Source: Mugil cephalus
Lineage: Eukaryota; Chordata; Actinopteri; Mugiliformes; Mugilidae
Length of the DNA: 64,000 nt
Direction: 5' to 3'
NCBI RefSeq assembly: GCF_022458985.1
Contig: NC_061770.1
Location: forward strand, 35,693,599-35,757,598
Positions 1-64,000 of the stretch are shown here, in pieces. The first letter of the stretch is position 1, and every line of letters begins with the position of its first letter. The position numbers and the translations under genes are program-made. A model generated the notes under the pieces. The model saw nothing but the letters and a program-made list of their open reading frames with translations. It did no database searches and was not told the origin of the DNA.

Positions 1-66
1 GTCGTGCCACCATTCATTTGTCACTTCATCGGAGAAATCAGGATATGCTGTCAGACCTGGCCACAC
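1..66 (-). CDS. GH31 alpha-glucosidase, one internal exon (partial)
   Basis: Read on the minus strand, a long pyrimidine tract and AG at 68-67 precede an open exon that begins VWPGLTAYPDF and continues through an NEWWHD motif to the window edge. The pattern VWPG..a.PDF...WW is characteristic of glycoside hydrolase family 31 (lysosomal acid alpha-glucosidase, maltase-glucoamylase, sucrase-isomaltase), where it lies just before the catalytic WIDMNE segment. These enzymes cleave terminal alpha-glucosides. The 22 codons are open in phase 0. The rest of the 3' part lies outside the window, and I could not find the preceding exon between 67 and about 1300. Which GH31 paralogue it is cannot be decided from this piece. 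Confidence 0.72.
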   Translation of the reverse strand, partial: MWPGLTAYPDFSDEVTNEWWHD

Positions 67-1315
67 CTAAAAAGAGAAAAAAGAAAAACAAATGTTAATC
101 ATCCTACAGATACTTGACCACTGTGACAAAGTTTACAAAGTTTCCCAGCAGAACTTTGCATTGTCAGAAGATGGCCAATGCTATTTGCTTCTCCTGACCA
201 TAGTGACAACACCAACAAAGACACTCTAAGGCTCCTTGAGAGCGTCTCCACCTGTGGGGTCTCCTGGTGCAGGATGCCATCACAGGTCCGCTGTCCAAAA
301 GCACAGGCCAGGCGCAGGACTGTCAGAGACTCCGTGGAGTCTCTACCTGTGACCCGGACCCCCCTCCATACAGTCACGGGGGGGGGTCCTCATGCATCCA
401 TCAGGATGATAGATTCTGCCAGATGACTTGCATTTAAAACCTCGGTTCCTCCGTGACTATACGTCATGATGATTTCACGATGACGCCATCAAAGAGCAAG
501 TACTGTTCATTTCCATAGTAACTGTCAACAATCGAGGGTATGTATCAGTAAATACAGCGAAACCGGGGAAAATGTCGATTATCAGATGCAATTAAGGACA
601 ACTGAACACGACAATGATCCATACGAACTAGTAGTCGTATGGATCGATTAGCCTCAGTTTCAAACTCAGTTAGTTTTGGTTCATTTCAGTTATGATAAAT
701 GTAACGTTAGCTAAATAAAAGATGCTAATGCTAAGAGCTTTACTGAGTTACCGAGAAGCAACGTTAACCATATAATACTGTAGCGTCTGACCGGACGTTA
801 AAAGCATGACGAGGAGTGATCGCAAATAGTCAGTTTATTGTTTTATTGTTATTTAATTTAGGATATGAAGTACTGTCGGCCGTATATACGCCAAAACAAC
901 AACATCGACAAAGTTATCTGACAGCCCTCCAGAACGTAACTTAAGAAGTAACTTCATCAGAAAAATACAGCATAAATTAATATTACCTGACACTAAATGT
1001 GAACCACAACACCAGGTTTCTGTGTCTGGATTCCAGATGTTTCTTCTAATGCAGTGATACATTTACTTCTCTTTTCTTTGGCAGTCGGAGATATCCGTAA
1101 AAATATATCTCTGACTGTTTTTCAAATCTGTTGGCTCAGTCAATTGCACATGAACTCTTCTCGTTTTTTTTTTTTTTTTTTTTTTTTAAATACAATTTAG
1201 ACGCTATTAAAGTCTATCAATCAAACTAATGACGGTTATTCTCCATGATCAACTGTCACTTTTATCCGCTCAGTGGCCGTAACCATGGAGACTTCGCTCG
1301 GCGGGTTTTTTTTTT
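67..1315. other. gene-free stretch (likely GH31 intron)
   Basis: No convincing exon was seen. The stretch has a run of G at about 368-376, a long poly-T tract near 1166-1187 and AT-rich sequence. If the GH31 exon at the left edge is internal, this is its upstream intron. Open frames at 99-426 on both strands look like chance. Confidence 0.4.
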
Positions 1316-1344
1316 TTAAACTCTCCTCAACCAGATTTTGAGAT

Positions 1345-1445
1345 TTTTTTCCGGCAGCCCTGCTCATAGTGGCTCTAGGGGCTGGAGCCTATCCCAGCTA
1401 TCATTCACATTCACACCTAAGAATTTAGAATCACCAATGAACCCA
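1345..1445. repeat. fragment of a common teleost interspersed repeat
   Basis: Contains the phrase ctggagcctatcccagct followed by cattcacacctaa and tttagaatcaccaatgaac. This signature recurs more completely at 21295-21565 and, degraded, at 38690-38765 in this window. The family is widespread in fish genomes; I do not assign it to a class. Confidence 0.6.
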
Positions 1446-1639
1446 ACCCAGCTTTGGACGGTGGCAGAAAGCCAGAGAACCCACTTTCCACTGTGAAGTT
1501 TCTGAACTCTATATTTATCCTGTAGAATGGCGGCCTCTGCTGGTCGGTTACCGCCATTGGAAAACCAGATGAGAAAGATTTATCTGTTGAGCATGCGTGG
1601 GTTTCCTGAAGAAAGTGAAAATCTGCACAAACCAAAGGC

Positions 1640-1760
1640 CTGACAGACCAAATTAAAAACAGGTTCTGCAGCAAATGCACCTGAAGCAGTTACCATCAAC
1701 ATCAGTTATAAAATAAAATACATTTGTTTGTGAATGAAGCAAACTGGTGCACATTGACAC
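1640..1760 (-). repeat. duplicated intron fragment of the membrane-glycoprotein gene
   Basis: The segment with caggttctgcagcaaatgc, then a run ending in tttgtgaatgaag and ctggtgcac, parallels 4510-4605, which is intron 2 plus the edges of exons 2 and 3 of the gene at 3102-5048. It is a small broken duplicate with no usable exon. Confidence 0.5.
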
Positions 1761-3101
1761 AGATGTTGACTTTGCAACCTTCACATTAAAGAGACCTTAG
1801 GTCTGGCAATGGAGCCCATAGCATTAGAAACCATGAAAAGCAAACATCCTGTGTAACTCATTCATTCCCCAGTTTGACCTGGTGGTGGCAGTGTTCTCTC
1901 ACTTTATAAATGCTGAAATCTAAACACAACGGACAACATGTGTTTGTGTATTCTTGGTGGATGTCATCAGTTGCTGCACAAGTTGTGTTCAGATGCCAGG
2001 ATGTGTGCACCTGCTCCATCTATTGTGTCAAGCTAATCTGAAACAAGGCGTTTAAAGAAAGGCAACTAGACTTGTATTATTTCTTGAAGACGTTTCACCT
2101 GGGTAGCTTCTGAGAGACTGGTGGGACGCTGAGGTTTAAATAGGAAAACCCTGTGGGAAAAACCCATCAGAAACTTGCTTGACTTGTTTCTGTAATAAAC
2201 AGAAACTGGTGCCACTACTTTCCAGTAACGGCTGGGTACTTAGCTGTCGTTTGGATTATCTTCATGTATAAGACAGTAACAATAATGTGGGGTCACCAAA
2301 GCATCTCACCTGGAAGATGATCTAAGTAAGTAAGTAGATGCTCAGTATAACATTTATACATTAAGAGCAACGGAGTGTGAAACATTCTCAACAAATGCCT
2401 GAGTCACTGTTTTTCATTTCATTTTTCGTCAAAGCCCACCCCAATAATTTGATTCCTTTGCTGAGGCATAATCAGTTCCCAACGCAGGAAACTCCAGACC
2501 AACTTTCACAAATACATTTGTCAGTAGAGGAATTTGGTCGGGCTACAAGGCGACTACAAATATGGAAGTAAATGAAGCTAAAAATGACTGGTGTAAACTG
2601 AGAAATACAGATGAGCATCATCAGCATAGCTTTGAATTTAAATAACATGAAAATAACAGTTATGTTACGTAAATCACACAATGAGTTTATTTATCTTTTT
2701 ATTCATTCATATTCTGGCAGTCAGTACTTTGGAGAAATAGTAAAAAAAAAAGTAAAAAAAAAAAGTAAAGGGAAAGTACATTTTAGGCCGTGTCTGGGGA
2801 AGATCTTTGAAGGAGTCAAGAAGAAATGAGGCAAAGTTTTCACACTGCTCACAATTTTATTCAATCAAGGTAGCATATATAAACTGGTAGCATTATAAAG
2901 TAGCATACAAAGCATCCGTGAGTGATTACACACACACAAAAAGAAGAGTTGTACCTTTTGTCAGTGAGTCCGTTCAGGCTCAAAATAACGGAAAGAAAAA
3001 AAATCTCCAACAACTTCTAACAGAGCTGCAGGTTAATGAACAAACTTAAGTCTTCAATGCGTTTTAATAGTAAATGGTTTGATGAAGAAGTAAATGCGTT
3101 G
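1761..3101. other. gene-free stretch
   Basis: No supported gene. About 2075-2130 resembles a dispersed fish repeat (ttcttgaagacgtttcacct), seen again near 59065. The rest is AT-rich with short A runs around 2742-2765. Confidence 0.4.
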
Positions 3102-5048
3102 TCACGGAGAAGCAGATGGCAGGTTTACAAAGACGTCTTGTCCAGGCGTTTCATGACGCTCATGACCCAGACTTGACTCGGATCCACACAGATGTGACGA
3201 GAGTTTTTTGTCACAAAACTGAAACAGAATAACAAAAATAGACAATGCAGTGGGGACGATAAACAGACTGGAAACACCTCTGGTAGTACTCATTCTAGTT
3301 ATTAATCACAGCTCGTAGCACTTACATGATTGCAGGTCTGGGGCAGTGGCTATCAGACTTGTAATATGAGGTGATCAACCGTATCGGTATTTTACTTTGG
3401 TACTTGATGCAGCAGCCTGAAGAAAAAAACGTATTATATATACATCATCAGTGCTTCTCCAGCTGTGGCAACTGACATAATAATGTGAGGAAATCTAAAA
3501 GTAGCAGACTACTGGAGACAACAGTGCGGCTCCTAGGATGCAGAGCAGGAGGATGTGGGTGGTCCTCATGACGACTGGATATTTCCCTGGAAGTAATGAT
3601 GGAGATAAACACGTTCTTGCAGTGAAAGGGCTTCTAAACAAAAGGCAGTGAGATGTTATGCTTTTCAAGATCTAAAACAAACAAAAACAATCAAACAAAA
3701 AAAAGGTGGATTTGGGGGAGTGGGGGACTGAAGTTGACATTTATCCAAAAAGTAAGCTGCATATGGGATTTTTAGCAGTTCTTTTACATTTATCTTGTTA
3801 GATTTGCAGATTTTAAGTGTTATTTTTCTCCATAACTTTAAATGAATTTAACCTTTTTAGTTGTTATTAGTTATATGTTGATTAACCATGCTACTATTAC
3901 TGCACTTATTACCTTGCTTCTATTTACTGTTGTTATCCTGTTAAGAATCAAAAGCACATGAAGTTTGACATGTTTTAAAACGTGATTTTAGGTTCCCATA
4001 ATTGTCTGTAGTGTTATTTATAATGAACAAATGACTACGTATGAGACACGTGCACATGTTACCTATTGAAAGTATACTTTCAGATTGGTGCAGCTCTGTG
4101 AAGTAAAGCCTGTAGTACTGACACAATACAAGAAGTGAACTAAAATGGGTTAGGATTGAATAAAAGCAGATTTTTTAATTAATCAAATTAATCAGCACGT
4201 ACCACAAGTTGACAAAATATGAAGTGCGCACTTTGTCTTTGATTTGTGTCATCAGAGATTTCTTAAAAAAAAAAAAAAAAAAACAGAACAATAGGACTTG
4301 GAAGAAAAGTCCAAGTTATAATATCATGTCATTTTAGCCAACTTACGTCATTTGAGTGTCGGATCCTGGTGTAGTAAGTCTCAGGTCAGTGTCTGACGGT
4401 TGTGTAAAGGTTGGTTGTGCTGTTGGTGTTGTGTAGAAGTGATGATGTTGCTCAGTGTGGTTCACGTAAGTTGCATTGCTGCCTCCGTGAGGTGTGAAGT
4501 TTCTGAGTCCAGGTTCTAGAGCAAATACACTTGACCATCAATATCAATTATAAAGAATGAAAATAAAATAAATTATGTTTGTGAATGAAGAAACCTGGTG
4601 CACCAGGAACAAGAGATGCCGTATCCTTGATCCATGTCATCTCAGACGAGTGGATGCAGAACTCCTGAGGACTGTCAGAGCTTCTTCTATCTACATTTAG
4701 TTCTTCTGATCCTGAAAGTCAACACAACCCGCCTGAAGATCAGTCTTAAGCAGCTGATACAAACACTTTATTTAAAACCAGATCTGATTTACCTGAGAAA
4801 GGGTCTGGTTGCAGAAAGAAGGCGATCCAAATAATGTTGAGGAGAACCACGCTGACGTGAAGAGTCCGGCGCATGTTTATGTCTCCTGATGGAGAGTCAC
4901 TCTGAACTGTGAAGACAGCGGTAGTGTATCTCCAGCTGTGACACCTCTGATCAACACAATCATGTGAGGGAATCTTACTGTTGCAGAGCACTGGAGATAA
5001 CAGTGCAGCTCCCAGGATGCAGAGCAGGAGGATGTGAGCGATCCTCAT
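3102..5048 (-). CDS. small type I membrane glycoprotein, unknown family (gene A)
   Basis: I do not recognise this family. Minus-strand exons join in frame: signal exon 1b 4874-4793, then 4711-4604, 4515-4347 and 3294-3102, giving 183 codons plus stop. Exon 1b encodes a leader starting MRRTLHVSVVLL. Exon 2 carries one Cys (QEFCIHSSE). Exon 3 is a Thr/Pro/His-rich stalk with N-glycosylation sequons (NFT, NAT, NHT). Exon 4 holds a membrane segment (SLFIVPTALSIFVILF) and a short tail ending NLPSASP. Phases match at every junction (1, 1, 2). A second leader exon, 5048-4979 (MRIAHILLLC...), also ends in phase 1 and could replace exon 1b. The exon 2 donor (GTGCAC) is weak. The protein resembles a mucin-like receptor or ligand, but I assign no function. 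Confidence 0.55.
3470..3690 (-). pseudogene. duplicated promoter and leader exon inside gene A intron 3
   Basis: The sequence repeats about 4915-5130: a leader ATG at 3558 (MRTTHILLLCILG...) and the same upstream text (cgactggat, gatggagataaacac, agtgaaagg.cttct). The GTAAGA donor of exon 1a is not kept and the frame stops shortly after the leader, so this copy is probably inactive. It lies between exons 3 and 4 of gene A. Confidence 0.55.
4979..5048 (-). CDS. alternative signal-peptide exon 1a of gene A
   Basis: ATG at 5048 opens MRIAHILLLCILGAALL and stops at a GTAAGA donor after 4979, leaving phase 1, the same as exon 1b. Joined to exon 2, the total is 540 nt (179 codons plus stop). If the donor is ignored, the frame reads straight through exon 1b and gives two hydrophobic segments, which is less likely. 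Exons 1a and 1b therefore look like alternative first exons with exchangeable leaders, or the remains of two start sites after duplication. Confidence 0.45.
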
Positions 5049-5129
5049 GACGACTGGATGTTCTTCGATGATGGAGATAAACACCACGGTTACACAGTGA
5101 AAGGACTTCTAGGTGTTAGGCTTATCAAG

Positions 5130-7100
5130 ATCAAAGTTTTTTTTAAAAAAAAAAAAAGGTGTGGGCTGAAGTTGAGAGAAACTTTCCACTCGATTAGAGT
5201 TAGCGCAGAGGAAATGTGGTTGTGGTTTGCCCAGAGATGCAGCTCAAAGTAAGATTCATTACATCAGAGGACATTCAGATTTTTGCCCCCATAGTTCTTT
5301 TATATTTATCTTCCTAGGACTGCAGATCTTTAATGGTGTTTTTCTATTTCCATACCACTGGATGCTACATTTAACATATAAAAAAAGTACTTGGTTTAAG
5401 TGCAGCTGTACTGGTTTAAAGATACAACATATTTTGGTGAATTTAACAACACTCTCCTACATTATAAGACAACAATTCTTTAATATATTCCTTGTATCAA
5501 TACAAACATTGTGTCTTGTTTTCAGTCAAAATCATTGATAATTGAGATATTTTCTACTGGTAACTAGACACCAGATACTGAAAACAAGTACTTTCACAAC
5601 TCAGATATGTACAAACAATTCATTTTGTTGAATAAATACTTCTGTGTCATTCGTTTGATTTCTTCATTTTTAGGAGTAAACAGTAAAATTAGATGTTTTG
5701 AGTCATAAAACGACTTTTAAGAGACACTGTTAAGTCTGTACATGTCTCTGCAGCCTTAAACCAGAGATACATCCGGAACATTTATTTATAACACAACCAC
5801 AAATTAATTTTGTCTGGATGTCTGTGAGACGTGCACCGATGTGGTTGGCAGAAAAGGAAACCACACTTACACTTTTATCTTTTCAATCAACACAGGAAAA
5901 AAAAAAGGCAGAATGAGGTTAAAATAATTTAAAACAAGAACTTAACAAACAATACAGTCTGTAAAACCTACAGAGAAATCTGCAGTTTGCAGTGTTTTTC
6001 TACTCACTCTGCTGAATCTCTGTCCATAGTTTTTTGTTTTATTTGATGTTTTATTTTGTCAATAAAGATGTGAGTTGTGACACTTGAACGTTCCTCCTCT
6101 CGGTGGTTTCCACACCGACTCTAATTGTAGCACAAACATCCCTCTTGATGAATTCATCGGTGTGTTGCAGAGTTGTGCAATTTACTTTTTAACCACGAAA
6201 CCATCAGTTGCCATCTCCTGCAGAATTCATTAATGTGTACAGAACACCCACACACATCGTTTATTTCTCATTGGGCTCTTTTAATTTTTAATTTGAGGTC
6301 AGTCTTTTACAAAATATGGTTAATTACAAGATGCATTTGAGTTATTCACTCAATTACTGTGTGTCTCTCAGAAACAACTCCTATACATGTAAATAACATG
6401 TTACCACACCTTCTTAGCTCCTCATATTCATTACAGGTTATTATTGCTCTATATTTCTAAGTGTATTTGTCAACCACTGTAACACTGAACTAACTGAACG
6501 CGTCCAATTACATATTCACATTATAATCATCATAATAAACTTTTAAAAATCAGACTTGTTTCTGTTAAAACTGCTGATCAGACAAATAAATTGAAGCTAA
6601 AATTAGAATATTGATTTTATTCCAGCTGCTCACTCTTTGATTTAAGTTTCACACCATTTTATGTTGTTTCCTCCTATCATCGAAGGGATAGAAAATATTT
6701 GAGTTCATTTAGCATCTGGATTAACTCAGTCTCTGTAGAGCAGGGGTGGACAAATTAGGTACAGGTGTCATGTTTGTATTGATAAATTGCAGTTTATGTC
6801 TTGTGTCATTTATTTATTTATTTATTCTTGTGCTTTGCACTTTGCAAGTTCATCCCGCTGGTCAGAACAGACCCTGGGGCTGGCTGGTATTGGTCCACGG
6901 GCCCGGACACCCATTCTGTAGAGAGAAATAGCAAAGAGTCAGAAACACAATGATGATGAAAACATTCACAGCACTGTTCAGTTAAGATAAATGTTTGGTT
7001 CTATGAAATGATATCAATGAAGATGAAGCTTTTTCAGACTCACCATGATCTCCATCCTGCTCACAAATGAAAATAGACAAGAACACTGTTAGATGAACCT
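5130..7100. other. gene-free stretch
   Basis: AT-rich sequence between genes A and B with an A run near 5143-5157 and no supported exon. The promoter of gene A should lie at its left end. Confidence 0.35.
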
Positions 7101-7102
7101 TT

Positions 7103-10510
<3,408 letters not shown>

Positions 10511-10699
10511 CTGTACAGACACTGGAGATCAACACAAACCGTGAGACAACAACCAACAAATGATTTAACATTTGACACAAAAAGACACAAAAGCTTAAAT
10601 TTCCATCTTGTGAGAAGCAAAACCAGACGAGAAACTTTTTCCATCTGCATCTGAACCATGAGATCACTGTGATCGATAAAGACAACATGTTGTAGATTG

Positions 10700-11804
10700 C
10701 TCTAAGTGATTAGACTCATATGACTAAAAAGTAAAGAAATATTGTGTAATATATGAGAAAACTGTGCTGATGCAAACCTGTCATAATATAAGAATCAATA
10801 AAACAGTGTTAGCTTAGATTGTTAGCCTGGACAGAACTGTGACAGAGCCTTGATCTCCGATTGTTATCCTAAGCTAGGCTAATCACTTCCTGCCAAGAGT
10901 GCTTATATCACCCTGGTTTTAGCTGCTTTACACTTGGATGGGATGAAATTCCTTCTAAAATCTAAATTTCATACATACTTTACACAGCCTGGTGCTAACA
11001 TGAATATGACTCTGTTTCTGTCATTTCATGCAGTTTTGTCACAGTAACCTCTTATCTTGTTGTTTTGACCACACAGCTTGAAAACCAGGTTCCCAGGATA
11101 AGATCTAATGTGGAAAGGATGCTGATTCGCTGCAGCACCAATCGCCATAGACTGATCTAGATATACAAAACATCTCTTAAAATCTTGTAGATTTCCTTAG
11201 TTGCCTAAAGCATAGGTCTTCAACAGGGAGTCCAGTTCAATCCAGTTCACAGTGTTTTAACAGTACTCACAGTTCCTGGGATGCAGAATGACATTAGGCA
11301 TAGTCTGGCAAAAACCTCCTTCAGCACCATCCATGTTCATAAGCATCCAGTAGGTTCTCATATTTCTCAAGTCTCTCATACTGCTAGCACGAGGAGCTAA
11401 CTGGGTTTAGCATCAATTAAGTAGATTTCGGGATGGAAAAAGGCTCCCGTTGACTTCAAAATCTATAGTTTACTGAACTCTCCTCTCGCCTCCACCCACC
11501 TGGTAGCCATTAGGTTTGCTTGAACGTCACTACTTGGAGATCAAACAGAATGACACCTGTCCACCATTTGTGACACAAGGTGCTTTCAGGAACCACGTTG
11601 AACATAGGACATTCCCTATACTTAATTAATCTTTCCAAATACCAGTAGTCCTCTATGTAATTTCTACCGTTTTCACTTTGCACTTTTGCAAATTCATGCT
11701 GCATGCCTGATAAGATCCTCAGGAGGGACGGTTTTGGCCTGTATGTTTGACACCACTGGTGCAGTGTGGTCCACTCACGCTCTGACTCTTTAGATGTCTG
11801 ATGT
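10700..11804. other. gene-free stretch
   Basis: No supported exon. A 107-codon frame on the minus strand (11833-11510) has no recognisable motif and no clear splice context, so I leave it uncalled. Confidence 0.35.
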
Positions 11805-12180
11805 GTTTCCTTGGCAGCCCTGACCTCAAACAAATGTTGCTGTGCTGTATTTTCCTCTCACACTAAACCACAATGTGTCCAGGGTTTCTCACCTGGACGT
11901 CTGTCTATCTCTCTCTCTGAGATTCTTGGAGAGGAGAGTTGGTTGAATTTCAGAGAGAATATCTCTTGAGTGATTGAACCTGTTGTATGTGTATGTTGTA
12001 TGTATTACCACAATTCACCAAACTCTTTTTTTTTTATTAAATGAGAATGGCACATGATGAGAATATAGTATGTGCAAATGTTGTAATGGAAGAATGTCAT
12101 TTGCATGTGCATAGGTATTGCTTTACAAGCAAGTAAGATCATTAGTGTCAGTTAATTAGCCTACAGTAAAGAACTGTTAA
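11805..12180. repeat. segmental duplicate of 22155-22470
   Basis: Shared text includes acctcaaacaaa.gttg, gctgtattttcctctca, ctgagattcttggaga, gaatttcagaga, caccaaactc and gcaagtaagat. Both copies are followed or preceded by a cactgttctgtc.cagggtggcgccact block (12238-12270; 21975-22005). This is a paralogous non-coding segment pair about 10.3 kb apart. Confidence 0.7.
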
Positions 12181-12622
12181 CATTTAATACTAAACTTTTT
12201 TAATACTAATATGTTGTAGATACAACATGACAATCTATTTCACTGTTCTGTCTCAGGGTGGCGCCACTATAACTATTTGCTAAAGATGGTGCATTTTTCA
12301 AATCATAAACGAACTCTCACAGCTGCTCTGGTCATTTAACAACTTCACTAAACACCATGAGGTAACAGAGAGAAGGAGGCTGCACATCAACTGTTTGATA
12401 AAGTTATTATATCTTTTGCTACAGTACATGGAGAAAACTTCAGAGGAATACCACTTTTTTTTTTAATCCCAGTTACGTTATCCTGTCTTACAACATGCTG
12501 AGAAATACTATTAAACTCTATTGATGGTGATGATTTATGTAGGTTATTCATATCTCCAGCACAGTATCGAGAAGGTTATATGTTTATGTTCAGTATTAGC
12601 TGACACTGCTGTGGTTATAGAG

Positions 12623-12835
12623 CAGTGTTTCTTAATTACGGTCCTCGGGACCCACTGCCCTGCATGTTTTCGATGTTTCCCTCCTGCACCACACCTTATT
12701 CAAATGATCAGCTCGTCATCAAGCTCTGCAGTGGCCTGATAAGGAGCCATTCGTTTGAATCAGGTGTGGTGGAGGAGGGAAACATCGAAAACATGCAGAG
12801 CAGTGGGTCCCGAGCACCGGAATTGAGAAACACTG
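12623..12835. mobile_element. fold-back hAT MITE
   Basis: Inverted arms of about 65 bp (CAGTGTTTCTTAATTACGG... on the left; ...GAATTGAGAAACACTG on the right) enclose about 80 bp. Flanks ttatagag and ttgtagaa are a 6/8 match for an 8-bp duplication. Length is 213 bp, non-coding, and it could fold into a long hairpin if transcribed. Confidence 0.8.
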
Positions 12836-14374
12836 TTGTAGAACAAGATTTTGTCCTTGTCCATGTTAGTGAATGTACCATGTGAGACAGTTATGGTTGA
12901 GGTGACAGTTTGGACCAAGGCCAAGAAAAGGCTTCAGAAAAATATATCACTTTTTTTTTTTTTATCCCAGCTACATTATCCTGTCTTACAATGCAGATAT
13001 AAATTATCTGCAGCACAGTACTGATTAGCTCATGTGCTTATGTTCAGTGTTGTGTTCTGTTAGTTGACATCACTGTTTTGGTTGTGTAGCATGTTTTGTC
13101 CTTGATGTCAGTGCATGCACCATGGGAAGTTATGGTTGAGCTGAGACTTTGAAATACAGCTGGCAGCAGCAAATATTCAAGCTTCAGTTAAACTGTAGAA
13201 AAGACTCCAAAGTTTCCTTTGTCTAAGATGCTGCATTTTGTGTGGTAGAGACACCATCCTAAACTGACCTTCACTAACAACTCAGAAAGTAAAGATAAAT
13301 ACTACCTCTAATGGAGCAATTTATTTTATTTATTTAAATTAAGGAGGTCTATGAGATAAAGTTCATCATCATCCTCTTTCTTCAGACTTTTTCCAACTTT
13401 CAGAACATCATGGAAGCTTTTAAAAGTTAGTTTCAGACTTGGAAACAATTTTTGAAATCGGAATTTAGTTTCCAAAATTGTGTGTTCATTTTCAGTTTTA
13501 AATTATACCATGATTTTAATCCTAAACATGTCAAGTTCAGTGAGTCTGCAGCACAGATAACCTACAATGGTGTGTTCATTATTCAGGGAGTTTCCAGGAT
13601 CATATTGTCTCCTCATGGTCCAGTAGTAAATGGTTTGTGGTCTGGTACTGGTCCATGACCTGGTAAATGAGGACCTCTGATTTAAAGGATCTTTAGCAAC
13701 ATTCTGTAAATTACATATACTCATGTTTTAGACAACCAACTAGTCATCTATTAGAAATATTCAGAGGATATTTGTTGCCCTCTGCTGGCTTGTCATGTTC
13801 TTGTGTTTATGTCTGTGTTTCCTCTGTGCTTCAGGTGCGCCTCTGCTGGTGGTCGTGGGTGCTACACTGATCCAACAAAGCCTGAAACTGCATTTAAGTT
13901 CAGGCTTAAGCTCTTCCTCATTTGCCTCATTTTGGGTCTCCACTCTTGTTTATCTTCTGTTAAATTCTTAGTAACCTGTTCTGCAGTTGTGGACTTTCTG
14001 GATTTGGATTTGGTTAGCTCTGAACTACAATTTGGACGTATTTATTTATTTATTTGAGCATGGAGTCCATCCTCCATGACCCCCCCCCCCAAAAAAAAGA
14101 ACAAAAATCTCCACTCTTCAGGGATTGGTCTTTATAGGAGAACAAAGTTTGCTCTGTTTTAGAGCTGGAGCTACTACACTGATACAGTCTGACAGGCCAG
14201 AGTGACAAACCTGGGTTGACGCGGCATTCCTACTCACATCGAAGCCAAGATTTTCGCTTGATGTGAAAGGGGCTTTAGACATGTAGCATCCACCTATACT
14301 AGACCAGGGGCCCCCACCCCATAGTAATGACACTCCTTCAGACTAATAGCAGCAGTCATCCCCAGCAGGATGAC
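12836..14374. other. gene-free stretch
   Basis: AT-rich sequence with poly-T, poly-C/poly-A (about 14082-14097) and no supported gene. Confidence 0.35.
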
Positions 14375-14610
14375 AAAAACTAAAAAAAAACTAAAGAACA
14401 GCACAAGGTGTCCTGGAGTCCAAATTCGCTAAATCCCAAACTGATCAAGTATCTGTGGGATGATCCACAGACGACCCTCCCCTCAAAGGTACACACACCA
14501 AACACCACAGGACACCCTCAGAAGGCCCATGTCTATTCTCTGGTGAGTCACAAACAGAGACCTACACAATATTAGGAATGTGGTCATAATACAATGACTG
14601 AGCCCTATAG
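14375..14610 (+). mobile_element. degraded Tc1/mariner transposase 3' end
   Basis: The phrases aaatcccaaactgatcaagt, tatctgtgggatgatccacag, ggacaccctcagaaggccca and cacaatattagga..gtggtcataat match the C-terminal coding and 3' end of a common fish Tc1-like family (NPKLIKYLWDD in one frame). It is short and frame-broken, with no ends visible. Confidence 0.6.
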
Positions 14611-15600
14611 ATTACTATTTGTAGAGTTTACATATGACAAAATCACATTTGTGCAAGTTCATCCAAAACCATTTCAGCTTGCACTGCAGTGTTTGCAATA
14701 TGAGAGTGTCAGTGAGTATTATCCTGGCCACTGGCAGAATATTTCTGCAGGTGGCCAGCAGTACTGCCTGGAACATGACTCAACACTGACTGACTATGTT
14801 CCTAACTACTATTATAACTTAATGGCGTGGCAAGAGACTGTCCAACAACCCCTTGTTTGCCTTAAACCTAAAGCCAACTGAGAAAGAGTTTGTTAATTCT
14901 CAGTTTAACAGCTCACTGCTCACTCTGTTGCTGCGGTGGCTTGTGAACTCCGACTAACAGTTTTCACCGACCCACAGAACAAACCTCACATTGCAACCAC
15001 AATTCTTCTCCGCCAGACTTGCACACAGCAGACAAGATCGCCAGCTAACAAAGCTGCAAACACAGAAGAACTCCTTTCTGAGCGTGCACAGCTAAGATGG
15101 TGTCACTGTGAACACATGGCTAGGTACGGTTCATGTAGTGATCTGGGTTATTCCTTAAATATTTTCATGATCGAAATGGGTAGTTAGCTTCGCCACTCCG
15201 CTAAGTTGATGTTAGCACCACTTCACACACAAGCAGGGTTACATATAATCTAATGATCCTCTTATTGTCCTACACAGATCATAAATATAGACAAGACTCA
15301 AAGATCTTTGTTCTGATTTCACACGTTTTCATGCTGGACGTACAGAGGTAAACCAAAGCAACACATATATTTTTTCTGGACATGTCATGCACACACTCTT
15401 TTAGAGTACTGTAGGACCAAGACACCTTAACCTATCGCAGAATCAATCAGCTCTAAAGTGGAATGGAATGGAGACTCGGCCATAAATACTAAAGCAGAAA
15501 CATGCTACTATCAGTCAGACCAATAACAGCTTTTGCTCTGTGCATTGTTATGACGCGTAGTTACATTTCTGGGGAGGTTAATGTCAGTTAGAGCTCTCGG
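14611..15600. other. gene-free stretch
   Basis: Contains unassigned open frames at 14594-14881 and 14936-15187 that lack known motifs and splice context. Otherwise no feature. Confidence 0.3.
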
Positions 15601-15624
15601 GTCTACGTAGGGTCTGGGCTGTTG

Positions 15625-15925
15625 ACGTAGCTTCTGCGACAACTTGTCATCAGTCCTGAGTCTGGACACATGAAATCTGATTCGTCCTTCTCTGAGGATG
15701 TTTTTGTCTCCCTGGACTCGTCCTGAGACTCTGACACCTCAACACCTTCATGTACACGATACAGAACCAACTCCTTCTGACTGGTTAAGAAGCTACAGAC
15801 GATAAACAAAGAGTTGGAGGAAGAGTCAGGTTTGGTGGTGAAGGTCCACTCCAGTGTGATGTGGTGGTTCTCCTCTGCCTGATAGGAGCTCTGTGTCACA
15901 TTCACTTCAAATGTTGCTGCTGAGG
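15625..15925 (-). pseudogene. broken V-set immunoglobulin exon
   Basis: Closely related to the Ig exon at 24510-24148. It starts from the same cag/AATGTTGCTGCTGAGG junction and reads ATFEVNVTQSSYQAEEN then HHITLEWTFTTKPD. After VEVSESQ about 17 bp present in the intact gene are missing, which shifts the frame. The DDSGQYQCEV region is therefore not read, and no membrane exon follows. The leader exon also appears deleted: text around 16018 jumps from the intron sequence (gatttggacttga) to the region that lies upstream of the leader in the intact gene. Confidence 0.75.
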
Positions 15926-16348
15926 AGACAGAGAGAGAAAGAGAGGAGCAGACACACTGAGAACTGGAACATGGGCTGAGTCTTTCAGCTCCATCACTGA
16001 AGACAGACAATTGATTTGGACTTGAGTCATCAACACATCAGGTCAAAGGTCACTCACTGCACATACAACCAAGACCTGCTGTTGCACCTCCCCCTGTGAG
16101 TACACAGGCTGTGTGAAACCACAGGAACCACAGGTTTGTGGTTAGTTGCTAACCAACAGTAAGAGATATAACCCATGTGCAATACAACCTGGCTAAAAGA
16201 TTCAAAGATACAGATAAATAACAAATTAAAATGTTAATTCTACTATTCATAGCTGTGTTGGTAAAGGGCAATGTCTGATGCAGAAACTCCTACATCTTAA
16301 GTTTAGTAGTATGCACAGCAAAATGATTAATTCAAGATAAATGCACCA

Positions 16349-16432
16349 CATCTTATCTTATCTTATCTTATCTTATCTTATCTTATCTTATCTTATCTTA
16401 TCTTATCTTATCTTATCTTATCTTATCTTATC
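16349..16432. repeat. (TTATC)n microsatellite
   Basis: About 16 uninterrupted copies of a 5-bp unit. Confidence 0.95.
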
Positions 16433-17424
16433 CTAAATCTACATACAAAAGCAGAGAGTGTAAGTTTCATGCTGTCACACGATGTGGATTTTGCTCTCCA
16501 CATTATTTCCTGCCACGATGGTAAATGTACAGAGACTTACTCACGGTAAGGCATGAAGAAATTGTAGATTTCTTGTTGACTTGAAATAACTCCGTCAACG
16601 CCAGAATGATATATGGAATCACAAACATCACCATGCACTGAAGGCTAATCAAGAGACGCTCTGTGTCAACTTCACTCAGAGAGAGCATGTACTCAAAATA
16701 CCACACCACCTCTGCTTAGGAGCAACAATTTGACATTGATCACTGCGTCTGTGCGTGCTTGCTCAGAGACGTCACCTGCCACTTCCTGTAGTTTTTGTTT
16801 CTGAGGAAACAATTGTGAACCAACCATGGACTGAGATGCCAAAGGCTTTATTAAAAACCTCCTCCAGTCCTCTGTTGGACTGGTTGATCATTTTTTTCTA
16901 GGTTTCAAGAACACAGACAATTGTTGACTGCATTTCCAGGAAGAAAATGCAATGTCTCTATTCAGCTGGACCAAAATTGACTTGTCTTGGAAACACTTTG
17001 AATACTTTAAACTAATGCAGAAGTGAAACACTCTGAGACATGAGTTTTTCTTGTGTCACTTTTATTTCAGGATAAAATACAGATTTTAATTGATCACACA
17101 AAGACACAAGTGTGTTTTTTTTCATCATTAACATTTGAATTTTTTGTAGAGCACAGATAAACAAATACATGAGCACAAAGCAGAGCTAGCTGTTATTCTG
17201 TTACTAGTAGCAGGAAAGGACATTCTGGGGATGGAGAAAGAATTGTGTTAGAGGGAGGAAAAGGAGGGTTTGAGGTTGGAGGAGGAGGTGAGTTCGTTGA
17301 GGAGCTGAAAGCTGAAAGTTTACACAAGCTATATATTGACATGTTCATGCATCTTTAAGCCTTTCTGGTGTCGTTTCTGTTGTAATCTCAAAATCATTTG
17401 ATGGTCACAGTAGGAGTCGTACGC
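16433..17424. other. gene-free stretch including ENDOD1-like 3' UTR
   Basis: No coding exon supported. The right part follows the nuclease stop codon on the minus strand and probably holds its 3' UTR. Confidence 0.4.
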
Positions 17425-18611
17425 CTACTTTGGGCAGTTGCAGTTACGGTTAAGATTTGGGTAAAACTCAGTAACAGTTGTGTGGAGAGGACAAACTGTT
17501 TTAGGAAACACTTCAATTCTTTTCCCCAGTCTCTCCAGTTTCTTCTGGAGGTCATACAGAGTTCTAGTCTGCAGGTATTTGGATTCAGGTTCAATATTCT
17601 TGCCCCAGTGTGCACTTGCTAGCCATTTCTTCTCTTTGCTACTGTAGCAGCAGAATGCTGACCAGAGCATGGAAGGAATATTGATCTTGTTGTTGAGGGT
17701 GTTGCTGGTGCCGGGCTGTGCTCCAATTACTACATAACCTTCTACTTCATTTTTGTTTTTAATGCAGTATTCATTCATAACACATTTGATACATTGTTCC
17801 ATGTTGCTCCAGCTTCCACTGTTGAAGTTTATGTTTTGTGGAACAATGTTGGTCAGGGTAAAGGTGGAATTTTTTACAATTTGATCATATCCATAAGAGC
17901 ATGGTAACAAATGGCCTCTATTAAAACCTTGCCCATCAATGTAGTCGGTGTTTCCAGCCTGGCGGTTGTAGGTTTCCTCGTTGTTTGCCTGTCTCATGTT
18001 GTCATTGCCAGTTGTGTCCTCAAGCTGTAACAATTAAAATGAATTACTCGTACAATGTTGCATCAAGTAGATTCAATGTTAGTACTTGATTCCATATAAT
18101 GATTCTTAGGATGTAAGCAAGACAATTTTTGGCACTTAATTCTCAAAGCAAATTCATATTGACAGTTCAGACAATCATTTGGACAATGTCCAAGGAGTCA
18201 GGTTGAGTAGATGAAATGAAAAATGTCAAAAAAACATCCACAAATACTTTAGTATTATGGTATTTTCTTTGTTAAAAAGCTCACCTGTGGTTCAATCATC
18301 CATGTGGGGGGGTTAGGTCTATTGCCTTCATGACTCCCTTTGTACTTTGCAGCAGAAAACACTGGGATCTTGTTGTTGATGTCGTAAAGTGTCACAAAGG
18401 TTCTGGTGTTTTCAAAGGTCTGGCAAATAGGTTTAAATCTGTTCTGGCCATTGATCCTCCCTCCATCCAAGATTCCTGGGATATTTGGTGGAGTTTTCTC
18501 GAGAAAGAAATCATCACAGTCTGCCATCGAGGTCACCACTTTAGTTTCTGTGGGAGCCACGGACAGCAGGAGGAGAACAGCGAGGGGCATGAGGGCCTTC
18601 AGTGAGGTCAT
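17425..18611 (-). CDS. ENDOD1-like secreted DNA/RNA non-specific endonuclease
   Basis: Two coding exons, 18611-18285 and 18024-17425, join in phase 0 to give 308 codons plus stop. The N-terminus is a signal peptide (MTSLKALMPLAVLLLLSVAPTET). The body fits endonuclease domain-containing 1 proteins of the beta-beta-alpha metal nuclease superfamily: CDDFF near the start, a CQTF segment, and the catalytic region GFNRGHLLPC, with the His of RGH as general base, followed by the Asn-rich NIVPQNINFNSGSW (metal-binding Asn). Many Cys (QCIKCVMNEYC; FCCYS; CNCPK) suggest an extracellular or lumenal disulfide-rich protein. A noncoding first exon ends at 19185 (GTGAGT donor), the second exon starts at 18620, and a TATA box lies at 19265-19271. 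Family role: nucleic-acid cleavage, substrate unknown. The reading frame is intact. Confidence 0.85.
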
Positions 18612-19184
18612 GGTGGATCGCTGTGAAAAAATAAAAGACAAATCTGTGTAATGTTATTGTAAGATAATCACTGCTTGTAATAAATCCTGTTATAAATGAA
18701 TCTGTCATTGTGTTGTTTGTTGTGATTATACAGAGTGACGGGGTGGTGCCCCGAGATTTACTTCTTGTAGTAGCTATTTATAGGTATAGATGATTGCCAA
18801 GAACCAAATTGCACACTAGTCATGTGTTAGACGATAAAAGACCGGAGCCAAATCTAATGAAACACATGTAAAGTTTCATAGATGAACAGATTCATCCCAA
18901 AGAAAATATTAATTCTCTCTGATAACTTGATAGATGTCCATCTACTTTGGTTCAAATAGTAATAATTAAAACTAGTAACGTGTGTTGTTGCTGGTTATGT
19001 TAGTTGTATTAACAGAATCGGTTTAGTTAGACTGTGTCCACATGACTTTGTAAAATTAAACTATACTTACAATCTCAGAAAATGGAATAAAATAGTGCAG
19101 TGCATTTGTTTTCTATATTTGTATTCACTGAATTACAGACGCTAAGATAGAGAAAACAAACCGTGAAACTGAAGAATTACTCAC

Positions 19185-19271
19185 CGCCGCTAAGGTTTCC
19201 TGAAAATCACTTGGACTTGTCTCCGTGTTCACAGAGTGATGGTCCTCTAATATGAACTCAGCCTGTTTATA
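19185..19271 (-). promoter_or_regulatory. TATA box and noncoding exon 1 of the nuclease gene
   Basis: On the minus strand TATAAAC at 19271-19265 precedes a short exon ending at 19185 with a GTGAGT donor; the acceptor is at 18622-18621 after a pyrimidine tract. The exact transcription start is not visible. Confidence 0.5.
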
Positions 19272-20518
19272 TTGCCTTCAACCTTTCAGACCTCTGAGAA
19301 ACCTGACAGAATTAAACCACACTGTGCCTCACCTTCACATATTCACAGACTCTACTACCTCTTTATGGTGAAACTGTGATGTGGTGGTTAACACTGATGT
19401 CTCACACCAAGATTCTAAAGTGGTTCTAGGTGTGAGTGAGAATGGTTGTTTGTCTCCGTGTTAGGACCAGCATTCCCTTACTTTACTCATAATGATCTCC
19501 AAGAACTCATTATGCTAAAGATGGCCTTTAACAACCTTCTATCACAAGAGGAACCAGAGCTGTATACATTTCATATCCTTCTAGACCACCTATGTCTCCT
19601 CTCTGCCCGTCACCTTGCCCACTCTTATGTCCATGACTTGAGGGTCATTTACCATGGTACCTTTACCATGGCACTAGCAGCCTTGGAACAACAGTATGAG
19701 CAACTGCACCACCTGGCTCTGAAGGAGATACAGGCCATACTGAACCTCCCTAAACCCCCTCAGGGAGATGTTGAAGGATTTCAAAACTTTGCTGCGAGGG
19801 TAGGATCACTGGTTGGCATGTTGCAAAGCTGAGCTAGGAAAGCTGAGCTAGCAACATGTAGCTCCTGCTGTCCAGAAACATGCGCAGAATCAGAGTGAAG
19901 GTAATGAAGCTGTGGTTGAAACTGTTCTTGGGTCATTTTACGTAGGTAACTGCCTTAAATCCCTTTCCTGCGCTGGGAAAGCAAAACAACTCCTAAGATG
20001 AAGTCCTTGCTATCACCAGGAGGCTTTGAGATGATGCAGCGGGCTAGTGACTTTGCATCTGTTCTTAACCACTTGCAATCTGAAGCCAGACCAGACAGCA
20101 CCGATCTCTGGTTAAAACACAACCACACAGACCCCGCTGAGGGAACATTAGGGCTGAGGTGGCTGAGGCTGAGGTGTTTTTCCGATACCCTGGTCTATAA
20201 ACGTAGGTCTGTAAACTACCAAACCTTAACCATGAGAAATGTGTGCAAAGTGTTGACTTCACAATATGACCCTTTAGGATACCTCATCTCATTTTTACGA
20301 CTACAGGCAAAGTCCTCTTCCAGCAGCATGATGCGTTTACGGCCGTGAATCCACACTTGAAAGAACATTGAAGTAAGTCCTGGATAAAGTTCTATTTCAG
20401 CCTTGCACATTATGGGGAAATGCGGAAGAGAGAGACCAGGTTTCCTTAAAGCAGCTCCCAGAGTCACCTTAGGACGTCAGACTGTCTCAGAGGAAATCTT
20501 GCACTTGGTTCTGGTTGA

Positions 20519-20980
20519 GATAGAATTCAATTCAATTCAATTCAATTCAATTCAATTCAATTCAATTCAATTCAATTCAATTCAATTCAATTCAGTTTTA
20601 TTTATATAGCACAAATAACAATACAAATCGTCTCCAGACGCTTCACAAAAACCAGCCTGCGACCTCCAGAGCAGCCTGAGGGCGACGGTGGCAAGGAAAA
20701 ACTCCCTTTTAACAGGAAGAAACCTTTAGGAGAACCCAGCTCATATGGGGGAACCCATCTGCCGAAGGCCAGCCGGGTAGAGACAGAGAAGATAGAGAGA
20801 GAAGAAGAACAGGAGAAACAATGTGACAGTTTGTGAGTATAAGAGGAATCTTGGTCAGGTTGGTGAATTGTTCATCCAGGTAGGAGTGGACAACTGGAGG
20901 AGGCCATGGAGACTGGGACAGATGTAATTTATGGAGCTCCACAAATCTGATACACAGCACTCCAGACCATGAAGACTTGA
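20519..20980 (-). mobile_element. teleost retroposon with (AATTC)n tail
   Basis: A run of aattc units (about 20523-20594) is followed by agttttatttatatagcac, then gcgacggtggcaaggaaaaactccctttt, aacaggaagaaacct and agccgggtagagaca. This is a well-known fish interspersed repeat. The simple tail lies on its left, so the element reads on the minus strand. Confidence 0.75.
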
Positions 20981-21294
20981 ATGGTTGATGAGGCCACGGC
21001 AGCAGATGTAGCTTAGAACTTCACAGGTCGGATATTCAGCAGTCCAGACCAGAGACCCTCACAATGTGAATGTGAATGTCCTCTGAACTCCAAACTGCTT
21101 GGTTATGCCTCCTCTAACATAGCAGATCCAGACCCTCTTGCACCAAATCTCCTCCTCATTGGGCGGCGAGATGCTTCTCTTCCACAGGCTCTCTATGCAG
21201 GCACTGAATTAACTGGACGAAGGCAGTGGGGCAACAGCCAAGTGCTTGTGGATCGCTTCTGGTCCTGTTTTATTAGACATCACCTTCCAAACCT

Positions 21295-21565
21295 CATCTC
21301 ATCTTCTACTACCTCTTATCCTCACTAGGGTCGCAGGGGTTGCTGGAGCCTATCCCAGCTGTCATCGGGTGAGAGGCAGGGTACACCCTGGACAGGTCGC
21401 CTGTCTATCTCAAGGCCAATACGCAGACAAACAACCATTTGCACTTACACTCGCACCTAGGGTCAATTTAGAGTCACCAATTAGCCTATTGAGCATGTCT
21501 TTGGAGGTGGGAGGTAAGTGGAGTACCCAGAGATAAGGGCTAACCACCGAGTTGCTGTGCCGCCG
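21295..21565. mobile_element. teleost interspersed repeat flanked by 12-bp direct repeat
   Basis: Carries gctggagcctatcccagctg, gggtacaccctggacaggt, tttagagtcaccaatt and ends taaccaccg...tgccgccg. The flanks are an identical ccttccaaacct at 21283-21294 and 21566-21577, so this is a clean insertion into the BEL/Pao fossil. The class is uncertain. Confidence 0.8.
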
Positions 21566-21924
21566 CCTTCCAAACCTACAGTTAAGAAATAAATGGCACA
21601 AGAAATCTAGAGAAAGGAGCAGTTGTACTGTTAATGGACCCCCACTTACCCATCACCTATTGCCATGTCCATAACTAGTTAGAGTGAGACTACCATAAAA
21701 CCGGATGCATAAATGAAGTGAGTGGATTGACAAAGTAGACTTATTTGTTATTCTATAAAAGGATTTATACATGATCTTAATGTTTCTTCATCCTTTTTGT
21801 GTAGGAAAATCATCTGCAACTCAGTGTTTTGTAAGTAAAACCCGAAAGCGACAAAATGTGGATCCTGTGTTTACATGTGCACCCTGCAATAGATGTTCAT
21901 ACATTCTACCTTGACAGAGATGAA

Positions 21925-22010
21925 GAGTCATCAACACATCAGGTCAAAGGTCACTCCTGCAACCAGGACGATGTACTGCACTGTTCTGTCACAGGGTGGC
22001 GCCACTCTGC
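21925..22010. repeat. orphan copy of the Ig-gene 5' flank
   Basis: gaagagtcatcaacac, atcaggtcaaaggtcactc, gcaaccagga and cagggtggcgcca match the sequence upstream of the leader exon of the intact Ig gene (24690-24790) and 16025-16075. No Ig exon remains here. Confidence 0.65.
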
Positions 22011-22154
22011 CTCTTGCGGCTTTGAATGCACCAGTTTTCTAAAGACGTTCTGTCTGATCATCACCTACCAGAGGTCTAGATTAATTATCTACTGATATTT
22101 ACACACTGAACCACATTCAACAGGAGCTAAACTTGGTGCATTCAAGTGATAGTT

Positions 22155-22470
22155 TCCTTGGCAGCAGGGACCTCAAACAAACGTTGAGGTCATGCTGTAT
22201 GGCTGTATGCTGTATTTTCCTCTCAGAGCAAACCACAATCTCTCCTGGGTTTCTCCTCTGGACGACTCTGTCTGAGATTCTTGGAGAATTCAAGAAGCGT
22301 CACATGAATTTCAGAGATAATTTCTCACAATTACCACAACACTTCTCCAAATTCACCAAACTTCTTTTTAATACATAAGAACTGCATGTGTCGAGAAAAT
22401 AACGAGTGCAGAAATTGTATTGGAAGTATTTTACAAGGAAGTAAGATACTGTAGCTAGTGTCAGTAAATA
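22155..22470. repeat. segmental duplicate of 11805-12180
   Basis: Paralogous non-coding segment paired with 11805-12180 (shared phrases listed there). Confidence 0.7.
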
Positions 22471-23209
22471 GCTGTGAATACAGAGAATAGCTTGTTGATA
22501 GATATGTGTTCATTCACTCTTCACATTTCTGTTATAGCTGCGTCAGTTCACAAAATGCCAGTGGCATTAATAACAGCAGGTGGTCTAACAGTCAATTCAA
22601 AAGCTTGAAGGCAGCAAACCTCAAAAAAAAAAAATGTAACTGTGCCTAACACAATATTCGTAACACAAGATTAATGCTGACACCATTTAGTCCAAGTTTA
22701 GAAAACAGGTCCAGACTTAGCTGTAAATTTCGCCGCTAACTAGCCTACATGCAGCACATGGCTACATGCTACAACTAAAAACACATGAAGGACATCAGTC
22801 CATAACTAGACTGAAATCACCCGGTGTCTCTATACAGCTAAACTAAGCTGGAGGAAAACTTCACATTGATTTGTGACAAATTTTAGCTTAAAGATCCACA
22901 GATAAACACATCATAGAGGCAGATCAGGTATAAAGATGAAGCAGGTATAAAGGAGAAGGCAAAGACATAGGAGGTATTTACACCAAAAATGTAATAAGGC
23001 AAAGCAGCACAATGTGGACTCAGGGGAGGGGAAGCACGCAGGAAGTTGCACCATTAATAGTAGTGCTCTGAGAACAAGGAAGTTCCACATGACTGGACAT
23101 GTTCACTAGAAACCCCCTTAAGAAACTGGACTTGTAATTCCTCCAGTTTGTATGTGAATATCCTCAAGTTAAGGCTGCACTTTAAACCCAGATTCATGCA
23201 AGCACTGTA
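22471..23209. other. gene-free stretch
   Basis: No supported gene or recognisable element. Confidence 0.35.
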
Positions 23210-23490
23210 ACTTGAATACGTTCTGATCAACAGGCAAAACAACAGAAACTGTGTCCACATACATATGGACATGAGTGGATTTATAGAAGGGGTGTTTTAT
23301 CCCATGGGATCTGAAAGCACCAGATCATTTTCCCAGCTTCTTAATGTGATTTGATCTCCTTGATAACATGTGATGAAACAAACTGAGGACAGAGTTCACT
23401 ACATCCCTGGTTAGCAGGATGACGGTGCCCTCTTGTGGCCTTCATCACATTTCAGAACAGATCAGATTTGTAGCTGAAGAAGCCTCGGAT
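23210..23490. repeat. block R, copy 1 (shared with the TRIM array)
   Basis: Shares caacagg.aaaacaacagaaac, catatggacatgagtgga, ccagatcattttcccagctt, tgataacatgtgatgaa, ctacatccctggttag and gcgccctcttgtggcc-like text with 30040-30330, 33745-34020 and 37430-37700. It lies outside the TRIM array and suggests the region was once part of a longer duplicated unit. Confidence 0.75.
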
Positions 23491-23853
23491 GAATAGTTGG
23501 ACGTCTTCAAGAAACGTTGAACTAACTCGAGTTTTGAATATGTGATGTTTACGTTAGCAAAGCAGCAGATGATGGAGAAAACCAGAATGAAATCATCTTT
23601 GTTTTCTCAAGAACTTTTGCACAAAAGCTCAATCTGTAACTACTGACTCACTCTTTAAAGTGTGAGAGCTTCAGAATAATCCAGAGCAGGTTTCATGAAG
23701 ACTCTCCATGACTGTATCATTTGATAAAGACTAATTATTTACAATGACTTCAGTTATTAATGCTTTAAGAACTCATTTAAACTCAGATTATCAGGAACAT
23801 CATTTACACTGAATAATAAGGAAGTAAGTGGAGGACTTAGCTTTTACACAAAC

Positions 23854-24674
23854 CTACATTTCTATGTGTTTTTCGACCTTTCTTGGTTTCTGACAACAAA
23901 CCACAATACAGACAGACACCAGAGCTGATGCCGCTCCTGCTAACGCTGCTACAGTTGTTAGTCCATCATTTAGTCTCCCCTGTCCTCCGGTCTCTGGTTC
24001 TGGACTCAACGTTGGTCTCTGAGTTTGAGGCTGATCAGCAGCTGCTGGAAAGAACATCAAAATATTAGTTGATACTTTCTCACATCTCAAAAAACAGTCG
24101 ACATCTTTAAAAAAGGACTTCTAGTAACTTCTACTCTGTCAATTTACCAATGACGTTGAGTTCACATCTGCCAGATCTGGAGCCATAATCTGTGTTGACT
24201 TCACACTGGTACTGACCAGAGTCATCAGTCCTGAGTCTGGACACATGAAGTCTGATTCGTCCTTCTCTGAGGACGTCTTTGTCTCCCTGGACTCGTCCTG
24301 AAAACCATTCATCCAGGGACTCTGACACCTCAACACCTTCACGTAGACGATACAGGACTGAGACTTTCTGATCAGTGACCAGGAAACAGAGGATGTCCAG
24401 TGAAGTGAAAGACATGTCAGGTTTGGTGGTGAAGGTCCACTCCAGTGTGATGTGGTGGTTCTCCTCTGCCTGATAGGAGCTCTGTGTCACATTCACTTCA
24501 AATGTTGCTGCTGAGGAGACAGAGAGAGAAAGAGAGGAGCAGACACACTGAGAACTGGAACTTCAGCTCCATCAATGAAGACTGACAATTGATTTGGACT
24601 TGATCAAGTCAATCTCTAAACTCACCACAGACACATGAGTTGAGGACGATGTGCAGCAGGATCCTGCAGATCAT
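23854..24674 (-). CDS. short type I V-set immunoglobulin receptor
   Basis: Three exons (24674-24626, 24510-24148, 24044-23854) join in phase 1 to give exactly 200 codons plus stop. Residues 1-16 are a leader (MICRILLHIVLNS). Residues 18-137 form a V-set domain ending LRTDDSGQYQCEV and GRCELNV. Residues 138-160 are a short TQRPTLSPEPETGG stalk. About 163-185 is the membrane segment (LAGAASALVSVCIVV). The tail is only about 13 residues (QKPRKVEKHIEM) with no ITIM, ITAM or SPRY. The usual B-strand Cys is replaced in ITLEWTF, while Cys58 (LDILC), Cys119 (YQC) and Cys132 remain, so disulfide pairing is unusual. It resembles fish butyrophilin/B7-like V-set proteins; the ligand is unknown. It may need an adaptor or act as a ligand itself. 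Confidence 0.82.
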
Positions 24675-24891
24675 CTTGTCCCTGTCAGAGGAGACAGAGG
24701 TGAAGAGTCATCAACACTCACTCACTGCAGATACAACCAGGACAATCTACTGCACTGTTTTGCCACAAGGTGGCGCCAGTTTCATCTGATAAACTAAGTC
24801 AAAACTCTAACGTTGACACCACAGCACTTCACGCTTAATCGAGCTATGCTCAAAATTCAACTTTCTCGCTACAGTCCTTGTCTCAGTTTAC

Positions 24892-25382
24892 ATGCAGCGC
24901 AGGAAAATCGAATAACTGTTCTCCTCCTCCACACTAGGTGGCGGTACGTGTCTTTTCAGCGGGATAATAGCACGTTAATACGGTTGACCTATTACGTGAT
25001 ATAACAAACAAGAGTCATTCAGACCGGCGTTTCAAACAACAACCAGACGGATAATAGTACATTTTTTATTCTCGTACGTAACGTTCGCGCTACTTCTGGT
25101 GCAGGTAAGATCCGCGCTATCCCTCAGACAGCTCCGTTTCTCTTCTTCTTCTGCGATCGGCTTTCTTGGACGATTTTGTTGTTGTTTTGTCACACGCCAG
25201 CGCAGCGGTTGTGGAGCATGCGCACACGCATTAGCCAATTGACAAACATTATCTGGCTGTCTAGATCGGATAATGAGAACTCCGATTTTAATCGGAGTAA
25301 CGTGTTTACATGCACTTAAGTTCTCCTGTTATAGTCCGATTAAGGCAATATTTTTTTTCACGTGCATGTAAATGCACTGATT
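24892..25382. mobile_element. non-autonomous DNA transposon (probable)
   Basis: The right end reads, inverted, CAGTGCATTTACATGCACGTG and the left side has CAGTTTACATGCAGCG. Internal copies of tttacatgca and atcgga/tccgat motifs are arranged as inverted repeats. Similar 'ttacatgca' repeats are common in fish. No coding frame was seen, and the ends are diverged, so the limits are approximate. Confidence 0.5.
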
Positions 25383-26654
25383 GTTACAGTGGCAACATGG
25401 TGTAGTGCGGATGTTGTGGTTTTAATTCATCTTGTGGTTTAGTCTGTTACAGCAACTCAGATGTTCTTCAGAGAATCAGACAGTAAACTTCTGTTTCAAA
25501 CATCAAGTGTCTTAACTTGTGTGTCTTCCTCTATTTAATGTTACGCCCTCTTGCTGGAACCTCTTGCTGGAGTATCAAGCAGGCACAGTAGAGAAAAAAG
25601 AATTTGATTCACTTCCATATTAATTAGAAATTTGAGCAAAACAAATATGATAAAATAGTAGATGGTGGAATTAGTGGAATAAAAAAATAGCTTTAGCAAA
25701 CTTGGCACCAGCTAATACTTGTAAAAGTCAACTGAAGAGCTGCCACAGCTCACCAAATGTCCTCAACTTCCTAACAGCAGAGAAACCTTTATTTCTGAGG
25801 GCACCAAGTAATGATAGTCCAGTCTGCAGTTTAAAAGAACCGGCGAGCAGCACGGCCAGAACGTACAGAAACACGAGAAAGTCACGTTTGTCTAGAGAAA
25901 CAAAGAGAGGAAGAAACACTTACCGTCATCCTCTGAATCTGGTTCACGTGTGAGGTCAAGTCTGTTTGCTCCTAACACAGGAAACCAAATGGCAGCTAAA
26001 GACTAAGAAACTTCCTGGAAACAGGAGACTTAAGACCGCCTCTAGGCCAATGGAGAACGATGCTGGTCAGCTGATGTAAGTAAACAAATGAACGCGACAA
26101 GAGAGAGTGACACACAGAAAAAGGGAAGCAATCCCTTTTTCTGTGTGTTGCTGCTCAACAGTATTTTGTGGTTTAACAGTGACATTAAGGTAGGATGTGA
26201 TACAGAGTTGCAAATGAAAAAGTAGTGTCTAACCTTCAATATGACAAACAACTAAACCAAGTCAGAGCCACAGAACAACAAACCAATTTAAATGTAAGTT
26301 CTGCAGGAGGGCAGCAGCTTATGTTTACATGTTATGTTCAATACGGTAACACCTTTTCTGCTCGGCAGCCTCTCCAGAACTGAATAACTGGGAACAAATG
26401 TACATGTGTAGTCCACAGATGAGACCAGTCCATCATCATTCCATTGAAGTTTGTAATATCTGGTCAGTTTATTCATCAACCGGGCATTTGGCAAACCCTT
26501 CTATGTATGGCTATGTCAGAACAGTCAGTAGGTTAAAAGAACAAAATCCAGATACAAGTATGATAATGGTGAAGAATGAAAGGAAGGAAATTTCTCAGTT
26601 ATGCAGGAAACATTATTATAAGCTTTTCAACTGTGTCAAGAGCAATACCTTCAC
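25383..26654. other. gene-free stretch with a short perfect hairpin
   Basis: No supported gene. A possible donor on the minus strand near 25920 (GATGACG then GTAAGT) is isolated. A perfect 16-bp inverted repeat (26110-26125 with 26133-26148) is reported among the findings. Confidence 0.35.
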
Positions 26655-26830
26655 AGTCACAAGAAATATATAATGCAATTATGGTGTTAAAAGACAATAA
26701 AACATGTGATGTGGATAAGATATCTGTGGAGCATTTAAAACTTGCAAGCAGAAAACTCTGTCCCCTAATTGTCACATGTTTAATGGAGTTTTTAGTTCAT
26801 GGTATTTTACCAGATTTCATTTTTATCTTT
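26655..26830 (+). mobile_element. LINE reverse transcriptase fragment
   Basis: A frame reads AIMVLKDNKTCDVDKIS then VEHLKLASRKLCPL and FLVHGILPD. This matches the start of the reverse-transcriptase domain of non-LTR LINEs (pattern 'LK.NK..G.D.IS.EHLK'). It is a fragment only, with frames broken on both sides. Confidence 0.6.
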
Positions 26831-27542
26831 AACTGGATGTGAATGTGAGAGGTTGTGATAGACCTGCTTGCTGCAGTGGCCTGAACACTGTTGTACTTTG
26901 AAGACTTTAGGTTCTGGTGAGAAGTTCCTGGTAAAATAAAGGTTAGAAATAGTTGAAACAGATACTGATACTACTATAGCTCAAATACCTGAAGAAGCTA
27001 ACGCTGGTTCTCATAGAAAGGAGTCACAATACACAGTGCATAACACTTATTGAGCGTATAGAGCTTAATAGCTGCAGACTAGTCAGGGGGCCCATACTTT
27101 TCATATCTCATCCATTAGTTTATTTAATATTCCATCCAGATTTTGTTTGTGTTTAAAATAAAATAAAAACTTTCAGAAATAAAGATTCAAACGGTTCAGA
27201 CAAAGTTCGTCTTAGGAGAACAGAAGAGCTGATGATGAAAACTATGGGGACATCTTTAAACCCAGAGATCCCAGCAGCAGTTTAACACCTACAAACTGAG
27301 CTGGCCAACATTTTTAAAAGTGCTCTGATGTAAAAAAGGTTGTTGCACAGTGTTACATTACTGGAGTGAGTCAAAGTCCGATGACCCCTCCCTGTTCTTG
27401 GAGCAGTTCCGCTCTGTCCTGATATTTCCCTTCACATCTGCACTTTGAACGTGGGTGTTAACCAAGATAAGGTGTGAGAAACACATGTTGTTCAGATCAG
27501 AGGGTCATTTTCATCAACTGAGAATCAACACTGAGAGGTGAA

Positions 27543-29210
27543 ATGGAGCAGCAGACTGAGCAGAGTTTGGGGACCATCTCTTGTTCCATCTGTCTGGATC
27601 CACTGAAGGATCCTGTGACTACTACCTGTGGACACAGCTACTGCATAAACTGTGTTAAAAGTCACTGGGATGAAGAAGACCAGAAGGGAATCTACAGCTG
27701 CCCTCAGTGCAGGAAGACTTTCATACCGAGGCCTGTCCTGGAGAAACACACCATGTTAGCAGAGTTAGTGAAGCAGCTGAAGAAGACTGGACTCCAAGCT
27801 GCTCCAGCTGATCACTGCTATGCTGGACCTGAAGATGTGGCCTGTGATGTCTACACTGGGAGGAAGCTGAAAGCCTTCAAGTCCTGTTTATTCTGTCTGA
27901 TTTCATACTGTGAGTCCCTCCAACCTCACTATGATGTTGCTCAGTTCAAGAAACACAAGCTGGTGGAGCCCTCCTAGAAGCTTCAAGAGAACATCTGCTC
28001 TCGTCATGATGAGATGATGAAGATTTTCTGTCGTACTGATCAGCAGATTATCTGTTATCTCTGCACAATGGATGAATATGAAGGCCATGAAACAGTCTCA
28101 GCTGCAGCAGAAAGGGCTGAGAAGCAGAAGGAGGTGGAGGTGATGCTAGAAAACATCCTGCAGGGAATCCAGGAGAGAAAGAAAGATGTGGAGCTTCTTA
28201 GACAGGAGCTGAAGGCCATAAAAGACTCTGCTGATAAAACAGTGGAGGACAGAAAGGAGATCTTCACTGAGATGATCCGTCTCCTCCAGAAAAGAAGCTC
28301 TGATGTGGAGCAGCTGGTCAGATCCCAGCAGGAAACTAAAGAGAGTCGAGTCAAAGATGTTGAGGAGAAGCTGGAGCAGCAGATTACTGAGCTGGAGAGG
28401 AAAGGCTCCGAGCTGAAGCAGCTCTTACACACAGAGGATCACAACCAGTTTCTACACAACTACCCCTCACTGCCACCACCCAGTGAGTCTACACACTCAT
28501 CCAGCATCAAGATTCGTCCTCTGAGGTACTTTGATGACGTGAAAGCAGCTGTGACAGAGACCAGAGAGAAACTACAGGACATTCTGAGAGAGACATGGAC
28601 AAACATCTCAGTGACAGTGACTGAAGTGGATGTTTTACTGCCACAACCAGAGCCAAAGACCAGAGATGAATTCTGGAAATATTCACGTCAAATCACACTG
28701 GATCCAAACACAGCAAACACAGAGCTGTTATTATCTGAGGGGAACAGGAAAGTAACAATTATGAATAAACCTCAGTCTTATCCTCATCATCCAGACAGAT
28801 TCACTCATTATTGGCAGGTCCTGGGTAGAGAGAGTGTGACTGGACGTTATTACTGGGAGGTGGAGTGGAGAGGAGAAGGAGTTACTTTAGTGGTCGCCTA
28901 CAAGAATATCAGCAGAGCAGGGTGGTCAGATGAATGTTTGTTTGGATACAATGACAAATCTTGGTCATTAGATTGTGACACAGACAGTTACAGGTTTTGG
29001 TACAACGATGTCCCAACTGACGTCTCAGGTCCTGGTTCCTCCAGAGTAGGAGTGTACCTGGATCACAGAGCAGGTCTTCTGTCTTTCTATAGCATCTCTG
29101 AAACCATGACTCTCCTCTACAGAGTCCAGACCACATTCACTCAGCCTCTCTATGCTGGACTTCGTCCTCTGGGTCATGGAGTCACTGCTGAGTTGGTTAA
29201 AGTCAAATAG
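27543..29210 (+). pseudogene. TRIM copy 1, RING/B-box/coiled-coil/PRY-SPRY, nonsense-mutated
   Basis: First copy of a tandem TRIM16/25-like gene. The frame starts [10 protein letters not shown] and the RING is intact (CSICLD...CGHSYC..C...CPQC). Codon 145 (27975-27977) is TAG where copies 2 and 3 have AAG; after it the same frame stays open to 29210 with the SPRY domain complete. B-box 1 has Tyr for a conserved Cys (DVYTGRK), and the CEKHLQ region has lost a codon (CESLQ), removing a zinc ligand. A truncated 144-residue RING protein could still be made. It starts one codon shorter than its siblings, and its 5' flank is the most diverged of the three, so it is the oldest copy or split first. 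Confidence 0.85.
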
Positions 29211-29884
29211 ACAGAAGTCTCTTCAGGGACAGTTGGTTAAATGTGTATTCTAGTCTCCAGGTGATTTGGCCTCCATGGTTGTAGCTGATGTAGCTTGTTG
29301 TGTCATGTCTTCACTGCTCAGAGATCAGCTGTCAATCACACTTTGTGGGCGGTACTTTGTCGTCTCCTGGTTTGTTGTTTGCTTGATGTTGGACTTTGTT
29401 TGTGTTTTCTTCTTCCTGTGTCTGTTTAGCCACAGAGACTCTCACTGCTCACCATGACTTTGATTCACATAAACTGACATTTGTCCACATGACAATCTGA
29501 ACTTGTCTGTGCTCTGAACGTCTCATGAACATTTGTGTTGATGTGTTTGTATGTTGTTGTCTCTCTTCTACTGCATGGGCCTCAACAGAGAAACCAGAAG
29601 ACCTTCCTTCATCACAGAGATTTAGTTCTGACTTTGTAAAGAAAGAAATCTACGATTACATTTCCATTGATTGGTTTGGAGACCACATGTTGTTGTTCAT
29701 AGGGATGAAGAGACGAGCTCATGTCAACTGTAGTCAATCGTCAATCAGGACATGAGTCATTATTTGATTGAACGTAGCTGATATTCTGAGTCCAACTAAC
29801 TGATTGTGTGGATGAAGTGAATCTGTGCATGAAATCACTGAACAAGAGATTTAATGGGAGAACAAACTGAAGCTTCACATGATG

Positions 29885-29890
29885 AATAAA
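29885..29890 (+). terminator. polyadenylation signal of TRIM copy 1
   Basis: AATAAA about 675 bp after the stop codon, conserved in place in copies 2 (33587-33592) and 3 (37266-37271). Confidence 0.5.
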
Positions 29891-30039
29891 GCTGCTGTTT
29901 GTCACACATGAACAAATGACCGTCTCCTGTCTTTATTCCAGGATCTCAAACAAAGCCCGTGGAGAAAATGTGGAGCTGACAAATAAATGGTGACGTGTAT
30001 AATATGAAATGATTTAACTTTAATGAGAACTTGAACATG

Positions 30040-30370
30040 TTCTGGTCAACAGGTAAAACAACAGAAACAGAGTCCAGACACATATGGACATGAGTGGACA
30101 TTTAGAAGTGGCCTTTTATCCCACAGGACCAGATCATTTTCCCAGCTTCTAAATGTGATTTTATCTCCTTGATAACATGTGATGAAGTCAAACTGAGAAC
30201 AAAGTGAGTTGAGGAGCTTTAACCTCCACTACATCCCTGGTTAGTGGGATGATGGCGCCCTCTTGTGACCTTCATCATATTTCAGAACAGATCAGATTTG
30301 TAGCTGAAGAAGCCTTGTTCAAGCTACTTCCTCCTCTGAAACGTTTCTTTCACTGTTGTGTAGTGAAGCA
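30040..30370. repeat. block R, copy 2
   Basis: Intergenic block between TRIM copies 1 and 2, paired with 23210-23490, 33745-34075 and 37430-37760. It includes a GAAACGTTTC palindrome near 30338 that is kept in the third TRIM flank and altered in the second. Confidence 0.75.
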
Positions 30371-31183
30371 GCTCCAAACAAGTAAGTAGGCTCTAACTGT
30401 TTGTATTGACTGTAGATTATTTACCTGACTGATGGTAGGTCATTCATTCAGATCAGGAAATCAGACCAAATCAAATGTTTTCACATTGGCCCCATTAAAT
30501 GCTCAGTGTTAACAAGGAAAATCTCTTCCTGGCTCATGGTTGTTCAGCAGCAGTTAATAAATATCAGGATAATAAGAGCAGTTTAGGTTCTTTCCACCAG
30601 CTTCTCCATCCATATTTGTTTGGATCAATCACAGAAGTAAAGTAGCTGCTGTGTATTTGTAGTAACACACACAGATTATTAGCTGCTGCACTAAAAAAAG
30701 GAAACAAAGATTTCAACATGAAACCTCCACAGTTGATGTTTGAATCATTAAATACGTGTTAATGTGTTGGTTTTCATATCTGTGTATCCGAATCAACAGT
30801 TGACTGACCAATAGAATTCTAATGACTAAAATAAAAGCTGCTTATAACTGATCTGTTTAGGAGACTGAATGAATCAGCATTAAAAGCTCATCCAGTAGAA
30901 TCAGTGTGCAACTGTAACATGTCTGTGGCATCTATGACCATGAATGATGTGGATTTTATTCTGATTTGTTTTGTCGTCTGCTCCTCTTCCTGGAACAAGT
31001 CAGAGTCTGATAACTCCTCCCTCTTCCTGGAGCAGCTCCACTCATATTTCCTCATGTTTCCTTGTTCCCTCCCCTTTAGATCTCTACATTGAAGATGGGT
31101 CTAACCAGCATGTGGTGAAGAGTGAGAGCTGATTGGCTCCATTCACTGTAGAGTCACATGTTGTTCAGATCAGAGCTCAGACT

Positions 31184-31209
31184 AGTTTCACTTCTAGGAA
31201 ACAGAAACT
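31184..31209. promoter_or_regulatory. ISRE-like pair upstream of TRIM copy 2
   Basis: AGTTTCACTTCT at 31184-31195 is a near match in one orientation. GAAACAGAAACT at 31198-31209 matches the ISRE consensus GAAANNGAAACT exactly. It ends 29 bp before the ATG. In copy 3 the equivalent (34901-34912) reads CAAACAGAAACT and the first element is also altered. If the transcription start lies upstream, the element would be in the 5' UTR, so promoter function is inference. Confidence 0.5.
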
Positions 31210-31237
31210 CACTCAGTCGTCGACACTGAGAGGAAAA

Positions 31238-32911
31238 ATGGAGCAAAAAGGAGTTCATCTGGACGGAGAAACCTTCTCTTGTTCCATCTGTCTGGATCTA
31301 CTGAAGGATCCTGTGACTATTCCCTGTGGACACAACTACTGCATGAACTGTGTTAAAAGCCACTGGGATGAAGAAGACCAGAAGGGAATCTACAGCTGCC
31401 CTCAGTGCAGGAAGACTTTCACACCGAGGCCTGTCCTGGAGAAAAACACCATGTTAGCAGAGTTAGTGGAGCAGCTGAAGACGACTGGACTCCAAGCTGC
31501 TCCAGCTGATCACTGCTATGCTGGACCTGAAGATGTGGCCTGTGATGTCTGCACTGGGAGGAAGCTGAAAGCCTTCAAGTCCTGTTTATTCTGTCTGATT
31601 TCATACTGTGAGAAACACCTCCAACCTCACTATGATGTTGCTCAGTTCAAGAAACACAAGCTGGTGGAGCCCTCCAAGAAGCTCCAGGAGAACATCTGCT
31701 CTCGTCATGATGAGGTGATGAAGATTTTCTGTCTTACTGATCAGCAGATTATCTGTTATCTCTGCACAATGGATGAACATAAAGGCCATGAAATAGTCCC
31801 AGCTGCAGCAGTAAGGACTGAGAAGCAGAAGGAGGTGGAGGTGATGCTAGAAAACATCCTGCAGGGAATCCAGGAGAGAAAGAAAGATGTGGAGCTTCTT
31901 AGACAGGAGCTGAAGGCCATAAAAGACTCTGCTGATAAAACAGTGGAGGACAGTAAGGAGATCTTCACTGAGATGATCCGTCTCCTCCAGAAAAGAAGCT
32001 CTGATGTGGAGCAGCTGGTCAGATCCCAGCAGGAAACTGAAGAGAGTCGAGTCAAAGATGTTGAGGAGAAGTTGGAGCAGCAGATCACTGAGCTGGAGAG
32101 GAAAGGCTCCGAGCTGAAGCAGCTCTTAAAGACAGAGGATCACAACCAGTTTCTACCTAACTACCCCTCACTGCCACCACCCAGTGAGTCTACACACTCA
32201 TCCAGCATCAAGATTCGTCCTCTGAGGAACTTTGATGACGTGAAGGCAGCTGTGACAGAGACCAGAGAGAAACTACAGGACATTCTGAGAGAGACATGGA
32301 CAAACACCTCAGTGACAGTGACGAAAGTGGATGTTTTACTGCCACAACCAGAACCAAAGACCAGAGATGAATTCTGGAAATATTCACGTCAAATCACACT
32401 CGATCCAAACACAGCAAACACAGAGCTGTTATTATCTGAGGGGAACAGAAAAGTAAAATTTATGAATCAACCTCAGTCTTATTCTGGTCATCCAGACAGA
32501 TTCACTCATTGGAATCAGGTCCTGAGTAGAGAGAGTCTGACTAGACGTTGTTACTGGGAGGTGGAAAGGAGAGGAGGAGGAGTTTGTGTAGCAGTTGCCT
32601 ACAAGAATATCAGCAGAGCAGGGTGGTCAGGTGAATGTTTGTTTGGATCAAATGACAAATCTTGGTCATTATATTGTTACACAAACAGTTACAGGTTTTG
32701 GTACAACAATGTCTCAACTGCCGTCTCAGGTCCTGTTTCCTCCAGAGTAGGAGTGTACCTGGATCACAGAGCAGGTCTTCTGTCCTTCTATAGCATTTCT
32801 GAAACCATGACTCTCCTCCACAGAGTCCAGACCACATTCACTCAGCCTCTCTATGCTGGACTTCGTCCTCTGGGTCATGGAGTCACTGCTGAGTTGGTTA
32901 AAGTCAAATAG
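31238..32911 (+). CDS. TRIM16/25-like RING E3 ligase, copy 2 (intronless)
   Basis: Single open frame of 557 residues from an ATG in good context (aaaaATGg). An upstream open extension lacks an ATG. RING finger with ligands C15, C18, C30, H32, C35, C38, C54, C57. B-box 1 at about 102-131 (C102, C105, C116, C119, C124, H127, H131). B-box 2 at about 154-184 (C154, H157, C165, C173, C176, H181, H184). A long charged coiled coil spans about 190-310. PRY-SPRY occupies about 370-557 (RQITLDPNTAN, YWEVE, AGLLSFYS). Proteins of this design are ubiquitin ligases whose SPRY binds the target; many fish ones act in antiviral signalling. It is nearly identical to copy 3, so the duplication is recent. The lack of introns suggests descent from a retrocopy or an intronless TRIM subgroup. 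The exact orthologue is not assigned. Confidence 0.92.
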   Translation: MEQKGVHLDGETFSCSICLDLLKDPVTIPCGHNYCMNCVKSHWDEEDQKGIYSCPQCRKTFTPRPVLEKNTMLAELVEQLKTTGLQAAPADHCYAGPEDVACDVCTGRKLKAFKSCLFCLISYCEKHLQPHYDVAQFKKHKLVEPSKKLQENICSRHDEVMKIFCLTDQQIICYLCTMDEHKGHEIVPAAAVRTEKQKEVEVMLENILQGIQERKKDVELLRQELKAIKDSADKTVEDSKEIFTEMIRLLQKRSSDVEQLVRSQQETEESRVKDVEEKLEQQITELERKGSELKQLLKTEDHNQFLPNYPSLPPPSESTHSSSIKIRPLRNFDDVKAAVTETREKLQDILRETWTNTSVTVTKVDVLLPQPEPKTRDEFWKYSRQITLDPNTANTELLLSEGNRKVKFMNQPQSYSGHPDRFTHWNQVLSRESLTRRCYWEVERRGGGVCVAVAYKNISRAGWSGECLFGSNDKSWSLYCYTNSYRFWYNNVSTAVSGPVSSRVGVYLDHRAGLLSFYSISETMTLLHRVQTTFTQPLYAGLRPLGHGVTAELVKVK

Positions 32912-33744
32912 ACAGAAGTCTCTTCAGGGACAGTTGGTTAAATGTGTATTCTAGTCTCCAGGTGATTTGGTCTCCATGGTTGTAGCTGAGAGCTCATTGT
33001 CGTGTCATGTCTTCACTGCTCAGAGATCAGCTGTCAGTCACACTTTGTGGGCGGTACTTTGTCGTCTCCTGGTTTGTTGTTTGCTTGATGTTGGACTTTG
33101 TTTGGGTTTTCTTCTTCCTGTGTCTGTTTAGCCACGGAGGCTCTCATTGCTCACCATGACTTTGATTCACATAAACTGACATTTGTCCACATGACAATCT
33201 GAACTTGTCTGTGCTCTGAATGTCTCATGAACATTTGTGTTGATGTGTTTGTATGTTGTTGTCTCTCTTCTACTGCATGGGCCTCAACAGAGAAACCAGA
33301 AGACCTTCCTTCATCACAGAGATTTAGTTCTGACTTTGTAAAGAAAGAAATCTATGATTACATTTCCATTGATTGGTTTGGAGACCACATGTTGTTGTTC
33401 ATAGGGATGAAGAGACAAGCTCATGTCAACTGTAGTCAATCATCAATCAGGACATGAGTCATTATTTGATTGTACATAGCTGATATTCTGAGTCCAACTA
33501 ACTGATTGTGTAGATGAAGTGAATCTGTGCATGAAATCACTGAACAAGAGATTTAATGGGAGAACAAACTGAAGCTTCACATGATGAATAAAGCTACTGT
33601 TTGTCACACATGAACAAATGACCGTCTCCTGTCTTTATTCCAGGATCTCAAACAAAGTCTGTGGAGAAAATGTGGAGCTGATAAATAAATGGTGAGGTGT
33701 ATCATATGAAATAATTTAACTTTAATGAGAACTTGAACATGTTC

Positions 33745-34075
33745 TGGTCACCAGGTAAAACAACAGAAACAGAGTTCAGACACATATGGACATGAGTGGA
33801 CATTTAGAAGTGGCCTTTTATCCCACAGGACCAGATCATTTTCCCAGCTTCTTAATGTGATTTGATCCCCCTGATAACATGTGATGAAGTCAAACTGAGG
33901 ACAGAGTAAGCTGAGGAGCTTTAACCTCCACTACATCCCTGGTTAGCAGGATGACGGCGCCCTCTTGTGGCCTTCATCATATTTCACAACGGATCAGATT
34001 TGTAGCTGAAGAAGCCTTGTTGAAGCTACTTCCTCCTCTGAAACATTTCTTTTACTGTTGTGTAGTGAAGCAGCT
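33745..34075. repeat. block R, copy 3
   Basis: Intergenic block between TRIM copies 2 and 3; same order and orientation as the other copies. Confidence 0.75.
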
Positions 34076-34940
34076 CCAAACAAGTAAGTAGGCTCTAACT
34101 GTTTGTATTGACTGTCGATTATTTACCTGACTGATGGTAGGTCATTCATTCAGATCAGGAAATCAGATCAGATCAAACGTTTTCACATTTGCCCCATTAA
34201 ATGTTCAATGTTAACGAGGAAAATCTCTTCCTGGCTCATGGTTGTTCAGCAGCAGTTAATAAATGTCAGGATAATAAGAGCAGTTTAGGTCCTTTCCACC
34301 AGCTTCTCCATCCATATTTGTTTGGATCAATCACAGAAGTAAAGTAGCTGCTGTGTATTTGTAGTAACACACACAGATTATTAGCTGCTGCACTAAAAAG
34401 AAGGAAACAAAGATTTCAACATGAAACCTCCACAGTTGATGTTTGAGTCATTAAATACGTGTTAATGTGTTGGTTTTCATATCTGTGTATCTGAATCAAC
34501 AGTTGACTGACCAATAGAATTCTAATGACTAAAATAAAAGCTGCTTATAACTGATCTGTTTAGGAGACTGAATGAATCAGCATTAAAAGCTCATCCAGTA
34601 GAATCAGTGTGCAACTGTAACATGTCTGTGGCGTCTATGACTCTGAATGATGTGGATTTTATTCTGATTTGTTTTGTCGTCTGCTCCTCTTCCCGGAATG
34701 AGTCAAAGGATGATAACTCCTCCCTCTTCCTGGAGCAGCTCCACTCATATTTCCTCATGTTTCCTTGTTCCCTCCCCTTTAGATCTCTACATTGAAGATG
34801 GGTCTAACCAGCATGTGGTGAAGAGTGAGAGCTGATTGGCTCCATTCACTGTAGAGTCACATGTTGTTCAGATCAGAGCTCAGACTAGAATCACTTCTAG
34901 CAAACAGAAACTCACTCAGTCATCGACACTGGCAGGAGAA

Positions 34941-36614
34941 ATGGAGCAGAAAGGAGTTCATCTGGACAGAGAAACCTTCTCTTGTTCCATCTGTCTGGAT
35001 CTACTGAAGGATCCTGTGGCTATTCCCTGTGGACACAGCTACTGCTTGAACTGTATTAAAAGCCACTGGGATGAAGAAGACCAGAAGGGAATCTACAGCT
35101 GCCCTCAGTGCAGGAAGACTTTCATACCGAGGCCTGTCCTGGAGAAAAACACCATGTTAGCAGAGTTAGTGGAGCAGCTGAAGACGACTGGACTTCAAGC
35201 TGCTCCAGCTGATCACTGCTATGCTGGACCTGAAGATGTGGCCTGTGATGTCTGCACTGGGAGGAAGACGAAAGCCTTCAAGTCCTGTTTATTCTGTCTG
35301 ATTTCATACTGTGAGAAACACCTCCAACCTCACTATGATGTTGCTCAGTTCAAGAAACACAAGCTGGTGGAGCCCTCCAAGAAGCTCCAGGAGAACATCT
35401 GCTCTCGTCATGATGAGGTGATGAAGATTTTCTGTCGTACTGATCAGCAGATTATCTGTTATCTCTGCACAATGGATGAACATAAAGGCCATGAAACAGT
35501 CCCAGCTGCAGCAGAAAGGACTGAGAAGCAGAAGGAGGTGGAGGTGATGCTAGAAAACATCCTGCAGGGAATCCAGGAGAGAAAGAAAGATGTGGAGCTT
35601 CTTAGACAGGAGCTGAAGGCCATCAAAGACTCTGCTGATAAAACAGTGGAGGACAGTAAGGAGATCTTCACTGAGATGATCCGTCTCCTCCAGAAAAGAA
35701 GCTCTGATGTGGAGCAGCTGGTCAGATCCCAGCAGGAAACTGAAGAAAGTCGAGTCAAAGATGTTGAGGAGAAGCTGGAGCAGCAGATCACTGAGCTGGA
35801 GAGGAAAGGCTCCGAGCTGAAGCAGCTCTTAAAGACAGAGGATCACAACCAGTTTCTACACAACTACCCCTCACTGCCACCACCCAGTGAGTCTACACAC
35901 TCATCCAGCATCAAGATTCGTCCTTTAAGGAACTTTGATGACGTGAAAGCAGCTGTGACAGAGACCAGACAGAAACTACAGGACATTCTGAGAGAGACAT
36001 GGACAAACACCTCAGTGACAGTGACTGAAGTGGATGTTTTACTGCCACAACCAGAACCAAAGACCAGAGATGAATTCTGGAAATATTCACGTCAAATCAC
36101 ACTGGATCCAAACACAGCAAACACAGAGCTGTTATTATCTGAGGGGAACAGAAAAGTAACATTTATGAATCAACCTCAGTCTTATTCTGGTCATCCAGAC
36201 AGATTCACTCATTGGAGTCAGGTCCTGAGTAGAGAGAGTCTGACTAGACGTTGTTACTGGGAGGTGGAGTGGAGAGGAGGAGGAGTTGCTGTAGCAGTTG
36301 CCTACAAGAATATCAGCAGAGCAGGGTGGTCAGGTGAATGTTTGTTTGGATCAAATGACAAATCTTGGTCATTATATTGTTACACAAACAGTTACAGGTT
36401 TTGGTACAGCAATGTCTCAACTGACGTCTCAGGTCCTGGTTCCTCCAGAGTAGGAGTGTACCTGGATCACAGAGCAGGTCTTCTGTCCTTCTACAGCATC
36501 TCTGAAACCATGACTCTCCTCCACAGAGTCCAGACCACATTCACTCAGCCTCTCTATGCTGGACTTCGTCCTCTGGGTGATGGAGTCACTGCTGAGTTGA
36601 TTAAAGTCAAATAG
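34941..36614 (+). CDS. TRIM16/25-like RING E3 ligase, copy 3 (intronless)
   Basis: 557 residues, the same length and domain order as copy 2, which starts 3703 bp upstream. All RING and B-box ligands are present. Differences from copy 2 are scattered single residues, for example I for V in the CIKSHWD part of the RING and changes in the SPRY around the WRGGGV loop, the region that usually forms a variable binding surface. The ISRE-like site before the ATG differs from copy 2 by its first base, so regulation may differ. The reading frame is intact and the poly(A) signal is at 37266-37271. Confidence 0.92.
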   Translation: MEQKGVHLDRETFSCSICLDLLKDPVAIPCGHSYCLNCIKSHWDEEDQKGIYSCPQCRKTFIPRPVLEKNTMLAELVEQLKTTGLQAAPADHCYAGPEDVACDVCTGRKTKAFKSCLFCLISYCEKHLQPHYDVAQFKKHKLVEPSKKLQENICSRHDEVMKIFCRTDQQIICYLCTMDEHKGHETVPAAAERTEKQKEVEVMLENILQGIQERKKDVELLRQELKAIKDSADKTVEDSKEIFTEMIRLLQKRSSDVEQLVRSQQETEESRVKDVEEKLEQQITELERKGSELKQLLKTEDHNQFLHNYPSLPPPSESTHSSSIKIRPLRNFDDVKAAVTETRQKLQDILRETWTNTSVTVTEVDVLLPQPEPKTRDEFWKYSRQITLDPNTANTELLLSEGNRKVTFMNQPQSYSGHPDRFTHWSQVLSRESLTRRCYWEVEWRGGGVAVAVAYKNISRAGWSGECLFGSNDKSWSLYCYTNSYRFWYSNVSTDVSGPGSSRVGVYLDHRAGLLSFYSISETMTLLHRVQTTFTQPLYAGLRPLGDGVTAELIKVK

Positions 36615-37429
36615 ACAGAAGTCTCTTCAGGGACAGTTGGATAAAATCTGTCTTCTGGTCTCCAGGTGATTTGGTCTCCATGGTTGTAGCTGAGAGCTCA
36701 TTGTTGTGTCATGTCTTCACTGCTCAGAGATCAGCTGTCAATCACACTTTGTGGGTGGTACTTTGTCATCTCCTGGTTTGTTGTTTGCTTGATGTTGGAC
36801 TTTGTTTGTGTTTTCTTCTTCCTGTGTCTGTTTAGCCATGGAGGCTCTCACTGTTCACCATGACTTTGATTCACATAAACTGACATTTGTCCACATGACA
36901 ATCTGAACTTGTCTGTGCACTGAATGTCTCATGTGTTTGTATGTTGTTGTCTCTCTTCTACTGCATGGGCCTCAACAGGAGACCCTCCTTTATCACAGAG
37001 ATTTAGTTCTGAGTTTGGAAAGAAATAAATCTACGATTATATTTCCATTGATTGGTTTGGAGACCACATGTTGTTGTTCATAGGGATGAAGAGACGGGCT
37101 CATGTCAACTGTAGTCAATCATCAATCAGGACGTGAGTCATTATTTGATTGTACATAGCCGATATCCTAAATCCAACTAACTGATTGTGTAGATGAAGTG
37201 AATCTGTGCATGAAATCACTGAACAAGAGATTTAATGGGAGAACAAACTGAAGCTTCACATGATGAATAAAGCTGCTGTTTGTCACACATGAACAAATGA
37301 CTGTCTCCTGTCTTTATTCCAGGATCTCAAACAAAGCCTGTGGAGAAAATGTGGAGCTGATAAATAAATGGTGACGTGTATCATATGAAATAATTTAACT
37401 TTAATGAGAACTTGAACATGTTCTGATCA

Positions 37430-37760
37430 CCAGGTAAAACAACAGAAACAGAGTCCAGACAAATATGGACATGAGAGGACGTTTAAAAGTGGCCCTTCAT
37501 CCGACAGGACCAGATCATTTTTCCAGCTTCTAAATGTGATTTGATCTCCCTGATAACATGTGATGAAGTCAAACTGAGGACAAAGTGAGCTGAGGAGCTT
37601 TAACCTCCACTACATCACTGGTTAGCAGGATGACGGCGCCCTCTTGTGGCCTTCATCATTTTTCAGAACAGATCAGATTTGTAGCTGAAGAAGCCTTGTT
37701 CAAGCTACTTCCTCCTCTGAAACGTTTCTTTCATTGTTGTGTAGTGAAGCAGCTCCAAAC
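37430..37760. repeat. block R, copy 4
   Basis: Downstream flank of TRIM copy 3, colinear with the other copies. Confidence 0.75.
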
Positions 37761-37796
37761 AAGTAAGTAGGCTCTAACTGTTTGTATTGACTGTCG

Positions 37797-38158
37797 AGTT
37801 GACCTGAGGAGATTAAACTGCTCACGACATACAAGGGCTTTACAAAAAAACTGAAAACGTGGCTTATCAACACCTATAGCTGCCAACACTAAAATATGTT
37901 GTGATGCTCTGATGTTTTGATGTTATGATAAAATGTTGTGTTGTATTTTGATTGTTTTTTTTTTTATTATACAGTAAGTGTTGTTTATGTACTTGTATTA
38001 TATTGTACATGTATTGTATGCTTCTTATTGCCTTTTTACATCAAGGCCAGGGATACAGATGAAAACTAGCCTTCTGGCTAATTCTGGCTTTTTTAACCAT
38101 GGGTAGTCATGTGTTCTATGAAATTGCACTGTCCCTTTCTTAAATAAACAGTAAACAA
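37797..38158 (+). mobile_element. 5'-truncated LINE 3' end
   Basis: Inserted exactly where copies 1 and 2 of the array read tgactg.cgattatttacctg uninterrupted. It contains ccagggatacagatgaaaac, tagccttctggctaattctgg and ends taaataaacagtaaac, the 3' tail of a common fish non-LTR element. Because only this unit has it, it postdates the array's duplication. Confidence 0.7.
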
Positions 38159-38445
38159 ATTATTTACCTGACTGATGGTAGGTCATTCATTCAGATCAGG
38201 AAATTAGATCAGATCAAATTCATTTAATTGGCCCCATTAAATGTTCAGTGTTAACAAGAAAAATCTCTTCCTGGCTCGTGGTTGTTCAGCAGCAGTTAAT
38301 AAATGTCAGGATAATAAGAGCATCCATATTTGTTTGGATCGATCACACAAGTTTAAGTAGCTGCCTTGTATTTGTAGGAAAACAAACAGATTACTGGCCT
38401 CACTATGGTGTTGCTCAGTTTAAGAAACACAAGCTGGTGTCAGAT
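38159..38445 (+). pseudogene. vestigial fourth TRIM unit
   Basis: The unit's upstream flank (acctgactgatggtaggtcattc, tcagcagcagttaataaatgtcagg) resumes after the LINE. It then jumps at about 38397 straight into B-box coding sequence ([15 protein letters not shown]) and stops. RING, coiled coil and SPRY are gone. Confidence 0.7.
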
Positions 38446-38689
38446 GGTGGGTTTGACAAATGGGCTGCCTCTAGCAAAAAACATCACCCTCTGCAAGGTT
38501 CGATTCAAAGTGACAGACTCTCACTGTCAGGCTATTGGTAGTTTGATAAATTGCATTGTTTTCTAGAAATACTGAGAGCTATTATGGTTTGAGCTTTGTG
38601 GAGTTTTGAAAGTTTTGCTATGTTACTGTCAGTCATACTCAAACAGAAGCATGCACATAATTTAGTTATTTATTTCTTCATTTTCTGTC

Positions 38690-38765
38690 CTCTGGAGGGT
38701 CGCGGGAGGCCGACAAACATTCACACTCACACCTACGGTTAATTTAGCATCACCAATGAACCTAA
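38690..38765. repeat. degraded copy of the 21295-21565 repeat family
   Basis: gggtcgcggg, attcacactcacacctac, ttagcatcaccaatgaac. Internal parts are lost. Confidence 0.5.
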
Positions 38766-40565
38766 GGAGTTCGGTCAGTCCTCTGTCTTCATCCTCATTT
38801 CCCTCCCTCCCATCCACTTCCTTGTATTGTCTTGCCCCCATTGTCTTACTTTTATAAATTGAATCATTGAAGTTAAAAAATTTAAATCCCCCACGGTCCA
38901 AGTTGAGTCCAGCCCATCAGAATCTCCATCTGACATTGCACCTTAATCAACCTAATAGTACATGTGCTAGTGTTAGCTAGCTGGCTAATTTTCAACTCTA
39001 AAATGTTTTGAGAACCATTGTCATATCTGTGTACAAAAAAAAGAGGGTGATTATTTAATTAGTTTATTTGCCCCTATACAAAGTTTAAAAATTCTAATTG
39101 TAATTGAATGCACCGCTCGTGCAACCTTCTTCCCAGCCAATCAGGCGTAACGCAGGCCACGTCCAGCTCGTGTGGTAACGTGCGTCGTTTTCCCGGTCTT
39201 TCCTTAGTCTCAGCCACGGAGTGAGGGCAGCTATCAGCTTAGCAGACACAGAAAAAAAAAAAGAAAGAAGAAGAACAACAAAAAAGCCAGTACACTTACC
39301 TGCTGGAAGTCCGGAGCGAGCGATTACCCAAAGGAGACGAGTTACGTCGGTAAGACGAGTTGATTTTCTCGAAATAAAAGCACTTACCGTCGTCATCCAT
39401 GCTAATGCTAGCTATGTGGCTAACAGGCTATCTACCTACCGTCCATTGGGAGAGCCGCTCGGTTCTAACATCAGAGTACTCGGCATTGACAAACCCAAGA
39501 AACGTTAGCTGCTAAAATGATATTACTCTGTAGCTCCTCAGAGCGCTGAAAGAGAGCAGTGGATATATTACAGGTTAATTTAATTTAAAGGGAAAAAAAC
39601 TGGTAAATCATATGATGAGGGTAACATATTTTATTTTGCAATGTGCAAACTACTAGAAGAATAAATTTAATTTCAACTGTGATGTACCAAAAACTACCCT
39701 CTAAGTAACTTTAAACATTTTCTCTGGCATGAATAGGCCTATAAGTGTTTGAGTAATTAAGCATACTTCTTTTGATACCTCTAAGACAACTTCTTATTTT
39801 CTATTTCTATATTTGTGTCTCATTTGCACATGATTTTGCTAAAGTTATGATTTATATTGAATATGGTTACTTACCATGAATATTGTTGAGATACTGTTCA
39901 CAGAAACAGCTAGATATTTGAGCACTTAAATGATTAGTGCATTTGATAAATGTTGTACAACTAAAAGAAAAAACTAACAAAGAACTGAAGTTTGAGATAT
40001 GTTGAGATTTAAGATTAATATATGAAGTTAAAACAATATGTCGATTTTTGTCGTTTAAAGAATTCAGTGTAAATAATATGACCTTGTGTATACAAGAGAG
40101 GCTACTAAACATGTTTCCCTTGCCTAACTCATTGTTGCTCAACACATTGGCCCCTTACGAATTTATTATCTTCTGATCCTGGCCAGAGTTTTACAACTAA
40201 CCAGAGTTGTTATTATACTGTAACACTCTTAAATCACTAAAGCTGGTTACACTAGCTCAAAGCTAAAACAAATACAACAACCAGAACGATAGATAACAAA
40301 AATTGTTCCGTATGATTAAGTCAGAGTTGGGTTTAATCACCAAAGACTCCCACATTTCTTTTATTGTGAACATTATTGAATAAAATCTTTTGGAAGGAAG
40401 TCTCTCCTACTTCAATAGGTCATACAATTGTCCAAACGTAGTGCATCAAAACAGAAAAACTTAACTTTTCTCTACATGTTTTAGATATTTAGAGATTTTG
40501 ATGTAAAAAATAAAATAAACACAAACATATATCATGCCTTTATTTTAACAACTTTAACTCATATA
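38766..40565. other. gene-free stretch with a GC-richer island
   Basis: About 39100-39500 is richer in CpG than its surroundings and ends in an open frame (39221-39508) with no known motif. It could be a promoter-like region or the 5' part of a repeat. The rest is AT-rich with nothing recognised. Confidence 0.35.
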
Positions 40566-40567
40566 TA

Positions 40568-42105
40568 CAGTGGGGGAAATAAGTATTTGATCCCCTGCTG
40601 AATTTGTAAGTTTGCCCACTTCCATAGAAATGATCAGACTCTGGTTTTTATGGTTGTTTGCTGGTTATGGGTATAGACAGAATATCAGTCGAAATGCATA
40701 AAAAAACACACATCTAAAAGTTTAAAATAGTTATGTATTTTTTAAAGGAAATAGTATTTGATCCAAGCACAACACAAGTCGTACTATGTAAGAAACCTTT
40801 GTTGGCAAGCACAGCGATGAGACGTTTTTTGTAGTTGGTCACCAGGTTTGCACACAGCGCAGGAGGGATTTTGGCCCATTCATCTTTACAGACAGTCTCT
40901 AAATCCTTCAGTTTTCTTGGCTGCCTCTTGGAAACTCGGAGTTCAGCTCCTCCACAGTTTCGATCGGGTTAAGGTTCTGGAGACTGACTAGCACTCCATG
41001 ACCTTAATATGCTCTTCTTGACCACTCTTTTGCTGTCCTGGCAGTATGTTTTGGGTCATTGTCATGTTGGAAACCCACCACGAGCATCTTCAGTGTTTCT
41101 TTGGCTGAGGAAGAAGGTTTTTGTCCAAGATTTTACAGTACATGGCTGCATTCATTGGCCCCATAATGCGGTGAATTGCCTGTACCCTTTGCTGAAAAAC
41201 AGCCCAAAACATGATGTTTCCACCTCCATGCTTAACCGTGGTATGGTGTTCTTTGGGTCATACTCACGTTTTTTCATCCTCAAACACGCGGGTCGAGTTA
41301 ATGCCAAATAGCTCAACTTTGGTTTCGTCAGACCACAGCACTTTCTCTCAAGCTTCTCTGAGTCATTTAGATGTTCATGGCAAACATTAAGGCGGCCATT
41401 GTACATGTGCCTTCTTGAGCAGGGGACCTTGCGGGCAAATGCAAGAGTTCAATCATAACGGCGCAGTGTGTTGCCAACTGTTTGTGGTTACGTAGGTCCC
41501 AACTGCTTCCAGATCATTAACAAGCTCCTGCCGTGTTTTTTAGGCTGCTCCCTCACCTTTCTTATCATGAACCTCACTCCAACCGAGACAGTTGATGGTC
41601 CATTTATAGGTACTCTACTGCGAATAATGGCACCAATAGTTGTCACCTTCTCACCCAAGCCTTTGCTGATGGTTTTGTAACCTATACCAGCCTTGTGCAG
41701 GTCACAATCCCTGTCCCTGACATCTTTGACAGCTCTTTGGTCTTGCCCATGGTGCGTAGAAGTTGGAATGTAAAAACTGATTCTTAGAGCAGGTGTGCTT
41801 TATATACATGACGAGTTAAGATCAGGAGTATTGGTAATTAGTTGACTGAGCACAGTGTGTGCCACATGCGCACCAGCCAATCTGTAGGAGCCGAATTCTA
41901 AGTGAATTGTGGGATAAATACTTATTCCCTATATAAAATACATAACAATTATAACTTTAGATTGTGTGTTTTTATGCATTTCGACTGATATTCTGTCTAT
42001 ACCCATAACCAGTAAACAACCATAAAAACCAGAGTCTGATCATTTCTATGGAAGTGGGCAAACTTACAAATTCAGCAGGGGATCAAATACTTATTTCCCC
42101 CACTG
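40568..42105 (-). mobile_element. Tc1-like transposon, nearly full length, dead
   Basis: Ends CAGTGGGGGAAATAAGTATTTG...CAAATACTTATTTCCCCCACTG with inverted repeats of roughly 150 bp, flanked by TA on both sides (40566-40567, 42106-42107). Length is 1538 bp. The minus strand carries transposase remnants starting MGKTKELSKMSGTG near 41755 but with several stops and frameshifts. Ends are very well preserved, so cross-mobilisation was possible until recently. Confidence 0.9.
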
Positions 42106-42449
42106 TATGTAATGCCACTGAAAAGAAGATAAATATCAAAAAGAACATACGTATGTTACTAATGACCCAACTGCATATGTTTGCACTATTTCGCATTAAA
42201 TTATAAAGATCTGAAGAATAATTCATTATTACATCATGCACATAAAGAGTTCAGTCTGCCGTTCTACATAAAATCCTCTAAATTTACAAAAAAGGCTGCA
42301 GCTCTTTTATTGTAGAATCGTTATTCAAGTTGAAATACATAAGTAACAACTTACTGGTAGATTCTTTCTTGCATATAGACATTTTTTTTTTTTTTTTTTT
42401 TGTGCATACACAATTACCACCACTCCAAGTAGGAGTGTGTTTGTTTTTT

Positions 42450-42800
42450 CCCCATTGTGATTGTTGGGTTAGTTTCTTCTTGTGTGCTTCGTCTTTATTA
42501 GTTTCACCTGTGTCTAGTTAATCTCTCTGTCTCTCTGTCTGTGTGCATATATAGCCATGCCTTTCCTTTTCCTCTCTGTTGAGTTGTCTGTGATGTCACT
42601 CCATTTGCCATGCAGTTCCGTGTGACATCTTGTGTTCTTGTCCTGATTATTGTAGTTGTGTTGTTTTTTGTTGTTTTTTGATACCATGCTTTCCCTTGAG
42701 ACTGCATTTAGAGTTTTTATTAAAGCCATTTTTTTCCTGGTTCTGCCTTTATCTGTGCCCTGCATTTGGGTTCAACTTCACCAGAAACCCAACAGATACC
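42450..42800 (+). repeat. LTR-like repeat (possible solo LTR fossil)
   Basis: A stretch with tatatagcc promoter-like text and a tail tattaaagcc...cctggttctgcctttatctg...gaaacccaacag resembles LTRs of fish LTR retrotransposons. No partner or internal region was found. Family uncertain; old and broken. Confidence 0.35.
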
Positions 42801-42814
42801 TTAATTTTGCATGG

Positions 42815-43085
42815 CTTGTGTCCATTGATGCAGTTGATGAAATTAGTGATATTCTCTCGCTTGGCCGCTAGAGGTCACTAAATACTACAAAAGACAAAGG
42901 TTTCCTTTTTCTTTCATATGTTTACACCTTCCATCTTTGTTTCATAATTGTTTAGAGTTATAATCTATTTAGAAAATACAGTTTTTCATAATTTGAAAAA
43001 TAGTCTTTCAGAATATGGCAGAAGTGTGTTAATTACCTCCCAATGTCCCACAGAGACGTTTCTAAACAGTTTTTGACTGTGGTAT
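42815..43085. repeat. segmental duplicate of 46960-47215
   Basis: Shared gtgtccattgatgc.gtt.atgaaatta, cttggccgctagag, acaaaagacaaag, ctttcatatgtttacacctt, gtgt.aattacctcccaatgtcccaca. Lies downstream (3') of helical secreted gene 1; the other copy lies between genes 1 and 2. Confidence 0.7.
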
Positions 43086-44128
43086 GCTATACCAAAGTGG
43101 TGTTCATGTAGTATCATATTCATATCATACGGCACAAAGACGAATCATGCTATTATTTTTACCTTTATTTTAAAAACAGCAGTTAATGTATGTTTCAGAG
43201 AAATAAAGAGATATAATAACAAATCATTAACATCAACAAAAGTCACATATATACACAAAGTCACCACATAATAAACCGTAGCAAAACAGCCATTTCAGAT
43301 CCACAGACAGGTAAACAGATCCGTTAGGTTGTGTCCCCTCACACACACCTACACACGTATCGCAAATTACGCATTACTCCATCATCCCATTATAATTCAA
43401 ACAATATCTAAATTAGGTAATCAGTTCATTAAAAAAAATTAGACCCTTTTGAAGATCTCTGGTTAACTGAGTTTTCTGCTTAAACCACTCCTGGTTGAAT
43501 TACCTAATTTTGTCTTTTCCCTCCTGAGAAATGATGAAATCCTCCAGTTGACGTGCTCCCAAACCTTTTATCTCCAATTCCTGCTTAAGAGGTAAACTCT
43601 TAACTGTCACTCTAACCACTTTGTGAACTCGATTCATCGTGCAATGATTGAATGAAACATGATTTAGCTATGTTAGATGAGCTAGCTGATCTGTGCAGTC
43701 CCGGCCCTTGCTTCAAATCACCCAATGAGATACCTCTGGGGCCACAGGTGTGGACCAAATAAATTCAGTGTGAAATTAGTATTGATATGTGCACATATGT
43801 AATCATGGTAATGATTATAATGTAGTTCCCAACAGACCTGTTTTCATTTAGATATTTTTCTGTTGTCATGTAATGGAACAACTAAAATCCTGACTTTAGA
43901 ACTGCAATGCCATCTGACAATATTGACATAGGGTCGCAGACTATCACTGAGCAAAGATATTAAATGTGTTAAACCAATACAAAAAGTAAAAACCCTAATA
44001 GCGTAAAGTTTTACACAAAGTGCCAAAAAATAGTGTGTCAGAAACAGAGAGGAAACCATGATCTCAGGGTCATTTCATAAAATCTAAAGTAGCATAAAAT
44101 CATACAGCCATAAAGACGGAAACTAAAG
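43086..44128. other. 3' flank of helical secreted gene 1
   Basis: AT-rich. The segment aataaagagatataataacaaa (43201-43223) recurs at 51168-51190 downstream of gene 2, so the 3' flanks were duplicated with the genes. No gene here. Confidence 0.4.
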
Positions 44129-44884
44129 TTATAATTCCACATATTTTTGTGCTATTTGCTTTTGCTTTTGTAGTTGAGTTTCGTTCTCCTTCAGATCTGC
44201 GGCCATGGCGTGAATCGTCCTGTCTGTCTCAGCTTTCATGATGTCGCAGAAACGCTTCACCATGTTTGGCACTTTTACCAGTGGTGGAAATTCATCTGAT
44301 GCTTCCTTCACTATTTCCACAATAGTGGCAAGCTGCTTTTTTCTTTCATCGTGTTCTCTTGACGCATCTGCCACTCTCTTCTCGTACGCTACCTGAGAGA
44401 TAAGTAAAAACATTTCATCACACATCATAGGCTTGCATGAGTTGTACTTCTTCCTTTGCAGTGGATTCATCACAAAGAATAATCTGATGTATATTTTTAC
44501 CATGTAGACTCAGCCATCATGTGAGCTACTGAATCTGAAATTTATGAATGATATGTGGTTCAACTGACTGACCCACCTTCATTTTGTTTACGGCTTCTGT
44601 TGTTTTCTGAATATTTATCACGAGAGCTTTCTTAAGCTTCTCAAGAACATCGTGTACCTGTAAATGAAGGATACTAAAACTGTTAATAGGCCCACGATGG
44701 CTTGTAATAGCCGCAATTATATGTGCACACAAAAATGGCAGTATTTTACATCATAAACGAAAGGATAAGTAAATTAATTTACAAGTTTCTCCTTGTCAAT
44801 CTCTGAACTTGCGACGTGAACCAGATACAGAGACAAGATGAGGAGGAGGCCTTTGGAGGTTCTGGACCTACCCAGTCCTGCCAT
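44129..44884 (-). CDS. secreted helical protein, tandem family member 1 (unknown function)
   Basis: Coding exons 44884-44783, 44657-44577 and 44392-44129, all phase 0, give 148 residues. Exon 1 is a leader (MAGLGRSRTSKG then LLLILSLYLVHVASS), the next is a 27-residue helical segment (EKLKKALVINIQKTTEAV), and the last is 87 residues with REHDERKKQLATIVEIVKEA, FPPLVKVPNMVKRF and a Gln/Lys-rich C-terminal helix. No known domain recognised. A noncoding exon ends at 45014. It carries a short upstream ORF (starting MAAVLPF) whose TGA overlaps the main ATG (TGATG), which may limit translation. TATAAAA lies at 45094-45087 and an ISRE-like site at 45148-45139. The mature protein is about 120 residues, mostly helix. 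Confidence 0.72.
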
Positions 44885-45138
44885 CACAGCTGCAGCTAAA
44901 ACACTCTGAACTTGACAAATTAAAAAAGCATTACGGTAAATGACAGAGTTTACGATATAATATTTAACAGTCTTCGCTACGATGCTCATATTATTCAGTG
45001 TCAATGATTTTACCTTCTGGGTGAAAGGAAGGACAGCAGCCATGCAGGCGGTGAAGGAAAATGTGAAAAGATAACCCATGAAAAATGTTTTTATACACTC
45101 TTACTGTCACGTGGCAGATCACCTGTGGAAAGCTGTTC

Positions 45139-45148
45139 TTTCACTTTC
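45139..45148 (-). promoter_or_regulatory. ISRE-like element of gene 1
   Basis: GAAAGTGAAA on the minus strand fits GAAANNGAAA (IRF binding). It sits about 45 bp upstream of the TATA box at 45087-45094, and a cagatcacctgtgg E-box-like motif lies between them. Confidence 0.65.
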
Positions 45149-45649
45149 ATTGACATGGAAGTTTATTATACTTTTACGGGAACATGGCAACACTTGTAGG
45201 TGTACAACAGAGAACACCTTATCAGTAGCTTCATCAAGAACCGGCAAGATCTGGGACAGCAACAGTATGATAGACAATTCAAATAAACCGGGCACCATAA
45301 ACAGTTGGGACTTTGGACTGTGACATAAATTTTGTTGTTTTCTGTTTACATTTTCAGGTTAGGAGGAAAGGTGCAGGAACATTTATTTTACAGGTACTTT
45401 TTTTCATGTTTAATCTGTGCAGGTAATGCTGTTCTGTCAGTCTTCCTGGTCTTTATGAATTGTTTGCCACTCGTGATAAAGTTCTGGCAGGCAGGGAAGT
45501 CAAACAAAAGGTATTTAATAATTAACAAAATGCGCTGCGCGAGGCAGGTAAATCCAAAATCCAAAAATCAAAAGAAATCATCAACATGGCATGAAAACAT
45601 GGAACAATTGTTGTGTCATGTCTTCACTGCCCAGAGATCAGCTGTCGTG

Positions 45650-45840
45650 GGAACATGGAACATGGCATGAAGACATTAACTGACGCGACAAGGAACAAGG
45701 GGAAGGCAGGGCTACATATACACAAGATGGCTCAGCGCTGCCAAGACACAGGTGAAACAGATCAGGGAAATCACAGCAGGTGAAACCAATGAAACATGAG
45801 TCACAAAATAAAAGACAGACAAACCATGACACTCGTGCAC
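45650..45840 (-). repeat. LTR-like teleost repeat
   Basis: Contains cacaggtgaaacagatcaggg, aacatgagtcacaaaataaaa and agacaaaccatgacac; the style resembles fish LTR retrotransposon termini. No pair seen; fossil, class uncertain. Confidence 0.3.
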
Positions 45841-45844
45841 AACG

Positions 45845-46620
45845 GGGTAGTTCCCTTGCCGCAGAGGTCGTCTTCTGCAGAAAGGGGCAATAATGCCAGT
45901 CCCCAGCAGCGAGGCGCGCCCCTGGTTTTATTCAGGCTACTTCTTGGTTACAAAAACAGACAGCAGTCTCCATCCTATCTTGAACCTGAAAGGATTCAAC
46001 AGCTTCCCCTTTCGCATGCTTCGGTTGTCAAGTCTTCTGTCGTCAATATGGAATCAGGACTGGTTCACTAGAGTGGACGTGCATTCTGGGGAATACTGCG
46101 TAATGCAGTTACAGCTGCACTTACTCTGTCCAGTTCGGTCCCTGAGGGCATACATCATGTACAGCCTCAGTTAGGGTTACAGACCAGCTCTTCGTCTGCT
46201 TTGGGAGTGCCAGGAAAAGCCATGCCCTGCCCAAACAGCACTTGGCCCGTTGGGTTGCCCAGACCATGACCCTGGCATTCTGCCCCAAGGCTTTATTTTC
46301 TTCAGTAAAGGACTTTTCTTCAGAGTGAACGACTGTCCTGAGTGGTTTTTGCCTCATGGGTGGTTGCAAAAGGTAACCGTGGTTCTATGAATTGAAGTCA
46401 ACACGCCAGCTTGCATTGTCAGTCAGTAAGCTGGTTAGAAAAGAGACAGGTGATCACGTGTATAAGTAGGCTCCGATTGCACATGAGGTCAGAGGTGTTA
46501 ATTTGCCATTTGTCTGCTGAAACAGCTCACTCTCGGAGAGGGTGACCCATACGGTGGCATGTTCAGCTTCATTCATAGAACCAGGGTTACCTTCTGTAAC
46601 TATCCATTTCACTTCCATGT
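45845..46620 (+). mobile_element. DIRS-like retroelement fossil
   Basis: A frame near 45900-46090 reads ARPWFYSGYFLVTKTDS, LHPILNLKGFNSFPF and DWFTRVDVHSGEY. This fits the reverse transcriptase start of DIRS-type elements ('FYS.YFLVPKKDGG.RPILDL'). Later text includes inverted copies of a gaaccagggttac/ggtaaccgtggttc motif (46375-46400, 46578-46600), consistent with element ends. Broken, old, several breaks. Confidence 0.5.
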
Positions 46621-46959
46621 GTTTTAGGGTTTATTGATCGACAAGGAAAATTTCTTGATCGCAGCTTTGTTAAACAAAATAACACTTGAGAACCAAAAAT
46701 AGATGAAAATAGTTAGTTAAAAAACGGATTAATAAAATAATAATTAAATAGAAATGAAATGTAAGTAAATTTTTAATTTAAGTTTACAGTCTTCATGCTT
46801 GAATCTGACCTGCATTTAACATTCAGGTATACAGAATTCAGACTTCACATTTGGCAGCTTTACAGGAACTTATCAGCAGCATTTAAAAATGTGAAACGAA
46901 AACTGGGGCGCTTGTGCCTCTTTCCGTAGTGTTTTCATTTTAGATTTTGCGTGCTGTGT

Positions 46960-47215
46960 GTCCATTGATGCTGTTCATGAAATTAGTGATGTTCTCTCAC
47001 TTGGCCGCTAGAGTTCAGTAAAATGTAAGATGTAAATACCACAAAAGACAAAGCTGGCCTTCATTTTTCTTTCATATGTTTACACCTTTCATCTTTGTCT
47101 TATAATTGTTTACAGTGAAAATCTATGTAGATGATACTTCATATTGCAAAATTCACAATATGACAGAAGTGTATTAATTATCTCCCGATGTCCCACAAAG
47201 TTTCTAAACAATTCT
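46960..47215. repeat. segmental duplicate of 42815-43085
   Basis: See 42815-43085. It abuts the ISXO2-type transposase piece. Confidence 0.7.
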
Positions 47216-47236
47216 CAACATTATAGAATAGAACTG

Positions 47237-47494
47237 TCACACTTCAGTAGGGTTCAAAGGTTGTTTCACATTGTAACATGCTCTTATGTCTTTAAATAAG
47301 CGTCCAAGAATGCCTTTCCTATGCTCCTTTTCAAGCCATTGGTTCCATGCTATGAACCGTAAGTTAATTTTCAAGGCCCTCTCTGTCAGGTTTCCCTTGT
47401 ATCTGTAGATGTCTCTTTGGTGATTCACCTGATAGTGAATGTATCCTTCACGTGACAATAAGTTGTAGGCACGCCAGGAATCACTAATCACCTC
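47237..47494 (-). pseudogene. ISXO2/Merlin-type DDE transposase fragment
   Basis: The minus-strand frame reads ISDSWRAYNLLSREGY then IHYQVNH, matching the second-Asp block of ISXO2-like (IS1595/Merlin) transposases ('ISD.W.AY..L...GY.H..VNH'). It continues with IYRYKGNLTERALKINL, FIAWNQWLEKEHRKG and LGRLFKDIRACYNV. The usual TGAHTQ..E segment is missing between VNH and IYRY, so it is internally deleted. Upstream blocks were not found. It could be a dead Merlin element or the last exon of a domesticated gene. Confidence 0.55.
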
Positions 47495-47547
47495 ACTTAA
47501 AAATATATATAATAAAGATATTATACTTTTGAAAATGATCCAATATT

Positions 47548-48320
47548 ACGTATTAGTGAGTGGCAAAAGTATGTGAACCTCTGGGATTAGCGGTTAATTT
47601 GAAAGTGAAATTAAAGTCAGGTCAATCAATCAATCAATCAATGAGAATGAGTGGGCACCCTGTTTCATTTAAAGAACAGGGATCCATCAAAGTCTGCTCT
47701 ACACAACATGTTTGTGGAAGTGTATCATGGCACGAACAAAGGAGATTTCTGAAGGCCTCAGAAAAAGAGTTGTTGATGCTCATCAGGCTGGAAAAGGGTA
47801 CAACAACATCTCTAAAGAGTTTGGACTCCACCAATCCACAGTCAGACAGATTATGGACAAATGGAGGAAATTCAAGACCATTGTTACCCTTCCCAGGGGT
47901 GGTCGACCAACAAAGATCACTCCAAGAGCGAGGCGCGTAGTAGTTGGCGAGATCACAAAGGACCCCAGGTTAACTTTTAAGTAACTGAAGGCATCTCTCA
48001 CATTGGCTAATGTTAATGTTCACGAGTCAGGCGTCAGAAGACCACTGAACAACAATGGTGTGCATGGCAGGGTTGCATGAGAACATTTCTGTTCGTCTGC
48101 AGTTTGCTAAAGATCATGTGGACAAGCCAGAAGGCTATTGGAAGAATGTTTTGTGGATGGATGAGACCAAAATAGAACTTTTTAGTTTAACAGAAAAGCG
48201 TTATGTTTGGAGAAAGGAAAACACTGCATTCCAGCATAAGAACCTTATCCCATCTGTGAAACATGGTGGGGGCAGTATCATTTTTGGGCCTGTTTTGCTG
48301 CATCTGTTTTCTCAATGTGC
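47548..48320 (+). mobile_element. Tc1-like transposon, 3'-truncated
   Basis: The left end has gtggcaaaagtatgtgaacc, typical of a fish Tc1 family. Frames show the helix-turn-helix (MARTKEISEGLRKRVVDAHQ, then STVRQIMDKWR and GGRPTKITPRARR) and the first catalytic Asp block (VLWMDETKIELF), then SVKHGGGSIIF. At least two frame breaks occur. The C-terminal third and right end are absent. Confidence 0.85.
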
Positions 48321-48406
48321 GAATATTTGAGTAGGCCTAATATGACATTGACAAGAACATTAATTTAGTGCTCTGTGCGGCCTTTCTTCTTCTTCTTCTT
48401 CTTCTG

Positions 48407-48437
<31 letters not shown>

Positions 48438-50220
48438 GCAGGATGCACCGGCTTTTGTAGTGCATAACTCTCACCTGCGCAGGCTTTTTTTTTTTTAAAT
48501 TTCCGCCTGATCTCTAGGAACATACCATTCTGTACTTGGTGTTGGGGGGTGCAAAAACGGATAGTGTTGGATCATTAGATCTTGGTAATGCCAAGTACAA
48601 ATTTTAAACATTATATTTTATTTAAGTTAATGATACACGTTTACTGTTATTAGACGACTATTTTTTCCAACTGTTTAATTCCATTTAATGGACTATTCCA
48701 TTCATTGGCTCACCCCATAGAGGCCGGTAAAAAAAGAAGGTGCAGGTGGGAAGTGGCAAAACATCACGTTTCCTACTATCACAACAAGAAGAAGCATTTA
48801 GTCAAGGTAGAATTGAATAATTATTTCATCATTTTTGTTACTCTGTTTAAGGATCCAACAAAAGGAGGCTCATGGATTCCTCAGAAAAGAGGAATAAGAA
48901 GGAGAGAAAGAATAAGAGCAAGGAAAACCCTGCAAAATTTGGAAAAAGAGGTAGCTTTCATCATTATAAAAAGGGTAACGTCTTAGGCTTGTAGTTATCA
49001 CAGTTCTTGGTATTGCCAAGGGCAGGGTATCGTAAGCAACTAAGATGCAAACTGATTTTCAACATTGACCTTCAAAGTAAAGTCAGAAATGTTTTAAACC
49101 CACAGTTTTTGAATGCAAATTGTTATTTTTTTACAAACTTCAAATGACTTTTTCTGTTTTATATTTTTTTCCAATTTCCTGTGTTGATCTGGGAACATCT
49201 GTAATGATATGTGCTTCAGTATGGAGTCGGTCACGGTGGGTGGCTAATGGCTGTTCATATGAAGCCTTCAGATTATTGTACATGGTCCAGGTGACAAAAA
49301 TGGACCTAGTTTAGTCTATGGAACATTTTCATCTCAGTGTTACAATCCTTTATATTCATTAAGCATAGGGTTAGTTCAGGCAGCCCACAACTTCACGCTC
49401 CACATATCAGCTGTCGGCAGCAAGCAAGCCTAGCCCCATGGATTTGTGAAGGGCAGGATGGGGGGTCTTCCTGCCTCAAGGCTTTACATGTGAGCACGTG
49501 GAAGAACAGGGAGTCCCCAGAACAGAACCAAGTAAATAAAGATCATTTTTGACCAAGTGGTCCTGACTGAAGGGTAGTTTCTACTCTAGTTTAGGGTATG
49601 GGTTACATAATAAATCGGTAAAACTTTTACGTGATCGATAAAATTCTTAACGATCAATGATCGATCACAGATTAATCATGCCCAACCCTAATAGACACTT
49701 TCTTTTTTTTTTTTTTATCAATCAGAGCCACAGAAATGACATTTCGTTCATGCATTCACTGCAAGGTGTTTATTTTTTAATAAAATAAAATCTTTCTACA
49801 GCATAGGAGGCTTTAACAGTGGAATAGAATGTTTCTTGTTTTTTTCATCAACGTTTCACTTCTGGTGGCAAAATTATGTAGCACTTAGAAAATATGTGTT
49901 TTCATACATCTTCACGTAGCATCGCTGAAATTTGTCAATGCTTTGCAAGCTACTTGCAGTATCCACATGCTTTGCGTGCGGGGCTGTTGCCGTCGCTGTT
50001 GTGGTACGCAGCGCAACAGCTAATGGATTGGCTACATTTTTCAAATACCCGATACAGCTATTTTGTCCATATTTGGATCATGTGATCACTATGTGATCCA
50101 AATATCAGATTGATGCATCCCCACCATCTCAGTGTAATACAATCCACCTAGTCATCTCACTGCAGAACCCTGAAAGTGTACTTTGTTTTTATTTTGAGTC
50201 TTGAATATGCATGATACGTG
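48321..50220. other. repeat-rich gene-free stretch
   Basis: Contains (ttc)n at about 48385-48405, long poly-T near 48410-48434, a possible repeat at 49380-49620, and an unassigned frame at 48705-48986 rich in Arg/Lys. No gene supported. Confidence 0.35.
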
Positions 50221-50233
50221 ACGATACTTGCAG

Positions 50234-50452
50234 AATTCAAAAAACACAGAAGTGTTTGGCATCGACCGGAACACCACCGCTGTCACTGCCATAATTGCGG
50301 AAATTAAAATTGCAGAGCCAGATAAAATGCCACCCTTTAACACTCTAGCAGGGTATTCGAAAAAGTGCAAAGCTGTACTCAAAGGAGACGAGGAGCTACA
50401 GGAAAAACTAAAGTCCATGAAGAAGACAGTTGACCCGCTGCCCATAAACTGA
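50234..50452 (+). CDS. possible terminal exon, unknown protein
   Basis: A plus-strand open segment of 72 codons plus stop follows a ttgcag acceptor at 50233. It reads NSKNTEVFGIDRNTTAV, EIKIAEPDKMPPFNTL and ends KTVDPLPIN. Composition is protein-like, but I do not recognise the family and found no upstream exon. Candidates are the last exon of an unseen gene or part of a transposon accessory gene. Confidence 0.3.
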   Translation, partial: NSKNTEVFGIDRNTTAVTAIIAEIKIAEPDKMPPFNTLAGYSKKCKAVLKGDEELQEKLKSMKKTVDPLPIN

Positions 50453-50459
50453 ACTTTTT

Positions 50460-51283
50460 GATGTAACTGCTTGGTAAGGAGACTTTGCAGCTGTTTGTTC
50501 TATTCCCTTGGAAATTAGTCATTAACCTGGTAACACTCAAGGAAATACATGTTAAAAGTAATGAACAATTGGTTTAATTACATGGTAAGAAACTGGTAAC
50601 ACCTTCATAATGCTGGTAGTAATTACCCATTAATGCAGAGTTGTTTTTTTAATAATAGTTGAGATATTTCAAGGCAGTGAGTTAGTATTTACTCTGTAGT
50701 CACCATCATTTTACCAGTGTTAGTTACCTTATGATTTCTTTCTTTTACCTTGTAATTACACAGTGAATACACTGTAATTAGGGGACAGTAAAAGAAAGTG
50801 TTACCAAGATGGGAGAACATACCAGAAGTGTGTTATGGGAATTTCACCTCGGACGTGGGCTGTGCTGCATGTGTCAACTCCGTTGCTGTGCTGTTTTGGC
50901 TTTAAAAAGGGGACTGTAAAAGAAAAGGTTTTCAGTTCCCACTTTTTTACCCCAGTGTCTGAGAGCCGTATCCTGTTTTTCTCATTCCGCTCCTGATTTC
51001 ACAATAATTAGTTACAGTTCTTTGACTATTATTCATCAGTAAATCAAAATGACTTCGAATCATTAAAATCATTCTCCAAAAATCTATTTATTCAAATTCT
51101 GATTACACTCTCAGTACCGTACTTTAGGCTGCTGGTTAACCGAGATCTCAACTCTCTTGACAAGGAATAAAGAGATATAATAACAAAGTATTAACATAAA
51201 CACTGGTCAGATATCAAACAATGTGCCAAAAAAATAGCTTAAGTAGCAAAACATCACAGCCTTAAAGAAGGAAACCAAAACTG
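50460..51283. other. 3' flank of helical gene 2
   Basis: No gene; includes the duplicated aataaagagatataataacaaa segment at 51168-51190. Confidence 0.35.
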
Positions 51284-51934
51284 TTACAGTTCCTCTAGCT
51301 CTTCCTCTTTTTCTTTTACTAATCTCCTTAGTTCTTGTAGTTGCATTTCCCTCTCCTTCAGATTCGCAGCCGTGGCTCGATTCATCTTGTCCGCCTCAGC
51401 CTTCGTGTTGTCAAAGAAACGCTTCAGCATGTTTGGCACTTTTACCAGTGGCGGAAAATCATCTGATGCTTCCTTCACTATTTCCATGACAGTGTCAAGC
51501 TGCTTCTTTCCTTCTTTGTGTTCTCTCGCCGCATTTGCCACCGACCTCTCGTGCGCTGCCTGGTAGAGATAAGTAAAAACGTTTGATCAGACTTCTGCAG
51601 TGGAGTCATCACAAAGAATAATCTGCTGTACATTTTTTTCTCGTGTAGACTCTGACTGACCCACCTTCATTTTGTTTAGGTCCTCTGTCAGTTTCTGAAG
51701 TTTTTTCTTGAGCATTTTCTGAAATATCCCAGAAAGATCACATGAGCATGACGTCCGTTCTATCACTACATTGACAGCTAAAAATGAAGGGAACTAGCCC
51801 CGAGTGTTTTCCATCATAAATTCATTTACAAGCGTGTCCTTGTCTATCCGGGAACTTGCGACGTGAAGCAGACACAGCAGAGACAAGATGAGGAGGATTC
51901 CTCTGGAGGTTCTGGACCTACCCAGTCCTGCCAT
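51284..51934 (-). CDS. secreted helical protein, tandem family member 2 (unknown function)
   Basis: Exons 51934-51830, 51718-51665 and 51559-51284 (35 + 18 + 91 codons, all phase 0) give 144 residues. It is the closest relative of gene 1: leader MAGLGRSRTSRGILLIL, last exon with AAREHKEGKKQLDTVMEIVKEA and FPPLVKVPNMLKRFF, ending in a Lys/Glu-rich helix (VKEKEEELEEL). The middle exon is 18 codons against 27 in gene 1. A noncoding exon ends at 52047, TATAAAG is at 52129-52123 and an ISRE-like site at 52182-52173. The Glu-rich C-terminus is strongly charged and likely coiled coil. No stop or frame break. Confidence 0.75.
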
Positions 51935-52172
51935 CACGGCTGTAGCTAAAACACTTTAACACACATTAAATAAAAAGCATTACGGTTAATGAGGAGTTCC
52001 ACAGAGTGTACGATATAATATTATTGTTCCGTGTTAATGATCTTACCTTGTGGGTGAAGGGGAAGGACAGCAGCAGTGCAGGCGGTGAACGAAAATGAGA
52101 AAAGACAACACACGAAAAAATGCTTTATACACGCCCACTGTCACGTCGCAGATCACCTGTGGGAAGTTGTCC

Positions 52173-52182
52173 TTTCACTTTC
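52173..52182 (-). promoter_or_regulatory. ISRE-like element of gene 2
   Basis: GAAAGTGAAA, identical to the gene 1 site and at the same distance from TATA. The gcagatcacctgtgg motif lies between, as in gene 1. Confidence 0.65.
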
Positions 52183-52912
52183 AGTACCGTGAAAGTTTAT
52201 TATTCTTTTAGGGGGACGTGATAGTACCTGTCAATGTACAACACAGAACACCTTATCAGTAGCTCCACCAGGAACTCTGACCGGTTTTTCCAGTTGCTGT
52301 CGGCAACAATATGTTTAACCCATTGTAACCACGTACAAGACAATGGTCGTTAAAATTCACTGTTAAATACTGACAATTCAAATAAACTAAATAAAAAGGG
52401 AACAGTGAACAGTTGGGACTCTGTTTACCAAAGCGTGTTCAGGTTAGGAGGAGGAAAGGTGCAGGAACACTGATTTCCTCAAAAGTGTCCTGAACGAATG
52501 AACCTGATGAATCAAAACTTCATGGAGTTTTGTAATGTTAATAAATATTCCCCTAAGAGCAAGCTATAATCCTTATCATTAATACTGAAACTGGACTAGT
52601 TTGGCACTAACGTTTTAAGAATTATCACTGATAGCAATCCAGTCCAGTCACATAGTATCCAAAATCCTGAGGAAGGTACGTCGCTTAATTCATTCCTCAC
52701 CTCATCTGACTTTGTGCTGTCATTCATTAACCATCATCGTCAGGGTGGGGACCTGCCCTACATACCTCAACAAACTATGTTTAATACAGAAGAGATATCT
52801 TAGATTAATATTCATCCCCTGCTTTAAATATATATATATATATAAATTTACTACCTGTTGACAAAGTGAATGTCTATGCAACATGTTTATTTATACAGAA
52901 GTTCTTTTAGAG
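52183..52912. other. upstream region of helical gene 2
   Basis: The first 150 bp resemble the far promoter of genes 1 and 4 (acaacacagaacaccttatcagtag; aatatgtttaacccatt). No gene. Confidence 0.4.
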
Positions 52913-53214
52913 CAGCGGCCTTCAACATTTTTCAGGTCAAGGATCCCGAACTGATTAGAGAGATTAACCCATCATATATTAAACTCGGCCTTGTGCTTTT
53001 TTTTTTTTTTTTTTTTTTTTGTCATAAATATACATATTATCATTATTCTGCATTCAGTATTAAGCTATCTAACATATGTCTTACTAAAATATGTTGGATT
53101 CATAATGTGCATTTAAAGAAATTGTGAAATTAAAAATAATATATATATATATAGATAGATAAACTGATCAAAAAAAAGATTTTGCCTCCGCGGACCCCCT
53201 GTTGAAGACCTATG
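52913..53214. mobile_element. hAT-type MITE
   Basis: Ends CAGCGGCCTTCAAC and, inverted, CATAGGTCTTCAAC; possible degraded 8-bp flanks ttttagag/gtgtaaag. Internally AT-rich with poly-T. Same family as 9957-10235. Confidence 0.7.
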
Positions 53215-54352
53215 GTGTAAAGACTTTAATATTGTTATTATTATTATAGATAAGGGGCTTTTTTTCAACTATACAGATCCAAAATTCCACTTTTTTCACA
53301 TAGTCTGTATTAGTTTTCTTTGTTAAAATGAAGTTATTGGTAATTTCATGATATAGACAAATTATTTGCATCTTTCAAGTTTGAATCCACCAGTCGTGGG
53401 TTCAACTAGACACATTCACGAACTGAGAGTACGTGCATCTAATAGTGGTTTTAGCAGTGGTCAAGTCCCGCATACTGTATGTTTATACACAGACACACAC
53501 TTTGTCCAAAAGCCTTAACGGTCGATACACAGTAGGACTGGGGATATCGGCTGGTCTGGTCAATCAAAGGCAGTACATGTTCATCAAATGCAAATAAAAG
53601 CTCCCATAAAAAAGTTTTATTACCAGAGTTTGTCAGTGAGAAATTAAAGTTTAAACAAGTCCAGTGCGACAATCCGACAGTCTTACCTCAACAGAGGCCG
53701 AGGTGTAACATGTACGAAAGAAAGTCTGGGTATTTCAGAGGAAATAAATAAAGTAGCACATAATAATACTTCTGACATGAGAATTTATTTGATTGATGTG
53801 CATCGTCTGAATGGTTGAATGGTGAATGACGTTGTTTTGCAGCGAGCAAGGTTCATTAATCCTTTGACTTCCACACTAAGAAATTAAATACTGTTCATTT
53901 ATAATCTATATTAACAGACTGAGAATTTATTGAAGATGTATGATGTATATGTTCAAGCTATGGTCAAAAAGCCACAGCTTAGATATAATGTGTTCACACA
54001 TGGGAAAATCTTATAAAATGAATGACTATCAATGGTTAGAAATTAAGCATTTTACTGTCTACTTCTACAACTACTAAAACAAAAACAAAACAAAAAAAAA
54101 TAGATAAACCGTGTGGTTACAATACCAAGAAAAGAAGAAAAGCTACAACTGCAACATTTACAGCTTCTGTAATTATTATTATCTTTAATCATTTAATTTA
54201 GAGACACATAATACAGGAACATTTCAGTTAAAATCTTATTTTTTACTGATAACAGAAGTTAAATGAGTTAAAGTGTCGATCAGGGCCATGTGATCCACGT
54301 AAGAGAGAGGAGCTTTACAGACACAGTGGATGTGAAACCAGAGACAAACACG
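53215..54352. other. 3' flank of helical gene 3
   Basis: AT-rich with no supported gene. Confidence 0.35.
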
Positions 54353-55857
54353 TCACAGTTCAGTGCGATGCTCCCCCAGAGACGTGATCCGCTCCTTCAG
54401 TGACCTCAGTTGCTCTTCATTGTCCGTGATCAGTGCAGCTTCGTCCTCGTACCTTTTAGTGAAGAAAGCCTTGCTGTCCTCCATAAATTCCTTCAGGTCC
54501 TTATATATTTCCGGGAATGATGTATAATGAGGCAGCAGTTTCATCACCGTTTTTTCCAAACCGTCCATCATGTTTATGATATCATCCATGACCTCTGCTA
54601 TGAGGACTTTGTCTAGCTTGTGGTTGGCCTGGAGGGGAAATAAAAAACAAATTTATATATATATACACACACACACTGAAAAAGGTGACTTTTTGGTGAA
54701 ACTCTATTAGAGCAACTGTCATAATTTTTAAGGTTCAGTAAGAACTAGAGTTTCTTAAGTACAATTTTCATTTTATCAACGTAATATATGAATATGAAGA
54801 GTAAGTTTTACTTAGGTTTCCTCATACAATTTAAATGTTTAATGGTTGTATGTACACAAACCTAGAAATGCTACTTTGCTCTGAAAGTGTGGCGCGTGTG
54901 CACAGTTGCACGTTCGCGCGTTGAATGCGGGATCACAGAGCAACGTGTAGCACGAAAGACAGTCACTGTTCTGTTTTAAATTTGTGATAATATATAAGCA
55001 CCAGCTTGCGAATGCAAAGAGACTTCGCTGTAAGTCTTCTTTCTTTTCTTTTTTTTTTTGACATGAAGCTAGTTAGCACGGCTAGCAGCGTGGCTGCGCC
55101 GCGCAGCGTGAAGCCCACAGCAACTTCGTGACGTGCCGACCGATACTTTCGATACCAAATGTGTCCGTTTTAGTTGTCGAAAATAAATTGTCTATATTTT
55201 CACCAGTCTGCACTGATTTGAGTTAACAACTTTTTTTTTGTCATAGACAGTTATTTCAAATCTACTAAATTACTTCATAACAGCAAATACTACAGATAAA
55301 ATTCACTTAAAATCTTGAGTAAAATGATGTCCCCGCCTATAAAAACCAAGTAGACTTTACTTAATTTGTTTAAATAAATATAACTTAAAACTTAGATGTA
55401 ATTAAGTAAATGTTACTTAATATCTTCACAACTGTTACGTTTCATCGTAAGTAAAATTAACTTGATACCTGCAAGTGAGTGAATTTTACTTAAATTTTAC
55501 TTAAATACTTACAATATACATTTTTTAAGTAAATCTTATGGGTTATTTTTTTCAGTGTATATATGTAACACATATGCTCACACAGACTCACTCACCTTCT
55601 TTCTTAATACTTCATCCTCGAGGGTCTGAAGGTTGCGATTCAGCTCCTCCTGAAACGTGATAGAAAACATCAAAAAAAACAAAAAAAAAACAACAACAAC
55701 TCCTGACCGTAACTGTTTAACATTTGCGAATGTAGATGTAGGAGCAACGTACCAGAGTGTGGGGGTCAGTGACGGTCAGTGAAGTTGCGACGTGAAGCAG
55801 ACTGAGCAGAGAGAGGACGAGGACGAGGCCTCTGGTGGTGGGTAGGACGGCCGTCAT
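54353..55857 (-). CDS. secreted helical protein, tandem family member 3 (unknown function)
   Basis: Exons 55857-55753, 55649-55596 and 54628-54353 (35 + 18 + 91 codons) give 144 residues, exactly the exon lengths of gene 2 though the sequence is much diverged. Leader MTAVLPTTRGLVLVLSLLSLLHVATS; middle exon EELNRNLQTLEDEVLRKK; last exon starts ANHKLDKVL and holds MDDIINMMDGLEKTVMKLL, HYTSFPEIYKDLKEF and a C-terminal helix (EEQLRSLKERITSL). A noncoding exon ends at 55946. A TATA-like TGTAAAA is at 56009-56003. The large intron 2 (about 970 bp) contains AT-rich repeats. Frame intact. Confidence 0.75.
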
Positions 55858-56048
55858 CACAGCTGTAACAGCATCAGACGTTACGGTTAAAGAAGAATCC
55901 CACCTTTGCAGCGTTTAGTATCTGTCTCCATGTTAGTGATCTTACCTGCTGGGTGAGCGAGGTGAGCGTGACGCGCAGGTGGTGGACGACAAACGGCGAA
56001 TGTTTTACACACTCCCGTTGTCACGGTGCGCATGCTACAGGCTTCACA

Positions 56049-56059
56049 CTTTCACTTCC
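56049..56059 (-). promoter_or_regulatory. ISRE/IRF-like element of gene 3
   Basis: GGAAGTGAAAG on the minus strand, a one-base variant of the gene 1/2 site, about 40 bp upstream of the TATA-like box. Confidence 0.5.
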
Positions 56060-56498
56060 ACTTTACGGGAACTCGGCAACACCAGTCAGCGCAGGGACAT
56101 AAAAAAAAAAAAAAAAACAGACTGCATTTCAGAGCGACAGTGTGCGGAACAACAACTCCTCCTCCTCCTCCTGTCTTTCCAGTTACAGACCTCAGCGTCT
56201 CACCGTCAAAGTCACTTCAGCACATTTCTTAAATTCCCTCCCTGTGAGGTTTAGACGTGTCGTGTTTTCACAACATGCTCAGGTCAAAATTAGCCCACGC
56301 CTGCATGCCCATATCAACACCATCAGAGTTTATCTCCTTTAAAGTGTCTATGTGGGTCACACCACAGAGTGTTATCATTAACACCTGTTATAGTTAAAAC
56401 GCAACACTTCTCAACACTAGTGTGTAGTGTTAGATATCAGCTCACTCACAGTGTCAGTTGTTAACTACTACAAGTGTTTACTCCATTTTATACTCTAT

Positions 56499-56501
<3 letters not shown>

Positions 56502-56530
<29 letters not shown>
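56502..56530. repeat. (TA)n microsatellite
   Basis: Short TA dinucleotide run. Confidence 0.9.
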
Positions 56531-56531
<1 letters not shown>

Positions 56532-56589
56532 TCAAACTTTCCACATACTTTGTCCCCGAACATCAGGGGAAAATGAGAGAGTCCTATAC

Positions 56590-57050
56590 ACTCACTTGCC
56601 ACTTTATTAGCTACACCTGTACCTGAACGCACAACACGTCCAACCTTGAAGAAGATGGGCTACAGCAGCAGAAGACCACACCGGGGGGCCACTCCTGTCA
56701 GCTAAGAACAGGAAACTGAGACTACAGTTCACACAGGCTCAATGCAACTGAGAACCCATCTTCTGAGCTCATATCATGTCAAACTGGTTTCTAGAACATG
56801 ACAAGTTCCCTGTACTCCAATGGCCTCCACAGTCACCAGATCTCAATCCAATAGACCATCACCTTTGGGACGTGGTGGAACGGGAGATTCTCATCATAGA
56901 TGTGCAGCCGACAAATCTGCAGCAACTGTGTGATGCTGTCATGTCAATATGGACCAAAATCTCTGAGGAATGTTTCCTTGTTGAAAGTAGGACACCAAGA
57001 TTTAAGGCAGGTGTGGTTCTCTATTGTTCTCTCCAATCACCATCATGTCT
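56590..57050 (+). mobile_element. Tc1-like transposon, internally deleted
   Basis: Begins cactcacttgccactttattag; then gggctacagcagcagaagacc; then, after a large internal gap, the C-terminal transposase (WPPQSPDLNPID, LWDVVEREI, DVQPTNLQQLCDAVMSIWTKISEECF). The catalytic core between is missing and the right end is lost. A third distinct Tc1 family in this window. Confidence 0.8.
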
Positions 57051-57260
57051 TATACTGTAAAACATTCTGACACAGACAAAAGTCCACCATCGTTTCCCCC
57101 CCATGTTCTGCTCATTTCAGCTTCAGGACTGGATTCTCACCCAGCACTCCCTGCCTTGGGTTTATCATTATACTGATAAATGAATAAACCCAGTTAATCA
57201 ATTACTTTTACCTCTTGTCTGCACTTGGGCTCACCTGCCGTGAACTCGTTTGTGTGAACC

Positions 57261-57560
57261 CAGGGGCGTAGAATTGGGTGGGAACGCTAGGGACACACGT
57301 CCCTGCCATTATCCACTCATTACTGGGTCATCACTCAACCTTCTCCATAGTGTGGAGTTAATGATAACAATAATAATAATAATAATAAGTCCCGCCTCTG
57401 ACCTAAATATCACTCTCCGATTGGCTGTCCCAGTTTGCCGCTAACATGTGATTGGCCGTCCCCGCTGTCACTCCATCGACTTGAAACGCTACCAGCAACC
57501 TGCTGCTAGTTGCACAGCACAGGAGGCAGCAGTGCGTTTATCCGCAATCGAAAGTGTAAG
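57261..57560 (+). mobile_element. 5' end of a hAT-like DNA transposon (probable)
   Basis: Starts CAGGGGCGTAGAATTGGGTGG, a typical hAT terminal form, followed by a region with two gattggc CCAAT-type boxes and an (AAT)n run (about 57370-57387). No transposase and no right end were found. Confidence 0.45.
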
Positions 57561-58603
57561 TTGTCAACATGTGTTGGCCTTTGTTTTGCCTGGGTCACGT
57601 CAGGTTTGAATATCAGTGGCGTCATCTACATTTACATTTGAATTTGTTTTATGTTTGCATGTGTGCGTGTCCTTCATTTAAACGATGTCAAGATAAAGAA
57701 AACTCCACATAAGACTTCTTTTGGAGTCGAAGTGTAAGTTACTTAAAGCGTACATAACTGCATGGGCTCAACAATACAGATATTGAATAAAAGAAAATAT
57801 TTAATAATAAAAAAATATATAAAATACTTATTTCTTTCATGCATTTGCGTGGAAGATGTTTAAACGAGCATCTAGAATCCAAAGTTTTATTGTTTTTTCC
57901 TCACAGATTTGTTTTGGGGAAAAAAAAAATTATACGTAATAATCGTGTGAAAGTGAAAGACTTTTTTGCTCAGGCATTAACTGTACCACCAAACTCGATC
58001 ATCACTATCTGTTCATATGTCATGCATCCACACATTCTTGTCAGGAGACAAACAGTGGAGAGGTTTGGAGGAGAAGCTGATGGATAATTTTGGGTAATGA
58101 TGGACATGTTAGTCTCGAGGTTCATCGCTGAGACAAATGTTAGTGTGATGATGGTGTGAATAACAACCTGTGGACACGAAAGGTTCAAATGTTGCTTCAT
58201 TTATATCCTCAGGTTATTCTTCATAGCTTCCTCCTTGTCTTCCATTAGTCATATAATATACTTCTTGTACTCAGATATGAATGAAACATGTCAATTACTG
58301 ACTTCGTTTTTCTGACTATAATCTTTTGCTTGATCTGCTCTACATGATGTGAAATAATGTTTACAAATGCAAAAAATAGTGTGTCTTTAATCAATCTTTT
58401 AATGACGGTAAAACGCAGTTACAGAGCATAAATTCACACTGACGCAACTGTATTTTAATGTTACACGTGTATAGATACATGCCCTTCTATATAGTGTCAC
58501 TGAGAAACATTTCCACGTTATTTCACAGCGTAATGTGACAGATCAGCAGAGACACACATGGAAAACAGAGCAGTGCTGGCAATTTAATGAAACTCCTCAT
58601 TTC
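57561..58603. other. gene-free stretch
   Basis: AT-rich, with no supported exon; probably the 3' flank of helical gene 4. Confidence 0.35.
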
Positions 58604-60417
58604 TTACAGTTCCCTTAGGGACCTCAGGTATTCTGCATCAAAGGTCTTCATCTTCTTGCTGAGGTAAACCTTAACTTTCTTAAAAAAACGCTCAGCTACA
58701 TCCATCGTTTGTTGCACCTGTGGAGAGTCACCGACAAAAGACTTTGCGAATTGCAGCGTAGGTTCAATTTGCATTGAGACGATGTCCAGTTGTGACGAGC
58801 GTGATGACATTTCATCCTTGTCTTCTGCCTGATGGAGGGAAAATAAATCTTCAGTTTACTATTCATTAATACACAGGACAAGATGTTACAATCCCTTGTA
58901 CGATGATCTGAGGCAAAACTCATTTAACTGAAAAACAGACCAGCAGTTAGCTTCTAACTAGCCTAGCCTAGCCTAGCCAAGCCTAGCCAGCAGCAGTAGG
59001 TACTAGAGGTGATGGGACATGCGACTACACTTCATCCAACACCTCTCCCTTCTGCTAGGATTTCTTGAAGATGTTTCAACCCTCATCAAGTCAGCTTCTT
59101 CAGTTCTAAGAGACTGATGGAAACATCTGTGGCCCTGAAAATGGCGTGACTAGGGTTGAATTAACGACCTGCCAGGAATCTGTTTGGACTCAGTTCTCCC
59201 CAGTCCCCCAGTGATTGTTCCTGTAATGACCCGTCACGTTGGTGTTCACGTTATTATTGCCACGCTCTTTAGGACAAGCACGTTTGGAGTGGGAGTATGA
59301 AAACATGTAGATTATAGGGACCCTTGCATTTGAAGCTAAGATGCAGCTAAGCTAAGACCCCGGAAGAAGTTTCACAGATCTCACAAAATACCAGAGATAC
59401 AGCATAGACGACATTGCAAATGTCTTCCCTAACAAACCAAACATGACTTCAGACAAAACAGAAGGGCTAACGTAGAGGAAACAGGATGACAGGACCAGAC
59501 ATGGCTGAATGCAGGACCTCTGAGATAGGGAGCTCACTCAGCTACAAAATAATGTCTCAACCAGGAGACTGAGTTTTCACCCTAAGGCCAGAACACATTC
59601 ACAGCCACACAGTCTGCCATTAGGCAACAATAAGAACAAATAACCCACCTTCTTTTTTCTTGCATCTTTTGCTGCTTTCTGGAGCCTTTTTCTGAATATT
59701 TCCTGCAGAAATATCATCACGAGAATGAGAGTTGCTCTTGCATCCTTGCCTTTAAACATATACTATAAATGAAGGGAATTCTAACACAAGTGTGTTTTCA
59801 CTCCTTTACCAGCTGGTCCATGGTGTCGAGCGAACCTGCCAAGTCAAGTAATTCTGAGAGAGTTTCAGTCCGACGCTGGTTGTCTGCCTAATGGAGGAGA
59901 ATCAAACCTCATTAAATGTAGTAGTAGATCATGGTGCGTTTAACTACACTTCTTACACGCTGCAGTTCTCTTTGTCTGGGTATTTATAAAGATAAGTTGA
60001 TGGCAAATGCAGTTCTTTGTTCACACTTAAAAGAAAAAAAAAACACACGACACACTCTGTCACCCAACGTGCACACAAGCCAAATATGACACGATAACCA
60101 TCTGACCCACCTTCTCTCGTCTCAGTTCTTTTATTCCGTGCTTCATACTTTCCCTGAACATGTTCTGAAATTTAAAAAAAATGTGGAATGTGGATGTAAA
60201 TGTGGACATTAATGAGCGCACGGAGAATTGCAGCCTGTGTGTAAAAAATGTTTTACATAACAAGGTTAAATAAAAATGGATTTACAATTTGGCTCTCGTC
60301 CACCAGTGAACTTGCGACATAAACCAGACTCAGCAGAGAGAGGATGAGGAGGAGGCCTTTAGAGGTCCTGGCTGTAGCCAGTCCTCTGGTGGTGGGTGAG
60401 CCTGCTGCTGCCGTCAT
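58604..60417 (-). CDS. secreted helical protein, tandem family member 4, with duplicated exon module
   Basis: Five phase-0 coding exons: 60417-60286 (44 codons), 60164-60111 (18), 59887-59810 (26), 59702-59649 (18) and 58828-58604 (74), giving 180 residues. Leader MTAAAGSPTTRG then TARTSKGLLLIL and VYVASS. Two 18-codon exons (NMFRESMKHGIKELRREK; EIFRKRLQKAAKDARKKK) are each followed by an exon starting Ala-Asp or Ala-Glu, so the two-exon module of genes 2 and 3 occurs twice. The last exon includes DIVSMQIEPTLQFAK and VAERFFKKVKVYLSKKMK. A noncoding exon ends at 60566 and exon 2 starts at 60419. TATAAAA is at 60622-60616. Intact frame; unknown function. Confidence 0.7.
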
Positions 60418-60674
60418 AGCTGTGGAGGTTAAAACGGTCTTTGAACTTTACAACAAAACAACATTACAGCTGGTAAAGGGTTCGGCGTGAAGCACAAACA
60501 ACACATTTTGACAGTTGACGTGTAAAGTTTTGCAGTGTTTCTGTGTAAACTGCTTTGTATCTTACCTGCGTGGTGCGCGGGAGTCGAGCTGTGGGCAGGT
60601 GACACACGGCAAAGGTTTTATACCCTCCGGTTGTCGAGCTGCTCGAGTTACAGATCACGTGTGCGAGCCTTTCT

Positions 60675-60688
60675 TTTGCTTTCACTTC
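60675..60688 (-). promoter_or_regulatory. IRF-like element of gene 4
   Basis: GAAGTGAAAGCAAA on the minus strand, followed by more AAGAAA, lies about 53 bp upstream of TATA; a near rather than exact ISRE match. Confidence 0.5.
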
Positions 60689-60722
60689 AAAAAACATGAT
60701 TCCACTTTACAGGAACATGATA

Positions 60723-60726
<4 letters not shown>

Positions 60727-60758
<32 letters not shown>
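60727..60758. repeat. (AC)n microsatellite
   Basis: About 16 CA units in the upstream region of helical gene 4. Confidence 0.95.
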
Positions 60759-60760
<2 letters not shown>

Positions 60761-60899
60761 CAAAACGCACACACAGACAATAGTTCTCTACAAGGCAGGT
60801 CTATCAGGAACTCTCACTGGTCTTTCAAGTTTCAGACACATGATAATATGTTTAACCCATTAACCACCTAAAAGACAAAGGTCGCTGGAAGTCAATAGA

Positions 60900-62090
60900 C
60901 ACAATAAGAAGAGCTAGTCAGGAATTATGGGGGTGAACAGATCATTAATAATAACCAGCTCAACCTGTATGATCTCCTAATGAATGAATTATATCATAAA
61001 GCTAGTGATTTGGATGTTAAAAAAATAAAAATAAAAACATGACAAGAGAAAATGTGTATCTTTGTTTTAACAAGTACAACACATGCAATGTTGGGAAACC
61101 AGTGTGATTCATTTCAAAACATTCATTTAAAAAGAACAGATTCAAATAAATAAATGACAAATCATAATTATGACAATTAAAGAAACTTACATTTTATACC
61201 TTTGCTCTGTTCAAGGAAAATGTACTGCTCACTATCAACACCAGGGGTCAGTATTGTATTATTTTTACATTTTAATCTGACTAATTCGGCTCTTGGCTGT
61301 TTAACGCCAGCTATTAGTTCTTGTTATTTGTCAGTGTGGTTTTTGGGTACAGAGTTTGACTTTAATGTGTATGGGAACACAGTGCAGTTTGTATATGACA
61401 GAGGTTTTTATTTCATCGGCCCGAGACGTCAATACAAGACGGTAAATAGTTGTGGCAGGGCTTTAATAAAACTTGCTGGACACGCTGCGTTGTTTCTTGT
61501 GTTCTGAGTTGTCCCCTGCTTGTCCGTGCTTGTTTTGTTTTAGGGGAAACAAGATTATGTTACCTGTTACCACGCGTCATAAAGCAGCGACATTATTGTA
61601 ATGAAGGAGACCGATACAGGCGGAGAGTCTTCATTCTCTAACAATCAATCAGGAGGAATTGGCAGGCCCGTCGTGCTGCTTCACCGGGGGTCCTGATTTC
61701 ACAGCCAGCCTCCGTCACTACTGCGTCAGCACTGATGAGCTCAGCCTTACCGGTAGGGGAGGGAGGGAGAGAGATGGTGAGAGAGAAAGAAAGAGAGAGG
61801 AGAGACGGGGTGTTGCCCCTCTGAGACACACTCACGCATCGCAGAGTTAAACAGCGGCAGGGCGAGGACACAGCATCCCTCCATCCCTTGTCTCCCTGAG
61901 ATAGCAAAGCAGATTATTTTTTATTGGTATCGTTATTATTTTTAATCACTGGAGCGGTAAAGGAGCCTTTATATCGTTCGACTTAATCGAGATATCGCGG
62001 TAAGATCGTGCGTATCGGCATCGGGAGACTTGGCCAAAGACACCTCGACGTTGAAGCAGAGGGACCGTTTCAGCACCTTGGACAGCGACC
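60900..62090 (+). other. intergenic region and syt4 5' UTR
   Basis: The left part is AT-rich. From about 61660 the sequence becomes GC-richer with a purine-rich GA tract (61765-61805), as expected for a promoter and 5' UTR of the following gene. The transcription start is not visible. Confidence 0.45.
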
Positions 62091-64000
62091 ATGGCTCCAA
62101 TGGTGGAGGAGGGAGCTCAGCTCGGTGAGTCCAAACTCCGGTTCCATCCTCACTGATTCACTTTAAAACGACACAGACAGACGTGGATGTTGCGAGGGGT
62201 AGCTTCTCCGAGAAGCGCCAGATGACGCTTTCAGTTTAAGTCTATTTTGACGTTGACGTTGGCTCCTCGTTTCTTTTGTTTATGTGGATGTAGTGCGCGT
62301 GTTTGGGGAGATGGGGAAATGGTTCGTGTGCGTGTTGATAAAACAACGTGTTTCACTTCCACCCTCCATTTTGCAGCAAGTCGAGGCGCTAATTATCAGA
62401 AAACCAACCAGTAGGGTGGAGCTCACTGTTCATTTTAAACACCGTTTATTAATATTCATTCGAATTTGAGGAAAATGCAGTTGGATCCTGGAAAGCAGCT
62501 TCAAATAAATAAAAAATAAAAGGACTGAATCCACCCGGGATCAGGAGCTCTCGCTGCCCTCCCGGTGCCACATCCATCTGTCTGTTGTTATTGCCTTGAA
62601 AACCACTCCACCCAGGACTCCAGTCTGAAATATTAATGAGCGAAAAGGGAGGAAACTGTGTGTACAGGTCCCGTGATATAAAATGACTGGTCCTCCCGGT
62701 GCTCACTCACATATGAGGCTGGATGAGAGGTTAGATTGATGCTGTAATACCATAAATAGGCCACAGTGGGATGAATAGATTAATTAATTATTTGGCATTA
62801 TGATTCATTTTGTTTCTTTTACAGTTTCTCTGTGTGTATCACAGATGTTATGTGAGGAACAAATGATTAATTAGAAGAAATTGCAGTTATTATCTGATGC
62901 TACTTCTTTGGCACCATGGTGGGAAAAAAAAGACCTCAAAAAGACGAGCACGCCAGCGATCGACCACCTCAACCCCTCTCTCTTGCCAGTGGGTCGCCCT
63001 CTTTACTGCAGGCAATGGTCTGAATTTCCTCCACTGACATAAAGCTATTAAACTGAGCTGCATGAGAAGGCAGCAGTGATTGCAGTTGAGCCACATTAAC
63101 CAATGAAACAAAGAGCTTAAGCGCCCACTGGCAAATATCAATCATCTTTTACATAGTGACACCATAAAATTACATGAATTAAGTCACTAAAAGTACTACT
63201 GTAGCTGTGGCTGAGATTAAATAGGATTAAAAAGTGTAAAAAGAGTAAATTAATCCCATTTGCATTCACATAAGACACATTTCTGTTCCACTATAGTGGC
63301 CGTGATATCAGAAAGAGCTGCCCCGCCTACACAAATGTAATATCATTTATACAAATCTGAAGTCAGGTTGTTTGCATTTAAAAGTCTTTCCCTTGCTTCT
63401 TTATATTTACACAAACCTGCCATTCAGGAACCAACCAGTCATCCATGACGTAGTGTAGTTTTTTTTTTTTTTTTTCCTCCAGCAGTTCATTACTTACACC
63501 AGCTGTTTCCTGCGCAAGTTCGTTCTGTAGCCTTGTTTGGAAATGTGGACACGGTAATGATGCTACTCGATCGGGGTTGAACAGATTGAGTTGTTTTCAT
63601 CTCCCCCGTGACTCAGGACTGCAGCCTGCGTCAGTCACAAACGCAAAATAGATTCGGCACAACAATAACATCTGTTGAAGTAACGGTTGTTGATCTGATC
63701 CGCCCGGATTACCTTCTGGGAGGTGTAGTATTTAAACTATTATAATCATTATTAACTTATTTTTTCCCCATCTTTCCTCCCACACACTCCCTCCTCGCTC
63801 TCTCTGTCCTCCTCCACAGTGGCAGTGCCGGTAGGTGTTGCCGTGGTGAGCGTCTTCGGGCTTGCCTTCACCGTGTCGGCCTTTGCGTGGATCTGCTGCC
63901 AGCGCAAAAACACCAAATCCCAGAAGACGCCCCCCTATAAGTTCGTGCACATGCTCAAAGGGGTCGACATTTACCCCGAGAGCCTCAGCGGGAAGAAGAA
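62091..64000 (+). CDS. syt4: synaptotagmin-4, N-terminal exons (partial)
   Basis: Exon 1 starts with ATG at 62091 (accATGg context), encodes MAPMVEEGAQL and ends at 62124 before GTGAGT, in phase 1. Exon 2 starts at 63820 after a pyrimidine tract and CAG, and is open to the window end. It encodes VAVPVGVAVVSVFGLAF, the membrane segment (TVSAFAWICC), a QRK stop-transfer and the conserved PPYKFVHMLKGVDIYPESL. The last phrase is diagnostic for Syt4/Syt11; the MAP start and FAWICCQRK favour Syt4. These vesicle proteins have two C2 domains, which lie beyond the window, and modulate dense-core vesicle exocytosis. The 1.7-kb intron (62125-63819) shows no other feature but a poly-T tract near 63460. 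Confidence 0.88.

What the first reader, a model, noticed from the sequence alone, without database searches (positions are those of the whole stretch)
44129..60690. Tandem family of four small secreted helical proteins with interferon-type promoters
Four minus-strand genes share a noncoding first exon, a similar leader ([LI]LSL.....V.[ST]S), all-phase-0 exons, an 18-codon exon (27 in gene 1) and an Ala-starting helical last exon. No domain known to me fits. Genes 3 and 4 are so diverged that only exon architecture links them to 1 and 2, the sign of fast evolution. Together with ISRE-like promoter sites this suggests an uncharacterised, interferon-inducible, fish-specific secreted family. The exon and frame facts are seen directly; immune function is inferred.
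Basis: partly seen in the sequence, partly recalled or inferred. Interest (0 to 1): 0.88.

Follow-up and report, generated by a model that had tools for sequence, protein, structure and literature searches.

The report
Expanded ISRE-driven helical hairpin gene family
Four neighbouring fish genes belong to a family of about thirty on one chromosome that make small, fast-changing helical proteins for the secretory pathway from promoters carrying an interferon-type switch; they match no family searched here, and some end in a signal that would keep them inside the cell's endoplasmic reticulum.

Summary
All four gene models (44129-60690, minus strand) splice as described: GT/AG borders, phase-0 coding exons, alignable leaders. 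No significant match was found in Pfam, NCBIfam (three of four proteins) or PDB.

Four is an undercount: two more clusters on the same chromosome give 32 gene models (4+16+12).

The interferon-type promoter claim gets stronger. A sense GAAANNGAAA lies 160-420 bases before the ATG in 19 of 32 genes, antisense in 0 of 32, 0.95 expected. Induction is untested.

Last exons of two genes fold, in prediction, as a helical hairpin with a long second helix. In three B-type genes codons 1-65 of the last exon diverge 18-27%, its end, leader and introns 2-8%, but the 5' flank 17-22%, so segment exchange is as likely as selection.

One revision: 18 of 29 complete proteins end in -EL and 8 of 29 in [KRH]xEL, including RTEL and RSEL, published ER-retrieval signals. 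Some members may be ER-resident, not secreted.

Fish specificity could not be tested.

The parts
60680..60688 (-). gene A ISRE-like site GAAGTGAAA (followed by G)
60566..60622 (-). gene A TATA box (60622) to donor of noncoding exon 1 (exon ends 60566; TSS not known)
60286..60417 (-). gene A leader exon, 44 codons
60111..60164 (-). gene A 18-codon exon, first copy
59810..59887 (-). gene A 26-codon A-starting exon (looks like a truncated copy of the last-exon module)
   Evidence: similarity seen by eye to last exons
59649..59702 (-). gene A 18-codon exon, second copy
58604..58828 (-). gene A last exon with stop, ends LREL
56049..56059 (-). gene B ISRE-like site GGAAGTGAAAG
55946..56008 (-). gene B TATA-like site (56008) to donor of noncoding exon 1
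55753..55857 (-). gene B leader exon, 35 codons
55596..55649 (-). gene B 18-codon exon
54353..54628 (-). gene B last exon, predicted helical hairpin (helices 2-35 and 39-90), ends RTEL (ER-retrieval type)
52172..52182 (-). gene C ISRE-like site GAAAGTGAAAG
52047..52129 (-). gene C TATA box (52129) to donor of noncoding exon 1
51830..51934 (-). gene C leader exon, 35 codons
51665..51718 (-). gene C 18-codon exon
51284..51559 (-). gene C last exon, predicted helical hairpin (helices 2-32 and 36-90), ends LEEL
45138..45148 (-). gene D ISRE-like site GAAAGTGAAAG
45014..45095 (-). gene D TATA box (45095) to donor of noncoding exon 1
44783..44884 (-). gene D leader exon, 34 codons
44577..44657 (-). 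gene D 27-codon exon
44129..44392 (-). gene D last exon, ends YVEL

Best explanation
A birth-and-death multigene family (about 30 genes in three clusters on one chromosome) whose promoters carry an IRF/ISRE element upstream of a TATA box, so the genes are probably switched on by interferon or IRF signalling. Each gene makes a small helical protein that enters the secretory pathway through a leader that looks cleavable. The mature protein is a two-helix hairpin (the head) followed by a long C-terminal helix (the tail). In the B-type genes the head is hypervariable and the tail is nearly constant, as if the head contacts something that keeps changing, such as pathogen proteins, while the tail keeps dimerisation and localisation. 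In many members the tail ends in -EL, and in some in a KDEL-receptor type signal (RTEL, RSEL, HSEL, HTEL, HAEL), so at least these are probably held in the ER or early secretory pathway. Shown by sequence: gene models, family size, promoter element, place of the variability in the B type, C-terminal motif. Predicted: the hairpin. Inferred: induction, localisation, target, defence function.
For: Gene models with clean splice sites in all four window genes and 32 models overall, 29 complete. Genome-wide leader search: 29 of 29 hits in three clusters of C1. Sense ISRE in 19 of 32 (strict) or 24 of 32 (loose), antisense 0 or 1 of 32, 0.95 or 2.75 expected. In the 32-promoter alignment the GAAAGTGAAA block is about 0.87-0.88 identical against 0.68 overall, beside the TATA box and the first-exon donor. 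Last exon against introns plus 3' flank: 19.9% v 4.1%, 17.4% v 8.4%, 16.7% v 8.5%, 17.0% v 10.8% in 4 of 8 pairs tested, Fisher p 1e-12 to 0.014. B trio: 27% nucleotide divergence in codons 23-66, 3.6% in codons 67-91. AlphaFold hairpins with pLDDT 89 and 84 for the last exons of C and B, which are 22% identical. C-terminal [KRH]xEL 8 of 29 v 0.03 expected from internal positions, xxEL 18 of 29 v 0.44. RTEL and RSEL act as ER signals elsewhere.
Against: No RNA evidence of any kind. Paralogues share promoters and C-termini by descent, so the counts are not independent. 8 of 32 promoters lack the site. In 4 of the 8 pairs tested the last exon is not faster than its neighbours. In the B trio the 5' flank (-450 to -130) diverges 17-22%, as much as the last exon, and silent changes are raised in codons 1-65 too (pS 0.22-0.31, pN 0.21-0.25): homogenised gene bodies around an older segment explain this as well as positive selection. 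The variable-head, constant-tail pattern was seen in the B type only: in X39330/Y40820 divergence is even (0.14-0.20 by quarter) and in W44/X39317 the last of the three stretches compared is the most variable (0.20 v 0.09). Three of the four window genes end in YVEL, LEEL and LREL, which lack the basic residue of the ER signals seen in print; other members end in HTKL, HSKL, LEEI or DEEL.
Confidence: 0.57

Rival explanations
1. Truly secreted helical effectors or cytokine-like ligands; the -EL ends are only the end of a Glu/Leu-rich coil.
For: Leader with basic n-region, hydrophobic core and an A-x-S type cleavage site (by eye); 11 of 29 complete proteins do not end in -EL and 21 of 29 lack [KRH]xEL; all introns phase 0, as in helical cytokine genes (recalled).
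Against: No interferon or interleukin family among the Pfam hits; 26 of 29 complete proteins have 0 or 1 cysteine in the mature part; the internal -EL rate of 1.5% makes 18 of 29 terminal -EL unlikely by composition alone.
Confidence: 0.3
2. Apolipoprotein-like, lipid- or membrane-binding amphipathic helices induced in infection.
For: Noncoding first exon, then a leader exon, a short exon and a long helical last exon resemble apolipoprotein genes (recalled); amphipathic period of 95-115 degrees along the last exon.
Against: No apolipoprotein or ApoL family among the Pfam hits; phase-0 introns just after the leader differ from apolipoprotein introns (recalled); hydrophobic content of only 32-42%.
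Confidence: 0.12
3. A fast-evolving family with a non-immune role, for example reproductive or mucus proteins, with the GAAANNGAAA element serving another factor.
For: Fast evolution and tandem expansion occur in such families too (recalled); expression is unknown.
Against: Strong positional and strand bias of the ISRE-type element; the window also holds TRIM genes with PRY/SPRY domains and an Ig exon.
Confidence: 0.1
4. A decaying cluster evolving neutrally.
For: Pooled pN 0.200 and pS 0.214 in last exons; three orphan leaders and two models without a middle exon.
Against: Leaders, splice sites and promoter elements are conserved, and in the B type the C-terminal helix; 29 of 32 models are complete, although a simulation gives 6.5-20% chance that both frames of a pair survive under neutrality (four cases).
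Confidence: 0.05

Closest known systems
KDEL-receptor clients with non-classical tails (human MYDGF, RTEL; Drosophila MANF, RSEL)
   Same: Small leader-bearing proteins that end in RTEL or RSEL, a shown ER signal (passages seen in PMC6901522 and PMC4790953).
   Different: MYDGF is mostly beta sheet (passage), unlike the predicted helical hairpin here; no sequence comparison was made; only 8 of 29 members carry the basic form.
finTRIM and other lineage-expanded fish ISG families
   Same: Expansion in fish and fast change; TRIM genes with PRY/SPRY lie about 8-17 kb from gene D in this window; finTRIM expansion is described in PMC13030082 (passages).
   Different: No RING, B-box or SPRY match; leader-bearing; about a quarter of the size.
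Type I interferons and IL-10-type helical cytokines
   Same: Small, helical, leader, all-phase-0 introns (the cytokine side recalled).
   Different: No Pfam match, few cysteines, noncoding first exon, short 18-codon exon, predicted hairpin rather than a bundle.
Exchangeable apolipoproteins
   Same: Noncoding exon 1, leader exon, short exon, long amphipathic helical last exon (apolipoprotein side recalled).
   Different: No Pfam match; intron positions and phases differ (recalled).

Membership tests
Interferon-stimulated genes | ISRE or IRF element in the proximal promoter | tested here: met
   19 of 32 strict sense, 0 of 32 antisense, 0.95 expected; in the window strict in C and D, looser in B and A
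Interferon-stimulated genes | Induction of the transcript by interferon or virus | not testable with these tools
   no RNA data on hand
KDEL-receptor retained ER proteins | C-terminal [KRH]x[DE]L | tested here: inconclusive
   8 of 29 complete proteins, of the window genes only B (RTEL); A, C and D end in LREL, LEEL, YVEL
KDEL-receptor retained ER proteins | N-terminal signal peptide | tested here: inconclusive
   leader read by eye; no signal-peptide predictor at hand
Type I interferon / IL-10-type cytokines | Match to the family profile | tested here: not met
   no such family among Pfam hits at E<=5 for the four window proteins or E<=0.01 for 12 chosen members
Type I interferon / IL-10-type cytokines | Conserved cysteine pairs | tested here: not met
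   mature parts of the 29 complete models have 0 (20), 1 (6), 2 (2) or 3 (1) cysteines
Exchangeable apolipoproteins / ApoL | Match to the family profile | tested here: not met
   no such family listed
finTRIM / TRIM | RING, B-box and SPRY domains | tested here: not met
   none listed for the four window proteins; TRIM coiled-coil E 0.0076 in 1 of 12 members, read as generic coil
Any family with a solved structure | Significant sequence or fold match | tested here: not met
   best PDB profile hits E 0.0095 and 0.0087, read as coiled-coil proteins; Foldseek with the C model 0 matches at E<=0.001 in PDB and BFVD

The most novel reading that the evidence does not exclude
A previously undescribed class of interferon-induced, ER-resident defence proteins: a hypervariable helical-hairpin head on a constant coiled tail with a KDEL-receptor signal, diversified by selection and by segment exchange among about 30 clustered genes, which binds pathogen glycoproteins while they fold in the ER lumen.
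Probability: 0.18. Interest if true: 0.85.

Novelty: new variant of a known kind. Interest (0 to 1): 0.62.

Why it matters
Short, multi-exon genes without known domains are easily left unnamed in fish genomes (general knowledge). A promoter element that stays fixed while one exon segment diversifies points to a defence gene family that domain searches miss. If the ER-retrieval tails are functional, the family would place a fast-evolving arm of the interferon response inside the ER lumen, where viral envelope proteins fold, and that can be tested in a cell line.

Tried and rejected
Pfam, NCBIfam and PDB searches gave only weak, scattered hits, those in Pfam and NCBIfam below their curated cut-offs, many to coiled coils (one search prints cut-offs for its first member only). 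A viral origin or capture: one scan of viral contigs with a leader-derived pattern, 47 pattern matches, none confirmed; viral copies without the leader would be missed. A fifth, plus-strand member at 50228-50452: an open frame with an AG before it, but no real profile match (2.6-3.4 bits) and no partner exon among the lengths tried; rejected. Members elsewhere in the genome: the only off-chromosome hit was C3, E 0.197, 31% in a 395-aa frame; treated as noise. The leader search missed 6 of the 35 leaders known, so distant copies elsewhere are not excluded. 5' UTR folding at gene A: z 0.38, nothing. Positive selection as sole cause of the B-trio variability: not accepted, because silent sites and the 5' flank diverge as much. 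Leader identity without last-exon identity as proof of exon exchange: 7 of 406 pairs, all involving one gene (Y40820), so weak. Literature: nine searches answered; some searches sought a description of such a family (one search found no paper at all) and none was recognised in the listings; most subscription journals and all fish proteomes were out of reach.

Rows dropped: 3 of 35 leaders had no model; of 32 models, 3 (X39338, X39342, Y40770: incomplete) were left out of the 29-protein counts and the tree, but kept in the promoter counts. Middle exons of X39353, X39372 and Y40770 are uncertain. Of 13 pairs profiled, 8 were tested, one of them against introns only; the pairs share genes. The 12-member alignments A5 and A6 are a chosen subset of the 29.
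Full report
What was checked. I read the minus strand of 43000-62000 and spliced the four genes. All coding exons have AG and GT borders, are multiples of three and are joined in phase 0. Lengths are 148, 144, 144 and 180 residues for D, C, B and A. Gene A has five coding exons, because the short-exon and A-starting-exon pair is present twice. A noncoding first exon with an AG|GTAA donor lies 90-150 bases before each ATG.

The family is larger than four. A search of the own genome with the last exon of C gave 11 hits, 11 of 11 on C1. I fetched 39.298-39.378 and 40.770-40.840 Mb of C1 and searched them and the window with iterated profiles: 35 leader exons and 35 last-exon matches. From these, 32 gene models were built: 4 in the window, 16 at 39.317-39.373 Mb and 12 at 40.770-40.825 Mb. 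Three leaders had no model, two models lack a middle exon and one is cut by the end of the fetched stretch. A leader search of the whole genome gave 29 matches, 29 of 29 in the three clusters; it missed 6 of the 35 leaders already known, so it is not exhaustive. Searching with B's last exon gave 8 matches, 7 on C1 and one chance-level hit on C3. In a tree of 29 last exons the three clusters interleave and the window genes fall into the A, B and C/D subfamilies, so the types appear older than the split of the clusters; the tree warns of long branches, W58 (gene A) among them.

Promoters. In 32 upstream regions (-420 to -160 from the ATG) strict GAAANNGAAA is found in 19 on the sense strand and in 0 antisense; control segments of the same regions away from the promoters give 3.0% per strand, or 0.95 expected. 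GAAAGTGAAAG is found in 12 of 32 and in none of 4000 sampled control segments (one copy outside promoters exists, at 57949). With looser forms the count is 24 of 32. Of these 24, 15 have a TATA-like box 51-77 bases downstream of the site and 16 have an E-box-like word (CACGTN, CACATG or CACGC) 20-35 bases downstream; no control was run for these two. In the alignment of 32 promoters the site is among the most conserved blocks (about 0.87-0.88 against a mean of 0.68), next to the first-exon donor and the TATA box. Eight promoters lack it, and paralogues are not independent. The element supports interferon or IRF control; it does not show it.

Evolution. Thirteen pairs were profiled region by region and eight of them tested. 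In four (Y40793/Y40824, X39325/Y40793, X39330/Y40820, W44/X39317) the last exon diverges faster than introns plus 3' flank, p 1e-12 to 0.014; the first two share a gene. In the other four (X39350/X39363, Y40783/Y40818, Y40785/Y40805, X39347/X39366) it does not (p 0.2 to 1). In the B trio the excess sits in codons 1-65: 18% nucleotide divergence at codons 1-22, 27% at 23-66, 3.6% at 67-91, with leader 3-4%, introns 2-8% and 3' flank 6-10%, but 5' flank 17-22%. Silent changes are raised in codons 1-65 as well. So the pattern may come from homogenised gene bodies around an old segment, diversifying selection, or both. Outside the B type the head-tail contrast was not seen in the two pairs looked at: X39330/Y40820 is even along the exon and W44/X39317 is most variable in the last stretch compared. 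Pooled over 21 overlapping pairs, leader pN 0.074 and pS 0.101, last exon pN 0.200 and pS 0.214.

Protein. No family matched: Pfam at E up to 5 for the four window proteins, every hit below its cut-off; NCBIfam for three of the four; Pfam for 12 chosen members; PDB sequences with two profiles; viral contigs with one leader-derived pattern. Hydrophobicity along the last exon has a helical period. AlphaFold models of the last exons of C and B, each from the four window sequences, are helix-turn-helix hairpins with a long second helix, pLDDT 89.2 and 84.1, pTM 0.60 and 0.57. They had the same four input sequences, so they are not independent. Foldseek with the C model found nothing at E<=0.001 in PDB or BFVD. 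Placed on the B model, the hypervariable codons of the B trio cover helix 1, the turn and the first half of helix 2; the constant part is the end of helix 2.

C-terminus. Of 29 complete proteins, 18 end in -EL, including all four window genes; internal tetrapeptides of the same proteins show this in 53 of 3492 (0.44 expected at the end). [KRH]xEL ends 8 of 29 against 4 of 3492 internally (0.03 expected): RTEL in B and X39330, RSEL in X39325 and Y40824, HSEL, HTEL and two HAEL. All four B-type genes carry it despite their variable heads. Relatives end in HTKL (2), HSKL, DEEL (3), LEEI (3) and other words. RTEL is the ER signal of human MYDGF and binds KDEL receptors (passages of PMC6901522), and RSEL is that of Drosophila MANF (passages of PMC4790953). 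A, C and D end in LREL, LEEL and YVEL, whose activity is unknown.

Judgement. Fish specificity is untested because no other vertebrate genome was at hand. That no paper describes the family rests only, and on their listings.

Noticed in passing
27543-36614 (+): Three TRIM genes with coiled-coil and PRY/SPRY domains, the two at 31-36 kb with RING and B-box (the RING frame of the first was not scanned); an ISRE-like GGAAACAGAAACTC lies at 31197-31210, near the start of the second one. By recall they look like finTRIM.
   Followed up: partly
17428-18641 (-): DNA/RNA non-specific endonuclease domain (PF01223) at 17428-18033, with a leader-like frame upstream that has no Pfam match of its own.
   Followed up: partly
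24131-24496 and 15603-16010 (-): Immunoglobulin-type exon (I-set above its cut-off) and a similar frame nearby (by eye), on the far side of the TRIM genes.
   Followed up: partly
57949 (+): A perfect GAAAGTGAAAG on the opposite strand between genes A and B, with no gene model attached.
   Followed up: no
62000-64000 (+): Start of a conserved gene whose peptide resembles synaptotagmin-4 (recalled, not searched); it lies beyond gene A.
   Followed up: no
47700-48330: Repeat with a Tc1-like transposase frame (name recalled; no Pfam match for 48055-48330); part of window:48000-49000 has at least 42 matches in the genome, itself included.
   Followed up: no
G000:C1:40795579-40798127 (-): Long open frames that look by eye like a retroelement inside the third cluster.
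   Followed up: no
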